Below are positions 1 through 64,000 of a DNA stretch of 64,000 nt, piece after piece. Each line of letters begins with the position of its first letter. Positions within the stretch are counted from its first letter, which is position 1. The notes under the pieces are model-generated. The model saw only the letters and a list, made by a program, of their open reading frames with translations. It did no database searches and had not been told where the DNA came from. The DNA comes from Streptomyces hokutonensis (lineage in GTDB: Bacteria > Actinomycetota > Actinomycetes > Streptomycetales > Streptomycetaceae). Location: NCBI RefSeq assembly GCF_000376565.1, contig NZ_BARG01000024.1, forward strand, positions 62,001-126,000, in the 5' to 3' direction. Both the position numbers and the translations under genes were made by a program.

Positions 1-2
1 CG

Positions 3-476
3 TTCCCGGCGGAACACCTGCCGGAATCGGGTGCTCCGGTGAGCGTCGGCGGTGTTCCGTTCCGTTTTCCGCGGGTGGGGGTGGGGGACGACAATGCGCG
101 CTGCGACGGGCAGTTCATCGCGGTCGAGGCGGGGCGTTTCGACTGGCTGCACCTGCTGACCGCGTCCGAACGGCGGGCCGAGGACGCGGTGGAGATGCAC
201 TTCGCGGACGGCAGCGTCGATCCCGAGTGGCTGCGCGTCTCGGACTTCTGGGCCGCACCCGCGTGGTTCGGCGAGACAACCGCGTTCGCGACGCCGACGA
301 TGCACTATCCGCACCATGTCCAGCGGGGCGTTTCGGCCATGCTGTGGTCCCAACGCGTCCCCGTCACCCGCCGGGCCGACCTGAGCGGATTCCGGCTGCC
401 GCGCAATGCCGCCGTCCATGTCTTCGCCGCCACTCTGCAACGGACCGCGGTCCCGGAGGCCGGCCATGACCAGTGA
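3..476 (+). CDS. C-terminal part of an unrecognised protein, cut by the window edge
   Basis: The reading frame is open from the first bases of the window and stops at 474-476, so only the last 157 residues are visible and the true start lies to the left. I do not recognise the family. The visible part is globular, rich in Trp, His and Phe (for example SDFWAAPAWFGE near residue 80), with no signal peptide or membrane segment in view. Its last 11 bases overlap the start of the next gene, so it is probably translationally coupled to the amino-group carrier cluster and is likely a cluster gene. Codon use matches its neighbours. Confidence 0.6.
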   Translation, partial: FPAEHLPESGAPVSVGGVPFRFPRVGVGDDNARCDGQFIAVEAGRFDWLHLLTASERRAEDAVEMHFADGSVDPEWLRVSDFWAAPAWFGETTAFATPTMHYPHHVQRGVSAMLWSQRVPVTRRADLSGFRLPRNAAVHVFAATLQRTAVPEAGHDQ

Positions 477-1527
477 CTTCGCGACGCCCGCGGTGACCGA
501 CCCCGTACCGACCGAGGCACCCGTCCTCTGGTACCGGGACCCGATCAGCTGCCTCCAGTCCACCTTCGCGTCGGTGCTGGCCCGAGCCGGGATGAACCCG
601 CTGGTCGCGCTCGGCGCCGGCTGGGAGTTCCTGTACATCCCGAACGACGTGCGGTCGGAGGAGTTCTACTACCCCTGCCGCCACGAGGGCGACCTGGGCC
701 GCAGCCTCTTCCCCCACCACGACGTGAGTTCCTCGTGGTGGTGCCCGGCGGACCCGGACGATCCGCTGCGCGAGCTGCGCGAGGCGATGGCGGAGCGGCG
801 GCTGGTCATCGCCGCCGTGGACAACTTCTTCCTCCCGTTCAGGCCCGCCTTCGGCGATGTCCATGCCGCACATCTGCTCGTCGTCCACGGCCTCGACGAG
901 CGGCGCGGTCTTGTCCATGTCTCCGACGCGATGCCGCCCGCGTTCCAGGGGCCGATCCCGCTCGACGACTTCCTGAACAGCTGGGGATCCGCGAACCCGC
1001 AGGACCGGCAGGACGCGTTCTTCAGCGATTCGGAGATCAGCCGCCGCTGTCTGTCCGTGTCGGTCGGATCCCTCCGAGGCGGTGGCGCCGACCCCGGTCC
1101 CGAGCGACTCGCCGGCTGGCTGCGGGCCAACCTTGAGCGGTTCGAGGACCCCGGCACGGTCGCCGGACTCGGTGGACTGGCCGGACTCGACGGCTTTCTC
1201 CGCGAGTCGACCTTCCGGGCGCGGGCCGGTGAGGTGCGCGCGCTGCAGGAGCTGTACCCCTTCGGCTGGGGCATGCAGGCCCAAGCCGCCCTGCACGGCG
1301 AGCTGTTGCGCGACCGCGGGGCAGCGTGGCGGTCACCGGCGCTGGCGGGAGCCGGGCGGGCCGTGGAGAGCGTGGCCCACGCGTGGACCCCGCTGCGGAT
1401 CACCGCCGCCCACGGACTCGACGACCCGGCCGCCGCGGCGGACGACCTGCGCCGGCACGCGGGAGTCCTGCGTTGGCGCCACACCGAGGCGGTCGAATCC
1501 GTCCAGCGGGCCCTGGACGAACTGTGA
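466..1527 (+). CDS. BtrH-like cysteine acyltransferase candidate (butirosin biosynthesis protein H-type N-terminal domain)
   Basis: This is a 353-residue soluble protein. The start at 466 is chosen because GGAGG lies six bases upstream and because it overlaps the previous stop; an in-frame ATG at 406 lacks such support. Near the N-terminus the run [18 protein letters not shown] resembles the start of BtrH-type domains, where a conserved Cys begins the first helix, followed by a Gly-rich GAGWEF segment; a His-rich SLFPHH stretch lies near residue 85. In butirosin biosynthesis BtrH moves an acyl group from a carrier protein to an aminoglycoside. By inference this protein could move an acyl group in the same operon. 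The family call rests on remembered motif shape only, so a cysteine-protease-like fold with another role is possible. Confidence 0.5.
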
Positions 1528-1586
1528 ACTCCCGCTCACCGCACACCACTTCGACGACCGACGCCGAGCCGAGCCGAGAGGACGAC

Positions 1587-2885
1587 ATGAGCAAGCTCGC
1601 AGTACTGGGCGGAACAGCCGCCGTACCACCGGCACGGCGCCAGGTCGAGTGGCCGGTGATCGAGGACGACGACCGCAAGGCCGTGCTCGACGCGCTGGAC
1701 GGCGGTCGGCTGGTCTCCGACACCGACGGTGAGACACCGGTGAGTCTGCTGGAGCGCGAGTGGGCCGAGCGGTTCGGCCACGGTCACTGTGTCGCCGTGG
1801 CGAACGGAACCGCGGCGCTCTCGCTGGCCCTGGCCGCTCTCGGCGTCGGACCGGGCGCCGAAGTCATCGTCCCCGCGCTGAGTTTCATCGCCACCGGACT
1901 CGCCCCGCTGCACAACCTGGCCGTGCCCGTCTTCGCCGACATCGACCCGGTGACCTTCAACATCGACCCGGACGACATCGAGCGGCGGATCACTCCGAGG
2001 ACCGCCGCGATCATCCCGGTCCATCTGCACGGCGCCCCCGCCGACATGGACCGGATCGAGCGGATCGCGCGCCGGCACGGCCTCGCCGTGATCGAGGACG
2101 CCGCGCAGGCGCCCGGAGCGACGTACCGGGGGCGTCCCGTGGGCGGGTTGGGGGACATGGGGGCGTTCAGCCTCCAGGTCACCAAGAACATACCCACCTG
2201 CGGGGAGGGCGGTCTGCTGGTGACCGGTGACGCAGGGCTCGCGCAGTCCGCGCGCCGGGCACGGCAGTTCGGGGAGGACATCGAGAGCGGCAGGGACCGC
2301 GACTACGTCTCCCACCGGCTCGGCTGGAACCACAAGATGAACGCCCTCCAAGCGGCCTTCACCCGGGCGCAGTTGGCCCGTTTCGACGACTACGAGCGCT
2401 CCCGGCAGGGCACCATCACCCGTTTCCTGGACCGGATCTCCGAGCTGCCGGGCCTGACCGTGCCCACCGCGCCGCCCGGCACCACCCATGTCTGGCACAT
2501 CCTGCGCTTCCGCCTCGACCCGGCCGCCGCCGGTCTGCCCGGTGCCACTCCGGAGCGTTTCCGTGACGCGCTGCGGCGGGTGCTGCGGGCGGAGGGGGTA
2601 CCGATGTCGCGCTACCAGCTGATGCCGCTGCCGGACCAGACGGTCTTCCGGGACCGGACGGGCTTCGGACACGGCTATCCCTGGGCGGCACTCGAGGACG
2701 CGGCCCCGCCTGTGCACGACGACCACCACCCTGTCACCCGTGCCGTCCTCCGCGACTCCTTCACCCTCCAGAAACGGCATCTCAACCCCGGCAGCGGTGA
2801 ACTCCTCGACCATTACGCCGACGCCTTCGAGAAGGCCTGGCAACACCTCGACGTGGTGGGGCAGTTCGCGGGGGTGAGCGCATGA
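1587..2885 (+). CDS. DegT/DnrJ/EryC1/StrS-family PLP aminotransferase
   Basis: This 432-residue protein has the DegT aminotransferase layout: an N-terminal GGTAA start, the [10 protein letters not shown] cofactor-phosphate region, the FADID segment, EDAAQAPGA (the Asp that pairs with the PLP pyridine nitrogen) and SLQVTKN with the Schiff-base lysine at residue 200. The ATG at 1587 follows a purine-rich GAGAGGACGAC. The family usually aminates keto-sugars, but relatives act on non-sugar ketones. Directly upstream of a split transketolase and an AmCP set, the likely job is transamination of the keto group created when transketolase adds a C2 unit to carrier-bound glutamate semialdehyde. It overlaps the next gene by four bases (ATGA). 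The substrate is inferred from context and from vazabitide-type pathways. Confidence 0.88.
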
Positions 2886-3721
2886 CGGCGGCCGGTCCCG
2901 TTGAACTGCGCGAGCGCGCCACCCGTGTCCGCGAGCACATCGCCGACATGTGCGCGGGCCCGGAGGGAGGCCATCTCGGCGGCGCGTACTCGGCCGCCGA
3001 CATCATGACCGCCCTCTACTTCGACGTCATGAACGTCGATCCGGCCCGGCCCGACGCCCCCGAGCGGGACCGTTTCGTGCTCAGCAAGGGGCACGCCGCC
3101 GTCGGCCTGTACGCGACCCTCGCCGAGCGCGGCTTCCTGCCCGTCGACGAACTCGCGAGCTATGGCCGCCCCGGCAGCCGGCTGATGGGCCACCCGGTCC
3201 GCGCGGTGCCCGGTGTCGAGGCGGCCACCGGGTCGCTCGGCCACGGCCTCGCGCTGGGCTGCGGCTTCGCCCTCGGCGCACGCCTGGACGGCCGCGACAG
3301 CAGGACGTTCGTCCTCATGGGCGACGGCGAACTCCAGGAGGGCTCGGTGTGGGAGGCGGCAATCGGTGCTGCCTCACTGGGACTTGACCGGCTGGTCGCC
3401 GTCGTGGACCGCAACTCCCTTCAGCTGACGGGTCCCACGGACTCCATCGCCGCCATGGAACCCCTCGCCGACCGCTGGCGCGGCTTCGGCTGGGCCGTCC
3501 AGGAGGCCGACGGCCACGACCTCGCGGCGCTGGTGCGCGCCCTCGGCACGGCGCCGTGGGAACCGGGCCGCCCCAGCGTCCTGATCGCCCGCACCGTCAA
3601 GGGCCGCGGTCTGCCGTTCCTGGAGGGGCGCACCGCGTGCCACTACGTCACCTTCTCCGCGCGCAACCACGCCAAGGCCCGTGCCGTACTGGGCCGTTCA
3701 AGGAAGGAGGACACCGGGTGA
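2882..3721 (+). CDS. Transketolase, N-terminal (thiamine diphosphate-binding) subunit
   Basis: This 279-residue protein matches the first third of transketolase, as found in split two-subunit forms. It shows [13 protein letters not shown] near residue 30, [12 protein letters not shown] near residue 70, [13 protein letters not shown], and the ThDP/Mg motif beginning GDGELQEG and ending in DRNSLQ. Together with the next gene it would transfer a two-carbon ketol unit. In AmCP-based vazabitide biosynthesis a split transketolase extends AmCP-bound glutamate semialdehyde; the same role is inferred here because the carrier and its reductase follow directly. It starts by ATGA overlap with the aminotransferase and ends overlapping the GTG of the second subunit, consistent with one coupled operon. 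Confidence 0.92.
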
Positions 3722-4677
3722 CCACCACTGCGGCCCCTGCCCCAGCGGCTCCCGCCGTGACCCGTGAGGCCTATCGCGACCGGCTGATCCCGCTGCTCGG
3801 GACCGATCCCCGGCTGATGTGCCTGGACACCGACACCGGGCTGTTCGGCGCCGCTCACATCGAGGCGGCGGGCGAGCGGTACCTCAACCTCGGCATAGCG
3901 GAACACAATCTGATGGGCATCGCCGCGGGCCTCGCGTTCGGTGGGCGCATGCCGTTCGTCAACACCATGGCGGGCTTCGCCAGTTCGCGGGCGCTGGAGG
4001 CCGTGAAGGTGGACATCGCCTATCCCGCGCTGCCCGTACGCATCATGGCGACGCACGGCGGCCTCGCCGCCGGCCATCTCGGGCCCACGCACCACGCGTT
4101 GGAGGACCTGGCCGTCATGCGGACACTGCCCACCATGACGGTGGTCGTGCCCGCCGACGCCGCCGCCACCGCCGCCGTGGTCGAGCAGAGCCTCGACCTG
4201 CCGGGCCCGCTCTACGTACGGCTGGGCCGCAAGGCAACCCCGGCCGTCCCGGGCGACGAGCCGATGGTCATCGGCCGGGCCCAGCGGCTGCGCGAGGGCG
4301 GCGATGTCGTCCTCGTCGGCTGCGGCCCGTACCCGGTGGCCGCCTGCACCGAAGCCGCCGGTCTGCTGGGCGAGTCGGGCGTCTCCGCCGCCGTCCTCAA
4401 CATGCACACCCTGAGCCCGCTCGACACCGAGTCCCTCTGCACGGCCGCCTCGGGCGCCTCGCTCGTCGTCACCGTGGAGGAGCACTGGCGCAGTGGCGGC
4501 CTCGGCGGCGCGGTCTGCGAGGCCCTGGCCGAACGGCAGCCGGTGCGCGTGCTGCGGATCGGGATGCCGGACCAGTTCTCGGACACGGTCGGCGGCCAGG
4601 AGCACCTGCTCGACCACTACGGCATCACGGCCGCGCGCACCGCAGCCGCCGTGACCGCCGCCCTCGAAGCCAATTGA
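3718..4677 (+). CDS. Transketolase, C-terminal (pyrimidine-binding) subunit
   Basis: This 319-residue protein carries the second transketolase half: the catalytic Glu region in RYLNLGIAEHNLMGIAAGLA, FVNTMAGFASSRA, the ATHGGLAAGHLGPTHHALEDL loop, and a C-terminal transketolase domain with VVLVGCGPYPV and VVTVEEHW. The GTG at 3718 is preceded by AAGGAGG and overlaps the upstream stop by four bases. With its partner it forms the ThDP enzyme that would donate C2 to the carrier-bound aldehyde. The first 15 residues are a low-complexity Ala/Pro/Thr leader. A 52-base gap follows before the carrier gene. Confidence 0.92.
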   Translation: MTTTAAPAPAAPAVTREAYRDRLIPLLGTDPRLMCLDTDTGLFGAAHIEAAGERYLNLGIAEHNLMGIAAGLAFGGRMPFVNTMAGFASSRALEAVKVDIAYPALPVRIMATHGGLAAGHLGPTHHALEDLAVMRTLPTMTVVVPADAAATAAVVEQSLDLPGPLYVRLGRKATPAVPGDEPMVIGRAQRLREGGDVVLVGCGPYPVAACTEAAGLLGESGVSAAVLNMHTLSPLDTESLCTAASGASLVVTVEEHWRSGGLGGAVCEALAERQPVRVLRIGMPDQFSDTVGGQEHLLDHYGITAARTAAAVTAALEAN

Positions 4678-4729
4678 CGATCCGTCACCACCCAAGCCCC
4701 ATCAACACCCAACAGAGAAAGGCGAGTTC

Positions 4730-4906
4730 ATGACGACCGCTACCCAGACCTGCCCGGAGTGCGACGGCCCGGTGAACGTCGGTGACACCGTCCGCGCCAG
4801 CGAGGTCATCGAATGTCCCGAGTGCCGCAGCGAGTTGGAGGTCGTGGCCACCGCGCCGCTGCTCCTCGCCCTGGCCCCCGAGGTCGAAGAGGACTGGGGG
4901 GAGTGA
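4730..4906 (+). CDS. Amino-group carrier protein (AmCP), LysW type
   Basis: This 58-residue acidic protein shows the LysW/AmCP hallmarks: a CPEC knuckle (Cys8, Cys11), a second CPEC (Cys29, Cys32) that would bind zinc, and the C-terminal EDWGE whose last Glu is the attachment point. In lysine and arginine biosynthesis of thermophiles and archaea, the side-chain carboxyl of this Glu forms an isopeptide with the alpha-amino group of aminoadipate or glutamate, protecting it and presenting it to enzymes. In Streptomyces, AmCPs serve secondary metabolism. The ATG at 4730 follows GAGAAAGGCGAG. The LysX homologue begins only five bases after the stop. The gene is short and easily missed by gene callers, but motif, tail and neighbours agree. 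Confidence 0.95.
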   Translation: MTTATQTCPECDGPVNVGDTVRASEVIECPECRSELEVVATAPLLLALAPEVEEDWGE

Positions 4907-4910
4907 CGCG

Positions 4911-5801
4911 GTGGTCTCCTCCACAGCGCCCAGGACGGCGTTGCTGGCTTCCAGGATGCGCTTCGAGGAGAAGCGCCTCCTGGAGGCCCTGGACCGCCGG
5001 GGCGTCCCCTGTACGACCATCGACACCCGGACCGTCCAACACCACCTGCACGACACCCCGCCGCCGTGGGACCTGGTGCTCAACCGGGAGATCTCGGCGA
5101 CCAAGGCCCTCTACGCGGCCCTCACCTACGAGTCCGCCGGCGTCACCGTCGTCAACTCCGCCACGGCCATCGAGACGTGCGGAGACAAGTGGCGCACCTC
5201 GCTCGCGCTGCGCGCCGCCGGGATCCCCGCACCGCCCGCCGCCCTCGCCCTCACGGCACAGGCCGCGGAGGAGGCGGCCGAGGAGATCGGCTATCCGGTG
5301 GTCCTCAAACCCCTGGTGGGTTCCTGGGGCAGGCGGGTCGCCCTGCTCCCGGACGCCGCCGCGCTGCGCACGGTGCTTGAGTACAGCGAGGCACTGCCGT
5401 CGCCGCTGGCCCAACTGGCCTATCTGCAAGGGTACGTGGACAAGCCCGACCGAGACATCAGAGTGATCGTCGTCGGCGGCGCTCCGATCGGCGCCATGTA
5501 CCGCAGGTCGGACGGCTGGCGGACCAACGTGGCACGCGGCGCGACGACCACGGCCTGCCCCCTCACCGACGACCTCGCCAAACTCGCGGCGACCGCGGCC
5601 CGGGAGACCGGCGCGGACCTCGCGGGAGTCGATCTCGTCGAGGACGCGGACGGCGGCCTCCAGGTCCTCGAGGTCAACCACGGAGTGGAGTTCAAGGGCT
5701 TCCAGGAGGCACACGAGGGCCGCGTCGACGTCGCCGAAGTCATCGTGGAGCGCCTGGTGTTGGGGACAGACAGGGGAACTGGCAGGGGGGTGGACGCATG
5801 A
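4911..5801 (+). CDS. LysX-type ATP-grasp ligase (AmCP-amino acid ligase)
   Basis: This 296-residue protein belongs to the RimK/LysX ATP-grasp family. It should use ATP to join the alpha-amino group of glutamate (or aminoadipate) to the C-terminal Glu of the carrier. Visible features are the GDKWRTSLALRAAGIP segment, the VLKPLVGSWGR phosphate loop region, and the C-terminal VNHGVEFKG that matches the LysX/ArgX substrate and metal site. The GTG at 4911 follows GGGGGGAG and lies just after the carrier gene; longer in-frame starts would run inside the carrier gene. It overlaps the reductase gene by four bases. Whether it prefers Glu or aminoadipate cannot be settled by eye; the transketolase context favours Glu. 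Confidence 0.93.
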   Translation: MVSSTAPRTALLASRMRFEEKRLLEALDRRGVPCTTIDTRTVQHHLHDTPPPWDLVLNREISATKALYAALTYESAGVTVVNSATAIETCGDKWRTSLALRAAGIPAPPAALALTAQAAEEAAEEIGYPVVLKPLVGSWGRRVALLPDAAALRTVLEYSEALPSPLAQLAYLQGYVDKPDRDIRVIVVGGAPIGAMYRRSDGWRTNVARGATTTACPLTDDLAKLAATAARETGADLAGVDLVEDADGGLQVLEVNHGVEFKGFQEAHEGRVDVAEVIVERLVLGTDRGTGRGVDA

Positions 5802-6823
5802 TCCGGGCCGCGGTGTTCGGTGCCGCCGGATACATCGGCGGCGAACTGCTCAGGCTGCTGCTCGGCCACCCCGAGGTGGAGCTGACGGCCGCCGTGTCGT
5901 CCCGCTTCCCCGGCAAACGCCTCGACAGCGTCCACCCCAACCTCCGCTCGGCGACCGACCTCACCTTCACCACCCCCGAGCGGGCCGACGACTGCGACGT
6001 GGTCCTCCTGGCCACCCCGCACCGGTCCACCGTGGATCTCGTACGGCACTGGGCGGACCGCACGGACCTGCTGATCGACCTCTCGGGCGACTTCCGGCTG
6101 CGCGACCCGGACGTGTACCGGCGCTACTACGGAGTGCCGCACGAGGCACCGGAGTTGCTCGACCGGTTCGTCCCGGGCATACCGGAACTGCACCGCGACC
6201 GGCTGCGCACCGCACGGCTGATCAGTGTCCCGGGCTGCATGGCGAACGCCGCGATCCTCGCACTGCACCCGCTGGCCGCCCGCCAACTCGCGCTCTCGCC
6301 CGTGCTGTTGGACGGCCGTACCGGATCCAGCGGTTCGGGCGCCTCCGCCGGCGATTCCAACCTGCACGCCGAACGCAGCGGCGCTTTAAGGGTGTTCGCG
6401 CCCGCCACCCATCGGCATGAGGCCGAAGTCGCCCAGCACACCGGCCTCGACGCCCGGATGACGGCGACCGGAGTCGAGGCCGTGCGGGGCGTGCAGATCG
6501 TCTGCCACGCCGAGGTGCCGGAGGGCGTCGAGGAGCGGGCCGTACGGGCGGCGTACCGCGAGGCCTACGCCGACGAGCCGTTCGTCCGCCTGGTGGCCCA
6601 CAAGCGGGGCACGTACCGCTATCCCGAGCCCAAGATCCTGCTCGGCTCCAACTACTGCGACATCGGCCACGCATGGGACGACGCGTCGCGTCGCCTGGTG
6701 GTCGTCGCCGCCCTCGACAACCTCGTCAAGGGCGGCGCGGGCAACGCCGTGCAGTGCCTCAACGTACGCATGGGCTGGCCCGAATCGTACGGACTGTCCT
6801 TCCCCGGGCTGCACCCGGTGTGA
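5798..6823 (+). CDS. LysY/ArgC-type AmCP-gamma-glutamyl phosphate reductase
   Basis: This 341-residue protein is an N-acyl-gamma-glutamyl-phosphate reductase homologue. It has the GAAGYIGGELLRLL NADP-binding start, LLATPH, and the active-site SVPGCMANA with Cys147; HKRGTYRYPEPKIL is unusual relative to textbook ArgC. It should reduce the carrier-bound acyl phosphate to the semialdehyde, the substrate for the split transketolase. It starts by ATGA overlap with the ligase gene. Leu197 is encoded by TTA (6386-6388), the only TTA codon noticed in the cluster, implying dependence on the bldA tRNA and hence on developmental stage. Confidence 0.92.
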   Translation: MIRAAVFGAAGYIGGELLRLLLGHPEVELTAAVSSRFPGKRLDSVHPNLRSATDLTFTTPERADDCDVVLLATPHRSTVDLVRHWADRTDLLIDLSGDFRLRDPDVYRRYYGVPHEAPELLDRFVPGIPELHRDRLRTARLISVPGCMANAAILALHPLAARQLALSPVLLDGRTGSSGSGASAGDSNLHAERSGALRVFAPATHRHEAEVAQHTGLDARMTATGVEAVRGVQIVCHAEVPEGVEERAVRAAYREAYADEPFVRLVAHKRGTYRYPEPKILLGSNYCDIGHAWDDASRRLVVVAALDNLVKGGAGNAVQCLNVRMGWPESYGLSFPGLHPV

Positions 6824-6856
6824 GGACCGTGCACGAGCGTGAAGGGAGAACCGACC

Positions 6857-7732
6857 ATGGGCGCGCCCCGGTTGGTCGTCGTCAAATGCGGCGGCAACAG
6901 CGATGTGAACGCCGCCGGTATCTGCGCGGATGTCGCCGGTCTGGTGAAGGAGGGCCACCGTCTCGTGGTGGTGCACGGCGGATCGGCCGAGATCGACCGG
7001 CTGGCCGGCGAACTCGACGTACCGCAGCGGCGCCTGGTCTCGCCCGACGGGGTCTCGGCCCGGCACACCGACGAAGCAACCCTGGCCGTGGTAACGCTGG
7101 CGCTGGCCGGCTCGGTGAAGCCGAAGCTCGTGAGCGAGCTGCTGGGCAGGGGCATCCCCGCCGTGGGCCTCACCGGTCTCGACGGCGGACTCGTGCTGAC
7201 CCGTCGCAAGAAGGGACAGAAGGCGGTCGTCGACGGGCGCACCGTGGTCGTGCGCGACGACCACAGCGGCCGGATCGAGGCAGTACGCGGGGAGTTGATC
7301 GCGACCCTGCTCGCGCACGGGTACGTCCCCGTCGTGTCGCCGCCCGCCTCCGACGAGCACGGTGCGCCCGTCAACGCGGACGCCGACCGTGTCGCGGCGG
7401 CGCTCGCGGCCGAACTCGACGCGGACCAGCTGGTGTTGCTCACCGGAGCGGCCGGTGTGCTCGCCGACCCGGACGACGAGGACAGCGTGCTCGCCGACTG
7501 CGAAGTGGCCAGGGCGGGCGCGCCGGGGGAGTTCGCCCGGGGCGGTATGGCGCTCAAACTCGTCGCCGCCCGGGAGGCGTTGCTCGGCGGCGTCGGACAG
7601 GTGACCGTCGCCGACGGGCGGAGCGAGGGGGCCGTCGGTGAGGCGCTGCGCGGCGCCGGGACGGACGTACGACTGACGTCCAGTCAACAACCCGATCAGG
7701 AACAGGAATTGCCCGGAATAGACAGGGAGTGA
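6857..7732 (+). CDS. LysZ/ArgB-type AmCP-glutamate kinase
   Basis: This 291-residue amino acid kinase family protein should phosphorylate the side-chain carboxylate of the carrier-bound amino acid. It shows VVKCGGNS at the N-terminus, VVVHGGSAEIDRLAGEL, NADADRVAAALAAEL, and LLTGAAGVL. The ATG at 6857 is preferred over a GTG at 6839 because GAAGGGAG sits at good distance before it. In the lys/arg carrier pathways this enzyme acts before the LysY reductase, so the gene order (ligase, reductase, kinase) is not the reaction order. It ends three bases before the deacylase gene. Confidence 0.92.
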   Translation: MGAPRLVVVKCGGNSDVNAAGICADVAGLVKEGHRLVVVHGGSAEIDRLAGELDVPQRRLVSPDGVSARHTDEATLAVVTLALAGSVKPKLVSELLGRGIPAVGLTGLDGGLVLTRRKKGQKAVVDGRTVVVRDDHSGRIEAVRGELIATLLAHGYVPVVSPPASDEHGAPVNADADRVAAALAAELDADQLVLLTGAAGVLADPDDEDSVLADCEVARAGAPGEFARGGMALKLVAAREALLGGVGQVTVADGRSEGAVGEALRGAGTDVRLTSSQQPDQEQELPGIDRE

Positions 7733-7735
7733 CCG

Positions 7736-8863
7736 ATGATCACCGAAACCGCTGTCCCGCCCGCCGCCCTCGCAGGCACCGATCCCGGCGCCGCCGTCGA
7801 CATGCTGCGGTCCATGCTGGAGATCCCCTCCCCGTCCGGCGAGGAAGGCCCGTTGGCTCGTCATCTGGCCGACGTCATGAGGGGACTCGGACTCACCGCC
7901 CGCATCGACGACGCGGGCAACGTGATCGGCGAGACCCCGGTCCGCGCCGGCCCGCGCATCATGCTGCTGGGCCATATGGACACCGTCCCGGGGCAGTTGG
8001 CCGTACACCTCGAAGGCGGCCGACTGCACGGCCGTGGCGCGGCCGACGCCCAGGGGCCCCTCGCGGCCATGGTGCGCGCGGTCGCCGCCCACCGCGACTT
8101 CCCCGGACAGCTCGTGGTCGTGGGAGTCGTGGAGGAGGAGACCCCGCGGTCGCGTGGAGCGGTGCACATCGGGCGGACCCTCGCGCGGCCGGACGCGCTG
8201 ATCGTGGGGGAGCCCAGCGGGTGGCCGGGGATCGTCATCGGGTACAAGGGGAAGCTGGACCTGGAGTACCGGGTCGCCTGCCCCGCCACGCACCCGAGCA
8301 ACCCGGTCGAGAAGGCCACCGAATCCGCCGCCGCGTTCTGGCAGGACGTGCTGGAGCTGCTCGGACCCGAGCAGGGGCACGCCTCGTTCGCGACCCCGGG
8401 CGCGACCCTGGTGGGGATGCGCGGGGACCTCACCGGTGCGGAGCTGTACGTGAGCATCCGTACGCCCGTCGGGTTCGACCAGGACGGGTTCGTCGCCGCT
8501 CTGCGGGAACGGGACCAAGTCCGGGGCAGGGACGGCAGGTTGGCGGTCGTCAACGGGGTGCGGGCGGTGGAGGCGGAGCGGCGCGGGCCGGTGGCGCGCG
8601 CTCTCAGCGCGGGGATCCGGGGCCTCGGCGGGACTCCCCGGCCGACGCTGAAGACCGCCACCTCCGACATGAACACCCTGGCCGAGGTCTGGGACATCCC
8701 GATGGCGACCTACGGCCCCGGGGACAGCGCGTTGGACCACTCCGACGAGGAGCACATCCTCGTCGACGACTACCTGCGCGGTATCGCCGTCCTGTCCACG
8801 GCACTGGGCGAGTTGACCACCCTGCGGGCCGGTGCCGCCGGTGAACTCGGGGGTGCGTCATGA
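7736..8863 (+). CDS. LysK-type M20 hydrolase that frees the product from AmCP
   Basis: This 375-residue M20-family metallopeptidase resembles LysK/ArgE. Zinc-site features are LLGHMDTVPG (first His and Asp), GRGAADAQGPLAAM (bridging Asp), VVEEETPRSRGA (catalytic Glu pair) and GEPSGW. In carrier pathways LysK cuts the isopeptide bond to the terminal Glu of the carrier and releases the finished amino acid; here that would be the extended, aminated C7-type amino acid if the transketolase and aminotransferase act first. SD-like GGGAGTG precedes the ATG. It overlaps the cysC homologue by ATGA, tying release of the amino acid to PAPS supply. Confidence 0.92.
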   Translation: MITETAVPPAALAGTDPGAAVDMLRSMLEIPSPSGEEGPLARHLADVMRGLGLTARIDDAGNVIGETPVRAGPRIMLLGHMDTVPGQLAVHLEGGRLHGRGAADAQGPLAAMVRAVAAHRDFPGQLVVVGVVEEETPRSRGAVHIGRTLARPDALIVGEPSGWPGIVIGYKGKLDLEYRVACPATHPSNPVEKATESAAAFWQDVLELLGPEQGHASFATPGATLVGMRGDLTGAELYVSIRTPVGFDQDGFVAALRERDQVRGRDGRLAVVNGVRAVEAERRGPVARALSAGIRGLGGTPRPTLKTATSDMNTLAEVWDIPMATYGPGDSALDHSDEEHILVDDYLRGIAVLSTALGELTTLRAGAAGELGGAS

Positions 8864-9441
8864 GCGTTGGGCAACCGGTCCTGGCGAAGCCGGAGTTCTG
8901 CACCTGCTGGCCCGGCGCGACCGTATGGCTGACGGGGCTGCCGAGCGCGGGCAAGTCCACCATCGCCGCCGCGCTGGCGGAGCGACTGCGCCACGACCGG
9001 CGGCGGGTGGAGGTGCTCGACGGCGACGAGATCCGCAGGTTCCTGTCGGCCGGGCTCGGCTTCTCCCGCGCGGACCGGCATCTCAACGTCCAGCGGATCG
9101 GCCTGGTCGCGGAAGTGCTGGCGCGCAACGGGGTGATGGTCCTGGTGCCGGTGATCGCGCCGTACGCGGACTCCAGGTCCTCAGTCCGCCGCCGCCACGA
9201 GAAGTCCGGGACGAGGTATCTGGAGGTGCATGTCGCGACACCGGCGTCGGTCTGCTCGGAGCGCGACGTCAAAGGCCTGTACGCCCAGCAGGCGGCCGGC
9301 CGGATCTCCGGACTGACCGGCGCGGACGACCCCTACGAGGAGCCCGCCCACCCCGATCTGCGGATCGACGCACACGCCCAGCGGGTCGTCGAATCAGTGG
9401 ACGCGCTGCACGCGCTGCTCGTGCGAAAGGAGTTGGCATGA
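8860..9441 (+). CDS. cysC: Adenylylsulfate kinase (APS kinase)
   Basis: This 193-residue protein has the P-loop GLPSAGKST (residues 26-34), the LDGDEIRRFLSAGLGFSRADRHLNVQRIG segment typical of APS kinases in split form, and the APYADSR and HPDLRID motifs. It makes PAPS from APS and ATP. In this operon it is overlapped on both sides (ATGA with the deacylase and with cysD), so it belongs to the biosynthetic cluster rather than to primary sulfate assimilation. No APS/PAPS reductase or sulfite reductase is nearby, which supports a role in supplying PAPS for a sulfotransferase. None is present in the window. Confidence 0.93.
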   Translation: MSVGQPVLAKPEFCTCWPGATVWLTGLPSAGKSTIAAALAERLRHDRRRVEVLDGDEIRRFLSAGLGFSRADRHLNVQRIGLVAEVLARNGVMVLVPVIAPYADSRSSVRRRHEKSGTRYLEVHVATPASVCSERDVKGLYAQQAAGRISGLTGADDPYEEPAHPDLRIDAHAQRVVESVDALHALLVRKELA

Positions 9442-10375
9442 CTGTCGCCGCCAAGCACACGGCCGGCACGGAGAACCCGTATCAACTGCCGCACCTGGAC
9501 GCCCTTGAGTCGGAGGCGGTCCACATCTTCCGTGAGGTGGCGGGTGAGTTCGAGCGGCCGGTGATTCTGTTCTCCGGCGGCAAGGACTCGATCGTCATGC
9601 TGCATCTGGCGTTGAAGGCGTTCGCTCCGGCGCCGGTTCCCTTCTCGCTGCTGCATGTGGACACGGGACACAACTTCCCCGAGGTCCTTGAATATCGGGA
9701 CCGCACGGTCGAAAAGCACGGGTTGCGCCTCCATGTGGCCTCCGTACAGGACTACATCGACCGCGGTGTGCTGCGGGAACGGCCCGACGGGACCCGTAAT
9801 CCGCTCCAGACCGTGCCGTTGACGGAGAGGATCCAGAGCGAGCGCTTCGACGCGGTCTTCGGTGGCGGTCGTAGGGACGAGGAGAAGGCACGCGCGAAGG
9901 AGCGGGTGTTCTCGCTGCGGGACGAGTTCTCGCAGTGGGAACCCCGCGCCGCCAGCGGCCCGAGCTGTGGAATCTCTACAACACTCGGCACGCGCCCGGC
10001 GAGCACGTCCGCGTGTTCCCGCTGTCCAACTGGACCGAGCTGGACGTCTGGCAGTACATCGCACGCGAGGGCATCGACCTCCCCGACATCTACTACGCCC
10101 ATGAGCGGGAGGTCTTCCGACGGGGCGAACTCTGGCTGACACCGGGGAGTTGGGGCGGGCCGGGTGTCGGCGAGACGGTCGAGAAGCGTCAGGTGCGGTA
10201 CCGGACCGTCGGCGACATGTCCTGCACCGGCGCGGTCGACTCCGGCGCCGTCACCGTCGAGCAGGTCATCACCGAGATCACCGCCTCCCGGCTGACGGAG
10301 CGGGGCGCCACCCGGGCCGACGACAAGCTGTCCGAGGCCGCCATGGAGGACCGCAAGCGCGAGGGGTATTTCTGA
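9438..10375 (+). pseudogene. cysD: Sulfate adenylyltransferase subunit 2 gene with a frameshift
   Basis: The product is the PP-loop ATP sulfurylase subunit (SGGKDS at residues 46-51, VDTGHNFPE, GGGRRDEEKARAKER). The frame from the ATG at 9438 follows the family as far as EFSQWEPR (about 9947) and then turns into unrelated sequence. The family match resumes in the +1-shifted frame at RRQRPELWN (from about 9947) and runs to the normal end MEDRKREGYF at 10375. Compared with the expected spacing the sequence has two extra bases, or lacks one, within 9939-9952 in a GC-run (CCCCGCGCCGCC). If real, the product is truncated before the C-terminal half and sulfate activation would depend on another cysD. 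A sequencing error at a GC-rich run is equally plausible, as both sides look under selection. Confidence 0.85.
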
Positions 10376-10377
10376 TC

Positions 10378-11646
10378 ATGGGGACCACCATCGGCACATT
10401 GCGCTTCGCCACCGCGGGCTCCGTCGACGACGGCAAGTCCACGCTCGTAGGACGGCTGTTGCACGACTCCAAGTCGGTCCTCACCGACCAACTGGAGGCC
10501 GTGGAGCGGGCGTCGGCGAACCGAGGCCAGGAAGGCCCCGACCTCGCACTGCTCACCGACGGCCTGCGCGCCGAACGCGAACAGGGCATCACCATCGACG
10601 TCGCCTACCGCTACTTCGCCACCCCGCGTCGCCGGTTCATCCTCGCCGACACCCCCGGCCATGTGCAGTACACCCGCAACATGGTGACGGGTGCCTCCAC
10701 GGCCGAGCTGACGGTGATCCTCGTCGACGCCCGCAACGGAGTCGTCGAACAGACCCGCCGCCACGCCGCGATCGCCGCGCTGCTGCGCGTCCCGCACGTC
10801 GTCCTCGCCGTCAACAAGATGGACCTCGTCGACTACCGCGAGCCCGTGTTCGCCGCCATCGCCGAGGAGTTCACGGCCTGCGCGAGCGAACTCGGCATAC
10901 CCGAGATCACCGCGATCCCCATCTCGGCACTGGCCGGCGACAACGTCGTGGAACCGTCCGCGCACATGGACTGGTACGGCGGGCCGACCGTCCTCGAACA
11001 CCTGGAGACCGTTCCCGTCGGCACCGCTCTCGCGAGTGCGGCGGCCCGTTTCCCCGTGCAGTACGTCATCCGTCCGCAGAGCGCCGAGCACCCCGACTAC
11101 CGGGGATACGCGGGGCAGATCGCTTCCGGTGTGCTGCGCGTCGGCGACCCGGTCACCGTCCTGCCGTCCGGTCTCACCAGCACGATCACCGGTATCGACG
11201 CCCTCGGTACGCCGGTCGACCGGGCCCGGGCGCCGCAGTCGGTGACGCTTCTCCTCGAGGACGACCTCGACATCTCACGCGGTGACCTCATCGCTCCCAG
11301 CGCGCAGGCACCGGCCACCACGCAGGACGTCCAGGCCACGGTCTGTCATCTCAACGAGCGTCCGCTGAAAGTAAGTTCGCGTGTCCTGCTCAAACACGGC
11401 ACCCGTACCGTCAAGGCCGTCGTACGGGAACTCCCGCACCGCATCGACCTCACCCATGGCCTGGCCCGCGAGACCGACCCCGGTGAGTTCGCCGTCAACG
11501 ACATCGGCTCGATGGTGCTGCACACCGCCGAGCCACTGCCGTTCGACGCGTACGCCGACTCCCGCCTCACCGGTTCCTTCCTCCTGATCAGTCCCGCCGA
11601 CGGGGCCGTCCTCGCGGCGGGGATGTGCGCGGCTGCCGATCGGTGA
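10378..11646 (+). CDS. cysN: Sulfate adenylyltransferase subunit 1 (GTPase)
   Basis: This 422-residue translation-factor-like GTPase has the P-loop GSVDDGKST (residues 14-22), EREQGITIDVAYRYF, DTPGHVQYTRNM and NKMD. It drives APS formation together with CysD. The start at 10378 is two bases after the cysD stop. It lacks a fused C-terminal APS kinase domain, fitting the separate cysC two genes upstream. It is the last gene of the operon; the next gene is on the opposite strand. Confidence 0.93.
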   Translation: MGTTIGTLRFATAGSVDDGKSTLVGRLLHDSKSVLTDQLEAVERASANRGQEGPDLALLTDGLRAEREQGITIDVAYRYFATPRRRFILADTPGHVQYTRNMVTGASTAELTVILVDARNGVVEQTRRHAAIAALLRVPHVVLAVNKMDLVDYREPVFAAIAEEFTACASELGIPEITAIPISALAGDNVVEPSAHMDWYGGPTVLEHLETVPVGTALASAAARFPVQYVIRPQSAEHPDYRGYAGQIASGVLRVGDPVTVLPSGLTSTITGIDALGTPVDRARAPQSVTLLLEDDLDISRGDLIAPSAQAPATTQDVQATVCHLNERPLKVSSRVLLKHGTRTVKAVVRELPHRIDLTHGLARETDPGEFAVNDIGSMVLHTAEPLPFDAYADSRLTGSFLLISPADGAVLAAGMCAAADR

Positions 11647-11811
11647 GGTCAGGAACGTGTCTTCCTTCTGGAGGCCGGCTGCTTGTCGGTGTTCGCCCGG
11701 GTTCGGGTTGCGGGGGACGCCGGGGGCAGTGGTCAGCCGGGCCAAGTGCGCTGTTCGTAGGTTGAGTTGGGGGTGTCGTCGTGGCCGAGCCGGTTCCGGA
11801 GCTGCTCGCTT

Positions 11812-12282
11812 TCAGCGGTGTTTCCTGGAGCGCCGGATGAGCAGCAGCGCGATGAACGCGCCCGCCGCGGCGAGCAGCGGGGCGCTGTTGGCGCGTGCCG
11901 CCCGCAGACCTTGGCCGGCCTTTTCGCGGGCCGGCTCCGGGGTCTTCTCCCAGGCGAGCCGACCGGCGTGAGCCGCCTTGTCGCGGACCTGCTCCGTGGC
12001 CGCGGCGGCCTTCGCCCGCACAGGCTCCGGTGTCCTGTCCTGCACCTCATGGACCACGCGTGCCGCTGTGTCCCGCAGTTGGGCCTTGGCCTGTGCCGCC
12101 TTCTCCCCGACCTGTTCCCTGACCGCGTCCGTCTTCTCCCGGGCGCGGGCCTTGCCATCGGCCTCGGCCGCGAGCGCCTCGACGGTCTCGCCGAGTTCCT
12201 CGCGGGTCGCCTCGACCTGCTGGCGCAGTTCCTCCGCGGAGGGTGCTGCCTCGTCGCCGGTGTGCGGCTTGTCCTGGGTCAT
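11812..12282 (-). CDS. DUF3618-type membrane-anchored helical protein
   Basis: This 156-residue protein begins with an acidic stretch, then SAEELRQQVEATREELGETVEALAAEADGK, matching DUF3618 proteins, continues as a long Ala/Glu/Lys-rich amphipathic helix with repeated EKTPEPAREKA-like units, and ends with one hydrophobic segment (LLAAAGAFIALLLI) and a basic tail. It probably sits at the membrane with the helix in the cytoplasm. The ATG at 12282 has a GGGAGAAGG ribosome site. In Streptomyces such genes follow a holin-like membrane-protein gene; here only a tail of that partner is seen. Function unknown. Confidence 0.75.
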   Translation of the reverse strand: MTQDKPHTGDEAAPSAEELRQQVEATREELGETVEALAAEADGKARAREKTDAVREQVGEKAAQAKAQLRDTAARVVHEVQDRTPEPVRAKAAAATEQVRDKAAHAGRLAWEKTPEPAREKAGQGLRAARANSAPLLAAAGAFIALLLIRRSRKHR

Positions 12283-12380
12283 CGCTGTGCCTTCTCCCTG
12301 ATTTCGGCTACGTCGGCCTCGACGCTGTCGGCCTTCTCCTGCCACCGTTTGATCCTCTGTCCGTGTACCCGGGCAACGGC
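12279..12380 (-). pseudogene. C-terminal remnant of the usual partner gene of the DUF3618 protein
   Basis: A short open frame on the minus strand encodes RIKRWQEKADSVEADVAEIREKAQR and stops overlapping the DUF3618 start (CGATGA). This looks like the coiled C-terminus of an upstream coupled gene. The frame is closed by a stop at about 12381 with no start codon in between, so only the tail remains. The call is based on coupling and composition and is tentative. Confidence 0.3.
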
Positions 12381-12480
12381 GCCTCACCGCCTTGGGCAGG
12401 GGCGCGCGGGAGCGCGGGTGCAGCGGCCGTCGAGCGCGCACGATGCACGCAGACGGTGCCGCAAGGACAGGAGCGCGCGG

Positions 12481-12860
12481 ATGTCGTTCGAGGGCGTGAT
12501 AGGCATCGTGCAGTACGTGATGAATCTGGTGGGCATCCTGGCCTTTGCCGGTGATGGGCGTACGCCCCGTGGCGTTCAGTGCCCCCGGGCTATTGCTGCG
12601 CGCCGATCGTCGGCGGCCTGGTGGTCTTCCTCAGCGCGCGCCCGCAGCGTCACGAGAGGGCGTTCGACCTCTTCGACGCGGCGGCCCTGGGCCTGTTCAG
12701 CGTCACTGTCCTGCATCACCTCCAACTCCTCGACGAGTGGACGGCCCCGGCCGCCGCCCTCGCCTTCGGCCTGCGCGTCCTCGCCCTGCGGCGCAACTGG
12801 CGCACCCCCAGGCCCCGTTTCTGGCGCAACCCGTTCGTCGGCATGCGCGCCGTCCCTGAA
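12481..12860 (+). pseudogene. Decayed TRIC/UPF0126-type cation channel gene
   Basis: An ATG-initiated frame gives MSFEGVIGIVQYVMNLVGILAFAG, resembling the first membrane helix of TRIC (UPF0126) proteins, then loses similarity near 12553. A different frame from about 12600 reads APIVGGLVVFLSARPQ and FDLFDAAALGLFSV, matching the central TRIC region, then APAAALAFGLRVLALRRNWRTPRP, matching the C-terminal end. The Gly-rich GGG-RD motifs are absent. The gene therefore appears to have suffered at least two internal deletions and a frameshift. Identification is by remembered family pattern. Confidence 0.5.
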
Positions 12861-13189
12861 CCTCCGCAGCCCGAGGCGCACTTGGGGCACATGGGAACTC
12901 GATCACCACACGGTTCTCTTGCGGCGCCCCCAGCCCGACCGGGCCGTACGACGCCACCGTGACAGCCCCCGGTCCCCGTGGACGCAACCTCGCAGCCAGA
13001 CTTCGCCGTAGCCCTCCGCGACCGCTCTCCCGTATATACGCGTCAGACCCTGCGGACCGGCACCCTGTCCAGGCTGCCCTGGCCCCGTACGGGGCCGGCG
13101 GGACCAGGGCAGGCGTCACATGAGCCGGTCAGCCGACGGGCCGGGCCCGCGCGGCGTTGTCCGTCGTGCCGCGGGTGGGGCTACGCCGT
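12861..13189. other. Stretch without a recognised gene
   Basis: This interval lies between the tail of the TRIC relic and the end of the secreted-protein gene. It holds no frame with convincing motifs or a supported start. It ends with a GC-rich segment (13100-13170) that may form weak structure, but I see no clean hairpin. Confidence 0.4.
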
Positions 13190-14023
13190 TCACAGGCACT
13201 GCGAGATGACGCGCAGGACGACGCCCGGATAGTTGGTGGATGCCGAGGCGTACCACCCGGAGAGGTTCGGAGCCGTGTTCCGGACGACCTCCGTGTAGAC
13301 GAGGCTGCTGTTCTGGACGGGCGGGTCCAGGGAGGCGCCGCCCGACAACGGCACATGTCCGGCGGGGCAGTTGCCGTAGCCGCCGGCCGAGCCGTTGACG
13401 GAGTACGGCGTGGACACCAGCGTGGGGGCCGGCAGGGGCGCGCACTGCGTCGTCACGACCAGCGTGTCGACACCGCTTCGCGCGAAGGTGGCGAACGACC
13501 AGCCGGTCTGGTCCGCCGTCGGCGCGTCGGTCTGCATGTTGAAACCCGCGGGTGTCGGAGAGCCCGAACTGTCCACGAAGTAGCCGCCGCCGCCGAACGC
13601 GTACGTCCCCGTGGGGCAGGTGACGGTCTGGCTGAACAGGACGTAGTCACCGACGTTCCCGGTGTGGGCCTGGAACGTCACCGACCGTGAGGTGCTCCCG
13701 GCGAGTTGTGCCGCCGGGACGCAGTCGGCGACGAGCGGCAGGTAGAGGTAGTTGGGATTGTTCAGGACGCCCACCACGAAGGCGCCGCTGCCGTTCGGTG
13801 TCAGGCCGACGCTCGCGAGGTTCGCGTTGCCTCCTCCCGCGGAGACGGCCTTCATGCCCGCCGGGCAACTGACCGAACCCGCCACCTGGTCGTACGCCTG
13901 ACCGGTGAGATTGGCCCAGCGCTGGGTGAAGTTCACCGGCGCGAACGCCGCCGCCGACGTGGCGAACAGTAACCCGGCCGCGAAAAGTGTCGCGACGAGG
14001 GCCAGAATTCTTCGTGATCTCAA
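13190..14023 (-). CDS. Secreted protein of unknown function
   Basis: This 277-residue protein starts with a basic end (RSRR), a hydrophobic stretch (ILALVATLFAAGLLFATSAAA) and a likely signal-peptidase site after AAA-FA. The mature part has spaced cysteines and repeated CPAG/CPTG units (SCPAGMKAVSAGG, TCPTGTYAFGGGG, NCPAGHVPLSGG), so it looks like three related beta-rich repeats, each with a Cys-Pro turn and a Gly-rich strand. The TTG at 14023 is chosen because AAGGGGA lies at suitable distance; no ATG gives the signal peptide. Codon 18 is TTA (13972-13970), so translation likely needs the bldA tRNA. I know no defined function for this repeat type. Confidence 0.7.
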   Translation of the reverse strand: MRSRRILALVATLFAAGLLFATSAAAFAPVNFTQRWANLTGQAYDQVAGSVSCPAGMKAVSAGGGNANLASVGLTPNGSGAFVVGVLNNPNYLYLPLVADCVPAAQLAGSTSRSVTFQAHTGNVGDYVLFSQTVTCPTGTYAFGGGGYFVDSSGSPTPAGFNMQTDAPTADQTGWSFATFARSGVDTLVVTTQCAPLPAPTLVSTPYSVNGSAGGYGNCPAGHVPLSGGASLDPPVQNSSLVYTEVVRNTAPNLSGWYASASTNYPGVVLRVISQCL

Positions 14024-14396
14024 GTCATGTCCCCTTCGGTTGTGGACACCGACCCGCGCCCGCGCCCGGCCTGCCGCTGACCGGCAGCGGACGTCACGCA
14101 ACGGCGCGGGATCGGCGCCGGCTGCGCATGAACCACGGTGGGATTCGCCGGTACCACCGTCGAGCGCTGTTCCGGTGAACGGACCGCTGCCGTGCTCGGG
14201 CGAGACCTGCGGGCGCCTCCCGGCGCTCTCGTCGCCGAGAACGGCGCCTGGAGCGTGCGCCGGACGCGATGCTCGACCACGTCGAATCCCGCATCGGGCG
14301 AGCGTGAGGGGCGGCCGTCGGCTCCGGCCCGGCGGAGTGCTGCGAGGGCGGCTCCCGAGGCCCGGCCGTAGGGTGGAAGTGAAGGAGATGAGGGTC
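14024..14396. other. Divergent intergenic region
   Basis: The region separates the secreted-protein gene (leftward) from the ABM-like gene (rightward) and should hold both promoters. Frames crossing it have no motif or supported start. I could not pick out a confident -35/-10 pair. Confidence 0.4.
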
Positions 14397-14708
14397 ATGA
14401 CCGGACAGGTGTTGAGCGAGGTCAGTGCCGTCGTCGCTCCCGAACGCGAAGCCGGCTTCGTCGCGGCCTATCGCGAGCTGGTGACCCGTCCACTGCCCGA
14501 CGGGCTGGTGCGGACCGAACTGCTGAGAGGGCAGGACGGACGCTGGCGTATCCAGTCGCTGTGGCGGGACCGCGCCGCCCTCGATGTCGTGCGCGCCGCC
14601 CCGGGTGGCCCGCCGGCACCCCGGCTCTTCCGCGAAGTGGGCGCCGACCCCGCACTGGCGGTGTTCGAAGTCGAGGTCCACCGCGTCGCGTTGGTCTCAC
14701 CGGGCTGA
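14397..14708 (+). CDS. Antibiotic biosynthesis monooxygenase (ABM)-like small protein
   Basis: This 103-residue soluble protein has the dimeric alpha-beta barrel outline: an N-terminal strand (VLSEVSAVVAPEREAGFVAAYRELV), a central LLRGQDGRWRIQSLWRD strand pair and a C-terminal strand (PALAVFEVEVHRV). ABM-fold proteins include cofactor-free quinone-forming monooxygenases and many proteins of unknown role. GAAGGAG precedes the ATG. It stands alone between divergent and convergent neighbours, so context says little; it could equally be a stress-response EthD/ABM relative. Confidence 0.6.
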   Translation: MTGQVLSEVSAVVAPEREAGFVAAYRELVTRPLPDGLVRTELLRGQDGRWRIQSLWRDRAALDVVRAAPGGPPAPRLFREVGADPALAVFEVEVHRVALVSPG

Positions 14709-14832
14709 GACTCGGGAAGAACCGCTGAACGTACGTACGGCTCGGGCAGGTGCGCAACGGCGGACCTTCAGGGTGCGTCGTCGGCCCCGGGCATCGTGTG
14801 CGCGATCGTGGCCGGCCGGTCGGAGTCGCTGC

Positions 14833-15501
14833 TCATTGGACTGCCTGGTCCTGAGTGCGCGCCGGTTCCTGCGCGAGCGGGCGGAGGCGGGTGAGCAGGT
14901 CGCGTCGGCCACGGATGACCAGGCCGAGCCCACCCGCGCGCTCGACATCGAGCATGCCGCTGAGCAGTCCGAGGACCGCACGGGGCGGTCCGTCCAGGAC
15001 GAGGTCCGCGTCGGCGGCGCGGCCGAGCCGGGTATGGACCTGGCCGCCTCTCAGCTCGATGACGGCCGCCTCGTCGTTCGCGACAAGCTGGATGACCGCG
15101 GGTGGGGCGTCGGGATCGGCGTCGGTGGTGAACCATGCCGGGGCGTAGGCCAGCCACTGTGCCTGGAACGCGTCGTCCGGCCGCTCGACGGTCATGAACC
15201 GTAGACCCCACAGCCCGAGCGCCTTCAGTACCGGCTCCAGCTCCAGGCCGGTCTCGCTCAGGGCGTAGAGGGCGGTGGCGACCGGCGGCGGCGCGTCCTC
15301 GCGGGTGATCAGTCCGGCGGCCTCGAGTTCCTTGAGGCGGGTCGAGAGGAGGTTCGCCGCGACGCCCGGCAGCCCGTTCTTCAGGTCCGTGAACCGGCAC
15401 GGACCGCGCAGCAGCAGCTCCCGGACGATCAGCAGCGTCCAGCGGTCTCCCACGACGTCGAGGGCCCGGGCGATCGAACAGTACTGGCCATAGCTCCGCA
15501 T
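14833..15501 (-). CDS. HxlR-family transcriptional regulator with C-terminal SCP2-like domain
   Basis: This 222-residue protein begins with a HxlR winged helix: YGQYCSIARALDVVGDRWTLLIVRELLLRGPCRFTDLKNGLPGVAANLLSTRLKELE-type sequence over residues 4-60, including the conserved Cys8. Residues about 120-215 form an added domain (QLVANDEAAVIELRGG, ADADLVLDGPPRAVLGLLSG) resembling SCP2-type lipid-binding folds seen in longer HxlR proteins. It is divergent from a DHA2 exporter and separated by 81 bases that hold a perfect palindrome, so it most likely represses the exporter-methyltransferase operon and itself. The ligand is unknown. Confidence 0.88.
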   Translation of the reverse strand: MRSYGQYCSIARALDVVGDRWTLLIVRELLLRGPCRFTDLKNGLPGVAANLLSTRLKELEAAGLITREDAPPPVATALYALSETGLELEPVLKALGLWGLRFMTVERPDDAFQAQWLAYAPAWFTTDADPDAPPAVIQLVANDEAAVIELRGGQVHTRLGRAADADLVLDGPPRAVLGLLSGMLDVERAGGLGLVIRGRRDLLTRLRPLAQEPARTQDQAVQ

Positions 15502-15542
15502 GCGCCAAGCGTAGACCGTCGGTGGTTTAGTTTTCAAATCGA

Positions 15543-15563
15543 GTGGTAGAAAAAATCTACCAC
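15543..15563. promoter_or_regulatory. Palindromic operator between HxlR regulator and exporter
   Basis: GTGGTAGA, five A residues, then TCTACCAC form a perfect 8-bp inverted repeat in an AT-rich gap between divergent genes. It lies 20 bases before the exporter ATG, where bound protein would block transcription. Related half-sites (GGTGGTTTAG before it, CTTCCACC after it) suggest flanking contacts. It is probably the HxlR site; this is inferred from position and symmetry. Confidence 0.75.
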
Positions 15564-15582
15564 CTGTGCTTAATCTTCCACC

Positions 15583-17166
15583 ATGACTCGTGCACCGTCG
15601 AAACCGCTCGTGCTTGTCGCACTCCTGGCGGCATCGTTCGTGATCAACCTCGACACCACTCTGGTCAACGTGGCCCTGCCGACGCTGATACGTGAACTGG
15701 GCACCTCCACCGCCCAGTTGCAATGGGTGGTGGATGCCTACAACCTCGTGTTCGCCGCCCTGCTGCTGACCTCGGGCAGTCTGTCCGACCGCTTCGGCCG
15801 CAAGGGCATGCTCCTGGCCGGCCTACTGGTCTTCGGCCTGGCCAGCTTCACCGGGGGATACGCCGACACCCCGGCGGAGCTGATCGCGGCCCGGGCCGTG
15901 ATGGGCCTCGGGGCCGCGATGACGTTCCCGGCCACGCTCTCACTGCTCACCGGCGTCTTCACCAGCCGCAAAGAGCGCGCGCTGTCCATCGGCCTGTGGG
16001 GTGCGACGGCCGGTATGGCCATCGCGCTGGGTCCGATCGCCGGCGGCTTCCTGCTCAAGCACTACAGCTGGTCGAGCATCTTCTACGCCCTCGGCCCGGT
16101 GTCCCTGGCCGTCATCGTCCTGGTGGCAGTGTTCGTCCCGAGGTCGCAGAATCCCCTGCCGCACCGCCTGGACCTCCCGGGCCTTGTCCTGTCCGGGGGA
16201 TTCATGGGGCTGCTCGTCTACACCATCATCGAGGCCCCGGACCGCGGCTGGGCATCGCCGGCGTCACTCGCCGGCTTCGCCGGCGCCGTGCTCCTGCTCA
16301 TCGCGTTCATCGTCGGCGAGCGCCGCGCCGAAGAGCCGATGCTCGACGTGCGGCTCTTCAAGGACATGCGCTTCAGCGCCGCCAGCGCCTCGGTCACGAT
16401 CGCGTTCTTCACGCTGTTCGGGTTCATCTTCCTGATGACGCAGTTCTTCCAGTTCGTCCGGACGTACAGCCCCCTGTCCACCGGCGTCCACCTGCTGCCC
16501 GTCGCGGTCTCCGTCGCCGTCGGATCGACCCTCGGGACACGGCTGGCGGTCCGGGCCGGCACCAAGGCTGTCGTCACGGCCGGGCTCGCTCTCCAGGCGG
16601 CTTTCTACTTCTGGGTCGCCTCCGACATTTCCCCGACCCTCGGCTACGGCGTCATCGCCGCCCAGATGGTCGTCTACGGCCTGGGCATGGGCCTGACCTC
16701 CGCACCCGCGACCGAGTCCATCATGGGCGCGGTCGCAGCCGACCAGGCCGGAGTGGGGTCCGCCGTCAACGACTCCACCCGCCTCCTCGGCGGAACCCTC
16801 GGCGTCGCGGTCATCGGCAGCGTGTACGCCTCGCTGTACGGCGCCCGGCTCGACACCGCTCTCCCGGCACTGCCCGCCGCGCTGACAGACCTCGCCCATC
16901 AGTCCGTCGGGGCCGCGTTCGGCGTCTCCGGCCAACTCGCCGCCGACGGCCGGCCCGCCGTGGCCGAGGCCGTACGGCAGGCCGCGACCAGCGCCTTCGA
17001 CCACGGTCTCAGCGTCGGGTGCGTCGTGGCCGGAGTCGTCGCAGTCGCCGGCGCGCTGCTCGCCGCCGTCTTCCTGCCCGCCCAGCCCCCGCAGCAACCC
17101 GGACCGGCACACCGGCCGGCCGGGTCGGCCGACACCACCAACTACCGGAAGGACCCGGTGTCATGA
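15583..17166 (+). CDS. DHA2-family (14-helix) major facilitator drug exporter
   Basis: This 527-residue membrane protein has the EmrB/QacA pattern: NLDTTLVNVALPTLIRELG in helix 1, a loop motif SDRFGRKGML after helix 2, GLGAAMTFPATLSLL, and GAVAADQAGVGSAVNDSTRLLGGTLG in the C-terminal half, with about 14 hydrophobic segments. It should export a toxic compound using the proton gradient. No clear ribosome site precedes the ATG, so the mRNA may be leaderless. It is controlled by the divergent HxlR gene by inference, and overlaps the methyltransferase gene by four bases. Confidence 0.92.
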   Translation: MTRAPSKPLVLVALLAASFVINLDTTLVNVALPTLIRELGTSTAQLQWVVDAYNLVFAALLLTSGSLSDRFGRKGMLLAGLLVFGLASFTGGYADTPAELIAARAVMGLGAAMTFPATLSLLTGVFTSRKERALSIGLWGATAGMAIALGPIAGGFLLKHYSWSSIFYALGPVSLAVIVLVAVFVPRSQNPLPHRLDLPGLVLSGGFMGLLVYTIIEAPDRGWASPASLAGFAGAVLLLIAFIVGERRAEEPMLDVRLFKDMRFSAASASVTIAFFTLFGFIFLMTQFFQFVRTYSPLSTGVHLLPVAVSVAVGSTLGTRLAVRAGTKAVVTAGLALQAAFYFWVASDISPTLGYGVIAAQMVVYGLGMGLTSAPATESIMGAVAADQAGVGSAVNDSTRLLGGTLGVAVIGSVYASLYGARLDTALPALPAALTDLAHQSVGAAFGVSGQLAADGRPAVAEAVRQAATSAFDHGLSVGCVVAGVVAVAGALLAAVFLPAQPPQQPGPAHRPAGSADTTNYRKDPVS

Positions 17167-17960
17167 CCTACGGAGAATCCGCCGTCCGCCAGACCGTCGA
17201 CCGACTCCTGAGCGACCACCGCGATCTCGACGCCGCGGCCGACGGAGCCCTGGACAACCTCGATCAGTTCCACATCGGCGGCGCCGGCGCCGTCGAACTG
17301 CTCATCCCCACCCTCGCCCTCGCGCACGGCGACGTCGTCCTGGACGTCGGCTCCGGATTCGGCGGCCCCGCACGCCAGATCGCCCGCCGCACCGGCAACC
17401 ACGTCGTCGGCATCGACATCACCCCGTCCTACGTCGACGCCGCACGCGACCTCACCGTGAGGGCCGGACTCGGCGACCTCGTCCAGTTTCAGGCGGGGGA
17501 CATAGCCGGCTTCCAGCCCGATCCGCCCTTCGACGCCGCGATCACCATGCACGTCCAGATGAACGTGCGGGACAAGACCACCTGGTTCCGTCACATCGCC
17601 GAACGCCTCGCCCCCGGCGCACGCCTGGCTCTCTGGGAGGTCTGCCGACCACACCAGGCCGACCTTCCCTGGCCCATGCCCTGGTCACTCGACGGCACCG
17701 ACAGCTTCGTCGTGCCCGCCGACACCCTGCTCGCCTCCGTCAAGGACGCGGGGTTCACCAAGGTCGAGTGGACGAACGAGTCGACATGGGTCCAGGACTG
17801 GATCACCAGGACCTTCGCGGACGGCCTGCCCGCCGGCCCCGCACTGCCGATGCTCCTCGACGACGGCTATACCCGCGTCATCAACTACGCCACCGCGCTC
17901 GCAGACGGTTCCCTCGAAGTCTGGCGCGGCTGTTTCACCAAGGACGCCGACCAAGCCTGA
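17163..17960 (+). CDS. SAM-dependent methyltransferase (class I)
   Basis: This 265-residue protein has the Rossmann motif I VVLDVGSGFGGPARQIA (residues 58-74), motif II region VVGIDITPSYVDAA, and DAAITMHVQMNVRDK, a pattern shared with small-molecule methyltransferases of the ubiquinone, sarcosine and tocopherol type. Coupled by ATGA to the exporter, it may methylate and so inactivate the same compound that the pump exports, or may finish its synthesis. The acceptor cannot be read from the sequence. Confidence 0.9.
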   Translation: MTYGESAVRQTVDRLLSDHRDLDAAADGALDNLDQFHIGGAGAVELLIPTLALAHGDVVLDVGSGFGGPARQIARRTGNHVVGIDITPSYVDAARDLTVRAGLGDLVQFQAGDIAGFQPDPPFDAAITMHVQMNVRDKTTWFRHIAERLAPGARLALWEVCRPHQADLPWPMPWSLDGTDSFVVPADTLLASVKDAGFTKVEWTNESTWVQDWITRTFADGLPAGPALPMLLDDGYTRVINYATALADGSLEVWRGCFTKDADQA

Positions 17961-19038
17961 CTTTTGGCCCCCTGGCGTTGGCCCGCAGAGTCCGCGGAGA
18001 CGGCCCGGAAGCGCAGGAACAGTGGCGCCGCGTAGAAGCCGATCCTGACGGCTTTCGCGGAGCGGCGGCGGAACCGGTGGAACAGCGGCAGTCTGCTGAC
18101 CGAGACAGGCGATTCCTCGTCGGTGTCGGCCTGTTCGGCTGCGTTCACCCGCGCGGATGCCTCGTCCAGCCAGCCGTTCGCCACCGCGGTCGGGTTCTGG
18201 AGTGCTTCCGGTGTGCCGGCGGTCGACTGCTTCGCCTTCCACCGTGCGGTGGGCGAAAGCCACCTGCCGAGTCGCATCCTCGAAGGCCGGTCGGCGGCCC
18301 GCTGGAGGTCGACAGGCGCAAGGACCCATGGCTCACCATCGTGCCGAATGGGGTTCATGTCACCGGCACAGGGCCGTCCGCCGAGCGGTAGGCCAACTCC
18401 TAGCAGAGAACGGCAAGTTGAAGTGAAGTCGGGCTCGTCGTTGCGGTTGGGGCAAGCATGTCGGCCTTGGGTGCGCCGAGCGGTCGAGGCCGAGGCGGGG
18501 TGAACACCCCCGGTCCGGACTCGACCAGGACGCCGTCGCCGGGAAGACCCGCGCCGCGTGGCCCGGGTCTTGCCGGTGGAGCGAACCGCTGCGGGACTTC
18601 GTTGCAGGGCGCCGACGCCAACCCCTGTCTCTGGACACGCGCCCACGGCCGCGCTCCGGTGGTGCAGGCTCCGGTCTGCCTCACCTACGAGAACCCGCCC
18701 GGCGTCCACACCGCCGCCGAGCGCGTCGACGCGTTCAAGAACGGCCCGCGGAGCGGATGGTTCAACTGCGCCAATCTCAACGCTGCTGTGCGAAGGCGCC
18801 GATTAGCGGAATTTCCCCGACGAATGGCGGGGTCCGTCCCGTAGATCTCCTCGACCACCGCAAACGGATGGGAATTTGTCTCTGAGGCAAATCCGTGTGG
18901 GCCAGGCCAGGTTCGGTGTGAGGGTTCCGTAACTCCGCTTTGTTCCGGATGACTTGGTTCGGTAACCGGAGGTGGCTGAAGTAATGGTCACAAGCAGCGG
19001 CGAGGCGCAAGACCTCGGCGCCAGGCATGGAGGATGTC
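17961..19038. other. About 1.1 kb with no convincing gene, probably decayed
   Basis: Several overlapping frames exist but none has a clear start, motif or clean codon bias. A minus-strand frame from ATG 18358 and a plus-strand frame over about 18600-18790 (containing PVCLTYENPPGVHTAAERVDAF) look protein-like in composition and may be fragments of lost genes; I do not recognise them. From about 18790 to 19030 base composition becomes AT-richer than coding DNA, as expected for the promoter of the following nitrilase operon. Confidence 0.4.
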
Positions 19039-19344
19039 ATGCCCGAGATGTATTTCGATGTGCGCTGGCCCGATGATACGACCCAGCGCTGCTATTCCCC
19101 CTCGACAGTCGTCGAGGAGTATTTCGCGGCAGGCGACACCTACGAACTGGCGGATTTCCTGGAGCGCAGTCGAACAGCGCTCGGAATCGCCGGTGAGCGG
19201 GTCCGTGAGAAGTTCGGTTTCCACTGCACGGGCGCTTCGGGCCAGTTGGAGCAGATCGAGGAGACGGTGCGCGTCCGCGCCTTCCCCGCCGGAGCCAAGG
19301 TCACGGTCGAGGCGCTGCTCGACGCCGACGGGAGCCCGAGGTGA
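19039..19344 (+). CDS. MSMEG_0570-family small protein (nitrilase locus)
   Basis: This 101-residue protein starts [12 protein letters not shown] and continues [14 protein letters not shown], matching the MSMEG_0570 family found with Nit1-type nitrilase operons. GGAGG six bases before the ATG at 19039 fixes the start over an upstream ATG at 19027. It is soluble, has no known catalytic motif, and its role is unknown. It is the first gene of a nine-gene, tightly coupled operon; its stop overlaps the next GTG by four bases. Confidence 0.9.
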
Positions 19345-20657
19345 GCGCGGAGCCCCGCCTCGCCGGGGCCCACCACACCGTCGCCGTCATCGGCGGCGGC
19401 CAGGCGGGACTGTCGATCAGCCACGGTCTGCGCGAACGCGGTGTCGGGCATGTGGTCGTCGAGGCGAACCGGGTGGGGCACGAGTGGCGGGAGCGCCGCT
19501 GGGACTCCTTCTGCCTCGTGACCCCCAACTGGCAGTGCAGACTGCCGGGCCACCCCTACGCCGGCAGCGACCCGAACGGCTTCATGGTCCGCGACGAGAT
19601 CGTGCGCTACCTGGAGGAGTACGTCACCGCCTTCCGGCCGCCGCTGGTGGAAGGGGTGGCCGTGACCCGGCTGCGCCGCTCGGCGACGGGCGTCTTCGAA
19701 GTCACCACCACGGCGGGGGAGTTCACCGCCGACCAGGTGGTCGTCGCGACCGGCCCCTACCACCGGCCGCGGATCCCGAGGACCGCCGAACGGCTGCCCG
19801 CAGCCGTCGCCCAGTTCCACTCCTCCGGCTACCGCAACCCCGGCCAACTCCCCGACGGCGCCGTCCTCGTGGTGGGCACCGGCCAGTCCGGCTGCCAGAT
19901 AGCCGAAGACCTGCACCTCGCAGGCCGACAGGTACACCTCGCGGTCGGCAGCGCGCCCCGGGTCGCCCGCTTCTACCGCGGCCGGGACTGCGTGGCCTGG
20001 CTGGACGACATGGGCCACTACGCCAAGAGCATCGACGGGTTCGACGACGCCGACGCGGTGCGCCTGCGGGTCAACCACTACGTCACCGGACGGGACGGGG
20101 GCCGCGACATCGATCTGCGCGCCTTCGCCCGCGACGGGATGCGCCTGTACGGCCGGCTGACCGAAGTCGGCGTCGAACGGCTGGAGTTCGCCGACGACCT
20201 GAAGGTGAACCTCGATCACGCGGACGCGGTGGCCGAGGGCATCAAGGACGCGATCGACGCGCACATCGAGGCCAACGGCATCGAGGCACCCGAGGAGGCC
20301 CGGTACGTACCGGTGTGGGAACCGGACGGAGAACCGGGGGAGTTGGACCTCGCGGCGGCCGGTGTCACCTCCGTCGTCTGGGCGACCGGCTTCACCCGCG
20401 ACCACCGCTGGATCGAGATCCCCGTCTTCGACGGCCGCGGCTACCCGATGCACTGGCGGGGCGTCTCCAGCGTGCCCGGCCTGTACTTCCTGGGCCTGCC
20501 CTGGCAGCACTCGTGGGGTTCGGGACGCTTCGAGGCGGTGGGCAGGGACGCGGAGTTCCTGGCGAACCACATCGACGCCTCGCGCCGCCTGGCCGACGTC
20601 TGCGGCACCCTCACCGGCGCGCCCGGCGCGCTCGCCTCCGCCCTCCCGATCGGCTGA
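19341..20657 (+). CDS. MSMEG_0569-family flavin-dependent oxidoreductase
   Basis: This 438-residue flavoprotein has the N-terminal FAD-binding [21 protein letters not shown] and a second dinucleotide motif [17 protein letters not shown] near residue 175, the arrangement of flavin monooxygenases and related NADPH enzymes. [17 protein letters not shown] near the C-terminus is typical of this class. It lies in the Nit1C-type locus, where an oxidoreductase is a fixed partner of the nitrilase. The reaction is not known. Start is GTG 19341, overlapping the previous stop. Confidence 0.9.
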
Positions 20658-20662
20658 CGGCC

Positions 20663-21478
20663 ATGGTCTTCGACGCGCACCGCCACATCGGCGTCCTGCC
20701 CGCGTACCCCTTCTACGGCGGCCCACCCGTCAATCCCGACACCACCGCTCGCGCCACCGTCAAGCAACTGATCGCCGACCTGGACGCGGAGGGCACCGAA
20801 CGCGCCCTGGTCATCCCCAACTACGGCGTCCCCGACCCCGCGATCGCGTTCTCCTTCAACGAGTTGGCCATCGAGGCCGCGCAGTCCGACGACCGGATCC
20901 GGGCGGGCCTGTGGGTCTCGCCGCGCCCCGAGGACGAGCAACGCACCGTGCGGGCAATGGAGTTGGCGGGCGAGGAGGGGGTCCGCGCACTCAAGCTCAG
21001 CTTCCTGCTGGGCGGCCGCCCCACGGACCCGGCCTGCCGCCCGCAGCTCGACCGGATCTTCGCCACCGCCGCGCGGCACGGCCTCGTCGTCCACGTCCAC
21101 ACCTCTCCCGGTGCCGCCTCCGACATCGACGAGGTCGGTCATCTGGTCGACTGGTATGCCGATCAAGTCCCTGTCCATCTCGTGCACTTCGGCGGCGGGA
21201 TGAGCGGCCACATCAAGCTCGCCGGCTCCCGGTTCTTCGACTGGATCACCGCCGGCAAGCGCGTCTACACCGACCTCTCCTGGGCCATCGGCTTCACTCC
21301 CCGCTGGCTGGCCCAGGAGATCGAGCGCCGCGGCATCGGTCACGACCGGGTGCTCTTCGCCAGCGACCAGCCGTGGGGCGACTTCGCGGGCGAGTACGCC
21401 CGTCTCGCCGCGGCGACCGGCGGCGGTGCCCTGGGCGACCTGGTCTTCCGGGACACCTTCGCCGCGCTCTACGACTGA
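20663..21478 (+). CDS. Amidohydrolase-2 family metal-dependent hydrolase (nitrilase locus)
   Basis: This 271-residue TIM-barrel protein begins FDAHRHIG (metal-binding His-x-His), continues with LKLSFLLGG, LVVHVHTSPG, HLVHFGGG and ends its barrel with LFASDQPWGD, whose Asp is the usual catalytic and metal ligand. This is the amidohydrolase-2 pattern (as in ACMS decarboxylase and related hydrolases). It occurs in actinobacterial versions of the nitrilase operon. Substrate unknown. It starts five bases after the flavoprotein stop with a weak ribosome site, so coupled translation is likely. Confidence 0.88.
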   Translation: MVFDAHRHIGVLPAYPFYGGPPVNPDTTARATVKQLIADLDAEGTERALVIPNYGVPDPAIAFSFNELAIEAAQSDDRIRAGLWVSPRPEDEQRTVRAMELAGEEGVRALKLSFLLGGRPTDPACRPQLDRIFATAARHGLVVHVHTSPGAASDIDEVGHLVDWYADQVPVHLVHFGGGMSGHIKLAGSRFFDWITAGKRVYTDLSWAIGFTPRWLAQEIERRGIGHDRVLFASDQPWGDFAGEYARLAAATGGGALGDLVFRDTFAALYD

Positions 21479-21515
21479 CCGTCCCGCCCCCTTCCGTACC
21501 CACAAGGAGACAGCC

Positions 21516-22037
21516 ATGTCCGAAACCGTCCAGCTCAGCGACGTCGAGCAGAAGTCCCTCGACGAGATCCCGCACCCCTCCCTGCCCGAGGGCTCCAGCA
21601 TCTACGGCTCCACCAAGGTCTTCCCCGACTACCAGGCCGAGGACGGCGAGACCTACTTCACCCTCGTGCACGGCATCGCCCACGAGTCGTCCGTGTCCTT
21701 CGTCGCCGTCCTCCAGGCCACCCGCGCCCTGCGCAAGGGCTTCGAGACCGCCATCTACTTCTACGGCCCGGGCTCCCTCAACTGCCTTGCCACACGCGGC
21801 TTCCCGACCACCGGCAACTCCGCGTTCCCGGGCGAGCACAACATCAACAACCAGCTCAAGACGTTCATCGCCGAGGGCGGCAAGGTCTTCTGCTGCCGCT
21901 TCGGGCTGTCTCTGCACGGCGCCCGTGAGGAGGACCTCATCGAGGGCGTCATCCCCACCCACCCCCTCGACGTCCAGGACGCGCTGATCCACTACGCGCG
22001 CAAGGGCGCCATCATCAACTCCACCTACCAGCTGTAA
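21516..22037 (+). CDS. MSMEG_0572 / Sll0783-family nitrogen-starvation protein
   Basis: This 173-residue soluble protein contains GSTKVFPDYQAEDGETYFTLVHGIAHE, FYGPGSLNCLATRGFP and GGKVFCCRFGLSLHGAREEDLIEGVIPTHPLDV, characteristic of the MSMEG_0572/Sll0783 family; the fold looks DsrE-like, with conserved Cys in a FCCRFGLS segment. In Synechocystis the homologous gene is induced on nitrogen starvation. AAGGAGA precedes the ATG by six bases. It is the most diagnostic marker of this operon; its reaction is unknown. Confidence 0.9.
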   Translation: MSETVQLSDVEQKSLDEIPHPSLPEGSSIYGSTKVFPDYQAEDGETYFTLVHGIAHESSVSFVAVLQATRALRKGFETAIYFYGPGSLNCLATRGFPTTGNSAFPGEHNINNQLKTFIAEGGKVFCCRFGLSLHGAREEDLIEGVIPTHPLDVQDALIHYARKGAIINSTYQL

Positions 22038-22047
22038 GGGGCCCGCC

Positions 22048-23148
22048 ATGAGCGTTGGCACCGGATCGACAGCCGTGGACGTCCGCATCATGACCCGTGC
22101 CGAACTCGCCCTGCGCGGGGTCGCGTTGGACGCCCCCGTACGGCGTCCCGACGGCGCGGGACCCAGCGACGACGGCCACGTTCTCGTGGGCGGTGCCAAC
22201 GCGGCCCTGCCCACCAACCCCGCCAGCCCGTACCGTGTGCGCGACGGCCGGGTCTGGCTCGGCGAGGACACCGGGACATTCAAAGACACTGGCCTCACCC
22301 TGACCCCCGTACAGCGTCCGAGGTTCTACGACCTCACGACCGCCGACGGCGTCCCCTACGAGCACATCGCCCGCCTGCACGGCGCCGACGTCCTGGCCAC
22401 CACCGTCGTCCAGACCTGTATCCGCTACGCCGAATCCGATCGCTGCCGCTTCTGCACCATCGAGGAGTCCCTGCGCTCCGGCGCCACGGTGGCCGCGAAG
22501 ACCCCGGCGCAGCTCGCAGAGGTCGCCGAGGCCGCCGTGCGGTTGGACGGCGTCAAACAGATGGTCATGACGACGGGGACGACCACCGGCCCGGACCGCG
22601 GCGCCCGCGCCCTGGTCCGGTCGGTACGCGCTGTCCTCAAGGCAGTCCCCGGGCTGCCCGTCCAGGTGCAGTGCGAACCGCCCGGCGACCTCGCCTGGAT
22701 CCGCGGTCTGCACGACGCCGGGGCCACCGCGATCGGCATCCACGCCGAGTCCCTCGACGACGAGGTGCGCCGGCGTTGGATGCCCGGCAAGTCGTCCGTC
22801 CCGCTTGCCGAGTACGAGGCCGCCTGGGACGAGGCGGTGCGGATCTTCGGCCCGAACCGGGTCTCCACCTACCTGCTCGTCGGACTCGGTGAGGATCCCG
22901 ACGAACTCATCGCGGGGGCAGGAGAGTTGATCGACCGGGGTGTGTACCCGTTCGTCGTCCCCTTCCGGCCGATGCAGGGCACACTCGCCGCCCGCGACGG
23001 AACAGCCGCACCGAGCGCCGAGTTGCTGGGCTACGTCACCGAGGGCGTCGCCGCCAAACTGATGGCCGCCGGGATGCGCGGCGCCGACCAGAAGGCGGGG
23101 TGCGCGGCCTGCGGGGCGTGCAGCGTGCTGCCGACAGCAGGCGGGTGA
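22048..23148 (+). CDS. MSMEG_0568-family radical SAM protein
   Basis: This 366-residue protein carries an atypical cluster motif, TCIRYAESDRCRFC (C-x8-C-x2-C, near residue 127), instead of the usual CX3CX2C, as known for this family. It has CEPPGDLAWI and STYLLVGLGEDPDELI segments of a radical SAM barrel and an extra C-terminal cysteine set (GCAACGACS) that may bind a second cluster. It is a constant member of the nitrilase operon, where it may make the nitrilase substrate or a peptide-free cofactor-like metabolite. That role is inference. Confidence 0.9.
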   Translation: MSVGTGSTAVDVRIMTRAELALRGVALDAPVRRPDGAGPSDDGHVLVGGANAALPTNPASPYRVRDGRVWLGEDTGTFKDTGLTLTPVQRPRFYDLTTADGVPYEHIARLHGADVLATTVVQTCIRYAESDRCRFCTIEESLRSGATVAAKTPAQLAEVAEAAVRLDGVKQMVMTTGTTTGPDRGARALVRSVRAVLKAVPGLPVQVQCEPPGDLAWIRGLHDAGATAIGIHAESLDDEVRRRWMPGKSSVPLAEYEAAWDEAVRIFGPNRVSTYLLVGLGEDPDELIAGAGELIDRGVYPFVVPFRPMQGTLAARDGTAAPSAELLGYVTEGVAAKLMAAGMRGADQKAGCAACGACSVLPTAGG

Positions 23149-23152
23149 GGGC

Positions 23153-24586
23153 GTGCTCCTCGACGGATCCCCGACACCGACGGCGACCGAGCGGCCGCAG
23201 GACATCCTGGCTCTGCTGGGCGACCGCAGCACCCTCGCACGTGCGACCTCCTTCCATGTCGAAGAGGCCGGTGGGCAGGGCGAGTTGGCCGCCTACCGGC
23301 GGCTGCGCCGGGAGGTCTTCGTCCACGAGCAGGAGCTTTTCCACGGCCACGACCTGGACGACCGGGACGACGATCCGCGCACGCTGGTGCTGGTCGCCAA
23401 GGACGCCGGCGGCACGGTCCTCGGCGGGGTACGGCTGGGGCCGGTCGCCGACGGCCCCGACCTCGGCTGGTGGGCGGGCGGCCGACTCGTCGTCACGCCG
23501 GACGCCCGTGGCCCCAAGGGCATCGGGGCCGCGCTGGTGCGAGCCGCGTGTGCTCGGGCGGAAGCAGAGGGCGTACTGCGCTTCGACGCGACCGTCCAGG
23601 CGCGCAACGAGCCCTTGTTCCGGCGGCTGGGCTGGAGATCCGTACGACCGACCGAGGTCGCGAGCACACCGCACACGCTGATGCGGTGGCCCATCGGGCG
23701 CATCGCGGCGCAGACGGCGGCCACCAAGTCCGCCCTGGGTCCCCTGCTCGCCGCGCTTCCCGCTCCGCCCGGCTTCGTCGGCGACGACGGCACACCCCTC
23801 CCCGGCACCGACGTGATCGCCGCGTGCGACGCGATCGTGCCCTCCATGGTCGAGCGCGACCCGGAATGGGCGGGCTGGTGCTCGGTCCTGGTGAACGTCA
23901 ACGACCTTGCCGCGATGGGTGCTTCACCGCTCGGGCTGCTCGACGCCCTCGGCGCCAGGGACGCCGGGCACGCGGCCCGGGTGCTGGACGGACTGGCCCG
24001 CGCGGCACGGTCGTACGGCATCCCGGTCCTCGGCGGCCACACTCAGCTCGGCGTTCCCGCCGCCCTGTCGGTGACCGCGCTCGGCCGTACCGCGCACCCG
24101 GTGCCGGGCGGCGGCGGACGGCCGGGGCACGCCGTACGGCTGACGGCCGACCTGGGCGGCGGCTGGCGACCGGGATACCGGGGTCGCCAGTGGGACTCGA
24201 CGACCCACCGCCGTAGCGACGAACTGCGCGCCATGACAGGTGCGGTGGCCGCCGCCCGGCCCGCCGCGGCCAAGGACGTGTCGATGGCCGGGATCGCCGG
24301 GACCCTCGGCATGCTCGCCGAGGCGAGCGGCTGCCGGGCGGTGCTCGACGTGGCCGCCGTACCGCGACCGGACGCCGGAGCCACCGTCGGCGACTGGCTG
24401 ACCTGCTTCCCCGGCTGGGCCATGCTCACCGCCGACGCACCGGGTGCCCCGCCGCTGCCCGCCGGGCCCGCCACGGGCGCGGTCTGCGGCGAACTCACGG
24501 CAGGAGAAGGCGTCGGGCTGCGCTGGCCCGACGGAGAGATCACCGAAGCGGTCACCTCCACCGTGACCGGGATGGGACCCGCATGA
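23153..24586 (+). CDS. MSMEG_0567 / Sll0787-family fusion: N-acetyltransferase plus AIR-synthase-like domain
   Basis: This 477-residue protein has two parts. Residues about 35-185 form a GNAT domain (RREVFVHEQELF, LVLVAKDAGGTVLGGVRLG, ARGPKGIGAALVRAAC with the acetyl-CoA loop). Residues about 205-475 resemble AIR synthase / selenophosphate synthetase folds (DGTPLPGTDVIAACDAIVPSMVE, VNVNDLAAMGASPLGLLDAL, GHTQLGVPAALSVTALG). In Pseudomonas Nit1C loci these are separate genes; here they are fused. The ATP-dependent domain would activate a carbonyl or carboxyl. The GTG at 23153 has only a weak ribosome site but lies four bases after the upstream stop. Confidence 0.9.
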   Translation: MLLDGSPTPTATERPQDILALLGDRSTLARATSFHVEEAGGQGELAAYRRLRREVFVHEQELFHGHDLDDRDDDPRTLVLVAKDAGGTVLGGVRLGPVADGPDLGWWAGGRLVVTPDARGPKGIGAALVRAACARAEAEGVLRFDATVQARNEPLFRRLGWRSVRPTEVASTPHTLMRWPIGRIAAQTAATKSALGPLLAALPAPPGFVGDDGTPLPGTDVIAACDAIVPSMVERDPEWAGWCSVLVNVNDLAAMGASPLGLLDALGARDAGHAARVLDGLARAARSYGIPVLGGHTQLGVPAALSVTALGRTAHPVPGGGGRPGHAVRLTADLGGGWRPGYRGRQWDSTTHRRSDELRAMTGAVAAARPAAAKDVSMAGIAGTLGMLAEASGCRAVLDVAAVPRPDAGATVGDWLTCFPGWAMLTADAPGAPPLPAGPATGAVCGELTAGEGVGLRWPDGEITEAVTSTVTGMGPA

Positions 24587-25434
24587 GCACCCTGCGCATG
24601 GCCGCCGTCGCCGCCGAGTTCGGCCGCGACCTCGAAGAGGACTTCGCGATCGCCGAACGGCTGGTCAAGGAGGCCCGGGAACAGGACGTACGACTGCTCG
24701 CTCTCCCGGAGGCATGCCTGGGCGGGTATCTCCTCAGCCTCGACGACTCCGCCGAACTCGACGAGGGGCCGCCCGCCCTCGCCCTCGACGGCCCCGAGAT
24801 CCGCCGACTGGCCGCCCTGGCCGGGGAGATGACCGTTGTCGCCGGGTACTGCGAGGCGGACGGGGACGGCCGCCGCTACAACAGCGTCGTCTGCGTCACC
24901 GGCGACGGCGTCCTCGGCAACCACCGCAAGGTCCATCAGCCGCTGAGCGAGGACGCGTCGTACGCCTCCGGCGACCGCTTCCACGCCTTCGACACTCCGG
25001 TCGGCCGGATCGGCATGATGATCTGCTACGACAAGGCGTTCCCGGAGTCGGCACGGGCGCTGGCGCTGGACGGCGCCGAGATCGGGGTGTGCGTGTCGGC
25101 GTGGCCGGGTGCGCGCACCAACGCGGCCGTCGACCTCGAACAGGACCGCTGGAAGCGGCGGTTCGACCTGTTCGACCGGGCCCGTGCCCTGGAGAACCAG
25201 ATCGTGTGGCTGTCGGCCAACCAGGCGGGCACCTTCGGGTCGCTACGCTTCGTCGGCAGTGCCAAGGTCGTCGACCCCGGCGGCGAGATCCTCGCCGACA
25301 CGGGGGTGGCGGCCGGCATCGCCGTCGCCGAACTCGACGTCGCACAGGCCCTTGAGACCGCCCGCCGGTCGATGGGGCACCTGCGCGACCGGCGGCCCGA
25401 GACCTATACGTACGCAGGAGCAGTCAGCGCATGA
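24583..25434 (+). CDS. Nitrilase-superfamily (carbon-nitrogen) hydrolase, catalytically intact
   Basis: This 283-residue enzyme keeps the triad of the nitrilase superfamily: Glu43 (LPEACLGGYL), Lys116 (NHRKVH) and Cys148 (ICYDKAFPE). It hydrolyses a nitrile or amide C-N bond. It is the expected core enzyme of the operon; in cyanide-assimilating pseudomonads the Nit1C nitrilase is required for growth on cyanide, and in other bacteria the natural substrate is unsettled. It starts by ATGA overlap and is overlapped in turn by a diverged paralogue. Confidence 0.92.
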   Translation: MSTLRMAAVAAEFGRDLEEDFAIAERLVKEAREQDVRLLALPEACLGGYLLSLDDSAELDEGPPALALDGPEIRRLAALAGEMTVVAGYCEADGDGRRYNSVVCVTGDGVLGNHRKVHQPLSEDASYASGDRFHAFDTPVGRIGMMICYDKAFPESARALALDGAEIGVCVSAWPGARTNAAVDLEQDRWKRRFDLFDRARALENQIVWLSANQAGTFGSLRFVGSAKVVDPGGEILADTGVAAGIAVAELDVAQALETARRSMGHLRDRRPETYTYAGAVSA

Positions 25435-26267
25435 GCATGATCCGGATCGCGGCCGTGGCCGCCCACTTCGGCCGCGACCTGGAGTTCGACCTGGCCCGCA
25501 TCGCCAAGCTCGTCGACGACGCCCGTGCCGCCGGCGCCCGGCTGCTCGTGCTGCCCGACGCCGCCCTCGGCGGCTACCTCGCCGATCTGCGCCACCCCGA
25601 CCCCGAGGCACTGCCGCCGGCCCTCAAGCCCGACGACCCGCTGATCCTCCAAGTCGCCAAGCTGGCGGCCGAGATGGTGGTGTGCGTCGGCTACTGCGAG
25701 GACGCGGGCGACGAGCGCTTCAACGCGGCCGTCTGCGTCAGCGGCGACGGGATCCTCGGCCGGCACCGCAAGGTCCACCTCCCGGCCGGCGAGGTCGCCG
25801 CCTACGCGCCCGGCGATCGCTTCGACGCCTTCGACACCCCGGTCGGCCGCCTCGGCATGCTCATCGACTACGACAAGACCTTCCCCGAGTCCGCCCGCTC
25901 CCTCGCCCTGGACGGAGCCGAGATCCTCGCCTGCCTGTCCGCCTGGCCCACGTCCATCACCAACCGGGCTCCGCGCATGGCCCAGGACCGCCAGGCCAAG
26001 CTCTTCGACCTCTACGACCAGGCCCGGGCCGCCGAGAACCAGGTCGTCCTCGCCTCCTCCAACCAGACCGGCGCCATGGGCGGCATGCGCTTCCTCGGCC
26101 AGGCCAAGGTCGTCGGCCCCGGCGGCGACATCCTCGCCCGCACCTGGTCCAAGGCCGGCCTCGCCGTCGCCGAACTCGACGTCGCCGCCGAGACCGACCG
26201 GGCCCGCCGCGTCCTGCGCCACCTCGACGAACGCCGCCCCACCGCCTACCGGGAGTCCAGGACGTGA
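25431..26267 (+). CDS. Nitrilase-superfamily paralogue lacking the catalytic Glu and Cys
   Basis: This 278-residue protein is a clear tandem paralogue of the gene before it (same start IRIAAVAAHFGRDLE, same LGGYL, HRKVH, DYDKTFPESARSLALDGAEI). The lysine is kept (Lys114), but the catalytic Glu is Asp43 (LPDAALGGYL) and the nucleophile Cys is Asp146 (LIDYDKTF). It is unlikely to be a normal nitrilase. It may be a non-catalytic partner that forms a mixed oligomer with the active subunit, or an enzyme with another reaction. The reading frame is intact and coupled by ATGA on one side and GTGA on the other, so it is probably functional rather than decaying. Confidence 0.9.
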   Translation: MSMIRIAAVAAHFGRDLEFDLARIAKLVDDARAAGARLLVLPDAALGGYLADLRHPDPEALPPALKPDDPLILQVAKLAAEMVVCVGYCEDAGDERFNAAVCVSGDGILGRHRKVHLPAGEVAAYAPGDRFDAFDTPVGRLGMLIDYDKTFPESARSLALDGAEILACLSAWPTSITNRAPRMAQDRQAKLFDLYDQARAAENQVVLASSNQTGAMGGMRFLGQAKVVGPGGDILARTWSKAGLAVAELDVAAETDRARRVLRHLDERRPTAYRESRT

Positions 26268-27340
26268 AGATCGCCCTGCTCAGCTACTCCACCAAGCCGC
26301 GCGGCGGGGTCGTCCACACCCTCGCCCTCGCGGAGGCCCTCGCGGCGCTCGGCGAGGACGTCACGGTGTGGACCCTGGGCCGGGGCGGCGACACGGGCTT
26401 CTTCCGGCCCGTCTCCCCTGCGGTACGGCTGCGGATCGTGCCGTTCGCCGACGGCCCCGCCGACGAGACGGTCGGCCAACGGGTTCGGCGCTCCATCGCC
26501 ACCCTCCGCGACGCCTTCGACCCCGCCCCGTACGACATCGTCCACGCCCAGGACTGCATCAGCGCCAACGCCGTCGGCCGCTGCGTCCGCACCGTCCACC
26601 ACATCGACCACTTCACCACCCCCGAGCTGGCCGCCTGCCACGAACGGGCCATCGTCGAGCCGCACGCGCACATCTGCGTGTCGACGGCTGTGGCGGAGGA
26701 ACTCCGGGCGGGCTGGGGCCTGTCGGCGGAGGTGATCGCCAACGGGGTGGCCTACGACCGCTTCGCCGCCACCGACCCGACGGCGAGGTCGAGTTGGCGC
26801 TCCCGGCTGGGCCGCTACGTCCTGACCGTCGGCGGCATCGAACCCCGCAAGGGCTCCCTGGATCTGCTGGAGGCCTACGCCCTGCTGCGCGCCGAACACC
26901 CCGACGTACGCCTGGTGATCGCGGGCGGCGAGACCCTCTTCGACTACCGCGACTACCGCGCCCGCTGGGAGCGGCGGGCGGACGAACTCGGCGTGGAGCC
27001 AGTGGTGTTGGGCCCGGTACCCGACGACGAACTGCCCGCCCTGGTCGCCGCCGCCGACGCGTTCGCCTTTCCCTCGCTCAAGGAGGGCTTCGGTCTGGCC
27101 GCCATGGAGGCGCTCGCCGCGGGCGTCCCCCTGGTCGTACGGGACCTTCCCGTGCTGCGCGAGGTCTTCGGCCCGGCGGCCCACTTCGCCGCCACGCCCG
27201 CGCAGTTGGCCGCCGCGCTCGGCCACACCCTCACGGTCGACGACCCGGCCGGACGGGCCGCCGGACAGGAGTTGGCCGCCGCTCACACCTGGTCCGAGGC
27301 GGCCCGTCGCCATCTGGCCCTGTACCGCTCCCTCAGCTGA
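26264..27340 (+). CDS. MSMEG_0565-family glycosyltransferase (GT4-like)
   Basis: This 358-residue protein has the GT-B fold: KIALLSYSTKPRGGVVHTLALAEAL at the N-terminus, VLTVGGIEPRKGSLDLLEAY opening the donor domain, and FPSLKEGFGLAAMEALAAGVPLV with the E-x7-E nucleotide-sugar motif. It is the last gene of the operon (GTG 26264 overlapping the previous stop) and matches the MSMEG_0565 family, which co-occurs with the nitrilase set. It suggests the pathway product is glycosylated or that the glycosyl group is a handle. The acceptor is unknown. Confidence 0.9.
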   Translation: MKIALLSYSTKPRGGVVHTLALAEALAALGEDVTVWTLGRGGDTGFFRPVSPAVRLRIVPFADGPADETVGQRVRRSIATLRDAFDPAPYDIVHAQDCISANAVGRCVRTVHHIDHFTTPELAACHERAIVEPHAHICVSTAVAEELRAGWGLSAEVIANGVAYDRFAATDPTARSSWRSRLGRYVLTVGGIEPRKGSLDLLEAYALLRAEHPDVRLVIAGGETLFDYRDYRARWERRADELGVEPVVLGPVPDDELPALVAAADAFAFPSLKEGFGLAAMEALAAGVPLVVRDLPVLREVFGPAAHFAATPAQLAAALGHTLTVDDPAGRAAGQELAAAHTWSEAARRHLALYRSLS

Positions 27341-27350
27341 CCGGACGCGT

Positions 27351-28169
27351 TCATGCCCCCGGCAGCGGGCGGACCGTGAGGATCTGCGAGGCGTGTCCGA
27401 CCGGACCGTCGAGGTCGTGCAGAACCGTGCCGGTCAGGCCCTGACCGGAGGGGCCGAAGGTGACCTCGGTGTCCAACCCCGTCCAGGCGCCGCGTGGTTG
27501 GCGGTGGAGATGGACGGTCAGGTCGACGTTGGGGAACATCCACGCGGTGGGCGGCTGCCGGACGGCGATGCCGTTGGCGGTGTCGACGAGCGCCACATAG
27601 GACGCGAGGGGGCTGACCGGAACGCCGGCGACCAGGTCGAGCGGCGTGGAGATCCAGGCGGTCGTACGGCCTGGCTGCGGCGGTGCCACGGGGCGGACGT
27701 CCACGGAGGCGATGTAGCCGCCGGGCCACAGGTCGGACATGCGCCACGGGACGAGTGACTCCGGCGGGGCGAGCCGGTCGTCGGGACCGCCCGCGACCGC
27801 GGTGGTGTCGAGTGCGGCCAGATACCAGGCGCGGGCCCGGACCACCGGGCGGCCGGCGATCCGTACGACCGCTTCGAGGAGTTCGATGGTCCGGCCGGGC
27901 CGGAGGTTCTCCACCTCGATCTCGCACTCGTCGAGGGCGAGGCGGCCGAGGATGTCGTAGCTGATCCGGGAGAGGACCAGTCCGGTGTCCGCGCCGGCCG
28001 CCCGGTGGCGGTCGAGGGCGTGGACGACGAGCCCGCCCAGCGGACTGAAGTGCTGCTCGTCGGGGTCCCAGGCTCCGCTCACGTGGGCCGTCGGCTTGTA
28101 GCGGTGGTCGTCGGTGGCTTCGAAGTAGCTGTCGGGGGTCAACGGACGTTTCTCCAAAGGGGTGTTCAC
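27351..28169 (-). CDS. Acyl-CoA thioesterase-like (double hotdog) protein
   Basis: This 272-residue protein contains LTPDSYFEATDDHRYKPTAHVSGAWDPDEQHFSPLGGLVVHAL at the N-terminus and VDLTVHLHRQPRGAWTGLDTEVTFGPSGQGLTGTVLHD near the C-terminus, resembling the two hotdog halves of TesB-like thioesterases. The GTG at 28169 overlaps the azlD stop (GTGA), so it is translated with that permease subunit. Substrate unknown; a link to branched acyl groups would fit azlD but is weak. It converges with the nitrilase operon with only ten bases between stops. Confidence 0.7.
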   Translation of the reverse strand: MNTPLEKRPLTPDSYFEATDDHRYKPTAHVSGAWDPDEQHFSPLGGLVVHALDRHRAAGADTGLVLSRISYDILGRLALDECEIEVENLRPGRTIELLEAVVRIAGRPVVRARAWYLAALDTTAVAGGPDDRLAPPESLVPWRMSDLWPGGYIASVDVRPVAPPQPGRTTAWISTPLDLVAGVPVSPLASYVALVDTANGIAVRQPPTAWMFPNVDLTVHLHRQPRGAWTGLDTEVTFGPSGQGLTGTVLHDLDGPVGHASQILTVRPLPGA

Positions 28170-28492
28170 AGGGTGTTGGGCATGACGGCGTAGACGGCCG
28201 TTCCGGCGCCGACACCGAGGATGGTGCGGCGGCCGCAGGCCAGGTGGACGCCGATGGTGACGGCGACGGCGAGCGGTGCGTACCAGGCGCCGTGCGGGTC
28301 GGTCGTGACGCTCCCGTGCAGTGCGGTCACGGCCGGGATCGCGAGGATGCCGACCGGCATCCACACCGCCGGGCGCGCGACGATCGCCGAGTCGCGCAGT
28401 CGGCCGAGCATGGCGAAGGGCACGGCCCGCAGGACGAGCGTGATGGTGAAGACGATCGCCGGCACGGCGATGAGGTACGAGGTGCTGGGCAT
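28166..28492 (-). CDS. azlD: AzlD-type branched-chain amino acid exporter small subunit
   Basis: This 108-residue protein has three or four hydrophobic segments: YLIAVPAIVFTITLVLRAVPFAML, PVGILAIPAVTALHG, APLAVAVTIGVHLAC and ILGVGAGTAVYAVMP. Length and layout match AzlD, the small partner of AzlC in branched-chain amino acid export. The ATG at 28492 lies in the same frame as an upstream AzlC-like tail, with no stop between. As AzlC is needed for transport and is truncated here, this subunit may be orphaned unless a full AzlC is encoded elsewhere. Confidence 0.75.
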   Translation of the reverse strand: MPSTSYLIAVPAIVFTITLVLRAVPFAMLGRLRDSAIVARPAVWMPVGILAIPAVTALHGSVTTDPHGAWYAPLAVAVTIGVHLACGRRTILGVGAGTAVYAVMPNTL

Positions 28493-28789
28493 CGGCGACC
28501 TTCCGGGCCGTGGTGAGGTGCGGGCCAGGAGCAGGCCGACGAAGAGCAACAGCGCGGTGAACATCGCCGGGCCCGCGGTGAGGACGAGGACGACGGTCAC
28601 GGTCGCCCCCGCGAGCAGCAGGGACGGCAGCTCCTCGCGGGAGCGGAACGCGTCCAGGGTGAGCACGGTGAACAGAACGCACAGGGCGAACTCCAGTCCC
28701 TTGACCGGGGCAGCAGACGGGCGGAGGTACTGATCACATCTCGGAGTATCGACCCATGACCCGGACAGAACCTGTCCTGATCCCGGCAT
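28493..28789 (-). pseudogene. azlC: AzlC C-terminal fragment, in frame with azlD
   Basis: About 80 residues (KGLEFALCVLFTVLTLDAF, LLLAGATVTVVLVLTAGPAMFTALLLFVGLLL) match the end of AzlC, the large branched-chain amino acid exporter subunit. The N-terminal two thirds are missing; a frame from ATG 28789 supplies only about 30 unrelated residues before similarity starts near 28720. The fragment reads straight into azlD without a stop, giving a potential 207-residue fused product. A deletion that joined the azlC tail to the promoter side of the VOC gene explains this. Confidence 0.6.
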
Positions 28790-28801
28790 AGCGTCGTTTC
28801 C

Positions 28802-29188
28802 ATGAGTACCGAAACCACTTCCGCAGCGGCGATCCGCTACACGTCCGTCACGTTCGACTGCCCGGACCCCGCCGAGCTGGCTCGCTTCTACGGCGAGGTC
28901 CTCGGCCTGCCCGTGCGCTTCTCCAGCGACGACTTCATCCTGCTCGGCAAGGAGGGCTCGACCGGACTGAACTTCAACCGGCCGGCCGGCTACCGGCGTC
29001 CCACCTGGCCGGACCCCCTCCAGGAGAAGCAGGCCCATCTCGAACTGGGCGTCGACGACCTGGACGCCGCCCAGACACGACTGCTCGCCCTCGGAGCTGT
29101 CGCGGCGGCGACTCAGCCTCGGCCTGATCTCTGGAGGGTCCTGCTGGACCCCGCCGGTCATCCGTTCTGCATCACCACCCTGGGCTGA
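28802..29188 (+). CDS. VOC-family (glyoxalase-like) protein
   Basis: This 128-residue protein starts IRYTSVTFDCPDPAELARFYGEVLGLP and ends VLLDPAGHPFCITTL, the paired beta-alpha-beta-beta-beta layout of the vicinal oxygen chelate fold. Metal-ligand candidates are in HLELGVDD and DPAGHPFCI. Such single-domain proteins include lyases, dioxygenases and antibiotic-binding resistance proteins; nothing nearby fixes the substrate. The ATG at 28802 lies 12 bases from the divergent azlC relic start. Confidence 0.85.
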   Translation: MSTETTSAAAIRYTSVTFDCPDPAELARFYGEVLGLPVRFSSDDFILLGKEGSTGLNFNRPAGYRRPTWPDPLQEKQAHLELGVDDLDAAQTRLLALGAVAAATQPRPDLWRVLLDPAGHPFCITTLG

Positions 29189-29189
29189 G

Positions 29190-29889
29190 CGCGGGCCTGC
29201 GTGCGGCCGGGCCCGATCTGGCCGAGGCCGAGGTGATTCTCGGCACCTCGGCCGGTTCGGTGGTCGGGGCCCTGGCGGCCTCCCGCACCGATGTCGCGGC
29301 CGTGCGGGCCAGGATGGCGGCCGTGGCCGAACTCGTGGGCGCCGAGCAGTTGGCCGCGGGTTTCCAGAACTTCATGACCGCCATCTGGCAGGCCGACCCG
29401 GAGACCGATCCCGAGCAGGGGCTGCGCTCGATCGCCAAGGCCGCCGAAGGAACGAAGACGATCGATGAGCAGGCTTATCTGGGCCTGTATGAAGCGTTCA
29501 CCGGCCTGCCCCCGCCCGGCGCCCACCACTGCACCGCCGTCGACGCCGAAACCGGTGCACTGGTGGTGTGGGGTCCCGAGTCCGGTGTGCCGCTGCAGAA
29601 AGCGGTGGCGTCCAGCTGCGCCGTTCCGATGATCGATCCGACCGTCACCCTCAAGGGGCGCCGCTACATCGACGGCGGGATCGCCAACCACCTCAACCCG
29701 GCCGCCGCACCCCGGACCGACCGTTGGGAGGAAGACGGGCCGGTCGACGCCAGGGATCCGCAGGCGGCCACTGAGGCCTACGCCCTCGGCCTGCGCCAGG
29801 CCGAAGCAGAACTCGACCGTCTCACCGCCGTGTCAGACCGGCCGACGCCCACCGGTCGGACACGGCCCGAGCCCTGGCGCCGGGCCTGA
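29190..29889 (+). pseudogene. Truncated patatin-like phospholipase
   Basis: The frame carries the nucleophile elbow LGTSAGSVVGAL and later YIDGGIANHLNP with the Asp-Gly dyad of patatin-like esterases, ending LGLRQAEAELDRL. The N-terminal oxyanion-hole segment (GGGxRG) and start codon are missing because the frame begins just after the VOC stop with no ATG/GTG before GTSAG other than an internal GTG at 29233. A segment after NHLNPAAA also appears lost. The enzyme is therefore probably inactive, and the gene a remnant of a deletion at the VOC junction. Confidence 0.7.
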
Positions 29890-29986
29890 GCGCACAGGGC
29901 TGTCAGTCGCTTGGCCGAATTTCAGGCCGCGACCACTCCCACGCCGGGATAGTTTGTCCATGTTTTCCCCGGCTCCCGCCTCCACT

Positions 29987-30001
29987 CCTACAGGCTGTAG
30001 G
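29987..30001. promoter_or_regulatory. Distal dyad operator, CTACA-N3-TGTAG type
   Basis: CCTACAGGCTGTAGG is an inverted repeat of CCTACA around three bases. It is the first of two such sites in front of the GT-C gene. The form resembles operators of BlaI/MecI/CopY-type repressors. No such regulator gene is in the window. Confidence 0.6.
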
Positions 30002-30012
30002 GTGCCGGTAAC

Positions 30013-30027
30013 CCTACAAACTGTAGG
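30013..30027. promoter_or_regulatory. Proximal dyad operator, CTACA-N3-TGTAG type
   Basis: CCTACAAACTGTAGG repeats the upstream dyad 26 bases later and ends 14 bases before the ATG, directly touching the GGGGGGAGGG ribosome site. Bound protein would block both transcription and access to the start region, so this is a repressor position. Confidence 0.65.
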
Positions 30028-30041
30028 GGGGAGGGTGGGTC

Positions 30042-31523
30042 ATGTCCGGCAGCACGTACGCCACACTCGCCGGGACCCGGCGGCCCGGACCGCCGACCGC
30101 GTCCGGCCGCTCGGAGTACCCCATCGCGCTGGTGGCCGTCGCCTTCACCCTGGCCCAACTGGTGCTCGTACGCCCCGGGTTGGGCCTCGGCTGGGACGAG
30201 ACCGTGTACGTCAGCCAGATCAGCGCGCACGCGCCCGCCGCCTTCTTCAGCGCACCCCGGTCCCGTGGCATCTCCCTCCTGGTCGCACCGATCACGTCCT
30301 GGTCCTCGTCCACCACCCTGCTCCGCGTCTACCTCGCCGTCCTCTCCGGCCTCGCCCTCTTCCTCGCACTCCGCACCTGGCGCACCCTGTTCCCCGTCCG
30401 CGTCCTGGCCCTGGCGGGCACCCTCTTCGCCTCCCTCTGGGTGACGCTCTTCTACGGCCCGCAGGCCATGCCCAACTACTGGGTCGCCGTGGGCGCCCTG
30501 GCCGCGACGGGCTGCTTCCTGCGAGCCCGCGCCGACCACGCCGGCCGTTCGACGCTGTGGGGCCTGGCGGCGAGCGCGTCCCTCATGGCGTGGATGCGGC
30601 CGACCGACGCGGTGTGGGCGACCCTGCCCCTTCTCGCCCTCTGCCTCTTCGCGCGCCACTGGCGGCTGCTCACCGTCCTTCTGGCCGGGCTCGCCTCCGG
30701 GGCCCTGGAGTGGGTGGTCGAGGCGTACGTCAGCTACGGCGGTCTGACGCAGCGGCTGCACGACGCCTCGGCGATCGAGGGCGGACTCGGTTTCCACCTC
30801 GCGGTCGTCGACCAGCTGCGCAGCCTGGGCGGACGCGCCCTGTGCCGCCCGTGCACGGGTGCCATGCCCAACCCGGCGGTCGACGTCTGGTGGCTCGTGC
30901 TGCCCGTGCTCGCCGTCGCCGGACTGGTCGTCGCCGTCCGCGCCCGGCGCACCGCGCCCACCCTCGTGCCGTTCGCCTGCGCCGCGACGGCGGCCTTCCC
31001 GTATCTCTTCATGATCGGCTACGCGGCCCCGCGCTTCCTGCTGCCCGCCTACGCGCTGGTGGCGATTCCGGTCGCCGACGCGCTGATCCACTTGGTCACC
31101 AGGCCGACCGGAGCGTGGCGGCGGGTCGCGGTGACCCTGCTCGCGGTGGGGCTCGCCGGGCATCTGGCGGTCCAACTCGCCGTCCTGGAACACACGGTGA
31201 GCCGTACGAACGCCCAGCACCGCGACTGGTCCCGCGCCGCCGCCGAACTCCACCGCCTGGGTGTGCGCGGACCCTGCCTGCTCACCGGCCAGGACGCCAT
31301 CCCGGTCGCCTTCTACACGGGCTGCGCCTCCGCCTCGACCGAGGGGCACAACGCCAACTCCAGCCGGACCGTCATCGACCGGACCGCCCGCCGTATGCCG
31401 GTCGCCGACATCACACCGGCCGGCGGCCGCCCACCCGCGTACGCCCACGACTGGTCCGTCCACCACTACGGCACACTGGACATCCGCGTCGCTCCCACCA
31501 CCAAGACGGGCGGAGGCGCATGA
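30042..31523 (+). CDS. GT-C-fold membrane glycosyltransferase candidate
   Basis: This 493-residue protein has about 11 hydrophobic segments and, in the first outer loop, LGLGWDETVYVSQ, the acidic D-E pair expected of GT-C glycosyltransferases that use polyprenyl-phosphate sugars. It also shows FYGPQAMPNYWVAVGAL and AWMRPTDAVWATLPL in the transmembrane part, and a C-terminal extracytoplasmic domain (ELHRLGVRGPCLLTGQDAIPVAFYTGCAS). It would transfer a sugar to lipid or protein outside the membrane. It is coupled by ATGA to a second membrane protein and preceded by two dyad operators. Acceptor and donor are unknown. Confidence 0.7.
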   Translation: MSGSTYATLAGTRRPGPPTASGRSEYPIALVAVAFTLAQLVLVRPGLGLGWDETVYVSQISAHAPAAFFSAPRSRGISLLVAPITSWSSSTTLLRVYLAVLSGLALFLALRTWRTLFPVRVLALAGTLFASLWVTLFYGPQAMPNYWVAVGALAATGCFLRARADHAGRSTLWGLAASASLMAWMRPTDAVWATLPLLALCLFARHWRLLTVLLAGLASGALEWVVEAYVSYGGLTQRLHDASAIEGGLGFHLAVVDQLRSLGGRALCRPCTGAMPNPAVDVWWLVLPVLAVAGLVVAVRARRTAPTLVPFACAATAAFPYLFMIGYAAPRFLLPAYALVAIPVADALIHLVTRPTGAWRRVAVTLLAVGLAGHLAVQLAVLEHTVSRTNAQHRDWSRAAAELHRLGVRGPCLLTGQDAIPVAFYTGCASASTEGHNANSSRTVIDRTARRMPVADITPAGGRPPAYAHDWSVHHYGTLDIRVAPTTKTGGGA

Positions 31524-32473
31524 CGGCACCTCCCGACCTCACCGCGACGACCGGCACCCGGCGCCGACACGCCTACTGGCAGGGGGCGTTGACGCTCTGT
31601 GTGCTCGTGGCCGTGGTCTGTCTGCTCCGGCGGCACTGGCCCGTGCTCGCGAACGGCGCCGGGCGGCTCGCCGTCGCCGATCAGGGGTGGTTGCTGGTGG
31701 CCGGGACGGCCGCGTTCGGGACCTGGGTGTCCTCGGCGCTCGCCCAGCAGGGCGCGGTGCCCCAACGGCTGCCCGGCGGACGGCTGGTGGCCGCGCAGTT
31801 CGCCGCGTCGGCCGCCAACCACGTGCTGCCCGCCGGGCTCGGCGCCGGTGCCGTCAACCTGCGCTTCCTGATGCGCTGCGGGCTCCCGGTCGGCCGCTCG
31901 GCCAGCGCCCTCGCCGTGAAGGCGACCGCCGGTGTGGTCGTCCGGATCGTGCTCATCGGCGTCCTCGCCACCGCCTGCCCGGGTGTGCTGCGCGTCCCGC
32001 ACATCTCCATGGGCGTGGTCGGAGTCGTACTCGCCGTCGTCGCGTTGGTGGCCGTACTGCTCAACTGCCCGCTGTGGCCCCGGTGTCGGCGTGCCCTCGC
32101 GGCGGTGCTGGCCGACATCCGGGCCGTGCACGCCAGGCCGCAGCGGGCGGTGGCCCTGTGGGGCGGTTCGCTGGCCTTCGCCGCGCTGCACTCCCTGGTG
32201 CTGATCTGCGTCACGCAGGCCGTCGAACTGCCGCTGTCCCCGGCCCGGGTGGCGCTGCTCTATCTCGCCGCGAGCAGCGCCGCCGCCCTGCTGCCCACCC
32301 CGGGCGGAATCGGCTCCCTCGACGCCGCCCTGGTCTTCGCCCTCACCGCCTCGGGAACCACGGCGTCGGCCGCCGCGTCCGTCGTCCTCGGCTACCGCCT
32401 GCTCACCGTCTGGCTGCCGCTGATCCCGGGCCTGTTGGTGCTCGGGGTACTCGTCCGCCGCAAGGACCTCTGA
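31520..32473 (+). CDS. Lysylphosphatidylglycerol synthase-type membrane protein (UPF0104/YbhN-like)
   Basis: This 317-residue integral membrane protein has eight or so hydrophobic segments with QFAASAANHVLPAGLGAGAVNLRFL near residue 95 and SSAAALLPTPGGIGSLDAALVFAL near residue 255, the signature pattern of the LPG synthase TM / YbhN family. These proteins move or modify lipid-linked substrates. Overlapped with the GT-C gene, it probably flips or handles the same lipid carrier. Start ATG 31520. Confidence 0.8.
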   Translation: MTAPPDLTATTGTRRRHAYWQGALTLCVLVAVVCLLRRHWPVLANGAGRLAVADQGWLLVAGTAAFGTWVSSALAQQGAVPQRLPGGRLVAAQFAASAANHVLPAGLGAGAVNLRFLMRCGLPVGRSASALAVKATAGVVVRIVLIGVLATACPGVLRVPHISMGVVGVVLAVVALVAVLLNCPLWPRCRRALAAVLADIRAVHARPQRAVALWGGSLAFAALHSLVLICVTQAVELPLSPARVALLYLAASSAAALLPTPGGIGSLDAALVFALTASGTTASAAASVVLGYRLLTVWLPLIPGLLVLGVLVRRKDL

Positions 32474-32546
32474 CACCGAACGGCGTTTCCCGTCCCGCCG
32501 GTTCAGGTAGGAGACCGTTGTCGACCCACGGGCGAGGGGGAGTTGC

Positions 32547-33401
32547 ATGGCTGGGAACGAGAACGACGGCCGGCTGGCGGAGGAGTTCTTCACTCCCGGA
32601 TCCTCGTCCTTCACCGACTTCCTGGCCGCGCACCGGCCCGCGCTGCTGCCCACCCGCCGCCCCTTCCCGGACGGCGTCCGCGCGAAGGACGGCCAATTCC
32701 CGCACGGCACCACGGTGTTGGCGCTCACCTACCGCGACGGCGTGCTGATCGCCGGCGACCGCAGGGCCACCATGGGCAACGTCATCGCGCAACGCGACCT
32801 GGAGAAGGTCCACCCGGCGGACGACTACACGGCGGTCGCCTTCGCCGGCACGGTCGGACTCGCCGTCGACATGGTGAAGCTGTACCAGGTCGAGCTGACC
32901 CACTTCGAGAAGATCGAGGGCATCCCGATGACCCTCAACGCCAAGGCCACCCGCCTCGCCGGCCTGATCCGCCAGAACCTCGGCCAGGCCATGCAGGGCC
33001 TCGCCGTCGTACCGCTCCTCGTCGGCTACGACCCCGCCGCTCCCGAGGGCGCCAAGGGCCGTATCTTCACCTTCGACGTCGTCGGCGGCACCTACGAGAA
33101 GCCGGACTTCCACGCCGAGGGCTCCGGCTCCCCCTACGCCAGGGGCGCCCTGAAGAAACTGTTCCAGCAGGGCATGTCCCGGCGCGACGCGGCCCTGGCC
33201 GCGCTGCAGGCCCTGTACGACGCGGCCGACGACGACTCGGCCACCGGCGGCCCCGACATCAACCGCCGTATCTTCCCCATCGTGTCGGTCATCACCGAGG
33301 ACGGCTTCGAGCGGCTGCCGGAACCGGAGACCGAGGCGCTGACCCGCGAGATGGTCGAACAGCGTCGGAGCCACCCGGACGGACCGACCGTCGCACCCTG
33401 A
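32547..33401 (+). CDS. prcB: Proteasome beta subunit, orphan paralogue
   Basis: This 284-residue protein is a 20S proteasome beta subunit with a 54-residue propeptide ending HG before Thr55. Counted from that Thr as residue 1, the catalytic set Thr1, Asp17 (AGDRRATMGN) and Lys33 is intact, as are GTVGLAVDMVKLYQ and SATGGPDINRR. It matches the N-terminal features of Streptomyces PrcB (FFTPGSSSFTDFLAAHRP) so is the same type. The normal locus has prcB beside prcA, pup and dop; here no prcA, pup, dop, pafA or mpa-type gene is in the window, so it is an isolated copy. GAGGGGGAG precedes the ATG. Confidence 0.92.
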   Translation: MAGNENDGRLAEEFFTPGSSSFTDFLAAHRPALLPTRRPFPDGVRAKDGQFPHGTTVLALTYRDGVLIAGDRRATMGNVIAQRDLEKVHPADDYTAVAFAGTVGLAVDMVKLYQVELTHFEKIEGIPMTLNAKATRLAGLIRQNLGQAMQGLAVVPLLVGYDPAAPEGAKGRIFTFDVVGGTYEKPDFHAEGSGSPYARGALKKLFQQGMSRRDAALAALQALYDAADDDSATGGPDINRRIFPIVSVITEDGFERLPEPETEALTREMVEQRRSHPDGPTVAP

Positions 33402-33433
33402 ACCGAACTGTCCCGGTGGAAGCGGAGAACGCG

Positions 33434-35527
33434 TTGAGCAGCGCCGTAGGAACAACCGAGCCGTCACGCGTCTGGTCGCATCCGACGCTCGGGCTGCACG
33501 CCCTCGTCGATGCCTCCGGAGCGGTCCGGCTGGGAGCGCCCGGTCAGGACTGGGACCGCCTGGTGCCGCTCGTCGAGGTCACCGCCACCGGGCACGGGCG
33601 CCTGTGGTCGGGGGAGCGCTTCATCGAGACGGCGATCGGCGAACGCCTCGCCCACCAGGACCACCGGACCGTACGGGACGGAAGTACGGAGCGTACGACG
33701 ATCCGGCTGGCGGACCCCGTGACCGGGCTGGCCGCCGAGGTCACCCTGGAGGCGGGCGTCGGCTTCCTCCGTGCGGGCGTACGGCTGGTCAACGAGGGCG
33801 TCGAGCCGGTCCGGTTGGAGAGCGTGACGACGCTGATCCTCGGCGGTATCTCCGACCCCGGCACCGGAGTTGACGGCCTGACTCTGCACTGGGCGGACAA
33901 CAGCTGGCTCGCCGAATGCCGTTGGCGCCGGGCGCGGTTCCGTGACGAGGTCGTGGCGTTGAACCGATCCGTGCACGGGCATGAGGGGCGAGGCTGCTTC
34001 GAGCGCTACTCGCAAGGGAGTTGGTCCACCGGGCGTCACCTGCCGGTCGCCGCGCTCACCGACCGCGACGGCGGGGCGTGGCTGTGGCAGATCGAGTCCA
34101 GCGCGGGCTGGCGCTTCGAGACCGGAGAGCGCGAAGGCGCGGCCTATGTCGCCCTGTTCGGTCCGGATGACGCCCACCATCAGTGGCACCAGACCCTGGC
34201 CCCCGGCGAGGAGTTCCGTACCGTCCCGGCTGTTCTCGTCCGTGCGGAGACCGGTGGCCTGGACGCCGCCTTCGCGACCCTCACCGACTACCGCCGCGCC
34301 ATCCGTCGCGACCACCCCGACCATCGCCGACTCCCGGTGATCTACAACGACTACATGAACACCCTGATGGGCGACCCCACCACCGAACGGCTCCTGCCGC
34401 TCGTCGAGGCGGCGGCGGGCGCCGGTGCCGAGGTGTTCGTGATCGACGCGGGCTGGTACGACGACGATGCCCAGGGCTGGTGGGACTCCGTCGGCGCGTG
34501 GGAGGCCGCACCTGCCCGCTTCCCGGGCGGTATTCACGAGGTCCTGGACGCCATCAGGAAGCACGGCATGACGCCGGGGCTGTGGCTGGAGCCCGAAGTC
34601 GTCGGCGTCCGGAGCCCGTTGGCCGACTCCCTGCCGCCCGAGGCGTTCTTCCGGCGCGGCGGGCTGCGCGTCACGGAACACGGACGGCACCACCTGGACC
34701 TGCGGCACCCGGCCGCCCGCGCCCACCTCGACGAGGTCGTGGACCGGCTCGTCGGTGAGTGGGGCGTCGGCTATCTGAAGCTCGACTACAACATCGACAT
34801 CGGGCCCGGCACGGAACACGGGACCGAGAGCGCGGGGGCGGGACTGCTCGGTCACCACCGCGCCCACCTCGACTGGATGGCCGGACTCCTCGACCGTCAT
34901 CCCCAACTGGTCCTGGAGAACTGCGGATCGGGCGGGCTGCGCATGGACTACGCCCAACTCGCCGTGGCGCAGCTCCAGTCCACCAGTGACCAGCAGGACC
35001 CGCTGCGCTACCCGCCCATCGCCGCCTCGGCCGGCACCGCCGCGGCCCCCGAGCAGGCGGCCGTGTGGGCCTACCCCCAGCCCGACCAGAGCCCGGACGA
35101 GATCGCCTTCACCCTCACCGGCGCGCTGCTGGGCCGTATCCACCTGTCCGGTTTTCTCAACCGCATGGATGACGAGCGGTTCGACCTCGTCCGCTCGGCG
35201 CTCTCCGTCTACAAGGACCTCAGGGCGGAGATCGCTGCCGCGCATCCGTTCTGGCCGCTGGGTCTGCCCGGCTGGGACGACGAGTGGATCGCGCAGGGGC
35301 TCCGGGGCGCGCGGTCCACCTATGTGACCGTCTGGCGGCGGGAGTCGGACAGCGCCACGGACTGCGCGCTCGCCGTCCCCCACCTGCGCGGCGCTCCTGT
35401 CGACCCCGTGGTGCTGTATCCGGCGACCGCTGATGCCGGGGTGGAGTGGGACGCGGCCGAGGGGCGGTTGACGGTGTCGCTGCCCCGGGCCGGTACCGCC
35501 GTTCTCGTTCGGCTGGGCGGCAGTTGA
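33434..35527 (+). CDS. GH36-family alpha-galactosidase
   Basis: This 697-residue enzyme follows GH36: an N-terminal beta-sandwich, LPVIYNDYMNTLMGDPTTE at the barrel start (about residue 300), VIDAGWYDDDAQGWWDSVG, GLWLEPEVV, the nucleophile Asp in YLKLDYNIDI (KxDxN motif), and ENCGSGGLRMDYAQL holding the acid/base Asp. It has no signal peptide, so it acts in the cytoplasm on imported galactosides. The TTG at 33434 is preferred because GGAAGCGGAG lies at the right distance; a GTG at 33416 is possible. No sugar transporter is adjacent. Confidence 0.9.
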   Translation: MSSAVGTTEPSRVWSHPTLGLHALVDASGAVRLGAPGQDWDRLVPLVEVTATGHGRLWSGERFIETAIGERLAHQDHRTVRDGSTERTTIRLADPVTGLAAEVTLEAGVGFLRAGVRLVNEGVEPVRLESVTTLILGGISDPGTGVDGLTLHWADNSWLAECRWRRARFRDEVVALNRSVHGHEGRGCFERYSQGSWSTGRHLPVAALTDRDGGAWLWQIESSAGWRFETGEREGAAYVALFGPDDAHHQWHQTLAPGEEFRTVPAVLVRAETGGLDAAFATLTDYRRAIRRDHPDHRRLPVIYNDYMNTLMGDPTTERLLPLVEAAAGAGAEVFVIDAGWYDDDAQGWWDSVGAWEAAPARFPGGIHEVLDAIRKHGMTPGLWLEPEVVGVRSPLADSLPPEAFFRRGGLRVTEHGRHHLDLRHPAARAHLDEVVDRLVGEWGVGYLKLDYNIDIGPGTEHGTESAGAGLLGHHRAHLDWMAGLLDRHPQLVLENCGSGGLRMDYAQLAVAQLQSTSDQQDPLRYPPIAASAGTAAAPEQAAVWAYPQPDQSPDEIAFTLTGALLGRIHLSGFLNRMDDERFDLVRSALSVYKDLRAEIAAAHPFWPLGLPGWDDEWIAQGLRGARSTYVTVWRRESDSATDCALAVPHLRGAPVDPVVLYPATADAGVEWDAAEGRLTVSLPRAGTAVLVRLGGS

Positions 35528-35678
35528 CCCGCAGACCTGGCGGCAGTTGACCCGACGGTCCGGCGTGGCAGGGATGACGCATCGGTGATCGTCGGGGAAC
35601 AGAGCCGGCGCGCATGCCGTCGGGAAGGCGCGTTCAACCGGCGATGCCGGGCCGACCCTGCCCGCAGACGTCGACCGG

Positions 35679-36389
35679 TTACGACACATGCCCCCGGGAC
35701 GCATGCTCCTCCCGCGGCGGTACGGCCCCGTCCGGCGAGTCCGCGAGCAGCCACGCCGGCAGCCACCGGGCCGCCGCGCACAGGCACACACCGAGCCAGC
35801 CGACGGCGAACAGCCAGCCGCCGAGCACATCGGTGAACCAGTGCACGCCCAGATACACCCGGGTCAGTCCGACCAGCGCGCCCCAGCAGCCGACGGCCAG
35901 ACAGAGCGCGGTCCGTCCGTGCGGGGCGCACACACCTATCGCGAGGATCACCAGCCCGGCGGTGACCGCCGCCGTGGTGGTGTGGCCCGAGGGGAACGAC
36001 CAGCCCGAGGCATGTCCGGCCCAGTCGGCCACCGGCGGGCGGGGGCGCGCGACCCGAGTCATCACGCCGTAGCGCAGTCCCTGCCCGGCGGCGAGGCAGG
36101 CCGCCGCCAGGGCCGCGGCGAGCAGCCGCCGCCGGACGGTGCGGCCGGTGAGGAGTCCGGCGAGGACGACGAGGGCGTACGGGACGACGCCCGTGCCGGT
36201 GGCGCTCACACCGCGGGCCACCGCCACCGCCACGTCCGGGCGGTGGGCGACGGACCACGACAACAGGTCCTCGTCCGTGAACAGCGGAACGCCCTCCCGC
36301 CCGATCACGACCATGCTCAGCACACCGAACGCGGTCCAGGCGCCCACGCCCACACTGCCCGCCAGCTCGGCAATGTCCTTGCGGTTCAT
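35679..36389 (-). CDS. PAP2-family membrane phosphatase
   Basis: This 236-residue membrane protein has the three PAP2 phosphatase motifs: RVARPRPP (part of KxxxxxxRP), SFPSGHTTT, and TRVYLGVHWFTDVLGG with the catalytic His. About six hydrophobic segments surround them. PAP2 enzymes dephosphorylate lipid phosphates such as undecaprenyl diphosphate or phosphatidate outside the membrane. It is the last gene of a coupled dedA-PAP2-PAP2 operon, starting by ATGA overlap with the second PAP2 gene. Confidence 0.9.
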   Translation of the reverse strand: MNRKDIAELAGSVGVGAWTAFGVLSMVVIGREGVPLFTDEDLLSWSVAHRPDVAVAVARGVSATGTGVVPYALVVLAGLLTGRTVRRRLLAAALAAACLAAGQGLRYGVMTRVARPRPPVADWAGHASGWSFPSGHTTTAAVTAGLVILAIGVCAPHGRTALCLAVGCWGALVGLTRVYLGVHWFTDVLGGWLFAVGWLGVCLCAAARWLPAWLLADSPDGAVPPREEHASRGHVS

Positions 36390-36991
36390 GACACCACCAG
36401 CGGTCGCAGCCGGCCGGCCGTGATCCGCCGTGCCAGGGACTTCGGGCGGCGCCTCACCAGGACCATCGCGCCGAACGCGAGGAGCGTACCGACGAGGACG
36501 CCCGCCACGACGTCGTGCGGATAGTGCACCCCGACCCACACCCGGGACACCGCCATCGCGAGCGCGGCCACCGCCGCGAGCGCGCCGAGCCGGCGGGAGA
36601 CGAAGAACAGGGCGACCGCCGCAGCCGCCGCGATCGTCGCGTGGTTGCTGGGGAAGGACCAGTCGCCCCGCGCCGGACAGGCCTCCAGTGTGACCACCCG
36701 CAGGCTCTGGCAGGGGCGGTTCTCCCGCACCAGTGACTTCAGCAGGGTGTCGATCCCGTAGACGGCCACCACGACCAGCGGCACGGCCAGCGCCGTCACC
36801 GCCGCCTCGGCACCCACCCGGCGCGCCCGCCACCAGCCCACGAGCATCAGCAGGGCGAACACCGCGAGCCCGTACGTCGACCAGGCCGTGACCGTGTCGT
36901 CGAGCCAATCGGGCGCCTGTTGCGCCGAGTTGACCACGTCCTCGTAGGCCGAGCCGTCGATCGAGGACCCCTGGAAGGCGACGAGGATCAT
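36386..36991 (-). CDS. PAP2-family membrane phosphatase (second copy)
   Basis: This 201-residue protein carries KSLVRENRPCQ (motif 1), WSFPSNHATI (motif 2, Asn for Gly) and SRVWVGVHYPHDVVAGVLVG (motif 3). The two PAP2 proteins share motif order but little identity, so they are not a recent duplication. Its start shares one base with the dedA stop (TGATG). Likely a lipid phosphatase working with DedA in carrier-lipid recycling. Confidence 0.9.
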   Translation of the reverse strand: MILVAFQGSSIDGSAYEDVVNSAQQAPDWLDDTVTAWSTYGLAVFALLMLVGWWRARRVGAEAAVTALAVPLVVVAVYGIDTLLKSLVRENRPCQSLRVVTLEACPARGDWSFPSNHATIAAAAAVALFFVSRRLGALAAVAALAMAVSRVWVGVHYPHDVVAGVLVGTLLAFGAMVLVRRRPKSLARRITAGRLRPLVVS

Positions 36992-37656
36992 CAGTGCGCC
37001 TCCCCGGCCCGGGCCGCCCGGCGGGAGCGGCGGACCTCGACGGCGAGGGGGAGCAGCGACACGACCACGATCACCGCGACCATGGGCAGCAGGTACTTGT
37101 CGACGTTCGGGACCGAGGAACCGAGCGCGTAACCGGCGAGCGTCAGTCCCAGGCTCCACACCAGGCCGCCGACCACCTGCCACACGGTGAACGTCCGGAC
37201 GGGCACCCCGAGCGCGCCCGCCATCGGATTGAGCACCGTCCGCACCACGGGCACGAAGCGGGCCAGCACGACCGCCTTCGCGTGGCCGTATCTGTCGAGC
37301 AACTCCTCGGCGCGCCGGGCGCCTTCGTGCAGGCGGGTCGAGCGGCTGCGCGTGAGCAGCGCGCCGCCCGCCTTCCGGCCGAGCAGATAGCCGCACTGCG
37401 CTCCGGCGAGCGCGCCCACCGCCGCCGCGACCAGGAGGGGCGGGAGCGACAGCTTCACGGCTCTGTCCGCGCCGCCCGTGCAGAGCAGGCCCGCCGTGAA
37501 CAGCAGGGAGTCGCCGGGCAGGAAGAACCCGATCAGCAGCCCCGTCTCGGCGAACATCACCACGCCGACCCCCAGCACACCGAAGGCGGCCAGCAGCGAC
37601 TTGGCGTCCAGCACGTTGACGGCGAGCTGGGACGCCAGGTCCAAGGGTGTGGTCAT
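36991..37656 (-). CDS. DedA-family membrane protein
   Basis: This 221-residue protein shows the DedA pattern: GVVMFAETGLLIGFFLPGDSLLFTAGLL near residue 35 (E-x4-G-x5-PGD), GYLLGRKAGG, and VVLARFVPVVRTVLNPMAGALGVPVRTFTVWQVVGGLVWS (F-x3-R). DedA proteins include undecaprenyl-phosphate flippases (UptA type). The ATG at 37656 is chosen because AAGGGG lies upstream; an upstream frame start at 37701 abuts an operator dyad and is less likely. First gene of the DedA-PAP2-PAP2 operon. Confidence 0.9.
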   Translation of the reverse strand: MTTPLDLASQLAVNVLDAKSLLAAFGVLGVGVVMFAETGLLIGFFLPGDSLLFTAGLLCTGGADRAVKLSLPPLLVAAAVGALAGAQCGYLLGRKAGGALLTRSRSTRLHEGARRAEELLDRYGHAKAVVLARFVPVVRTVLNPMAGALGVPVRTFTVWQVVGGLVWSLGLTLAGYALGSSVPNVDKYLLPMVAVIVVVSLLPLAVEVRRSRRAARAGEAH

Positions 37657-37705
37657 CGTCGCGAGCCCCTTCGCCGGTCGGATGTCCCGTACGACATCCA
37701 TCTCT

Positions 37706-37723
37706 GACTACAAATCTGTAGAC
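37706..37723. promoter_or_regulatory. Dyad operator in front of dedA (site 1)
   Basis: GACTACAAATCTGTAGAC: CTACA and TGTAG around four bases. It lies 50-67 bases upstream of the DedA ATG, a promoter position. Confidence 0.6.
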
Positions 37724-37724
37724 G

Positions 37725-37742
37725 GTCTACTCAACTGTAGAC
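37725..37742. promoter_or_regulatory. Dyad operator in front of dedA (site 2)
   Basis: GTCTACTCAACTGTAGAC is a perfect 6-bp inverted repeat (GTCTAC/GTAGAC). It sits 19 bases from site 1, centre to centre, so two dimers could bind side by side. Confidence 0.6.
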
Positions 37743-37802
37743 GATCGCAGCGCGCGAGGAGTTCCGCACTTTTGCCCGGTCGTTGCCGATTCATGACCGA
37801 CG

Positions 37803-37820
37803 GACTACACGCATGTAGTC
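37803..37820. promoter_or_regulatory. Dyad operator near efeU (site 3)
   Basis: GACTACACGCATGTAGTC is a perfect 7-bp inverted repeat around four bases, of the same type as sites 1 and 2. It lies 56 bases before the EfeU ATG, just upstream of the iron-box-like palindrome. Confidence 0.65.
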
Positions 37821-37837
37821 ATGATGGTCCGCGAAGT

Positions 37838-37849
37838 AAGGCATGCCTT
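37838..37849. promoter_or_regulatory. Iron-box-like palindrome before efeU
   Basis: AAGGCATGCCTT is a perfect 12-base palindrome, within the longer context GTAAGGCATGCCTTCACTAAC that resembles DtxR/IdeR/DmdR1 iron boxes. It lies 26 bases before the EfeU ATG. Repression by iron-loaded DmdR-type regulator would fit the iron-uptake operon; the exact match to the consensus is imperfect. Confidence 0.6.
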
Positions 37850-37875
37850 CACTAACCCAGGAGGGGTCGCACCCA

Positions 37876-39909
37876 ATGTGGGACGACGCGTTTCCGAGCT
37901 TTCTGATCGGGCTGCGGGAGGGGCTGGAAGCGGGACTCATCGTCTCGATCCTGGTCGCCACCCTCGTCCGCGCCGACGCCAAGTCCCGTCTGCCGCAGGT
38001 GTGGACCGGCGTGCTGGCCGCGATCGCCCTCGCGCTGAGCTTCGGCGCCGTGCTCACGTTCACCGCGGCGAACCTCTCCGCCACCGCCCAGGAAGCGTTC
38101 GGCGGGGTCCTCAGCGTGATCGCCGTCGCGTTCGTCACCGCGATGGTGTTCTGGATGCGCCGCTCGGCCCGCACCTTCTCCGGCGAGATCAGGGAGAAGG
38201 TGACCGGCGCCCTCGGCATGGGCGCGGGCGTCCTGATGCTCACCTCCTTCCTCGCGGTGGGCCGCGAGGGCCTGGAGACGGCCCTCTTCCTGTGGACCAC
38301 CGCCCGCGCGGCCGGCGAGTCCTCCGGCCCCCTGACCGGCGCCGCCGTCGGCCTCGTCCTCGCGGCGGGCCTGTGCTGGGGGCTGTACCGCCGGGTCCTC
38401 AGGATCAACCTGACGAAGTTCTTCACCGCCACCGGCGTCGTCCTCGTCGTCATCGCCGCCGGCGTCCTCGGCTACGGCCTGCGCGACCTCCAGGAGGGCG
38501 GTGTCCTGCCCGGCCTGACCACGTACGCCTTCGACCTCAGCGGCAGCGTCGACGCGGGCTCCTGGTACAGCACCCTCATTCAGGGCGTGTTCAACCTGAT
38601 GCCCACGATGACCTGGCTCCAGGTGGTGGGTTACGTCGGCTATCTCGCCGTGGTTCTGCCGCTGTTCCTGGGGGGAGTTCGCGGCGAGCGGATCAAGGAA
38701 CCGGAGCCGGACCCCACGCCCGCACCGGAGGCCGTGTCGTCCCCGCGCAGCCGCCCCGTCTGGGTGGTCCCCGTCGCCGTGGTCGCCGTACCCGCCGTCG
38801 TGGCCGGGCTCGTCGTCGCCTTCGCCCGGCCCAAGCCCGCGAGTTCCCAGACGGTCGCCGTCTCGGAGACGGAGTGCGGCAAGGGCTTCACCGCGCCCGC
38901 CACCGGACGCCAGACCTTCCAGATGCACAACACCGGCGACAAGACGTCCGAGGTCTATCTCATCGACCCGGCCACCGGCGCGGTCTACGGCGAGGTCGAG
39001 GGCCTGGCGCCGGGCACCACCCGGGACCTGGTCGCCACCGTCGCGGGCGGCTCGTACGCCTGGCGCTGCGTCCCCACCGGCGCGAAGGCCGTCACCTCAG
39101 CCACCGTGCACGTCAGCGGCGGGGGAGGGACGGTGAAGGCGGTCGTCCCCGTCTCCGAGAACGACCTGGCCGCGCCGCTCAAGGCCTACAAGGTGTACGT
39201 CGATCAGGGCCTGGCCACCCTCGGGACCCAGACCCGGCAGCTCAGCGCCGACATCGCGGGCAACCACCTCGGCAAGGCGCGCACCGACTGGCTGACAGCG
39301 CACCGCACCTACTCCTCGCTCGGTGCCGCCTACGGAACCTTCGAGGACTTCGACAAGAAGATCAACGGCCGGGCCGACGGGCTGGCCGGGGGAGTCGAAG
39401 ACAAGGACTTCGCGGGCTTCCACCGCATCGAGTACGGGCTGTGGCACGGGCAGTCGGCGAGCGAGTTGAAGGTGCCCGCGCAGCAACTCGCCACCGCCGT
39501 CGTGGGGTTGCGCAAGGCGTTCCCCACCCAGGACTTCGACCCGGGCGACCTCCCGCTGCGGGCCCACGAAATCCTGGAGAACGCCCTGCAGTTCGAGCTC
39601 ACCGGCGATACGGACGAGGGCAGTGGCACGAACCTGGCGACCGTCGACAGCAACCTCGCCGGCACCCGTGAACTCCTCACCGTACTCAGGCCGTTGCTGA
39701 CCAAGGAGTCCTCGACGCTGCTTCCGACCGTCGACGCCGCAGTGGCCCGGCTGCAGAAGCTGCTCGACTCGGCGCACCACGGCGGCAGTTGGACCCCCGT
39801 CGAGCAGCTGAGCCGGCCGGACAGGGCTCGACTCAACGGCGCCACCGGGCAGTTGCTGGAGGACCTGGCACCGGTGCCGGACCTCCTGGAGATCAGGAAG
39901 TCCGCCTGA
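37876..39909 (+). CDS. efeU: Ferrous/ferric iron transporter EfeU fused to EfeO (imelysin domain)
   Basis: This 677-residue protein joins two parts normally encoded separately. Residues 1-265 are the FTR1/EfeU permease with the two REGLE motifs (residues 14-18 and 130-134) that bind iron in the channel. After a linker and a further membrane segment ([22 protein letters not shown]) comes a cupredoxin-like stretch ([20 protein letters not shown]) and then an EfeO imelysin domain with HRIEYGLWH (His516, Glu519). The start follows AGGAGGGG. EfeO delivers iron to the permease; fusion would tether it outside. It overlaps efeB by one base. The operon is probably iron-repressed through the upstream palindrome. 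Confidence 0.92.
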
Positions 39910-41231
39910 TGAGCACCGAGAACACGAACAGCACTGGCCGTAGTGAAGGGAACCGTCCGATGTCCACTGCCGAAACCCCGGGCTGCCCGGCCGGAGCCGG
40001 CCGTCGCTCCTTCGTCCGGACGGCGCTCGGTGCCGGGGCCGCCGGAGCGGTGCTGGCCGGCGGGGCGTTCGCGCTCGCCGAGACCGGCGGCACGGCCCAG
40101 GCGCAGGCCGCGGACACCACGAACGCGGCGAAGGTGCCCTTCCACGGCGCCCATCAGGCGGGCATCCTCACCCCCGCGCCGGCCGCCGCGACCTTCGTCT
40201 CCCTCGACGTGATCGCCGACAACCGCGCCGAACTGGCCGACCTGCTGCGCACGATCACCGAACGGGCCCGCTTCCTCACCTCCGGCGGCACCCCCGCCGA
40301 CCTGGGAGTCGGCGCGCCGCCCGCCGACAACGGCATCCTCGGACCGGAGGTCCCCGCCGACGCCCTCACGGTGACCGTCGGCGTGGGCGCGTCCCTCTTC
40401 GACGACCGCTACGGCCTCGCCAAGGCCAAGCCGAGCCGGCTGACCCCGATGAGGACGTTCCCGAACGACAACCTGCGTGCCGCCGAGTGCCACGGCGACC
40501 TCTCGCTCCAGGTGTGCGCCGCCCGTCAGGACACGGTGCTGCACGCGCTGCGCGACATAGCCCGGCACACCCGGGGCGGCATGCAGATCAAGTGGCGCAT
40601 CGACGGCTTCCAGAACGCCCCGCGCCCCACGGGCGCCCAGCGCAATCTGCTCGGCTTCAAGGACGGCATCGCCAACCCGGACGTGAAGTCCGCGCGCGAG
40701 ACCGACCGGCTGATCTGGGTCGGCGACGGACAGGGCGAGCCCGCCTGGGCGAGCGGCGGCAGTTACCAGGTGATCCGGATCATCCGCATGCTGGTGGAGT
40801 TCTGGGACCGGGTCTCGCTGAGCGAACAGGAGTTGATGTTCGGCCGCCGCAAGGACACCGGAGCCCCGCTGGACGGCGCCACGGAGACGGACATCCCGCA
40901 GTACGCCAAGGACCCCAAGGGCAACGCGATCCCGCTCGACGCCCATATCCGGCTCGCCAACCCGCGCACCGCGGCCACCGACACCTCGCGCATCCTGCGC
41001 CGCGGCTACAACTACGACAGGGGCATCGACACCGTCGGCAACCTCGACATGGGCCTGGTCTTCTGCTGCTACCAGCAGGACGTGAAGCGGCAGTTCGAGG
41101 CGACCCAGACCCGGCTGATCGACGAACCCCTGGTCGACTACATCTCCCCGACGGGCGGCGGCTACTTCTACGCGCTGCCCGGTGTGCGGGACGCCAAGGA
41201 CTGGCTGGGGCGGGGTCTGCTGGCGACCTGA
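39909..41231 (+). CDS. efeB: Tat-exported DyP-type heme peroxidase
   Basis: This 440-residue protein has a twin-arginine signal ([22 protein letters not shown], near residues 30-50), the DyP motif GFKDGIANP and the C-terminal region with heme ligation expected of EfeB. It oxidises ferrous iron or acts on heme in the periplasm-like space, feeding EfeU-EfeO. ATG 39909 overlaps the upstream stop; an alternative ATG at 39960 with GAAGGGAA upstream gives a shorter leader and may be the true start. The signal peptide is retained in either case. Confidence 0.93.
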
Positions 41232-41295
41232 CCAGGAACTTTCCCTTCCCTTGGGCAAGACCTGCCGTGGGCTTTGCCGAGCGTTACTGCGAATG

Positions 41296-41330
41296 GGTTG
41301 CAGGTACGGGAGGATGGCACGAGGTTGCAG
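41296..41330. promoter_or_regulatory. Direct repeat GGTTGCAG before the nickel/cobalt transporter
   Basis: GGTTGCAG occurs at 41296-41303 and again at 41323-41330, 27 bases apart, between efeB and the NiCoT gene. TTGCA-type half-sites are part of known nickel-responsive Nur boxes, so this could be a metal-responsive site. Direct rather than inverted orientation weakens the case. Confidence 0.3.
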
Positions 41331-41364
41331 TCCGCGACCTCGTCCCCGGCAGAAAGACCCCTCG

Positions 41365-42528
41365 ATGACGGCCGCCCCCGAGTCCGCTCCGACCCTCCCC
41401 GTCACGGCCGCGACCTCGCGGCCGTCGGTCTGGCACCGCGTGAGTACGTCCATGACGCGGCAGGAGTGGACCAGGGTCGGCGGGATGGCCGGCTTCATCC
41501 TGGCGCTGCATGTGATCGGCTGGTTCACCCTCGTGTGGATCGTCGCGCCGGGGCACTACAGCGTCGGCGAGAAGTCCTTCGGCATCGGCATGGGCGTCAC
41601 CGCGTACACGCTCGGCATGCGGCACGCGTTCGACGCGGACCACATCGCGGCCATCGACAACACGACCCGCAAGCTGATGAGCGAGGGGAAGCGCCCCCTG
41701 TCGGTGGGCTTCTGGTTCTCGCTCGGCCACTCCAGCATCGTCTTCGGCTTGACGCTCCTGCTCTCCCTCGGCGTCAAGGCACTGGCGGGCCCGGTCCGGG
41801 ACGACAACTCCCAACTCCACGACGTCACCGGCCTCATCGGTACGACCGTCTCGGGCACCTTCCTCTACGTCATCGCCGGCATCAACCTCGTCATCCTGGT
41901 CGGCATCTGGAAGGTGTTCCGCCAGATGCGCTCGGGCGACTTCGACGAGGCCGCGCTGGAGGAGCACCTGAACAACCGCGGCTTCATGAACCGCATCCTG
42001 GGCCGCTTCATGAAGTCGATCACCAAGTCCTGGCAGATGTACCCGCTGGGCCTGCTGTTCGGCCTGGGCTTCGACACCGCGACCGAGATCGCGCTGCTGG
42101 TCCTCGCGGGCTCGGGCGCGGCGTCCGGCCTGCCCTGGTACGCGATCCTGTGCCTGCCGGTGCTGTTCGCCGCGGGCATGTCGCTGCTGGACACGATCGA
42201 CGGCACGTTCATGAACTTCGCCTACGGCTGGGCCTTCTCCAAGCCGGTCCGCAAGGTCTACTACAACCTCACGATCACCGGCCTGTCCGTCGCCGTCGCC
42301 CTGATCATCGGCACGGTCGAACTCCTGGGCCTGTTCGCCGAGAAGCTCGACCTGCACGGCTTCTTCTGGGACTGGGTCGCGGGCCTCGACCTCAACGTCA
42401 TCGGCTTCGTCATCGTCGGCCTCTTCTTCGCGACCTGGGCCGTGGCCCTGCTGGTGTGGAAGTTCGGCCGGATCGAGGACAAGTGGACGGCGGCCCTGGC
42501 CCAGCCGGCGGAGCGGTCCGCCGAGTAG
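41365..42528 (+). CDS. NiCoT-family nickel/cobalt transporter
   Basis: This 387-residue membrane protein has the family signature GMRHAFDADHIAAIDNTTRK near residue 90 (H-x4-D-H metal site), FSLGHSSIVFGLTLLL, LGFDTATEIALL and LFAAGMSLLDTIDGTFMNFAYGWAF, all NiCoT motifs, with eight hydrophobic segments. It takes up Ni2+ or Co2+. It is downstream of the iron operon, so this segment is a metal-uptake block. It may be regulated separately, as 130 non-coding bases precede it. Confidence 0.93.
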   Translation: MTAAPESAPTLPVTAATSRPSVWHRVSTSMTRQEWTRVGGMAGFILALHVIGWFTLVWIVAPGHYSVGEKSFGIGMGVTAYTLGMRHAFDADHIAAIDNTTRKLMSEGKRPLSVGFWFSLGHSSIVFGLTLLLSLGVKALAGPVRDDNSQLHDVTGLIGTTVSGTFLYVIAGINLVILVGIWKVFRQMRSGDFDEAALEEHLNNRGFMNRILGRFMKSITKSWQMYPLGLLFGLGFDTATEIALLVLAGSGAASGLPWYAILCLPVLFAAGMSLLDTIDGTFMNFAYGWAFSKPVRKVYYNLTITGLSVAVALIIGTVELLGLFAEKLDLHGFFWDWVAGLDLNVIGFVIVGLFFATWAVALLVWKFGRIEDKWTAALAQPAERSAE

Positions 42529-42532
42529 GCCG

Positions 42533-43492
42533 TCAGGACCGGACTCCGACATCCTTCCGCCACTTCAGGATCTGCCTCTCCGCGTCCCCGGTGTACGACC
42601 AGGGAGTCGGCGTCGCCCGACGCCCCATCATGCCGAGCACGGCTGCCGCCACGTCCTTGGTCCCCGCGTAACAGGCCGCGTGGGCAAGGTAGTTGAGGTC
42701 GCGGAGTTCGCCGGGCGGGATCGCGCCCTCCTCGCGGGCCGCGATCCATCGCTGCCAGGTCCGGCGTACGTCGCTGACGGCGCCGTCGTGCGTCCAGTGC
42801 TGGCCGAGGCCCACGGAGGCCTGCTGGCCCAGGGCCGAGTTGAGGGCGAAGCGGTACTCCTCGACCCGCGCGTACTGCACCAGCACCGGCAGCGCGCAGC
42901 CGGGCGGTGCCACGCCCGCCGCGTCGCGGGCGAAGTCGTACATCAGGCCGTGGCTGCCGTGCCAGCGGGAGGAGTAGTAGTGGAGGACCTGGAGGTGGCC
43001 CTCGACGCTGTAGGGGTCGCGCCGGTGCAACTCGTCCCACCAGCGGGCGAGTTCCTGCCGCCGTACGCCCGCCGGGTAGAGGCGGGCGACGGAGATCAGG
43101 GAGATCCACGGCGTGGGGTCGTCCGGATAGGTCTCCGCGGCCTGGAGGCAGGCCATGACGGCGGCGTCGATGCGGTTGCGGTCGATGGGCACGCCCCGGC
43201 CCGCCGCGATGGCCAGGTTGAAGGCCCGGGCCGTCTCCGTGGCCGCCCGCAGGGTGAGCGCGTCGCCGCTGCCGGGTTCGGCGGCGAGCCATGACTCCAC
43301 CGTGGAACTGCTCGCGCAGGCCTGCGCGAGCATCCGCACGCGGTGGCCGCGGGCGAGCCAGTGCGCGCCGGTGTTCCGCAGCAGGTCCCGCAGGCCCTGC
43401 CAGCGGCCGATGACGATGTCCTGCCGGGCCGAACTGAGGGGTGCGTCCCCGCAGTCGGGGTCGAAGTCGGGGGTGTAGCGGTCTCGCGCCAT
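42533..43492 (-). CDS. Conserved hypothetical protein (helical-repeat-like)
   Basis: This 319-residue soluble protein is all-helical in appearance, with Trp, Leu, Ala and Tyr-rich segments (LHYYSSRWHGSHGLMYDFARDAAG) and LYPAGVRRQELARWWDELHRRDPYSVEGHLQ, similar to TPR/Sel1-like or DUF4034-type proteins of streptomycetes. No catalytic motif is visible. It follows an APC permease on the same strand, with ten bases between them, so the two are probably co-transcribed. Confidence 0.7.
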   Translation of the reverse strand: MARDRYTPDFDPDCGDAPLSSARQDIVIGRWQGLRDLLRNTGAHWLARGHRVRMLAQACASSSTVESWLAAEPGSGDALTLRAATETARAFNLAIAAGRGVPIDRNRIDAAVMACLQAAETYPDDPTPWISLISVARLYPAGVRRQELARWWDELHRRDPYSVEGHLQVLHYYSSRWHGSHGLMYDFARDAAGVAPPGCALPVLVQYARVEEYRFALNSALGQQASVGLGQHWTHDGAVSDVRRTWQRWIAAREEGAIPPGELRDLNYLAHAACYAGTKDVAAAVLGMMGRRATPTPWSYTGDAERQILKWRKDVGVRS

Positions 43493-43502
43493 CGGGTGCC
43501 CC

Positions 43503-44975
43503 TCAGAAGTCCGTCGGGAGACCCTGGTGGACCCGGGACTGTTCGGGCACGAAGTCGTCGGGGACGTAGTCCGTCTCCACGGTGTGCGTGGCGTCGAGTC
43601 GGGAGGGCCGGTAGTAGTCGCTGCCCTGCCTCCAGTACCAGAGCATCGGGATCAGGCCCACGGCGAGGCCGCCGATGCCGATGGCGATCGCGGCCGTGCT
43701 CAGGCTGCTCAGCGACTCGACGAAGATCCAGAACATGAACAGGGCGCCGAACAGCGGCCACAGCCCGCCGAAGAGGAAGTTCCCCGCCGACTTGAACAGC
43801 ATCTTGCGGTAGGCGACGACCACCGCGAGGCCCGCAAGGCCGTAGTACACGGCGATCTGCAGACCGATCGCCGAGATCGCGTCGGCGAGGATCTCGCCCA
43901 CCGAACCGAGCGCGTTGGAGGCGATGAACATCGCCAGCGCCACCCCGCCGACCACGACGATCGCCACCCAGGGCGTGTTCCAGGTGCGGTGCACCCGGCC
44001 CAGCGCGGCCGGCATCGTACGGTCCCGGCCCATCGCGAACAGCGACCGCGTGACCTGGATGAGCGTGGTCTCCAGGGTCGCGATGGTGGACAGCATCACC
44101 GACACGATCAGCAGCTTGCCGCCCCAGCCCGGCCAGATCTCGTCCCCGAGCACGGCCAGCACGTTCGCGTCGTTGCTCTCGATCTGCCGCGAGGACAGGA
44201 TGACGTTCACCGCGATGGTGAACACCTCGAACAGCAGGAACACGATGCCGACGCCGATCAGGCCCGCGAGTCCGGTCGTACGACGGCTGTTGCGGGTCTC
44301 CTCGCTCAGGTTGCTGGTGACGTCCCAGCCCCAGTAGTAGAACGCGGCGATGAGCGCGCCCGAGGCGAAGCCGGACACCCCGTCGAAGTGGCTGAAGCCC
44401 AGCCAGGACCAGTCGAAGACGCGGGCGTTGCCGGTGTGGACGAGGGCCAGGGCCGCGAACAGCGCCAGAATGCCCAGCTCCACACCGGACATGACGAGCT
44501 GGGCCCGGACGGTGAGCCGGGCGCCGCCGAGCACCACGAGCAGCATGATCACGAACCAGGCGGCGCCGACGACCGTCGACAACGCCGTGTTGTCCGCGAG
44601 GCTTTGATCGAAGAGGGAAAGGGTCATCGACCCGGCGGGCAGCGACCCGGCGACCATGAAGATGGTCGCGGAGATCACCAGCGCCCAGCCGCTGATGAAG
44701 CCCAGAAAGGGATGCAGGGTGCGCCCCACCCAGGAGTAGCTGGCGCCCGCGTTCACGTCGATCCGGCCCAGATAGCTGAAGGCCAGCGCGATGCCCAGCA
44801 TGGGTATCGCGCAGTAGAGGAGGGCCGCCGGACTGGCCAGCCCCACCGCCCCCACCAGGACCGCGGTGGTCGCGGCCAGCGAGTACGCCGGGGCGCTGCC
44901 CGCCACGGCCATCACCACGGTGTCGAACGTGCCGAGGGCGTTGGCCTGTAGCCCTCTGCCCCTGTTGTTGCTCAT
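43503..44975 (-). CDS. APC-family amino acid permease
   Basis: This 490-residue membrane protein has about 12-14 hydrophobic segments and the APC hallmarks: GTFDTVVMAVAGSAPAYSLAATTAVL at helix 1 (unwound Gly-rich motif), SYLGRIDVNAGASYSWVGRTLHPFLGFISGWALVIS, and WGWDVTSNLSEETRNSRRT. It imports or exchanges an amino acid or amine. The substrate is not predictable by eye. It is the first of a two-gene minus-strand unit with the hypothetical protein. Confidence 0.9.
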   Translation of the reverse strand: MSNNRGRGLQANALGTFDTVVMAVAGSAPAYSLAATTAVLVGAVGLASPAALLYCAIPMLGIALAFSYLGRIDVNAGASYSWVGRTLHPFLGFISGWALVISATIFMVAGSLPAGSMTLSLFDQSLADNTALSTVVGAAWFVIMLLVVLGGARLTVRAQLVMSGVELGILALFAALALVHTGNARVFDWSWLGFSHFDGVSGFASGALIAAFYYWGWDVTSNLSEETRNSRRTTGLAGLIGVGIVFLLFEVFTIAVNVILSSRQIESNDANVLAVLGDEIWPGWGGKLLIVSVMLSTIATLETTLIQVTRSLFAMGRDRTMPAALGRVHRTWNTPWVAIVVVGGVALAMFIASNALGSVGEILADAISAIGLQIAVYYGLAGLAVVVAYRKMLFKSAGNFLFGGLWPLFGALFMFWIFVESLSSLSTAAIAIGIGGLAVGLIPMLWYWRQGSDYYRPSRLDATHTVETDYVPDDFVPEQSRVHQGLPTDF

Positions 44976-45198
44976 GGCTGCGCTGCTTTCCGTCTTGCAC
45001 GACGTGCGGAGTTGAGCGGACCGGCCCCGGACCCGGAGAGGGGTGGCCTCGGGTCCCTGGCCGGTCGGAACAACGAAAGGGAATGGCGGGTACCGCTTAA
45101 CCGCTGCGTCGGCGGACGGTCACACCGTGTGTGGGTGTGATGATAGCCGTAGCTCTTGACCTTTCAAGATTGACCAGCGAGTAATCTCCTGTGAACGA

Positions 45199-46602
45199 TC
45201 AGTCGCCGAGTCGGTCGATCTGCCGCAGTTTGTTGGTCGCGTCGAGGGCGGCGACCTTGTAGGACTCCGCCAGCGTCGGGTAGTTGAAGACCGCGTCCAC
45301 GAGATAGTCGACCGTTCCGCCGCAGCCCATCACCGACTGGCCGATGTGAATGAGCTCCGTCGCACCGGTCCCGAAACAGTGCACGCCGAGCAGGGTGCGG
45401 TCGGTGGGGGAGACCAGCAGCTTCAGCATGCCGTGCGAGTCGCCGATGATCTGGCCGCGCGCGAGTTCGCGGTAGCGGGAGATGCCGACCTCGAACGGAA
45501 CGCACTCCTCGGTGAGTTGGTCCTCGGTCTTCCCGATGAAACTGATCTCCGGAATGGTGTAGATGCCGATCGGCTGCCGGTCGTCGATCCGGTGCACCGG
45601 CTCGCCACAGGCGTGGTACGCGGCCGTACGGCCCTGCTCCATCGAGGTCGCCGCGAGCGCCGGGAAGCCGATGACGTCGCCGACGGCGTAGATGTGCGGG
45701 ACCGCGGTGCGGTAGTTCTCGTCGACGTCGATCCGGCCGCGCCGGTCGGCGGACAAACCGGCCTTGTCCAGGTCGAGTTCGTCGGTCAGACCCTGCCTGC
45801 CCGCGGAGTACATCACGGCGTCGGCCGGGATCTTCTTGCCGCTCTCCAGGACCGTCAGCGTGCCGTTGGTGTGCCGCTCCACGGCGGCCACGGTCTCCCC
45901 GAAGCGGAAGGTCACGGCGAGGTCCCGCAGGTGGTACTTGAGCGACTCGATGACCTCCAGGTCGCAGAAGTCGAGCATGCCGGCGCGCTTCTCCACCACG
46001 GTGATCTTGCTGCCGAGCGCGGCGAACATGGAGGCGTACTCCATGCCGATGACGCCGGCGCCCACGATGACCATGGACCGCGGGACCTTGGGCAGGTCCA
46101 GCACGTTGTCCGAGTCCATGATGGTCCGCCCGTCGAACTCGACGGTGTCCGGCCGCGCGGGACGCGTACCGGTGGCGATGATGATGTTCTCGGCGGTCAA
46201 CAGCCGTTCGTGGCCCGTGACATCGGTCAGGGCGATGGTGTGCGGGTCGACGAAGCGGCCCGTGCCGGCGAACAGCGAGACCTGGTTGCGGGACAACTGG
46301 TTGCGGATGACGTCGACTTCACGGCTGACCACGTGCTGCGTCCGCGCGGTGAGGTCGCCGACGGTGATGTCGTCCTTGAGGCGGTAGCTCTGCCCGTACA
46401 GATCGCGCTGGGTGAGGCCGGTGAGATACAGCACCGCCTCGCGCAGCGTCTTGGAGGGGATGGTGCCGGTATGGATGGAGACCCCGCCGACCATGTCGGG
46501 GCGGTCGACGACGGCGACCCGGCGGCCGAGCTTGGCCGCGGCGATGGCGGCCTTCTGGCCACCCGGTCCTGAACCGATGACAAGCATGTCGAAGTCGGGC
46601 AC
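45199..46602 (-). CDS. sthA: Soluble (Si-specific) NAD(P)+ transhydrogenase
   Basis: This 467-residue flavoprotein has the FAD motif [19 protein letters not shown] at its N-terminus, [18 protein letters not shown] (the region where lipoamide dehydrogenases have a redox Cys pair, here absent), an NAD(P) site [20 protein letters not shown] near residue 180 and the [13 protein letters not shown] segment. These are SthA features; it equilibrates NADPH and NADH. The GTG at 46602 overlaps the GGAGG-type ribosome site closely; an ATG five codons later is possible. Confidence 0.93.
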
Positions 46603-46671
46603 CTCCGGAGTCTGTCAGCCGGAGCGCCCTCTCCGAAAGGGTGAACGGGTAACCAGGTGCCCACAGGACCG

Positions 46672-46869
46672 CTAAGGAAGCAGTTTGTCCAGCGCGGCCG
46701 CCCCCTCCGTCTCGATCTTCCGCCTGGCCCACTCCAGACTCGCCGGAGTGACATCCCGCCCGGCCGCCAGGACCACGTCCTCCGGGGCCACCTCGGTACC
46801 GGTGCGGGTGTGCAGCAGGGCGTCCGGGGTTGCGCGCTCGGCGTCTTCATCGGGTCGTGCTGTCGACAT
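46672..46869 (-). CDS. Small acidic conserved hypothetical protein
   Basis: This 65-residue protein reads ATPDALLHTRTGTEVAPEDVV in the middle and ends WARRKIETEGAAALDKLLP. It is soluble, helical and charged. GAGGAGG precedes the ATG, indicating strong translation. I know no function; it is upstream of the transhydrogenase on the same strand and may share its transcript, though 69 bases separate them. Confidence 0.65.
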   Translation of the reverse strand: MSTARPDEDAERATPDALLHTRTGTEVAPEDVVLAAGRDVTPASLEWARRKIETEGAAALDKLLP

Positions 46870-47025
46870 GGTGCCTCCTCGCCTGGGACCGGACACGTGC
46901 CGTAGATCCCATTTCCCACGATTACCCGTCCACCCCCAGTGTGCATCCGGAAGAGTGGCCGAACGAGAACGTGAACCTAAGCTGGGAACCGGCCCGCGCG
47001 GGCCCGAACCAGGGAGGCTGCCGCG

Positions 47026-48861
47026 ATGGTCGAGACCCCACCCCACCAGGACACCCCCACCGGACCCGGATATCTGCCCATCGCCGAGCACGGACTGATC
47101 GGCGATCTGCGGAGCGTGGCCCTGGTGGGCAGCAACGGCACGATCGACTGGTACTGCTGCCCGTCCTTCGACGCCCCCAGCGTCTTCGCCGCGATCCTGG
47201 ACGCGGAGCGCGGCGGCTCCTTCGAACTCGCCGCGGCCGTGCCCGCCCGCACCAAGCAGTTCTACTTCCCCGACACCAACGTCCTGATCACCCGGTTCTT
47301 CACCGAGGACGGCGTCGGCGAGGTCCAGGACTTCATGCCGGTGACCGGCGAGACGGACGAGTCCGCCCGGCACCGCCTGATCCGGCGCGTGCTGTGCGTG
47401 CGCGGCACCGTCCCGTTCCGCACCCGCGTCGCCCCCAGGTTCGACTACGGCGCCAGCCCGCACACCGCGCGGATGGTCGGCGACGTGGCCCTCTTCGAGT
47501 CCGCCGAGAAATCCCTCGCGCTGACCGCCACCGTGCCCCTGGAGTGCGACGAGGTCGACGTGTGGGCCGACTTCAAACTCGACGAGGGCGAGTCCGAGGT
47601 GTTCGCCCTCGACCAGGTCGACGGCGAGGTCACGCCCCGGAACTGCGCGCGCACGGAGGCCGAGGACGAGTTCAACACGACCGTCGCCTACTGGCGCCGC
47701 TGGCTGTCCCAGTCCCGCTACCGGGGCCGCTGGCGCGAGATGGTCCACCGCTCCGCCCTCACCCTCAAGCTGCTGACCTATGCCCCCACGGGAGCGATCG
47801 TCGCCGCCCCCACCACCAGCCTCCCCGAACAGCTCGGCGGCGAGCGCAACTGGGACTACCGCTACGTCTGGATCCGCGACGCCGCCTTCTGCGTCTACGC
47901 GCTCCTGCGCCTCGGCTTCACCGGCGAGGCCAAGGCGTTCATGCAGTTCGTGTCCCGCTACATCAGCCCCGGCGACGGCAACCCCTCAGGACCGCTGCAG
48001 ATCATGTACGGCATCGACGGCCGCACCGAACTCACCGAACGCGAACTCCCCCACCTCGAGGGCCACCAGAAGTCCGCCCCGGTCCGCGTCGGCAACGCCG
48101 CCGCCGACCAGCTCCAACTCGACATCTACGGCGCCCTGATCGACTCCATCTACCTCTACGACAAGTGGGCCGAGCCCATCTCCAGCGCCCAGTGGGACGA
48201 CGTGTGCGCCCTGGTCGACTGGGTCTGCGTCCACTGGGACCAGCCCGACGAGGGCGTCTGGGAGACCCGCGGCGGCCGCAAGAACTTCCTCTACTCACGC
48301 CTGATGTGCTGGGTGGCGATCGAGCGCGCGATCCGTCTCGCCAACCGCCGCGGCCTGCCCGCCAACCTGCCGTACTGGGGCGGCTGCCGCGACACCATCT
48401 ACCGCCGCATCATGGACCGCGGCTGGTCCGAGACCCGCCAGGCCTTCGTCCAGTACGAGGGCAGCGACGTCCTCGACGCCGCGCTGCTGATGATGCCGCT
48501 GGCGAAGTTCATCGCCCCCACCGACCCCAAGTGGCTCTCCACACTGGACGCGTTGACCGAGGAACTGGTCTCCGACTCCCTCGTCTACCGCTACAACCCG
48601 CAGGCCAGCCCCGACGGACTCCGCGGCGACGAGGGCACGTTCTCCATCTGCTCCTTCTGGTACGTCGAGGCCCTGGTCCGCGCCGGCCGCGTCGACGAGG
48701 CCCGCCTCGCCTTCGAGAAGATGCTCACCTACGCCAACCATCTCGGCCTGTACGCCGAGGAGATCGGCCGCACCGGCGAGCAACAGGGCAATTTCCCCCA
48801 GGCGTTCACCCATCTCGCCCTGATCAGCGCCGCGTTCAACCTGGACCGGGCGCTCGGCTGA
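47026..48861 (+). CDS. Glycoside hydrolase family 15 protein (glucoamylase/trehalase-like)
   Basis: This 611-residue cytoplasmic enzyme has the actinobacterial GH15 form: PIAEHGLIGDLRSVALVGSNGTIDWYCCPSFDAPSVFA at the start, NWDYRYVWIRDAAFC in the catalytic barrel (about residue 280), and EEIGRTGEQQGNFPQAFTHLALI near the C-terminus, holding a likely catalytic Glu. It should release glucose from alpha-glucans or trehalose. No signal peptide, so it acts on internal stores. Start ATG 47026 follows GGGAGGCTGCCGCG. Confidence 0.92.
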   Translation: MVETPPHQDTPTGPGYLPIAEHGLIGDLRSVALVGSNGTIDWYCCPSFDAPSVFAAILDAERGGSFELAAAVPARTKQFYFPDTNVLITRFFTEDGVGEVQDFMPVTGETDESARHRLIRRVLCVRGTVPFRTRVAPRFDYGASPHTARMVGDVALFESAEKSLALTATVPLECDEVDVWADFKLDEGESEVFALDQVDGEVTPRNCARTEAEDEFNTTVAYWRRWLSQSRYRGRWREMVHRSALTLKLLTYAPTGAIVAAPTTSLPEQLGGERNWDYRYVWIRDAAFCVYALLRLGFTGEAKAFMQFVSRYISPGDGNPSGPLQIMYGIDGRTELTERELPHLEGHQKSAPVRVGNAAADQLQLDIYGALIDSIYLYDKWAEPISSAQWDDVCALVDWVCVHWDQPDEGVWETRGGRKNFLYSRLMCWVAIERAIRLANRRGLPANLPYWGGCRDTIYRRIMDRGWSETRQAFVQYEGSDVLDAALLMMPLAKFIAPTDPKWLSTLDALTEELVSDSLVYRYNPQASPDGLRGDEGTFSICSFWYVEALVRAGRVDEARLAFEKMLTYANHLGLYAEEIGRTGEQQGNFPQAFTHLALISAAFNLDRALG

Positions 48862-48996
48862 TCCGGCTGAGTTCATCCGGGGCGCGCAACAATCGTCACC
48901 GAGGTGTCACAGCACACCTCGGCACCACAACTCCCTTGGCATGTCTCGTGTCGAACCCCCTGACCGCAACAAATTTGACCCACGGGGGAACACATC

Positions 48997-50484
48997 ATGA
49001 CGAACGTGTCACGCAAGAAAGTCTCCGCCGCCGTCGCGTCCGCGACCTTCCTGCTCCTGGCCGGCGCCGGCATCGTCGCCGCCCCGGCCAGCTACGCGGG
49101 CGTCCCGGGCGGCACCAGCGCCGTCGACCGCAACAGCGACTTCAACGGGGACGGCTACGACGACGTCCTGATCGGCGCGCCGGGCGGCACCGTCGACGGC
49201 AAGGAGGGTGCCGGCTACGTCACCGTGCAGTACGGCGCCCCGAACGGCATCGCCACCAACACCACGGTCCCCAAGGGCCGTACGGCCGTCATCAGCCAGT
49301 CCACGCCCGGCGTCCCCGGCACCTCGGAGACCTACGACTCCTTCGGCCAGGCGATCGCCACCGGCGACGTGGACGGCGACGGCTACGACGACGCGATCAT
49401 CGGGGCGCCCGGCGAGGACGAGGGCACCGTCGAGAACGCGGGCCGCGTCACCGTCCTCTACGGCTCCAAGGCGGGCCTCGGAGCCGAGACCAACGACTCC
49501 TTCACCTCCGCCACCCCGAAGGCGGGCGACCGGTTCGGCCAGTCCGTCGCGGCGGCCCGCTTCACCGGAGCGACCGACACCGACGAGATGGCCGTACTCG
49601 ACAACAACGGCGCCCAGATCTTCACCTACCACACCGGCATCCTGCACACGATGGGCGCCCTGAACACGACCACCCACCCCGGCGGCCACCGCCTCCAGCC
49701 CGCCTACCTCACCACCGGCGACTACGACCGCAACGGCTTCGCCGACCTCGTCATCTCCGGCTACAGCCCCGACGACGACTACCAGCAGGGCTGGTCGGCC
49801 CTCTACGCGGGCGGCGAGACCTCGCTGACGTACCGTCAGGACCTCAACGGCGGCCTCGGCACCGCCTCCGGCGACATCAACGGCGACGGCTTCGACGACC
49901 TCGTCCTCGGCCAGCTCAGCAGCGCCGACGACAAGGCCGAGGGCGACGACGGCGGCAAGATCGCTGTGTACTACGGCAGTTCGGAGGGCCCCACCGGCCC
50001 CGCGGACTGGTGGTCGCAGAACTCCCCGGGCGTGCCCGGCACTTCGGAGCACGGCGACGCCTGGGGCAACGACCTGTCCGTCGGTGACGTGAACGGCGAC
50101 GGCTACGCGGACGTTGCAGTCGGCGCGCCCGGCGAGGACGTGGGCACCGTCCAGGACGCGGGCGCCGTATGGCTGTTGCGCGGTTCGCGTGACGGTGTGA
50201 CCGCCACCGGCGCGCAGTCCTTCGACCAGAACACCGCGAACATCCCCGGCACCGCCGAGGCAGACGACGCCTGGGGCTCCCAGGTCCGCCTGGCCGACAC
50301 GAACCGCGACGGCCGTGCCGAACTCGTCGCCTCCGCCCCGGGCGAGAACTCCGGTGACGGCTATGTGTGGTTGCTGCCTGCGGGCCCGAACGGCCTGCTC
50401 GCGGAGGGCTCTTCGCTGTACGGCGCGGCGGACCTCGGAGGCGCGGCGAAGGGCGCCGGGTTCGGGTCGGCCATCGACGAGTAA
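48997..50484 (+). CDS. Secreted FG-GAP/VCBS beta-propeller protein
   Basis: This 495-residue protein has a signal peptide (KKVSAAVASATFLLLAGAGIVAAPASYA) and six or more integrin-type FG-GAP repeats, each with a calcium-binding acidic loop: NSDFNGDGYDDVLIGAPGG, DVDGDGYDDAIIGAPGE, DYDRNGFADLVISG, DINGDGFDDLVLG, DVNGDGYADVAVGAPGE and DTNRDGRAELVASAPGE. It would fold as a seven-bladed propeller outside the cell. Streptomycetes often carry such proteins as adhesins or esterase-like scaffolds; the function here is unknown. A strong hairpin terminator follows. Confidence 0.92.
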   Translation: MTNVSRKKVSAAVASATFLLLAGAGIVAAPASYAGVPGGTSAVDRNSDFNGDGYDDVLIGAPGGTVDGKEGAGYVTVQYGAPNGIATNTTVPKGRTAVISQSTPGVPGTSETYDSFGQAIATGDVDGDGYDDAIIGAPGEDEGTVENAGRVTVLYGSKAGLGAETNDSFTSATPKAGDRFGQSVAAARFTGATDTDEMAVLDNNGAQIFTYHTGILHTMGALNTTTHPGGHRLQPAYLTTGDYDRNGFADLVISGYSPDDDYQQGWSALYAGGETSLTYRQDLNGGLGTASGDINGDGFDDLVLGQLSSADDKAEGDDGGKIAVYYGSSEGPTGPADWWSQNSPGVPGTSEHGDAWGNDLSVGDVNGDGYADVAVGAPGEDVGTVQDAGAVWLLRGSRDGVTATGAQSFDQNTANIPGTAEADDAWGSQVRLADTNRDGRAELVASAPGENSGDGYVWLLPAGPNGLLAEGSSLYGAADLGGAAKGAGFGSAIDE

Positions 50485-50497
50485 GGGGGAGTGCGCG

Positions 50498-50522
50498 GGT
50501 GCCCGCAGCCGGTGCGGGCACC
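50498..50522 (+). terminator. Rho-independent-like hairpin after the FG-GAP gene
   Basis: A 10-bp stem GGTGCCCGCA / TGCGGGCACC with a five-base loop lies 13 bases after the stop. No U-tract follows, as is usual in streptomycetes. Confidence 0.8.
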
Positions 50523-50547
50523 GCGTGCCACCTGGTTTGATGTGCGC

Positions 50548-50940
50548 ATGTTGATGGCGACAGCGGTCCTCGTGCTGGTCGGGTTCGTCACCGACTGGGG
50601 CAGGCGGAGGGTGGGACTGCGCCGGGCCGTGCGGACCGGAAGCGGACCGCTGTGCATGCTGAAGTGGCCCTAGCGGGACGGCCGTTGGCGACCCGGACGG
50701 CTCTCGAAGGGCGCGGACGGTCGGCTGACGTGGACGCCCGCTCCGCGCGGAGCCGAGGTCGCCCTCCCGGCCGAGCTGCGCCGCACCGGATCGCGCAAAC
50801 CGTCCTGGTGGCGGGAGGCGATGGCCGTCAACCCTTCGTCCCGGATCCTCGAGTAGGAGGCGGCGGGCGAGCCGCTGCTGATCGCGGTCTTCGTGGACGA
50901 CTCCGAGGCGATGGCGGAGATTCTCGGCGAAGTCCAGGGC
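50548..50940 (+). pseudogene. Small membrane-protein gene with two in-frame amber stops
   Basis: From ATG 50548 the frame gives MLMATAVLVLVGFVTDWGRRR, a membrane-anchor start, then VGLRRAVRTGSGPLCMLKWP and a TAG at 50671-50673. Translation in the same frame past that stop gives RDGRWRPGRLSKGADGRLTW, and after a second TAG (50854-50856) EAAGEPLLIAVFVDDSEAMAEIL, all continuing one domain-like sequence typical of DUF2550-like streptomycete proteins. The bases show no frameshift, so the gene is broken by two nonsense changes, each possible by one C-to-T step. The end is unclear because the neighbour begins at 50941. Confidence 0.6.
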
Positions 50941-53667
50941 TCACAAAGCCTGTTCGGCCCAGATGACCTTGCCGGCCGGGGTGTACCGGGTGCCCCAGCG
51001 CTCCGACAGCTGGGCCACCAGGAACAGGCCCCGGCCGCCCTCGTCCGTCATCGCCGCGTACCGCAGATGCGGCGACGTGGTGCTGCCGTCGTAGACCTCG
51101 CAGATGAGGGTGCGGTCGCGCAACAGGCGGACGCGGACGGGGTCGTTGCCGTAGCGGATGGCGTTGGTGACCAGTTCGCTGAGGATGAGTTCGGTGGTGA
51201 ACGTGAGCTCGTCCAGGCCCCAGTGGGTCAGCTGGCGGGTGACCGAGGCGCGCATGTCGGAGACGGCCGCGGGGTCGGACGGCACCTGCCATTCGGCGAT
51301 GCGGTCGGCGCCGAGGGCGCGCGTGCGGGCGACGATGAGCGCGATGTCGTCGCTTGGTCGTACCGACAACTCCGAGTCGAGGACGGCCCGGCAGGTGTCC
51401 TCGGGGGAGTCGCCGGCCCGGGTGAGTGCCGTGCGGAGCATCTCGAGGCCCACGTCGATGTCGCGTTCCCGGTCCTCGACCAGCCCGTCCGTGTAGAGGA
51501 CCAGCCGGCTGCCCTCTTCGAGCTTCAACTCGGCGGTCTCGAAAGGGAGTCCGCCGAGGCCGAGCGGGGGGCCCGCGGGGACGTCGGGGAACTCGACGGT
51601 GCCGTCCGGGCGGATCAGCGCCGGGGGCGGATGGCCGGCGCGGGCGACGGTGCAGCGCAGGGACACCGGGTCGTAGATGGCGTAGAGGCAGGTCGCTCCG
51701 GTGACCGGGGCGCCGCTGTCCTCGGTCGTCTCGTCCTGGTCGATGCGGCCGACCAACTCGTCGAGCAGGCCGAGGAGTTCGTCGGGTGGCAGGTCGAGGG
51801 CGGAGAAGTTGAGGACCGCGGTGCGCAGTCGTCCCATGGTGGCCGCCGCGTGCAGGCCGTGGCCGACGACATCGCCGACGACCAGGGCGACGCGGGCGCC
51901 GGACAGGGGCAGTACGTCGAACCAGTCGCCGCCGACCCCTGCCTTCGCCGGGAGGTAGCGGTAGGCGACGTCGAGGGCGGTCTGCTCGGGGAGGCGGCGG
52001 GGCAGCAGGCTGCGCTGGAGGGTCACCGCCATGCCGTGTTCGCGGGTGTAGCGGCGGGAGTTGTCGATGGAGACGGCGGCGCGGGCGACGAGCTCCTCGG
52101 CGAGGGCCAGCTCCTCCGAGTCGAAGGGCTCGGGCTTGTCGGAGCGCCAGAAGTTGACCACGCCCAGGATCAGGGCGCCGGCCCGCAGTGGCACGGTGAT
52201 CAGCGAGTGGATGCCGTACTCCACGACCTGCGCGGTGCGCTCCGGGTCCTGGGTGAGCCAGCCGGGGGCCTCGCCGAGCCGGGGTTCGACGACGGCGTCA
52301 CCGGTGTCGAGGCTGCGCGCCTGCGGGGCGGACTCCACGAACTGGATCTGCTTGCCGACCGGGTAGAGCGGCGCGTCGTCGCGGACCCCGCTGTACGCCG
52401 TGCGGCGCAGCTCGGTGCCGGGCTGGGGTTCCTCGCCGCTCAGGACGGCGTCGTAGAGGTCGACCGTGACGAAGTCGGCGAAGCGGGGGACGGCGAGTTC
52501 GGCGAGTTCCTCGGCGGTGCGGGTGACGTCCAGGCTGGTGCCGATGCCCACTCCGGCGTCGTAGAGCATGTTGAGGCGTTCGCGGGCGACCTCGGCGCGG
52601 CCGGAGAGGGCGCGCAGTTCGGTGGAGTCGCGGAGCGTGGTGACGCTGCCGGGCGGGCCGCCCTCCAGGTCGGTGGGGCGCTGGTTGACGGCGAGGAGCC
52701 GGCCGCCGACGCGGTGCACCTCGTCCGTCGCGACCCGTGCGGAGGCCAGCAGGGCGGTCATCTCTGCGTCGAGTCCGAGGTCGAGGACCAGGCGTCCCTC
52801 GCCGTTCTCGGGGAGGTCGAGCAGCTGGCGCGCCTCGTCGTTGGCGAGCAGCAGCCGGCCTTCTCCGCTGACGATGATCACGCCCTCCCGCACGGCGTGC
52901 AGGACCGCGTCGTGGTGCTCGTACATCCGGGTCATCTCGTGCGGGCCCAGGCCGTGCGTCTGGTGCTGCAGCCGTCTGCTGACCAGGGCGGTGCCGCCGG
53001 TGGCGAGGATCAGGGCCGCTCCGGCGGCGATCAGCAGGAGCGGCAGCTGCTGGTCGGCGGTGCCGCCGACGTTCGCCTTCGTCACCCCGGCCGACACCAG
53101 GCCCACGACCTTGCCGCCGGGGCCCTTGACCGGCACCACGGCCTGCACCAGCGGTCCGATGGTGCCGGTGATCTCCTCGGTGACGACCCGCCCGGCCAGC
53201 GCGGGGGCGATGTCCCCGACGAACTTCTTGCCGATGCGGTCCGGCTTGGGGTGGGTGTAGCGGATCCCGTCGGTGTTCATGACGACGATGAAGTCGACCT
53301 TGGACGTCTTGCGGGCGGCCTCGGCGCTGGGCTGGAGGATCGCCGTGGGGTCGGCGCTCTTCAGGGCCGCGACCGTGCCCGGCGCGTTGGCGAAGGTCTC
53401 GGCGACCGCCACCGAGCGGTTGCGGGCCTCCTGCGTGCTGTCGTGCCGCACCTGGAGGACCTGTGCCACCACGGCCGACACGACCAGCAGCAGCACGATC
53501 ACCACCTGCAGCACGAACACCTGCCCGGCGACGCTGCGGCCGGCCAGACCGGTCCGTCGGTGCCGGTGTTCGCGCGCCCGACGGGCACGGTCGTACGGGC
53601 GCTGTGCGCGCAGACCGTCGGGGCGGTGGGTCGACCGGGCCCTTGGCCGACCCGTCAGGCGGACCAT
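50941..53667 (-). CDS. Membrane sensor with SpoIIE phosphatase and anti-sigma-type kinase domains
   Basis: This 908-residue protein has two membrane segments (about residues 46-68 and 207-231) around an extracytoplasmic sensor like sCACHE. Inside are a PAS domain (GEGRLLLANDEARQLLDL), a GAF domain, a PP2C/SpoIIE phosphatase (GGDWFDVLPL, VGDVVGHGLHAAATMG, ARAGHPPPALI, LVLYTDGLVE) and a C-terminal HATPase (ELILSELVTNAIRYG) resembling anti-sigma kinases. Such proteins couple external signals to dephosphorylation of anti-sigma antagonists and so to sigma-factor release. Target not identified. Confidence 0.9.
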   Translation of the reverse strand: MVRLTGRPRARSTHRPDGLRAQRPYDRARRAREHRHRRTGLAGRSVAGQVFVLQVVIVLLLVVSAVVAQVLQVRHDSTQEARNRSVAVAETFANAPGTVAALKSADPTAILQPSAEAARKTSKVDFIVVMNTDGIRYTHPKPDRIGKKFVGDIAPALAGRVVTEEITGTIGPLVQAVVPVKGPGGKVVGLVSAGVTKANVGGTADQQLPLLLIAAGAALILATGGTALVSRRLQHQTHGLGPHEMTRMYEHHDAVLHAVREGVIIVSGEGRLLLANDEARQLLDLPENGEGRLVLDLGLDAEMTALLASARVATDEVHRVGGRLLAVNQRPTDLEGGPPGSVTTLRDSTELRALSGRAEVARERLNMLYDAGVGIGTSLDVTRTAEELAELAVPRFADFVTVDLYDAVLSGEEPQPGTELRRTAYSGVRDDAPLYPVGKQIQFVESAPQARSLDTGDAVVEPRLGEAPGWLTQDPERTAQVVEYGIHSLITVPLRAGALILGVVNFWRSDKPEPFDSEELALAEELVARAAVSIDNSRRYTREHGMAVTLQRSLLPRRLPEQTALDVAYRYLPAKAGVGGDWFDVLPLSGARVALVVGDVVGHGLHAAATMGRLRTAVLNFSALDLPPDELLGLLDELVGRIDQDETTEDSGAPVTGATCLYAIYDPVSLRCTVARAGHPPPALIRPDGTVEFPDVPAGPPLGLGGLPFETAELKLEEGSRLVLYTDGLVEDRERDIDVGLEMLRTALTRAGDSPEDTCRAVLDSELSVRPSDDIALIVARTRALGADRIAEWQVPSDPAAVSDMRASVTRQLTHWGLDELTFTTELILSELVTNAIRYGNDPVRVRLLRDRTLICEVYDGSTTSPHLRYAAMTDEGGRGLFLVAQLSERWGTRYTPAGKVIWAEQAL

Positions 53668-53743
53668 GAGCCCATGTCTACACTGCCCGACCTCAGGAGG
53701 CGAGGGGCATCACACCCGGTGACAGGCCGGGGCCGAACCGGGA

Positions 53744-56287
53744 TCAAGGGTGCCTGCCGGGCTTGGCGCGCCGGGCTGCGAGCAGCAGCGCGATGTCGTC
53801 GGGACGGTCGGCCGCGTGCCGGGCCGCCGTGGTGAGCCGGTCGGCGACACCGGCGAGGGAACGCCCGCCCGGCCGCGAGGCGGGACCGCCCGCCTTCGCG
53901 AGGGCGACCCGCAGGGCGGCTATGCCGTCGTCGATGTCGACTCCGGGCCGCTCGACGAGGCCGTCGGTGTAGAGCGCCAGGATGGAGTCGGGCTCCAGCT
54001 GGAGTTCCGTCACGGGGTACTGCGCGTGCGGGTCCACCCCGAGTACGACGCCCCCGGGAATGTCCCAGACCCGGGTACGGCCGTCCGGGGTACGGATCAG
54101 CGGCGGCGGATGCCCGGCCCGCGCGACCTGGACCAGCCCGCTCGCCGGGTCGAGACGCAGATAGCAGCAGCTCGCGAACTGGCCGGGGTCGAGGTCGATG
54201 AGGAGATGGTTGGTGCCGCTCATCACCTCGTCGGGCGGCCGGTCGCCGAGCGCGAACGCCCTTACCGCGCTGCGGAGTTGACCCATGGTGGCGGCGGCCT
54301 GGACACCGTGCCCCTGGACGTCGCCGATCACCAGCGCCAGACCGTCGCCGGACTCGACGACGTCGTACCAGTCGCCGCCCACCTCCATGCCCTGGGTGCC
54401 CGGCAGATAGCGGCCGGCTGTCTCCACCTGCGGGTGGACCGACAGCCGGCGGGGGAGCAGGGCCTGCTGGAGGCCGCGGGCGAGGGCGGCCTCCGAGTCG
54501 TAGCGCTGGGCCTTCTCCATCGCGTGGGCGATCAGTCCGGCGAGGGCGGTGAGCACCGCGCGCTCCTCGGAGCTGAAGCTGCGGGACCGGTCGAAGCCGA
54601 GGATGGCCGAGCCGACCGGGCGCCCGGACGCGATCAGCGGCAGGAACGCGCGGGCCCCCACCTCCGCGTCCAGCGGGATGCCCGGGTAGGCCTCCGCGAG
54701 CTGCTGCATGGAGTCGAAGAAGAGCGGGCGTCCGGTGGTGAGGGTCTCGACCCCTGGCAGCCGGGTGTCGAGGCCGACCCCGTCGAAGGGGGCGAGGAAG
54801 CCCTGCGGGAAGCCGGTCTCCCAGGCCAGGTACAGATGCCGTTCCTGGAGCAGGTAGATCGCGAGGCGCCGACCGCCGAACGCGGGCAGGAGCTCCTTCA
54901 TGACCACCGCGGACACCTGGCGGGCGGTGACCGCCTCCGTCAGCGCGATGGCGAGCACGATCGGCCGGTAGAGCGGAGCGAGCGAGGTGACGCCGTTCCC
55001 CGGGACGTCGGCCCCCTCGGGGTGCACCGGCACCAGTGGGATCGGCGGTCCCGACACCCGGGTCGACGGCGCGACCGTGCAGGTCAGCTGGTCGTGGCCC
55101 GGATGGATCGCCAGCGCCAGCCAGTCGCCCTCGTACGGCTCCGGCGGCTGCTTCTGCCCCTCCGGACGCCGGACGTGGAAGTTCACCGTCCCCAGCGACA
55201 GCAGGGCGCCGCGCAGCTGGTCCTCGCAGCCGATCTGGTTCAGCCAGGGCACGCCCTCCCACAGCGGGCGCCCGAGCAGCTCCTCGCGCGGGCAGCCCAG
55301 CAGCTGGGCGGCACGCGGATTGGCATAGGTGACCAGCCCCAGCCGGTCCAGGCAGAACACGCCGTCCGGCAGCAGGTCGGCCGCGCTGTCGGCGACCGGG
55401 GCGGGGCCCGGGTCCAGGACCACACCGCTGACCGGGTGCCCGCCGCCGGGCGGGACGGGACCGCTGGCGGGCGTCCACAGCTCCAGCAGCCGCGCCGAGC
55501 CGTCCGCCGCCCGCACCCGCAGGGGCAGCGGCGGCGGCTTCCCGGCGGCGGTCGCCCGCAGCGCCGCCATGACCTGGTACGTGTCGCCCGGGGCCAGGGC
55601 GTCCGCGATGGCCTGGGCGGTGCCAGGGGACTCTCCGGGCTCGACGCCCAGCAGCGTGTGCAGGGCGCTGTCCCCGGTCACGACGGCCGTCGCCGGGTCC
55701 CACCGGAAGCGGGCCATCCGGCCCTCGGCGCGGTGCGTGGCCGTCGTCCGGACGCACACCGGCTCACCGTCCCAGGCGACGCACGGCCCGTCCTCGTCCT
55801 TGTGCTCGTCCTCCAGGTCCCGCAGCGCCGCGCCCAGCTCCTCGGCCAGCCGCGTCATGCGGTCGAGGCCGGACAGCACCTCGGTGGTGTCCGCGGCGGA
55901 CGGCCGGAGCACGGTGAGCACGCCGTACGTCGTCGGCCCGCTCATGACCGGCACGTACTGCGAGCCGAACTGGAAGGGCAGACTCGCGGCGAACTGGGGG
56001 TAGCGGCGCATGCACTCCGCGGCGTTCGGCAGGACCACCTGGACGCCGAGCCGGAAGGCGTCCGCGACGGGGAACTTGTTGTCGACGCTCAGCCGGTTCC
56101 AGGGGCGGAACAGCGGCCCGGGCAGCCCCGCCAGCACGGCGAGGCGCAGCAGTCCGGGCGTGCTCGACCGCAGGTAGACGCCCCCGGAGTGGCCGTCGGC
56201 CGCGTCGATCGCCTCCGTCGAGGCGTCGATGAGCAGCTCGGCGAGCCGTCCGGGCGTCCCCTTCTCGCGCTGGGCACTCCCAGTCAT
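53744..56287 (-). CDS. Soluble PAS/GAF SpoIIE-type phosphatase
   Basis: This 847-residue protein lacks membrane segments. It reads as an N-terminal GAF-like sensor, PAS domains (VFCLDRLGLVTYANPRAAQLLG), a second GAF domain, and a C-terminal PP2C domain (GGDWYDVVESGD, VIGDVQGHGVQAAATMG, VARAGHPPPLIR, LALYTDGLVERPG). It lies just upstream of the membrane SpoIIE gene, on the same strand, so the two may act in one or parallel sigma-factor switches. The HATPase domain of its neighbour is absent here. Confidence 0.9.
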   Translation of the reverse strand: MTGSAQREKGTPGRLAELLIDASTEAIDAADGHSGGVYLRSSTPGLLRLAVLAGLPGPLFRPWNRLSVDNKFPVADAFRLGVQVVLPNAAECMRRYPQFAASLPFQFGSQYVPVMSGPTTYGVLTVLRPSAADTTEVLSGLDRMTRLAEELGAALRDLEDEHKDEDGPCVAWDGEPVCVRTTATHRAEGRMARFRWDPATAVVTGDSALHTLLGVEPGESPGTAQAIADALAPGDTYQVMAALRATAAGKPPPLPLRVRAADGSARLLELWTPASGPVPPGGGHPVSGVVLDPGPAPVADSAADLLPDGVFCLDRLGLVTYANPRAAQLLGCPREELLGRPLWEGVPWLNQIGCEDQLRGALLSLGTVNFHVRRPEGQKQPPEPYEGDWLALAIHPGHDQLTCTVAPSTRVSGPPIPLVPVHPEGADVPGNGVTSLAPLYRPIVLAIALTEAVTARQVSAVVMKELLPAFGGRRLAIYLLQERHLYLAWETGFPQGFLAPFDGVGLDTRLPGVETLTTGRPLFFDSMQQLAEAYPGIPLDAEVGARAFLPLIASGRPVGSAILGFDRSRSFSSEERAVLTALAGLIAHAMEKAQRYDSEAALARGLQQALLPRRLSVHPQVETAGRYLPGTQGMEVGGDWYDVVESGDGLALVIGDVQGHGVQAAATMGQLRSAVRAFALGDRPPDEVMSGTNHLLIDLDPGQFASCCYLRLDPASGLVQVARAGHPPPLIRTPDGRTRVWDIPGGVVLGVDPHAQYPVTELQLEPDSILALYTDGLVERPGVDIDDGIAALRVALAKAGGPASRPGGRSLAGVADRLTTAARHAADRPDDIALLLAARRAKPGRHP

Positions 56288-56793
56288 CGGGGCTCTACCT
56301 CGTCCCTGTGGCGCCGGGTGGGTGACACAGCAAGAATGCGCCAGGACGCGGCCGGGGTCACCTGGGCGGACGGGATGGGCTGGTGGGGCACGGGTATCGC
56401 CGGTCCGTAGGTGTCTGATGAAGTGATCAAGAGTGACTCAAGTGTCGGTGTCGGGTACTGGGCGTGGCGCGGTGTCGTCGGGTCGGGCCGAGGGTGCCGG
56501 TTCGGGGCGTTAAGTGCGCAGTTGTGACAGGGGAGTTGAGGCCCGGCGTGCTCCTGTGACCGGGTCCGCGTCCCGTGGCGTTCAGGATGGCGCAAACTCC
56601 GCCCCTCGCGGGGCGAATTCGATCTGTTGCCCGTATTCGTCGGCGGTAACGGGCGAGACGGCAGAACACACGGTGAGTGGGGGGTGGCATGCGGTGACGG
56701 TCGTCTCGCCGTACGGCCCCACCAGCGGCCGGCCGCGCCCGGATTGTTAGCCTCGGTCATGGCCAGTTTCCCTCTGTCCCGACCTGGAGCGCG
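56288..56793. other. About 500-base divergent promoter region
   Basis: The stretch separates the SpoIIE gene (leftward) from the P450 gene (rightward) and must hold both promoters. I see no gene with a supported start, and no clean palindrome or riboswitch. The part near 56690-56790 (GGCCGCGCC, GTTAGCC) may hold the P450 promoter. Confidence 0.4.
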
Positions 56794-57969
56794 ATGAGTA
56801 CGGTCGCCGCCTACCCGCTCGGCGCGGGGACCACGCTCGCCGAACTCGCCCGCGACCCGCATCCACGGCTGGCGCGGCTCCGCGAGAGCGAACCCGTGTC
56901 CTGGCTGCCCGAGTTGGACGGCTGGCTGGTGACCCGGCGCGACCTCGCACTCGACGTGATGCGGGACGCGACCACCTTCACGGTGGACGACCCCCGCTTC
57001 TCCACCGCCCAGGTCGTCGGCCCGAGCATGCTGTCCCTCGACGGGGAGCGGCACACCCGCCACCGCGAACCCTTCAACGCGCCCTTCCGTCCACGCGAAG
57101 TACGGGACGGCTTCGCCTCGTTCATCGAGCGGGAGACCGACCGGCTGGTCACCGAGCTGCGACCGGCGGGCGCCGGTGAACTGCGCCGCGCCTTCGCCGG
57201 CCCGCTGGCGGTCGCCGTAGTGACCCACGCACTCGGACTGACCGGCACCACCCCGACCACCGTGCTCTCCTGGTACGACGCCATCGTGCAGTCGGTCTCG
57301 GACATCACCGCCGGACACGAGGCGGGACCGGCCGGTACGGCTGCCTACGCGGAACTGCGGGCGGCCGTCGAAGCCACCGTCGCCGACCGGGGCGGAGCCT
57401 CACTCCTGGTCTCGGCCGCCGGGCAGCTGACGGTGCCCGAAGTCGCATCCAACGCCGCCGTGTTGATGTTCGGCGGTATCGAGACCACCGAAGCGATGAT
57501 CACCAACGGGTTGCTGCATCTGCTCCGGCACCCCGACCAACTCGACCTCGTCCGCGCCGACATGGGCCTCCTCGACGGCGCGATCGAGGAATCGCTGCGC
57601 CTCGAACCCGGCGCGGCCGTCGTGGACCGCTATGCCACCCGGGACACCGTCCTCGGCCCGGCCGCGATCCGCGAGGGCGACCTGGTCACGGTCTCCCTCA
57701 CCGGCGCCAACCGCGACCCGGCGGTCTTCCCCGACCCCGACCGCTTCGACGTCCGCCGCGAGAACGCCCGCCTCCAACTCGCCTTCGCCCACGGCCCGCA
57801 CTACTGCCTCGCCGCGCACCTCGCCCGCCTGGAGACCCGGATCGCCCTCCGCCACCTGCTCGAACGGCTCCCGTCCCTGCGCCTCGACCCGGACCACCCG
57901 ACGGCTCCGCACGGGCTGGTCTTCCGCAAGCCGCCGACGCTTCATGTGCGGTGGGACGCCGCGTTCTGA
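56794..57969 (+). CDS. Cytochrome P450
   Basis: This 391-residue protein has the P450 signatures: I-helix FGGIETTEAMITNGLL (acid-alcohol pair), ESLRLEP (ExxR), and FAHGPHYCLAAHLARLE, with the heme-thiolate Cys. CTGGAGCG precedes the ATG. No ferredoxin or ferredoxin reductase gene lies nearby. Substrate unknown; typical of streptomycete class I P450s. Confidence 0.92.
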   Translation: MSTVAAYPLGAGTTLAELARDPHPRLARLRESEPVSWLPELDGWLVTRRDLALDVMRDATTFTVDDPRFSTAQVVGPSMLSLDGERHTRHREPFNAPFRPREVRDGFASFIERETDRLVTELRPAGAGELRRAFAGPLAVAVVTHALGLTGTTPTTVLSWYDAIVQSVSDITAGHEAGPAGTAAYAELRAAVEATVADRGGASLLVSAAGQLTVPEVASNAAVLMFGGIETTEAMITNGLLHLLRHPDQLDLVRADMGLLDGAIEESLRLEPGAAVVDRYATRDTVLGPAAIREGDLVTVSLTGANRDPAVFPDPDRFDVRRENARLQLAFAHGPHYCLAAHLARLETRIALRHLLERLPSLRLDPDHPTAPHGLVFRKPPTLHVRWDAAF

Positions 57970-57995
57970 CGGTTCTGACGTTTCGTCAGGGTCAT

Positions 57996-58490
57996 TCACT
58001 CGCGGCCGACTTGGCGCTCCATGACCTCCACCAGGCGCTCCAGCGCGTTCAGCACCCGGTCCCGGTCCTCGCCCAGGCCCGCCAACAGGTGCACTTCGGC
58101 GGCCAGTTGGCGGGGGAACAGGTCGTCCACGGCCTTGGCTCCGGCCGGGGTGATGGTCACCAGCGCGGCCCGCCGGTCGGCCGGATTCGGGGTACGGGCG
58201 ATGAAACCGCGCTTCTCCAGCTTGCCCAGGGCCTTGCTCACCCCCGCACGGGACAGGCCCAGCCACTCGGCGAGCCTGCGGGCGATCACCGGTTCGGTGG
58301 CGTGGCGCAGCGGGATCAGCATGTCGACCTCGGGGGCGGTGAGCGCGGCGCCCGCGTAGAGGGGTTCCACCGCCCGGTTCAGGAGCCCGGTGGCATGTTT
58401 GAGCAGGCCGATCAGCTCCATGGGGGAGGTGTCGAGACCGGGGTTGTGCTCGGTCCACTGCGCGCGGACGTCGGTGGGGGAGGGCGACAT
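57996..58490 (-). CDS. MarR-family transcriptional regulator
   Basis: This roughly 164-residue protein has the MarR winged-helix core (LTAPEVDMLIPLRHATEPVIARRLAEWLGLSRAGVSKALGKLEKRGFIARTPNPADRRAALVTITPAG). The start is uncertain: the conserved domain begins from ATG 58490 (MSPSPTDVRAQW), but an in-frame ATG at 58541 close to the shared operator would add 17 residues. It is divergent from a Bcr/CflA exporter, with a symmetrical element between them, so it probably represses the exporter in answer to a drug-like ligand. Confidence 0.88.
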   Translation of the reverse strand: MSPSPTDVRAQWTEHNPGLDTSPMELIGLLKHATGLLNRAVEPLYAGAALTAPEVDMLIPLRHATEPVIARRLAEWLGLSRAGVSKALGKLEKRGFIARTPNPADRRAALVTITPAGAKAVDDLFPRQLAAEVHLLAGLGEDRDRVLNALERLVEVMERQVGRE

Positions 58491-58544
58491 GCGGCTCTTT
58501 TTCTCGCTTCCGGGACTTCGGTCGGGGCTTGAGGCCGTCATTGT

Positions 58545-58565
58545 TAACCGGTGAACCATCGGTTA
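58545..58565. promoter_or_regulatory. Palindromic operator between MarR and Bcr/CflA genes
   Basis: TAACCG and CGGTTA form a perfect 6-bp inverted repeat around nine bases (GTGAACCAT, itself holding a partial half-site). It lies 12 bases before the exporter ATG and at the start of the MarR gene. Likely MarR site; inferred from position. Confidence 0.7.
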
Positions 58566-58576
58566 CCGTTACGGCC

Positions 58577-59851
58577 ATGGTATCGCCGTCCCCCTCCCCT
58601 TCCGCTGCCGCGCGCCCCGCCGCACCGGACTCCGTCGACCCGACCCGGCGCACCGCCGTCGCCCTGGTCGCCGTCCTCGCCGCGCTGACCGCGGTCGCCC
58701 CGCTCGCGACCGACATGTACGTCCCCGGGTTCCCCGCGATGGGGGACGCGCTCGGCGCGAGCAGCTCGGCCGTCCAGCTGACGATGACCGCGTTCCTGGC
58801 CGGACTCGTCGTAGGGCAGTTGCTCATCGGCCCGATCAGCGACAGCCTCGGCCGCCGCGGACTGCTGCTGTCCGGGACGGCGGCGTTCACGGTCTTCTCC
58901 GTCGCCTGCGCCCTCGCGCCCGATGTCGGCCTGCTCGCCGGCGCCCGGTTCCTCCAGGGCCTGGCGGGCGCGGCCGGCATGGTGCTGGCCCGCGCGGTGC
59001 TCACCGACCGCTTCCACGGCGCCGAACTGCCGCGCTACTTCGCGGTGCTCTCCCAGATCATGGGCGTCGCGCCGGTCGCCGCACCGGTACTCGGCGGGGC
59101 GATCCTGGCCGTGTCGACCTGGCGCGCGGTGTTCGTCGTACTGACCGTGATGGGTGGGTTGTTGCTGCTGGGAGTGGTCCGCAAGGTCCCCGAGACCCTG
59201 CCGCCGGAGCGACGGCACGCGGGCGGGATCGGGCAGACCTTCCGCGCGATGGGCGCGCTGCTCGGCGGGCGGACGTTCATGGGGTACGTCCTCGTCCTCG
59301 CGTTCGTCTCGGCGGCGCTGTTCGCCTACATCAGCGGCTCCAGCTTCGTCTTCGAGAACCTGCACGGGGTGTCGGCCACGACGTACTCCCTCATCTTCGC
59401 GAGCAACGCCGTCGCCATGCTGATCGCCGGCGCGGCCTTCTCCCGACTCGCCGGACGCGTACGGCTGAACACCCTCCTCGTGGCGGCGGTCGGCGTCGCC
59501 GGGGTCGGTACTGTCATGCAGGTCGTGCTGGTGCTGACCGTGGGGGAGACCCTGGCCGGTACCTGGATCAGCCTGTTCGTCACGGCCGGCGGTATCGGCA
59601 TGGTCTTCCCGTCGACCCTGAGCATCGGCCAGAGTCTGGGCCGCAGCGCCCCCGGCGCGGCCTCCGCCCTCCTCGGCGGCCTGCAGTTCCTGTTCGGCGC
59701 CCTCGCCGCGCCGCTGGTCGGGCTGTTCGGGGAGGACAGCTCATTGCCGATGGCGGTGATCATGCTGATCGCGGTGGTGGCGGCGGGAGTTGCTCTGGTG
59801 GGGCTGGCCAGGCCCTGGGAGGGGCGGGGGGAGCCGACGGCGACGGCGTAG
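58577..59851 (+). CDS. Bcr/CflA-family multidrug exporter (MFS, 12 helices)
   Basis: This 424-residue membrane protein has the DHA1/Bcr pattern: PLATDMYVPGFPAM in helix 1, GQLLIGPISDSLGRRG between helices 2 and 3, GLAGAAGMVLARAVLTDRF, and GIGMVFPSTLSIGQSLGRSAPGAASALLGGLQFLFGAL late. Proton-coupled efflux of drugs or amino acids. No clear ribosome site before ATG 58577; possible leaderless start. Regulated by the divergent MarR gene by inference. Confidence 0.92.
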   Translation: MVSPSPSPSAAARPAAPDSVDPTRRTAVALVAVLAALTAVAPLATDMYVPGFPAMGDALGASSSAVQLTMTAFLAGLVVGQLLIGPISDSLGRRGLLLSGTAAFTVFSVACALAPDVGLLAGARFLQGLAGAAGMVLARAVLTDRFHGAELPRYFAVLSQIMGVAPVAAPVLGGAILAVSTWRAVFVVLTVMGGLLLLGVVRKVPETLPPERRHAGGIGQTFRAMGALLGGRTFMGYVLVLAFVSAALFAYISGSSFVFENLHGVSATTYSLIFASNAVAMLIAGAAFSRLAGRVRLNTLLVAAVGVAGVGTVMQVVLVLTVGETLAGTWISLFVTAGGIGMVFPSTLSIGQSLGRSAPGAASALLGGLQFLFGALAAPLVGLFGEDSSLPMAVIMLIAVVAAGVALVGLARPWEGRGEPTATA

Positions 59852-59859
59852 AGGGACCA

Positions 59860-60087
59860 GAAACGGTGGGTGCGGCCAGGAGCTGGTGTGTGGTGGCTTC
59901 CAGGTACAGCACCATGCCGGCCGCTACAGCGGCCGCCCGGACACCGGTCGGCATGGGCCGGCGCCCGCCGTAGAGCGTGAGCATGGAGGGCGACGGTCAT
60001 TCCGTGGATCCGCCGGGACAGCAGGCCGTTGACGAAGCGCGCGACTCCGAAGCCCAAGGCGGACAGCAGGGCCAGGAATTCACCCAT
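59860..60087 (-). pseudogene. Relic of an EamA/DMT exporter gene
   Basis: The minus strand from ATG 60087 reads MGEFLALLSALGFGVARF and VNGLLSRRIHGMTVAL, the start of a ten-helix DMT exporter of the EamA type. It then shifts frame; another frame reads AAAVAAGMVLYLEAT and resembles the final EamA helix. Everything between is missing, so about 90 per cent of the gene was deleted. Confidence 0.5.
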
Positions 60088-60230
60088 GGCGCACCGCCTA
60101 CCTCCGAACACGGCTCCAACGCGGCACCCCTGGGCAAAAAATTCACCGGGGCGGGCTGAAATGCTTTGTCGGGGGCACTCGGGTTTCTGCGGTGCCGGTT
60201 GGTGCCGCTCCCCGACGGAAAGAGAAAATC

Positions 60231-60305
60231 GTGTACATAGGCCTGGGTACTGTCGTCCTCATCATTGTCATCGTCGCTGTCGTGATGATGCTGCGTCGCC
60301 GCTGA
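60231..60305 (+). CDS. 24-residue single-helix membrane peptide
   Basis: GTG 60231 starts a peptide with a single hydrophobic helix GLGTVVLIIVIVAVVMML and the tail RRR. GGAAAGAGA lies before the start. Small proteins of this type are known in Streptomyces as conserved membrane peptides and usually escape gene callers. Function unknown; reported because hydrophobic core, basic tail and stop fit a real peptide. Confidence 0.6.
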   Translation: MYIGLGTVVLIIVIVAVVMMLRRR

Positions 60306-60440
60306 CCCGTGCCCCTTGTACCGCACGGTCGGCCATGACCACAGCCCGCCCCTGATCGCCTTTCTCGGATCCCGGGCGGGCATGGCCATGAGCGGTGCGC
60401 GAATTCACCTCTCGGATCGCGGAGGGCTGTCGAATCAGAT

Positions 60441-61145
60441 TCAGATGGTGAAGCGGTCGAGGTCGGTGGCCTTCCAGTCGGCGGGCGGCTCGACCAGCGG
60501 TCGGCCGGGGGAGAGCCACTCGGTGACTCCCATGGAGGCCATGATCTGGAGGGCGCTGCCCATGGTGGCCCCCGGGAGGCGGCGTACGCGCGCGGCCTTG
60601 TCGCCGACATCCAGGGCGCGGGCTCGACGCGGGTCCTGGGTGGTGACGCCGACCGGGCAGGTGTTGGTGTGGCAGCGCTGGGCCTGGATACAGCCGACCG
60701 CGAACGTAAGGGCGCGGGCCGCGTTGCCGTAGTCGGCACCCTGGACCAGACGTTTGACCAGGTCGGCCCGGGTGGCGATCTTGCCGCTCGCGCCGATCTG
60801 GATCCGGCCCCGCAGGCCCGCGCCGACCAGCGCGTTGTGCACGGTCATCAAGCCCTCGGTGAGCGGTGTGCCGATGTGGTCGGCGAACTCGAGCGGCGCC
60901 GCACCCGTGCCGCCCCTCCGCGCCGTGGACGAAGAAGGAACTGGCGCCGTGAACCGACGCACAGCTTGAAACCGGTCGGCTTGCTGCCAGACAGCTCCCG
61001 CATCACCTGCGGCAGCTCCAGCGACACGCACTCGACGTTCTCGCCCGACGCCTTCTCGGCGAACTGCCCGGCATCGAAGTCCTCGTCGAGGGTCCGGTAG
61101 TCGAAGTAGCCGGTACCGATCTCCGGGCTCCCGATCCGTACGCGG
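60441..61145 (-). pseudogene. Decayed FMN-type glutamate synthase (GltB-like) gene
   Basis: The minus strand still encodes large blocks of a GltS FMN-domain protein: EEDFDAGQFAEKA-like start (DEDFDAGQFAEKASGENVEC), ELSGSKPTGFKLCVGSRR, then in another frame GGTGAAPLEFADHIGTPLTEG, GRIQIGASGKIATRADLVKR and AVGCIQAQRCHTNTCPVGV (cluster-binding cysteines). Missing pieces between LELPQ and VMREL and a frameshift near 60925 show that the gene has been deleted in pieces. The 3-prime end (60441) still looks intact. Confidence 0.75.
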
Positions 61146-61414
61146 GGCGGGTGTCCGGGCACCGGGCGTGTCGGGTCACCGCGACGATTCCGGTTCTCGG
61201 CACGTCCCCGTGTAACCCGCTCGGCCCGTCTCAAAACAGTTGTGTTGATTCTTGTACTTTTCTCGTCCTGATATTCGGCGGCGCAGGGTTCGCCATTAAT
61301 AAATGGATGAGTGTGTAGGACGGAAAACGATGGGCACCCGACCTGCCGAGGGTCGCCCACCGGAATAGCGGACGGGCTTCCTCGGTATTCACGCACAGCA
61401 AGGGGAGGTTTTGC

Positions 61415-61765
61415 ATGACGGACAACATGTGGGGTTATCAGGCCGAGTCCGGCCACCAGACGGGGATGGACCTGACCGGGTTCAAGGTCGAGGCGAGCGA
61501 CGGCTCGATCGGCAAGGTCGACAAGCACTCCGAGGATGTCGGAGCCGCGTACATCGTCGTCGACACCGGAGTGTGGATCTTCGGCAAGCAGGTGCTGCTC
61601 CCTGCCGGTGTCATCTCGTCCGTCGACGTGGCGGAGCGGACGATCCACGTCGGCCGCACCAAGGACGAGATCAAGAACTCCCCCGAGTTCGACAAGGACA
61701 AGCACATCGGTGACGCCGGGTACCACGAGCAGGTCGGTGGCTACTACGGAGACCACCGAGCCTGA
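61415..61765 (+). CDS. PRC-barrel domain protein
   Basis: This 116-residue acidic protein has a PRC-barrel (DLTGFKVEASDGSIGKVDKHS, YIVVDTGVWIFGKQVLLPAG, VISSVDVAERTIHVG) and a C-terminal tail rich in Asp, Lys, Tyr and His. Such stress-linked proteins are frequent in Streptomyces. AAGGGGAGG precedes the ATG. A strong hairpin follows the gene, so it is monocistronic. Confidence 0.9.
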   Translation: MTDNMWGYQAESGHQTGMDLTGFKVEASDGSIGKVDKHSEDVGAAYIVVDTGVWIFGKQVLLPAGVISSVDVAERTIHVGRTKDEIKNSPEFDKDKHIGDAGYHEQVGGYYGDHRA

Positions 61766-61786
61766 CCGTCGCTCCGCGGCACACAG

Positions 61787-61819
61787 GGGCGGGCACCGGC
61801 GTGCTGCCGGTGCCCGCCC
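61787..61819 (+). terminator. Strong hairpin terminator after the PRC-barrel gene
   Basis: A perfect 14-bp stem GGGCGGGCACCGGC / GCCGGTGCCCGCCC with a five-base loop lies 22 bases after the stop. Confidence 0.9.
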
Positions 61820-61933
61820 TTCGCCCTGCCCGGTCCCGGACCCCAGGGTCCGGAACGCCCGGGTCCGCATCATCGTCGGCCGTCGGGGTACCCGTGTCCG
61901 ACACCCACCCCGCGCGAGGAAGCGAGAAACGCC

Positions 61934-62176
61934 GTGAGCGAGCGTCGCCCGGAGGCCCCAGGAAACACAGGAGGGCCGAAACCGAAGCCGATACCGAGGG
62001 ATCTGCCCGATCAGCAGGCCGGCGCCGAGGAGCAGCGCGAGCCGGAGGGCCGTGATCCGCAGAACCCCGACCCGGGGATCCCCGACACGGACGAGGCCGG
62101 TACCGGGCGGAGGGGCGGCGCGCATTCCGGCAGCGCACGTCCAGGGCATCCCGTGCCCGACGAATCGACGGGTTGA
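61934..62176 (+). CDS. Small Pro/Gly-rich disordered protein
   Basis: This 80-residue protein is very rich in Pro, Gly, Glu, Asp and Arg (GPKPKPIPRDLPDQQAG, NPDPGIPDTDEAGTG) and should be disordered. GAGGAAGCGAG precedes the GTG at 61934. The GPKPKPIPRDLPDQQ core recurs in streptomycete small proteins of unknown function. It sits between stress-type genes. Confidence 0.55.
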   Translation: MSERRPEAPGNTGGPKPKPIPRDLPDQQAGAEEQREPEGRDPQNPDPGIPDTDEAGTGRRGGAHSGSARPGHPVPDESTG

Positions 62177-62308
62177 CGACCCGCGCGCGCCCGAGGGAGT
62201 CGAGGCGGGGTCCGCTCGGCAGTGTGCCGTCGCTCCCCCCGTGAACGGATCCCTCTGATCTCCGATTTCACATGTCCCCCCGTATTCAAGTTCGAGGAGA
62301 GTGAGCTG

Positions 62309-62653
62309 ATGGCCACCGTGTCCCTCACCGGAGCGTCCAAGAAGGACGCCACCGCTGTTTTCGACGTCCTGCGCACGGCGTTCCCGACCGACCGTTCCTC
62401 GCACGACATCCCCCAGGAGCAGCCGGGCGACCACTCCCCGGTGTGGAGCGCGGAGTTCGAGCCGGCGCGGGAGCCGATCCCGACCGACTCCGTTCCGCTG
62501 GAGGGTTCGGTCTCCGCCACGCTCCAGGGCGATTACGTCGCCGTGGACCAGCTGTTCGAGGCCCTGAGCGCGGCGTTCGCCGTCGACCACTGGGGCGCCG
62601 CGTCAGGAGACCAGGAGAAGGAGGTCGACCTGCGGCTCACGACGAAGCGGTGA
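62309..62653 (+). CDS. Small conserved hypothetical protein
   Basis: This 114-residue soluble protein shows SLTGASKKDATAVFDVLRTAF, an alternating strand-helix layout, and a polar Glu-rich tail (QEKEVDLRLTTKR). GAGGAGAG precedes the ATG. No family recognised. Just upstream of an LLM oxidoreductase, same strand. Confidence 0.65.
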   Translation: MATVSLTGASKKDATAVFDVLRTAFPTDRSSHDIPQEQPGDHSPVWSAEFEPAREPIPTDSVPLEGSVSATLQGDYVAVDQLFEALSAAFAVDHWGAASGDQEKEVDLRLTTKR

Positions 62654-62705
62654 CGGGACGGGAAGCCGTCCTCGCGCGACTGCGACCCACGAGGAGTTGA
62701 GCGAC

Positions 62706-63671
62706 ATGGTGCAGATCGGCTACACGATGATGACCGAGCAGGCCGGCCCGCGAGAACTCGTCGACCACGTGGTCGGCGCCGAGCACGCGGGCTTCGACTT
62801 CTCGGTCACGTCCGACCACTACTTCCCCTGGCTGGAGTCCCAGGGCCACGCCTCCTACGCGTGGAGCGTGCTCGGCGCTGCCGCACAGGCCACCGAACGC
62901 ATCCCCCTCATGACCTACGTGACCTGCCCGACGACCCGCTACCACCCGGCCGTCGTCGCCCAGAAGGCCGCCACGCTGCAACTCCTCTCCCAGGGACGGT
63001 TCCGTCTGGGCCTGGGCTCGGGGGAGAACCTCAACGAGCATGTGGTGGGCGGTGGTTGGCCCGCCGCACACGTCCGGCTGGAGAAGCTGGAGGAGGCCGT
63101 CGAGATCATCCGCTCGCTCTTCGCGGGGGAGAACGTCAACCACCACGGTGTCCACTTCGACGTGGAGAACGCCAAGTTGTGGGATCTGCCCGACGCGCCC
63201 CCGCCGATCGGTGCAGCCGTTTCCGGCGACCACTCGTGCGAACTCGCGGGCCGCCTGGCCGACTTGCTGATCGCGACGGAACCCCGGCCGGAACTGATCT
63301 CCGCCTTCGAGGACCACGGCGGCACCGGCAAGCCCAAGGTCGGTCAGCTGCCCATCTGTTATGACACCGACCGCGACGCGGCCATCGCCCGCGCCCACGA
63401 CCAGTTCCGCTGGTTCGGCGGTGGCTGGCCGGTCAACTCCGAACTCCCCGGCCCCGCCGCGTTCGAGGGTGCCACGCAGTTCGTACGGCCGGAGGACGTG
63501 GCCGAGTCGATTCCCTGCGGCGACGACGTGCAGGCGGTCGTCGAGGCCGTACGCCCCTACGTCGACGCGGGGTTCACCGAGGTCGCCCTGGTCCAGATCG
63601 GCGGCGAGCACCAGGAACCGTACCTGGAATGGGCCGAACAGAAACTGCTCCCCGCCCTCCGCGAGTTGTGA
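62706..63671 (+). CDS. LLM-class F420-dependent oxidoreductase
   Basis: This 321-residue luciferase-like TIM-barrel protein has GYTMMTEQAGPRELVDHVVGAEHAGFDFSVTSDHYFPWLESQGHA at the start and PTTRYHPAVVAQKAATLQLLSQGRFRLGLGSGENLNEHVVG, typical of F420-dependent enzymes of the TIGR03557 type. It uses coenzyme F420, present in actinomycetes, for hydride transfer. GAGGAG precedes the ATG. Ends just before a HAD-type gene, seven bases apart. Confidence 0.9.
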   Translation: MVQIGYTMMTEQAGPRELVDHVVGAEHAGFDFSVTSDHYFPWLESQGHASYAWSVLGAAAQATERIPLMTYVTCPTTRYHPAVVAQKAATLQLLSQGRFRLGLGSGENLNEHVVGGGWPAAHVRLEKLEEAVEIIRSLFAGENVNHHGVHFDVENAKLWDLPDAPPPIGAAVSGDHSCELAGRLADLLIATEPRPELISAFEDHGGTGKPKVGQLPICYDTDRDAAIARAHDQFRWFGGGWPVNSELPGPAAFEGATQFVRPEDVAESIPCGDDVQAVVEAVRPYVDAGFTEVALVQIGGEHQEPYLEWAEQKLLPALREL

Positions 63672-63678
63672 GCGCGCG

Positions 63679-64000
63679 ATGACCACGGAACGCGCCGCGA
63701 TCTTCGACGTCGACGGGACGCTCGTCGACACCAACCACCTGCACGTCGTGACCTGGTGGGAGGCGTTTCGGCAGGCGGGCCACCAGGTCCCCATGCGGGA
63801 CATCCACCGGTCCGTGGGTCTGAGTGGAGGCGACCTGCTGGACCACCTCCTCGGCTGCGGCGACCGCGATCCCGCCGAGGACGAGCAGCTCACCGCGGCC
63901 CATCACGCCCTGTACGCCACGTACTTCGAGCGGCTCCCGGCGCTGGACGCGGCGGGCGACCTGCTGCGCGCCCTGGCCGGGCGGGGCTGGACGATCGTCC
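63679..64000 (+). CDS. HAD-superfamily hydrolase, beginning (cut by the window end)
   Basis: The visible 107 residues start TERAAIFDVDGTLVDTNHLH with the DxDGT motif, and continue as a beta-phosphoglucomutase/phosphoglycolate-type cap (HRSVGLSGGDLLDHLLG). It may dephosphorylate a sugar or small molecule. Coupled to the LLM enzyme on the same strand. The remainder lies outside the window. Confidence 0.9.
   Translation, partial: MTTERAAIFDVDGTLVDTNHLHVVTWWEAFRQAGHQVPMRDIHRSVGLSGGDLLDHLLGCGDRDPAEDEQLTAAHHALYATYFERLPALDAAGDLLRALAGRGWTIV

Follow-up and report, generated by a model that had tools for sequence, protein, structure and literature searches.

A complete but orphan proteasome beta subunit is encoded within the 64,000-nt stretch of the Streptomyces hokutonensis genome analysed here (the window), and this protein, which we call PrcB2 together with its orthologs, is probably a catalytic beta subunit exchangeable within the Pup-proteasome; it would assemble with PrcA into cores with an altered S1 pocket, most likely insensitive to natural proteasome inhibitors. 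The usual view is that a bacterial 20S core contains one kind of beta subunit. We put at about even the chance that Streptomyces run two Pup-proteasomes sharing one alpha subunit and one ATPase, namely a housekeeping core and a PrcB2 core that has a changed S1 pocket and is co-expressed with arc. Such an arrangement would serve as standing protection from environmental proteasome inhibitors or as a specificity switch, rather than representing the self-resistance gene of one producer. The features of the locus are collected in Table 1.

Table 1. Features of the prcB2 locus, in window coordinates.
Feature	Position	Strand	Basis
Promoter-like element GTTTCCCGTCCCGCCGGTTCAGGTAG, ends 36 nt before ATG	32485..32510	+	116/116 PrcB2 upstreams, constant spacing
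Shine-Dalgarno-like GAGGGGGAG	32534..32542	+	sequence
prcB2, orphan proteasome beta subunit, 284 aa	32547..33401	+	TIGR03690 363 bits; ortholog in 45/247 Streptomyces
54-residue propeptide, His-Gly just before Thr1	32547..32708	+	aligned with Rhodococcus and Mycobacterium beta subunits
Mature beta subunit; Thr1 32709, Asp17 32757, Lys33 32805	32709..33398	+	alignment and sequence
S1-pocket codons Leu31 32799, His35 32811, Phe45 32841, Val49 32853	32799..32855	+	near-invariant in 116 PrcB2, differ from PrcB1

The prcB2 open reading frame starts with ATG, stops with TGA and has a GC3 of 0.94. In a profile search its product scores 363.2 bits against the NCBIfam model TIGR03690 ('20S_bact_beta'), for which the cut-off is 191.9, and the features of that family (propeptide, Thr1, Asp17 and Lys33) are all there, with Thr1 as residue 55 of the precursor and a cleavage site that reads HG|TT. 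This bears out the sequence-only reading, which had described the gene as a fully competent beta subunit on account of the same catalytic residues and propeptide cleavage site. The closest solved structures are the Rhodococcus and Mycobacterium beta subunits; an AlphaFold model of PrcB2 from 20 close homologues had a mean pLDDT of 40 and was set aside. An adjacent prcA, which is usual but inessential for the TIGR03690 family, is missing at prcB2, and none of prcA, pup or pafA is among the window genes listed, in agreement with the earlier remark that no prcA, pup or ligase gene lies nearby.

In the genome assembly (11.83 Mb in 178 contigs, 99.9% complete), exactly three places match PF00227: the adjacent genes prcB1 and prcA on contig C172, and prcB2 on contig C155. 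The locus on C172 is intact, with the order arc, dop, pup, prcB1, prcA and then a pafA-like gene; arc was translated and its product ends GQYL, and dop, pup and pafA were named from sequence and place without a family search. The search for a main prcBA locus proposed by the sequence-only reading thus found a complete one, separate from prcB2 and holding the only PrcA. Since there is a second prcB, and prcA lies on C172 and not beside prcB2, the claim that prcB2 is an orphan stands. Each of 41 further carriers likewise has exactly three PF00227 genes (two beta, one alpha), so that a single PrcA is found in 42 of 42 carriers checked and the second alpha subunit characteristic of the Rhodococcus-type double proteasome in none of them. 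Genomes with extra PrcBs other than PrcB2 also have just one PrcA.

A PrcB2 ortholog, 74-98% identical to the window protein, is present in 45 of 247 Streptomyces (the window genome included), and carriers were about as frequent in a second Streptomyces sample that overlaps the first. Housekeeping PrcBs are about 55-62% identical to the window protein. The few further genera of the order that were sampled showed no PrcB2, and among 395 genomes of a class-wide sample just three outside Streptomyces have any second PrcB, each on another branch. The same flanking genes lie on both sides of PrcB2 in most of 40 loci compared. Four Streptomyces genomes (G133, G288, G412, G440) hold a broken or partial PrcB2 copy, one of them clearly at the same site, a pattern that fits vertical inheritance with losses. 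These copies are L237 (about 9767-10297), L240, L258 and L259, and the promoter element is retained in L240 and L258. Mobile carriage was also considered, and neither a phage match nor a PrcB2 ortholog among plasmid records was found; one record in the plasmid collection, NZ_LT559118.1 from Nonomuraea, is 11.85 Mb long and by its length is surely a chromosome. The median dN/dS is 0.26 for PrcB2 versus 0.11 for PrcB1, which indicates that purifying selection acts on PrcB2, more loosely than on the housekeeping gene.

Two explanations tied to the surroundings of the window gene were rejected. PrcB2 is not a self-resistance gene of the window's biosynthetic cluster, because relatives without that cluster have it at the same site. 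An operon that would join it to the glycosyltransferase and flippase-like genes upstream was rejected too, as several PrcB2 loci do not have these genes and the promoter element of prcB2 itself is always there.

Comparison of 116 PrcB2 with 29 Streptomyces PrcB1 sequences reveals unvarying catalytic residues and a different substrate pocket. PrcB2 has Leu31 (116/116), His35 (112/116), Phe45 (114/116) and Val49 (116/116) in place of the Ile31, Phe35, Ile45 and Ala49 of PrcB1, position 35 being one that we count as an S1 position too. The S1 pocket of PrcB2 is remodelled, and probably narrower. In solved proteasomes, S1 ligands are contacted by residues 20, 31, 45, 49 and 53 (PMC5700161, PMC13180746). 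The 35 diagnostic columns among 222 include four of the six S1 positions (P 0.006, for fixed columns and with the positions picked after seeing the data). As a test, this excess is modest; it is not significant when the window sequence is taken alone, and because of this and the post hoc choice of positions, the weight of the argument is placed on the fixedness and specificity of the changes. At position 49, Ala is found without exception in the 44 intact housekeeping PrcBs examined, 14 of which come from elsewhere in the class; every PrcB2 and 15 of the 18 other extra PrcBs have Val or Thr there. Altered residues at 35 and 45 also occur in one housekeeping group (L266, L269).

A maximum-likelihood tree of PrcBs, from which the pocket columns were left out, places PrcB2 in one clade with support of 100/100. 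This clade falls within a larger one (clade I, 99/94) that also contains two Streptomyces extras and three extras from another family. A further thirteen extras from Streptomyces make up clade II (98/94), the sister group of Streptomyces PrcB1. Judged by this tree, extra PrcBs arose at least twice, with the S1 pocket changed each time. An independent-pairs test that set pocket change against being an extra copy could draw on only two pairs and had no power. The alpha-less clade II members (L083-L085, L089, L090, L092, L095-L097, L245, L248, L250, L252) have Val, Ile, Leu or Phe at position 20, Phe, Tyr, Gly or Ala at position 31, and Val or Thr at position 49 in 10 of 13; no PKS or NRPS motif was found in those of their neighbourhoods that were examined. 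In one genome (G383; L257, L248), the operonic prcB beside prcA is without Lys33 and other conserved residues and the orphan clade II prcB is intact, so the orphan may have taken over catalysis there. Another Streptomyces extra (L087) is rare, its branch being found in just two of 393 genomes searched.

A link between PrcB2 and the housekeeping system comes from the upstream region. The pattern GTTT-N17-GGTAG precedes 116 of 116 PrcB2 genes, with the GGTA end usually 37-41 nt before the ATG, and among 657 upstream regions from the same loci it occurs in 41, of which 39 precede prcB2. A genome-wide search with the stricter GTTTC-N16-GGTAGG returned two places, one before prcB2 and the other at C172:95078, with the start of arc some 40 nt downstream; the reversed control returned none. 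By our estimate from base composition, about three chance hits are expected for the strict pattern, and it is therefore the positions of the two matches that matter, not rarity alone. In all Streptomyces loci where arc could be located (23 of 23), the element has the same position before that gene; some of these genomes have no PrcB2, and in some loci the spacer has diverged. No such element was found upstream of the prcB1 genes or other extra prcBs examined. The strongest evidence for placing PrcB2 with the Pup-proteasome, and against a machine of its own, is this shared element. The GTTT and GGTAG boxes resemble SigB-family sites (PMC8346170); assignment to a SigB-like stress sigma factor was not adopted, as the first -10 base differs and TAGGxT is also like a vegetative -10 box. 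The sequence-only reading contained neither this element common with arc, nor the fixed remodelling of the S1 pocket, nor the conserved ortholog in 18% of sampled Streptomyces.

These observations suggest the following sequence of events. PrcB2 is predicted to be made as a complete proprotein and to process itself at Thr1. As its promoter element is the one before arc, it is probably co-produced with the proteasomal ATPase. With one PrcA per genome, PrcB2 would assemble with that PrcA into 20S cores whose beta rings may be PrcB2-only or mixed PrcB1/PrcB2, and ARC would feed these cores through the same alpha ring. The altered S1 residues would then change both the residues after which substrates are cut and the inhibitors that fit. 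The benefit is the least certain step: most likely it is proteolysis that continues despite natural proteasome inhibitors, as with SalI in the salinosporamide producer. Standing insensitivity of this kind is the preferred reading, with a specificity switch close behind.

Under the latter, which we regard as possible but would advance only tentatively, the PrcB2 core would have a different peptide-cutting preference, much like an immunoproteasome, and inhibitor insensitivity would be a side effect. The changed and fixed S1-lining residues 31, 45 and 49, the conserved chromosomal site with no inhibitor gene cluster, and a promoter that ties PrcB2 to normal proteasome work through arc are all consistent with it; against it, 45 and 49 are the exact positions of the resistance subunit SalI (PMC6449301), and Val or Thr at 49 recurs in extra PrcBs of separate origin.

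Two other accounts fare much worse. ARC docks on the alpha ring of the proteasome, and the promoter element common with arc thus speaks against the homo-oligomeric, alpha-free HslV-like protease that the sequence-only reading had offered beside mixed proteasomes. That 42 carrier genomes are without any PrcA of PrcB2's own would suit such a machine, yet HslV models score far under their cut-offs (31.7 of 137 and 26.3 of 157.75 bits), PrcB2 is nested among bacterial PrcBs on the tree, and the full PrcB propeptide is retained, all of which make it highly improbable. The best reading is instead the other half of the earlier proposal, a second beta subunit that has its full catalytic set and no alpha partner of its own and exchanges into the PrcA proteasome. 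It is also quite unlikely that PrcB2 is a decaying, dispensable duplicate with no special role. Its patchy presence (45/247), the broken or partial copies in four genomes and a dN/dS above that of PrcB1 fit such a duplicate; 116 intact copies with invariant catalytic residues and promoter element and a near-invariant pocket do not, nor does a dN/dS well under 1.

As an exchangeable subunit, PrcB2 most closely recalls SalI, which has Phe45 and Val49. SalI, encoded in the salinosporamide A cluster of Salinispora tropica, is an additional PrcB about 58% identical to the housekeeping one; the two differ at 45 and 49, and SalI forms complexes with the only alpha subunit (PMC6449301, a review). The resistance that it gives is about 30-fold (PMC6804068). 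Like SalI, PrcB2 is an extra PrcB beside a complete prcBA and is changed at S1 positions 45 and 49 (Phe45, Val49). The gene for SalI belongs to the cluster that makes the inhibitor; prcB2, by contrast, has a conserved site away from any such cluster in most of the 40 loci compared, and its promoter element is common to arc. The likeness noted is one of residues, not of setting. Because PrcB2 lies outside any inhibitor gene cluster, it is not filed as a member of the SalI-type self-resistance genes. In 12 genomes of one Micromonosporaceae-like genus, PrcB is single-copy. At the same pocket position, the mutation Ala49Thr makes human beta5 resistant to bortezomib (PMC13180746).

A beta subunit with a proposed role in self-resistance is carried by 9 of 17 epoxyketone-type clusters (PMC8988807). 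Compared by description, the Epn/TmcC beta subunits resemble PrcB2 as extra PrcBs in Streptomyces and differ from it in being cluster-borne. Rhodococcus erythropolis NI86/21 has a 20S proteasome with two alpha and two beta subunits (PMC12915292) and is thus also a proteasome-bearing bacterium with more than one beta subunit, but PrcB2 carriers never have its second alpha. In the eukaryotic immunoproteasome, alternative catalytic subunits that differ in substrate-pocket residues enter one core (PMC5700161); the likeness is in the way of working only, as the system is a different one and condition-dependent exchange of PrcB2 is hypothetical.

Extra resistant beta subunits in inhibitor clusters and the double beta of one Rhodococcus (PMC12915292) are already known, and a widespread alpha-less second beta subunit outside inhibitor clusters, with an arc-type promoter, was not found in the literature searched, which excluded most subscription journals. 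If true, the reading with two cores would amount to a bacterial version of the subunit exchange known from eukaryotes. A second catalytic beta subunit this widespread, changed in its pocket at the positions of a known resistance subunit and linked by its promoter element to the proteasomal ATPase, suggests one of two things: selection by natural proteasome inhibitors on many bacteria besides those that make them, or a switching of specificity by proteasomes in bacteria. It also counsels caution in resistance-guided genome mining, as an extra prcB alone does not mark an inhibitor gene cluster.

The window contains two further runs of genes. A biosynthetic-looking cluster at 1656-11646 includes a LysW-like carrier (4730-4906), LysX/LysY/LysZ/LysK-like genes, a split transketolase and sulfate-activation genes, and is reminiscent of pathways of the ficellomycin/vazabitide/azinomycin type. 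A second cluster-like run at 19027-27340 encodes, judging from sequence, a flavin monooxygenase-like protein, an amidohydrolase, a radical SAM protein, an acetyltransferase/AIR-synthase-like fusion, two nitrilase-like proteins and a glycosyltransferase.
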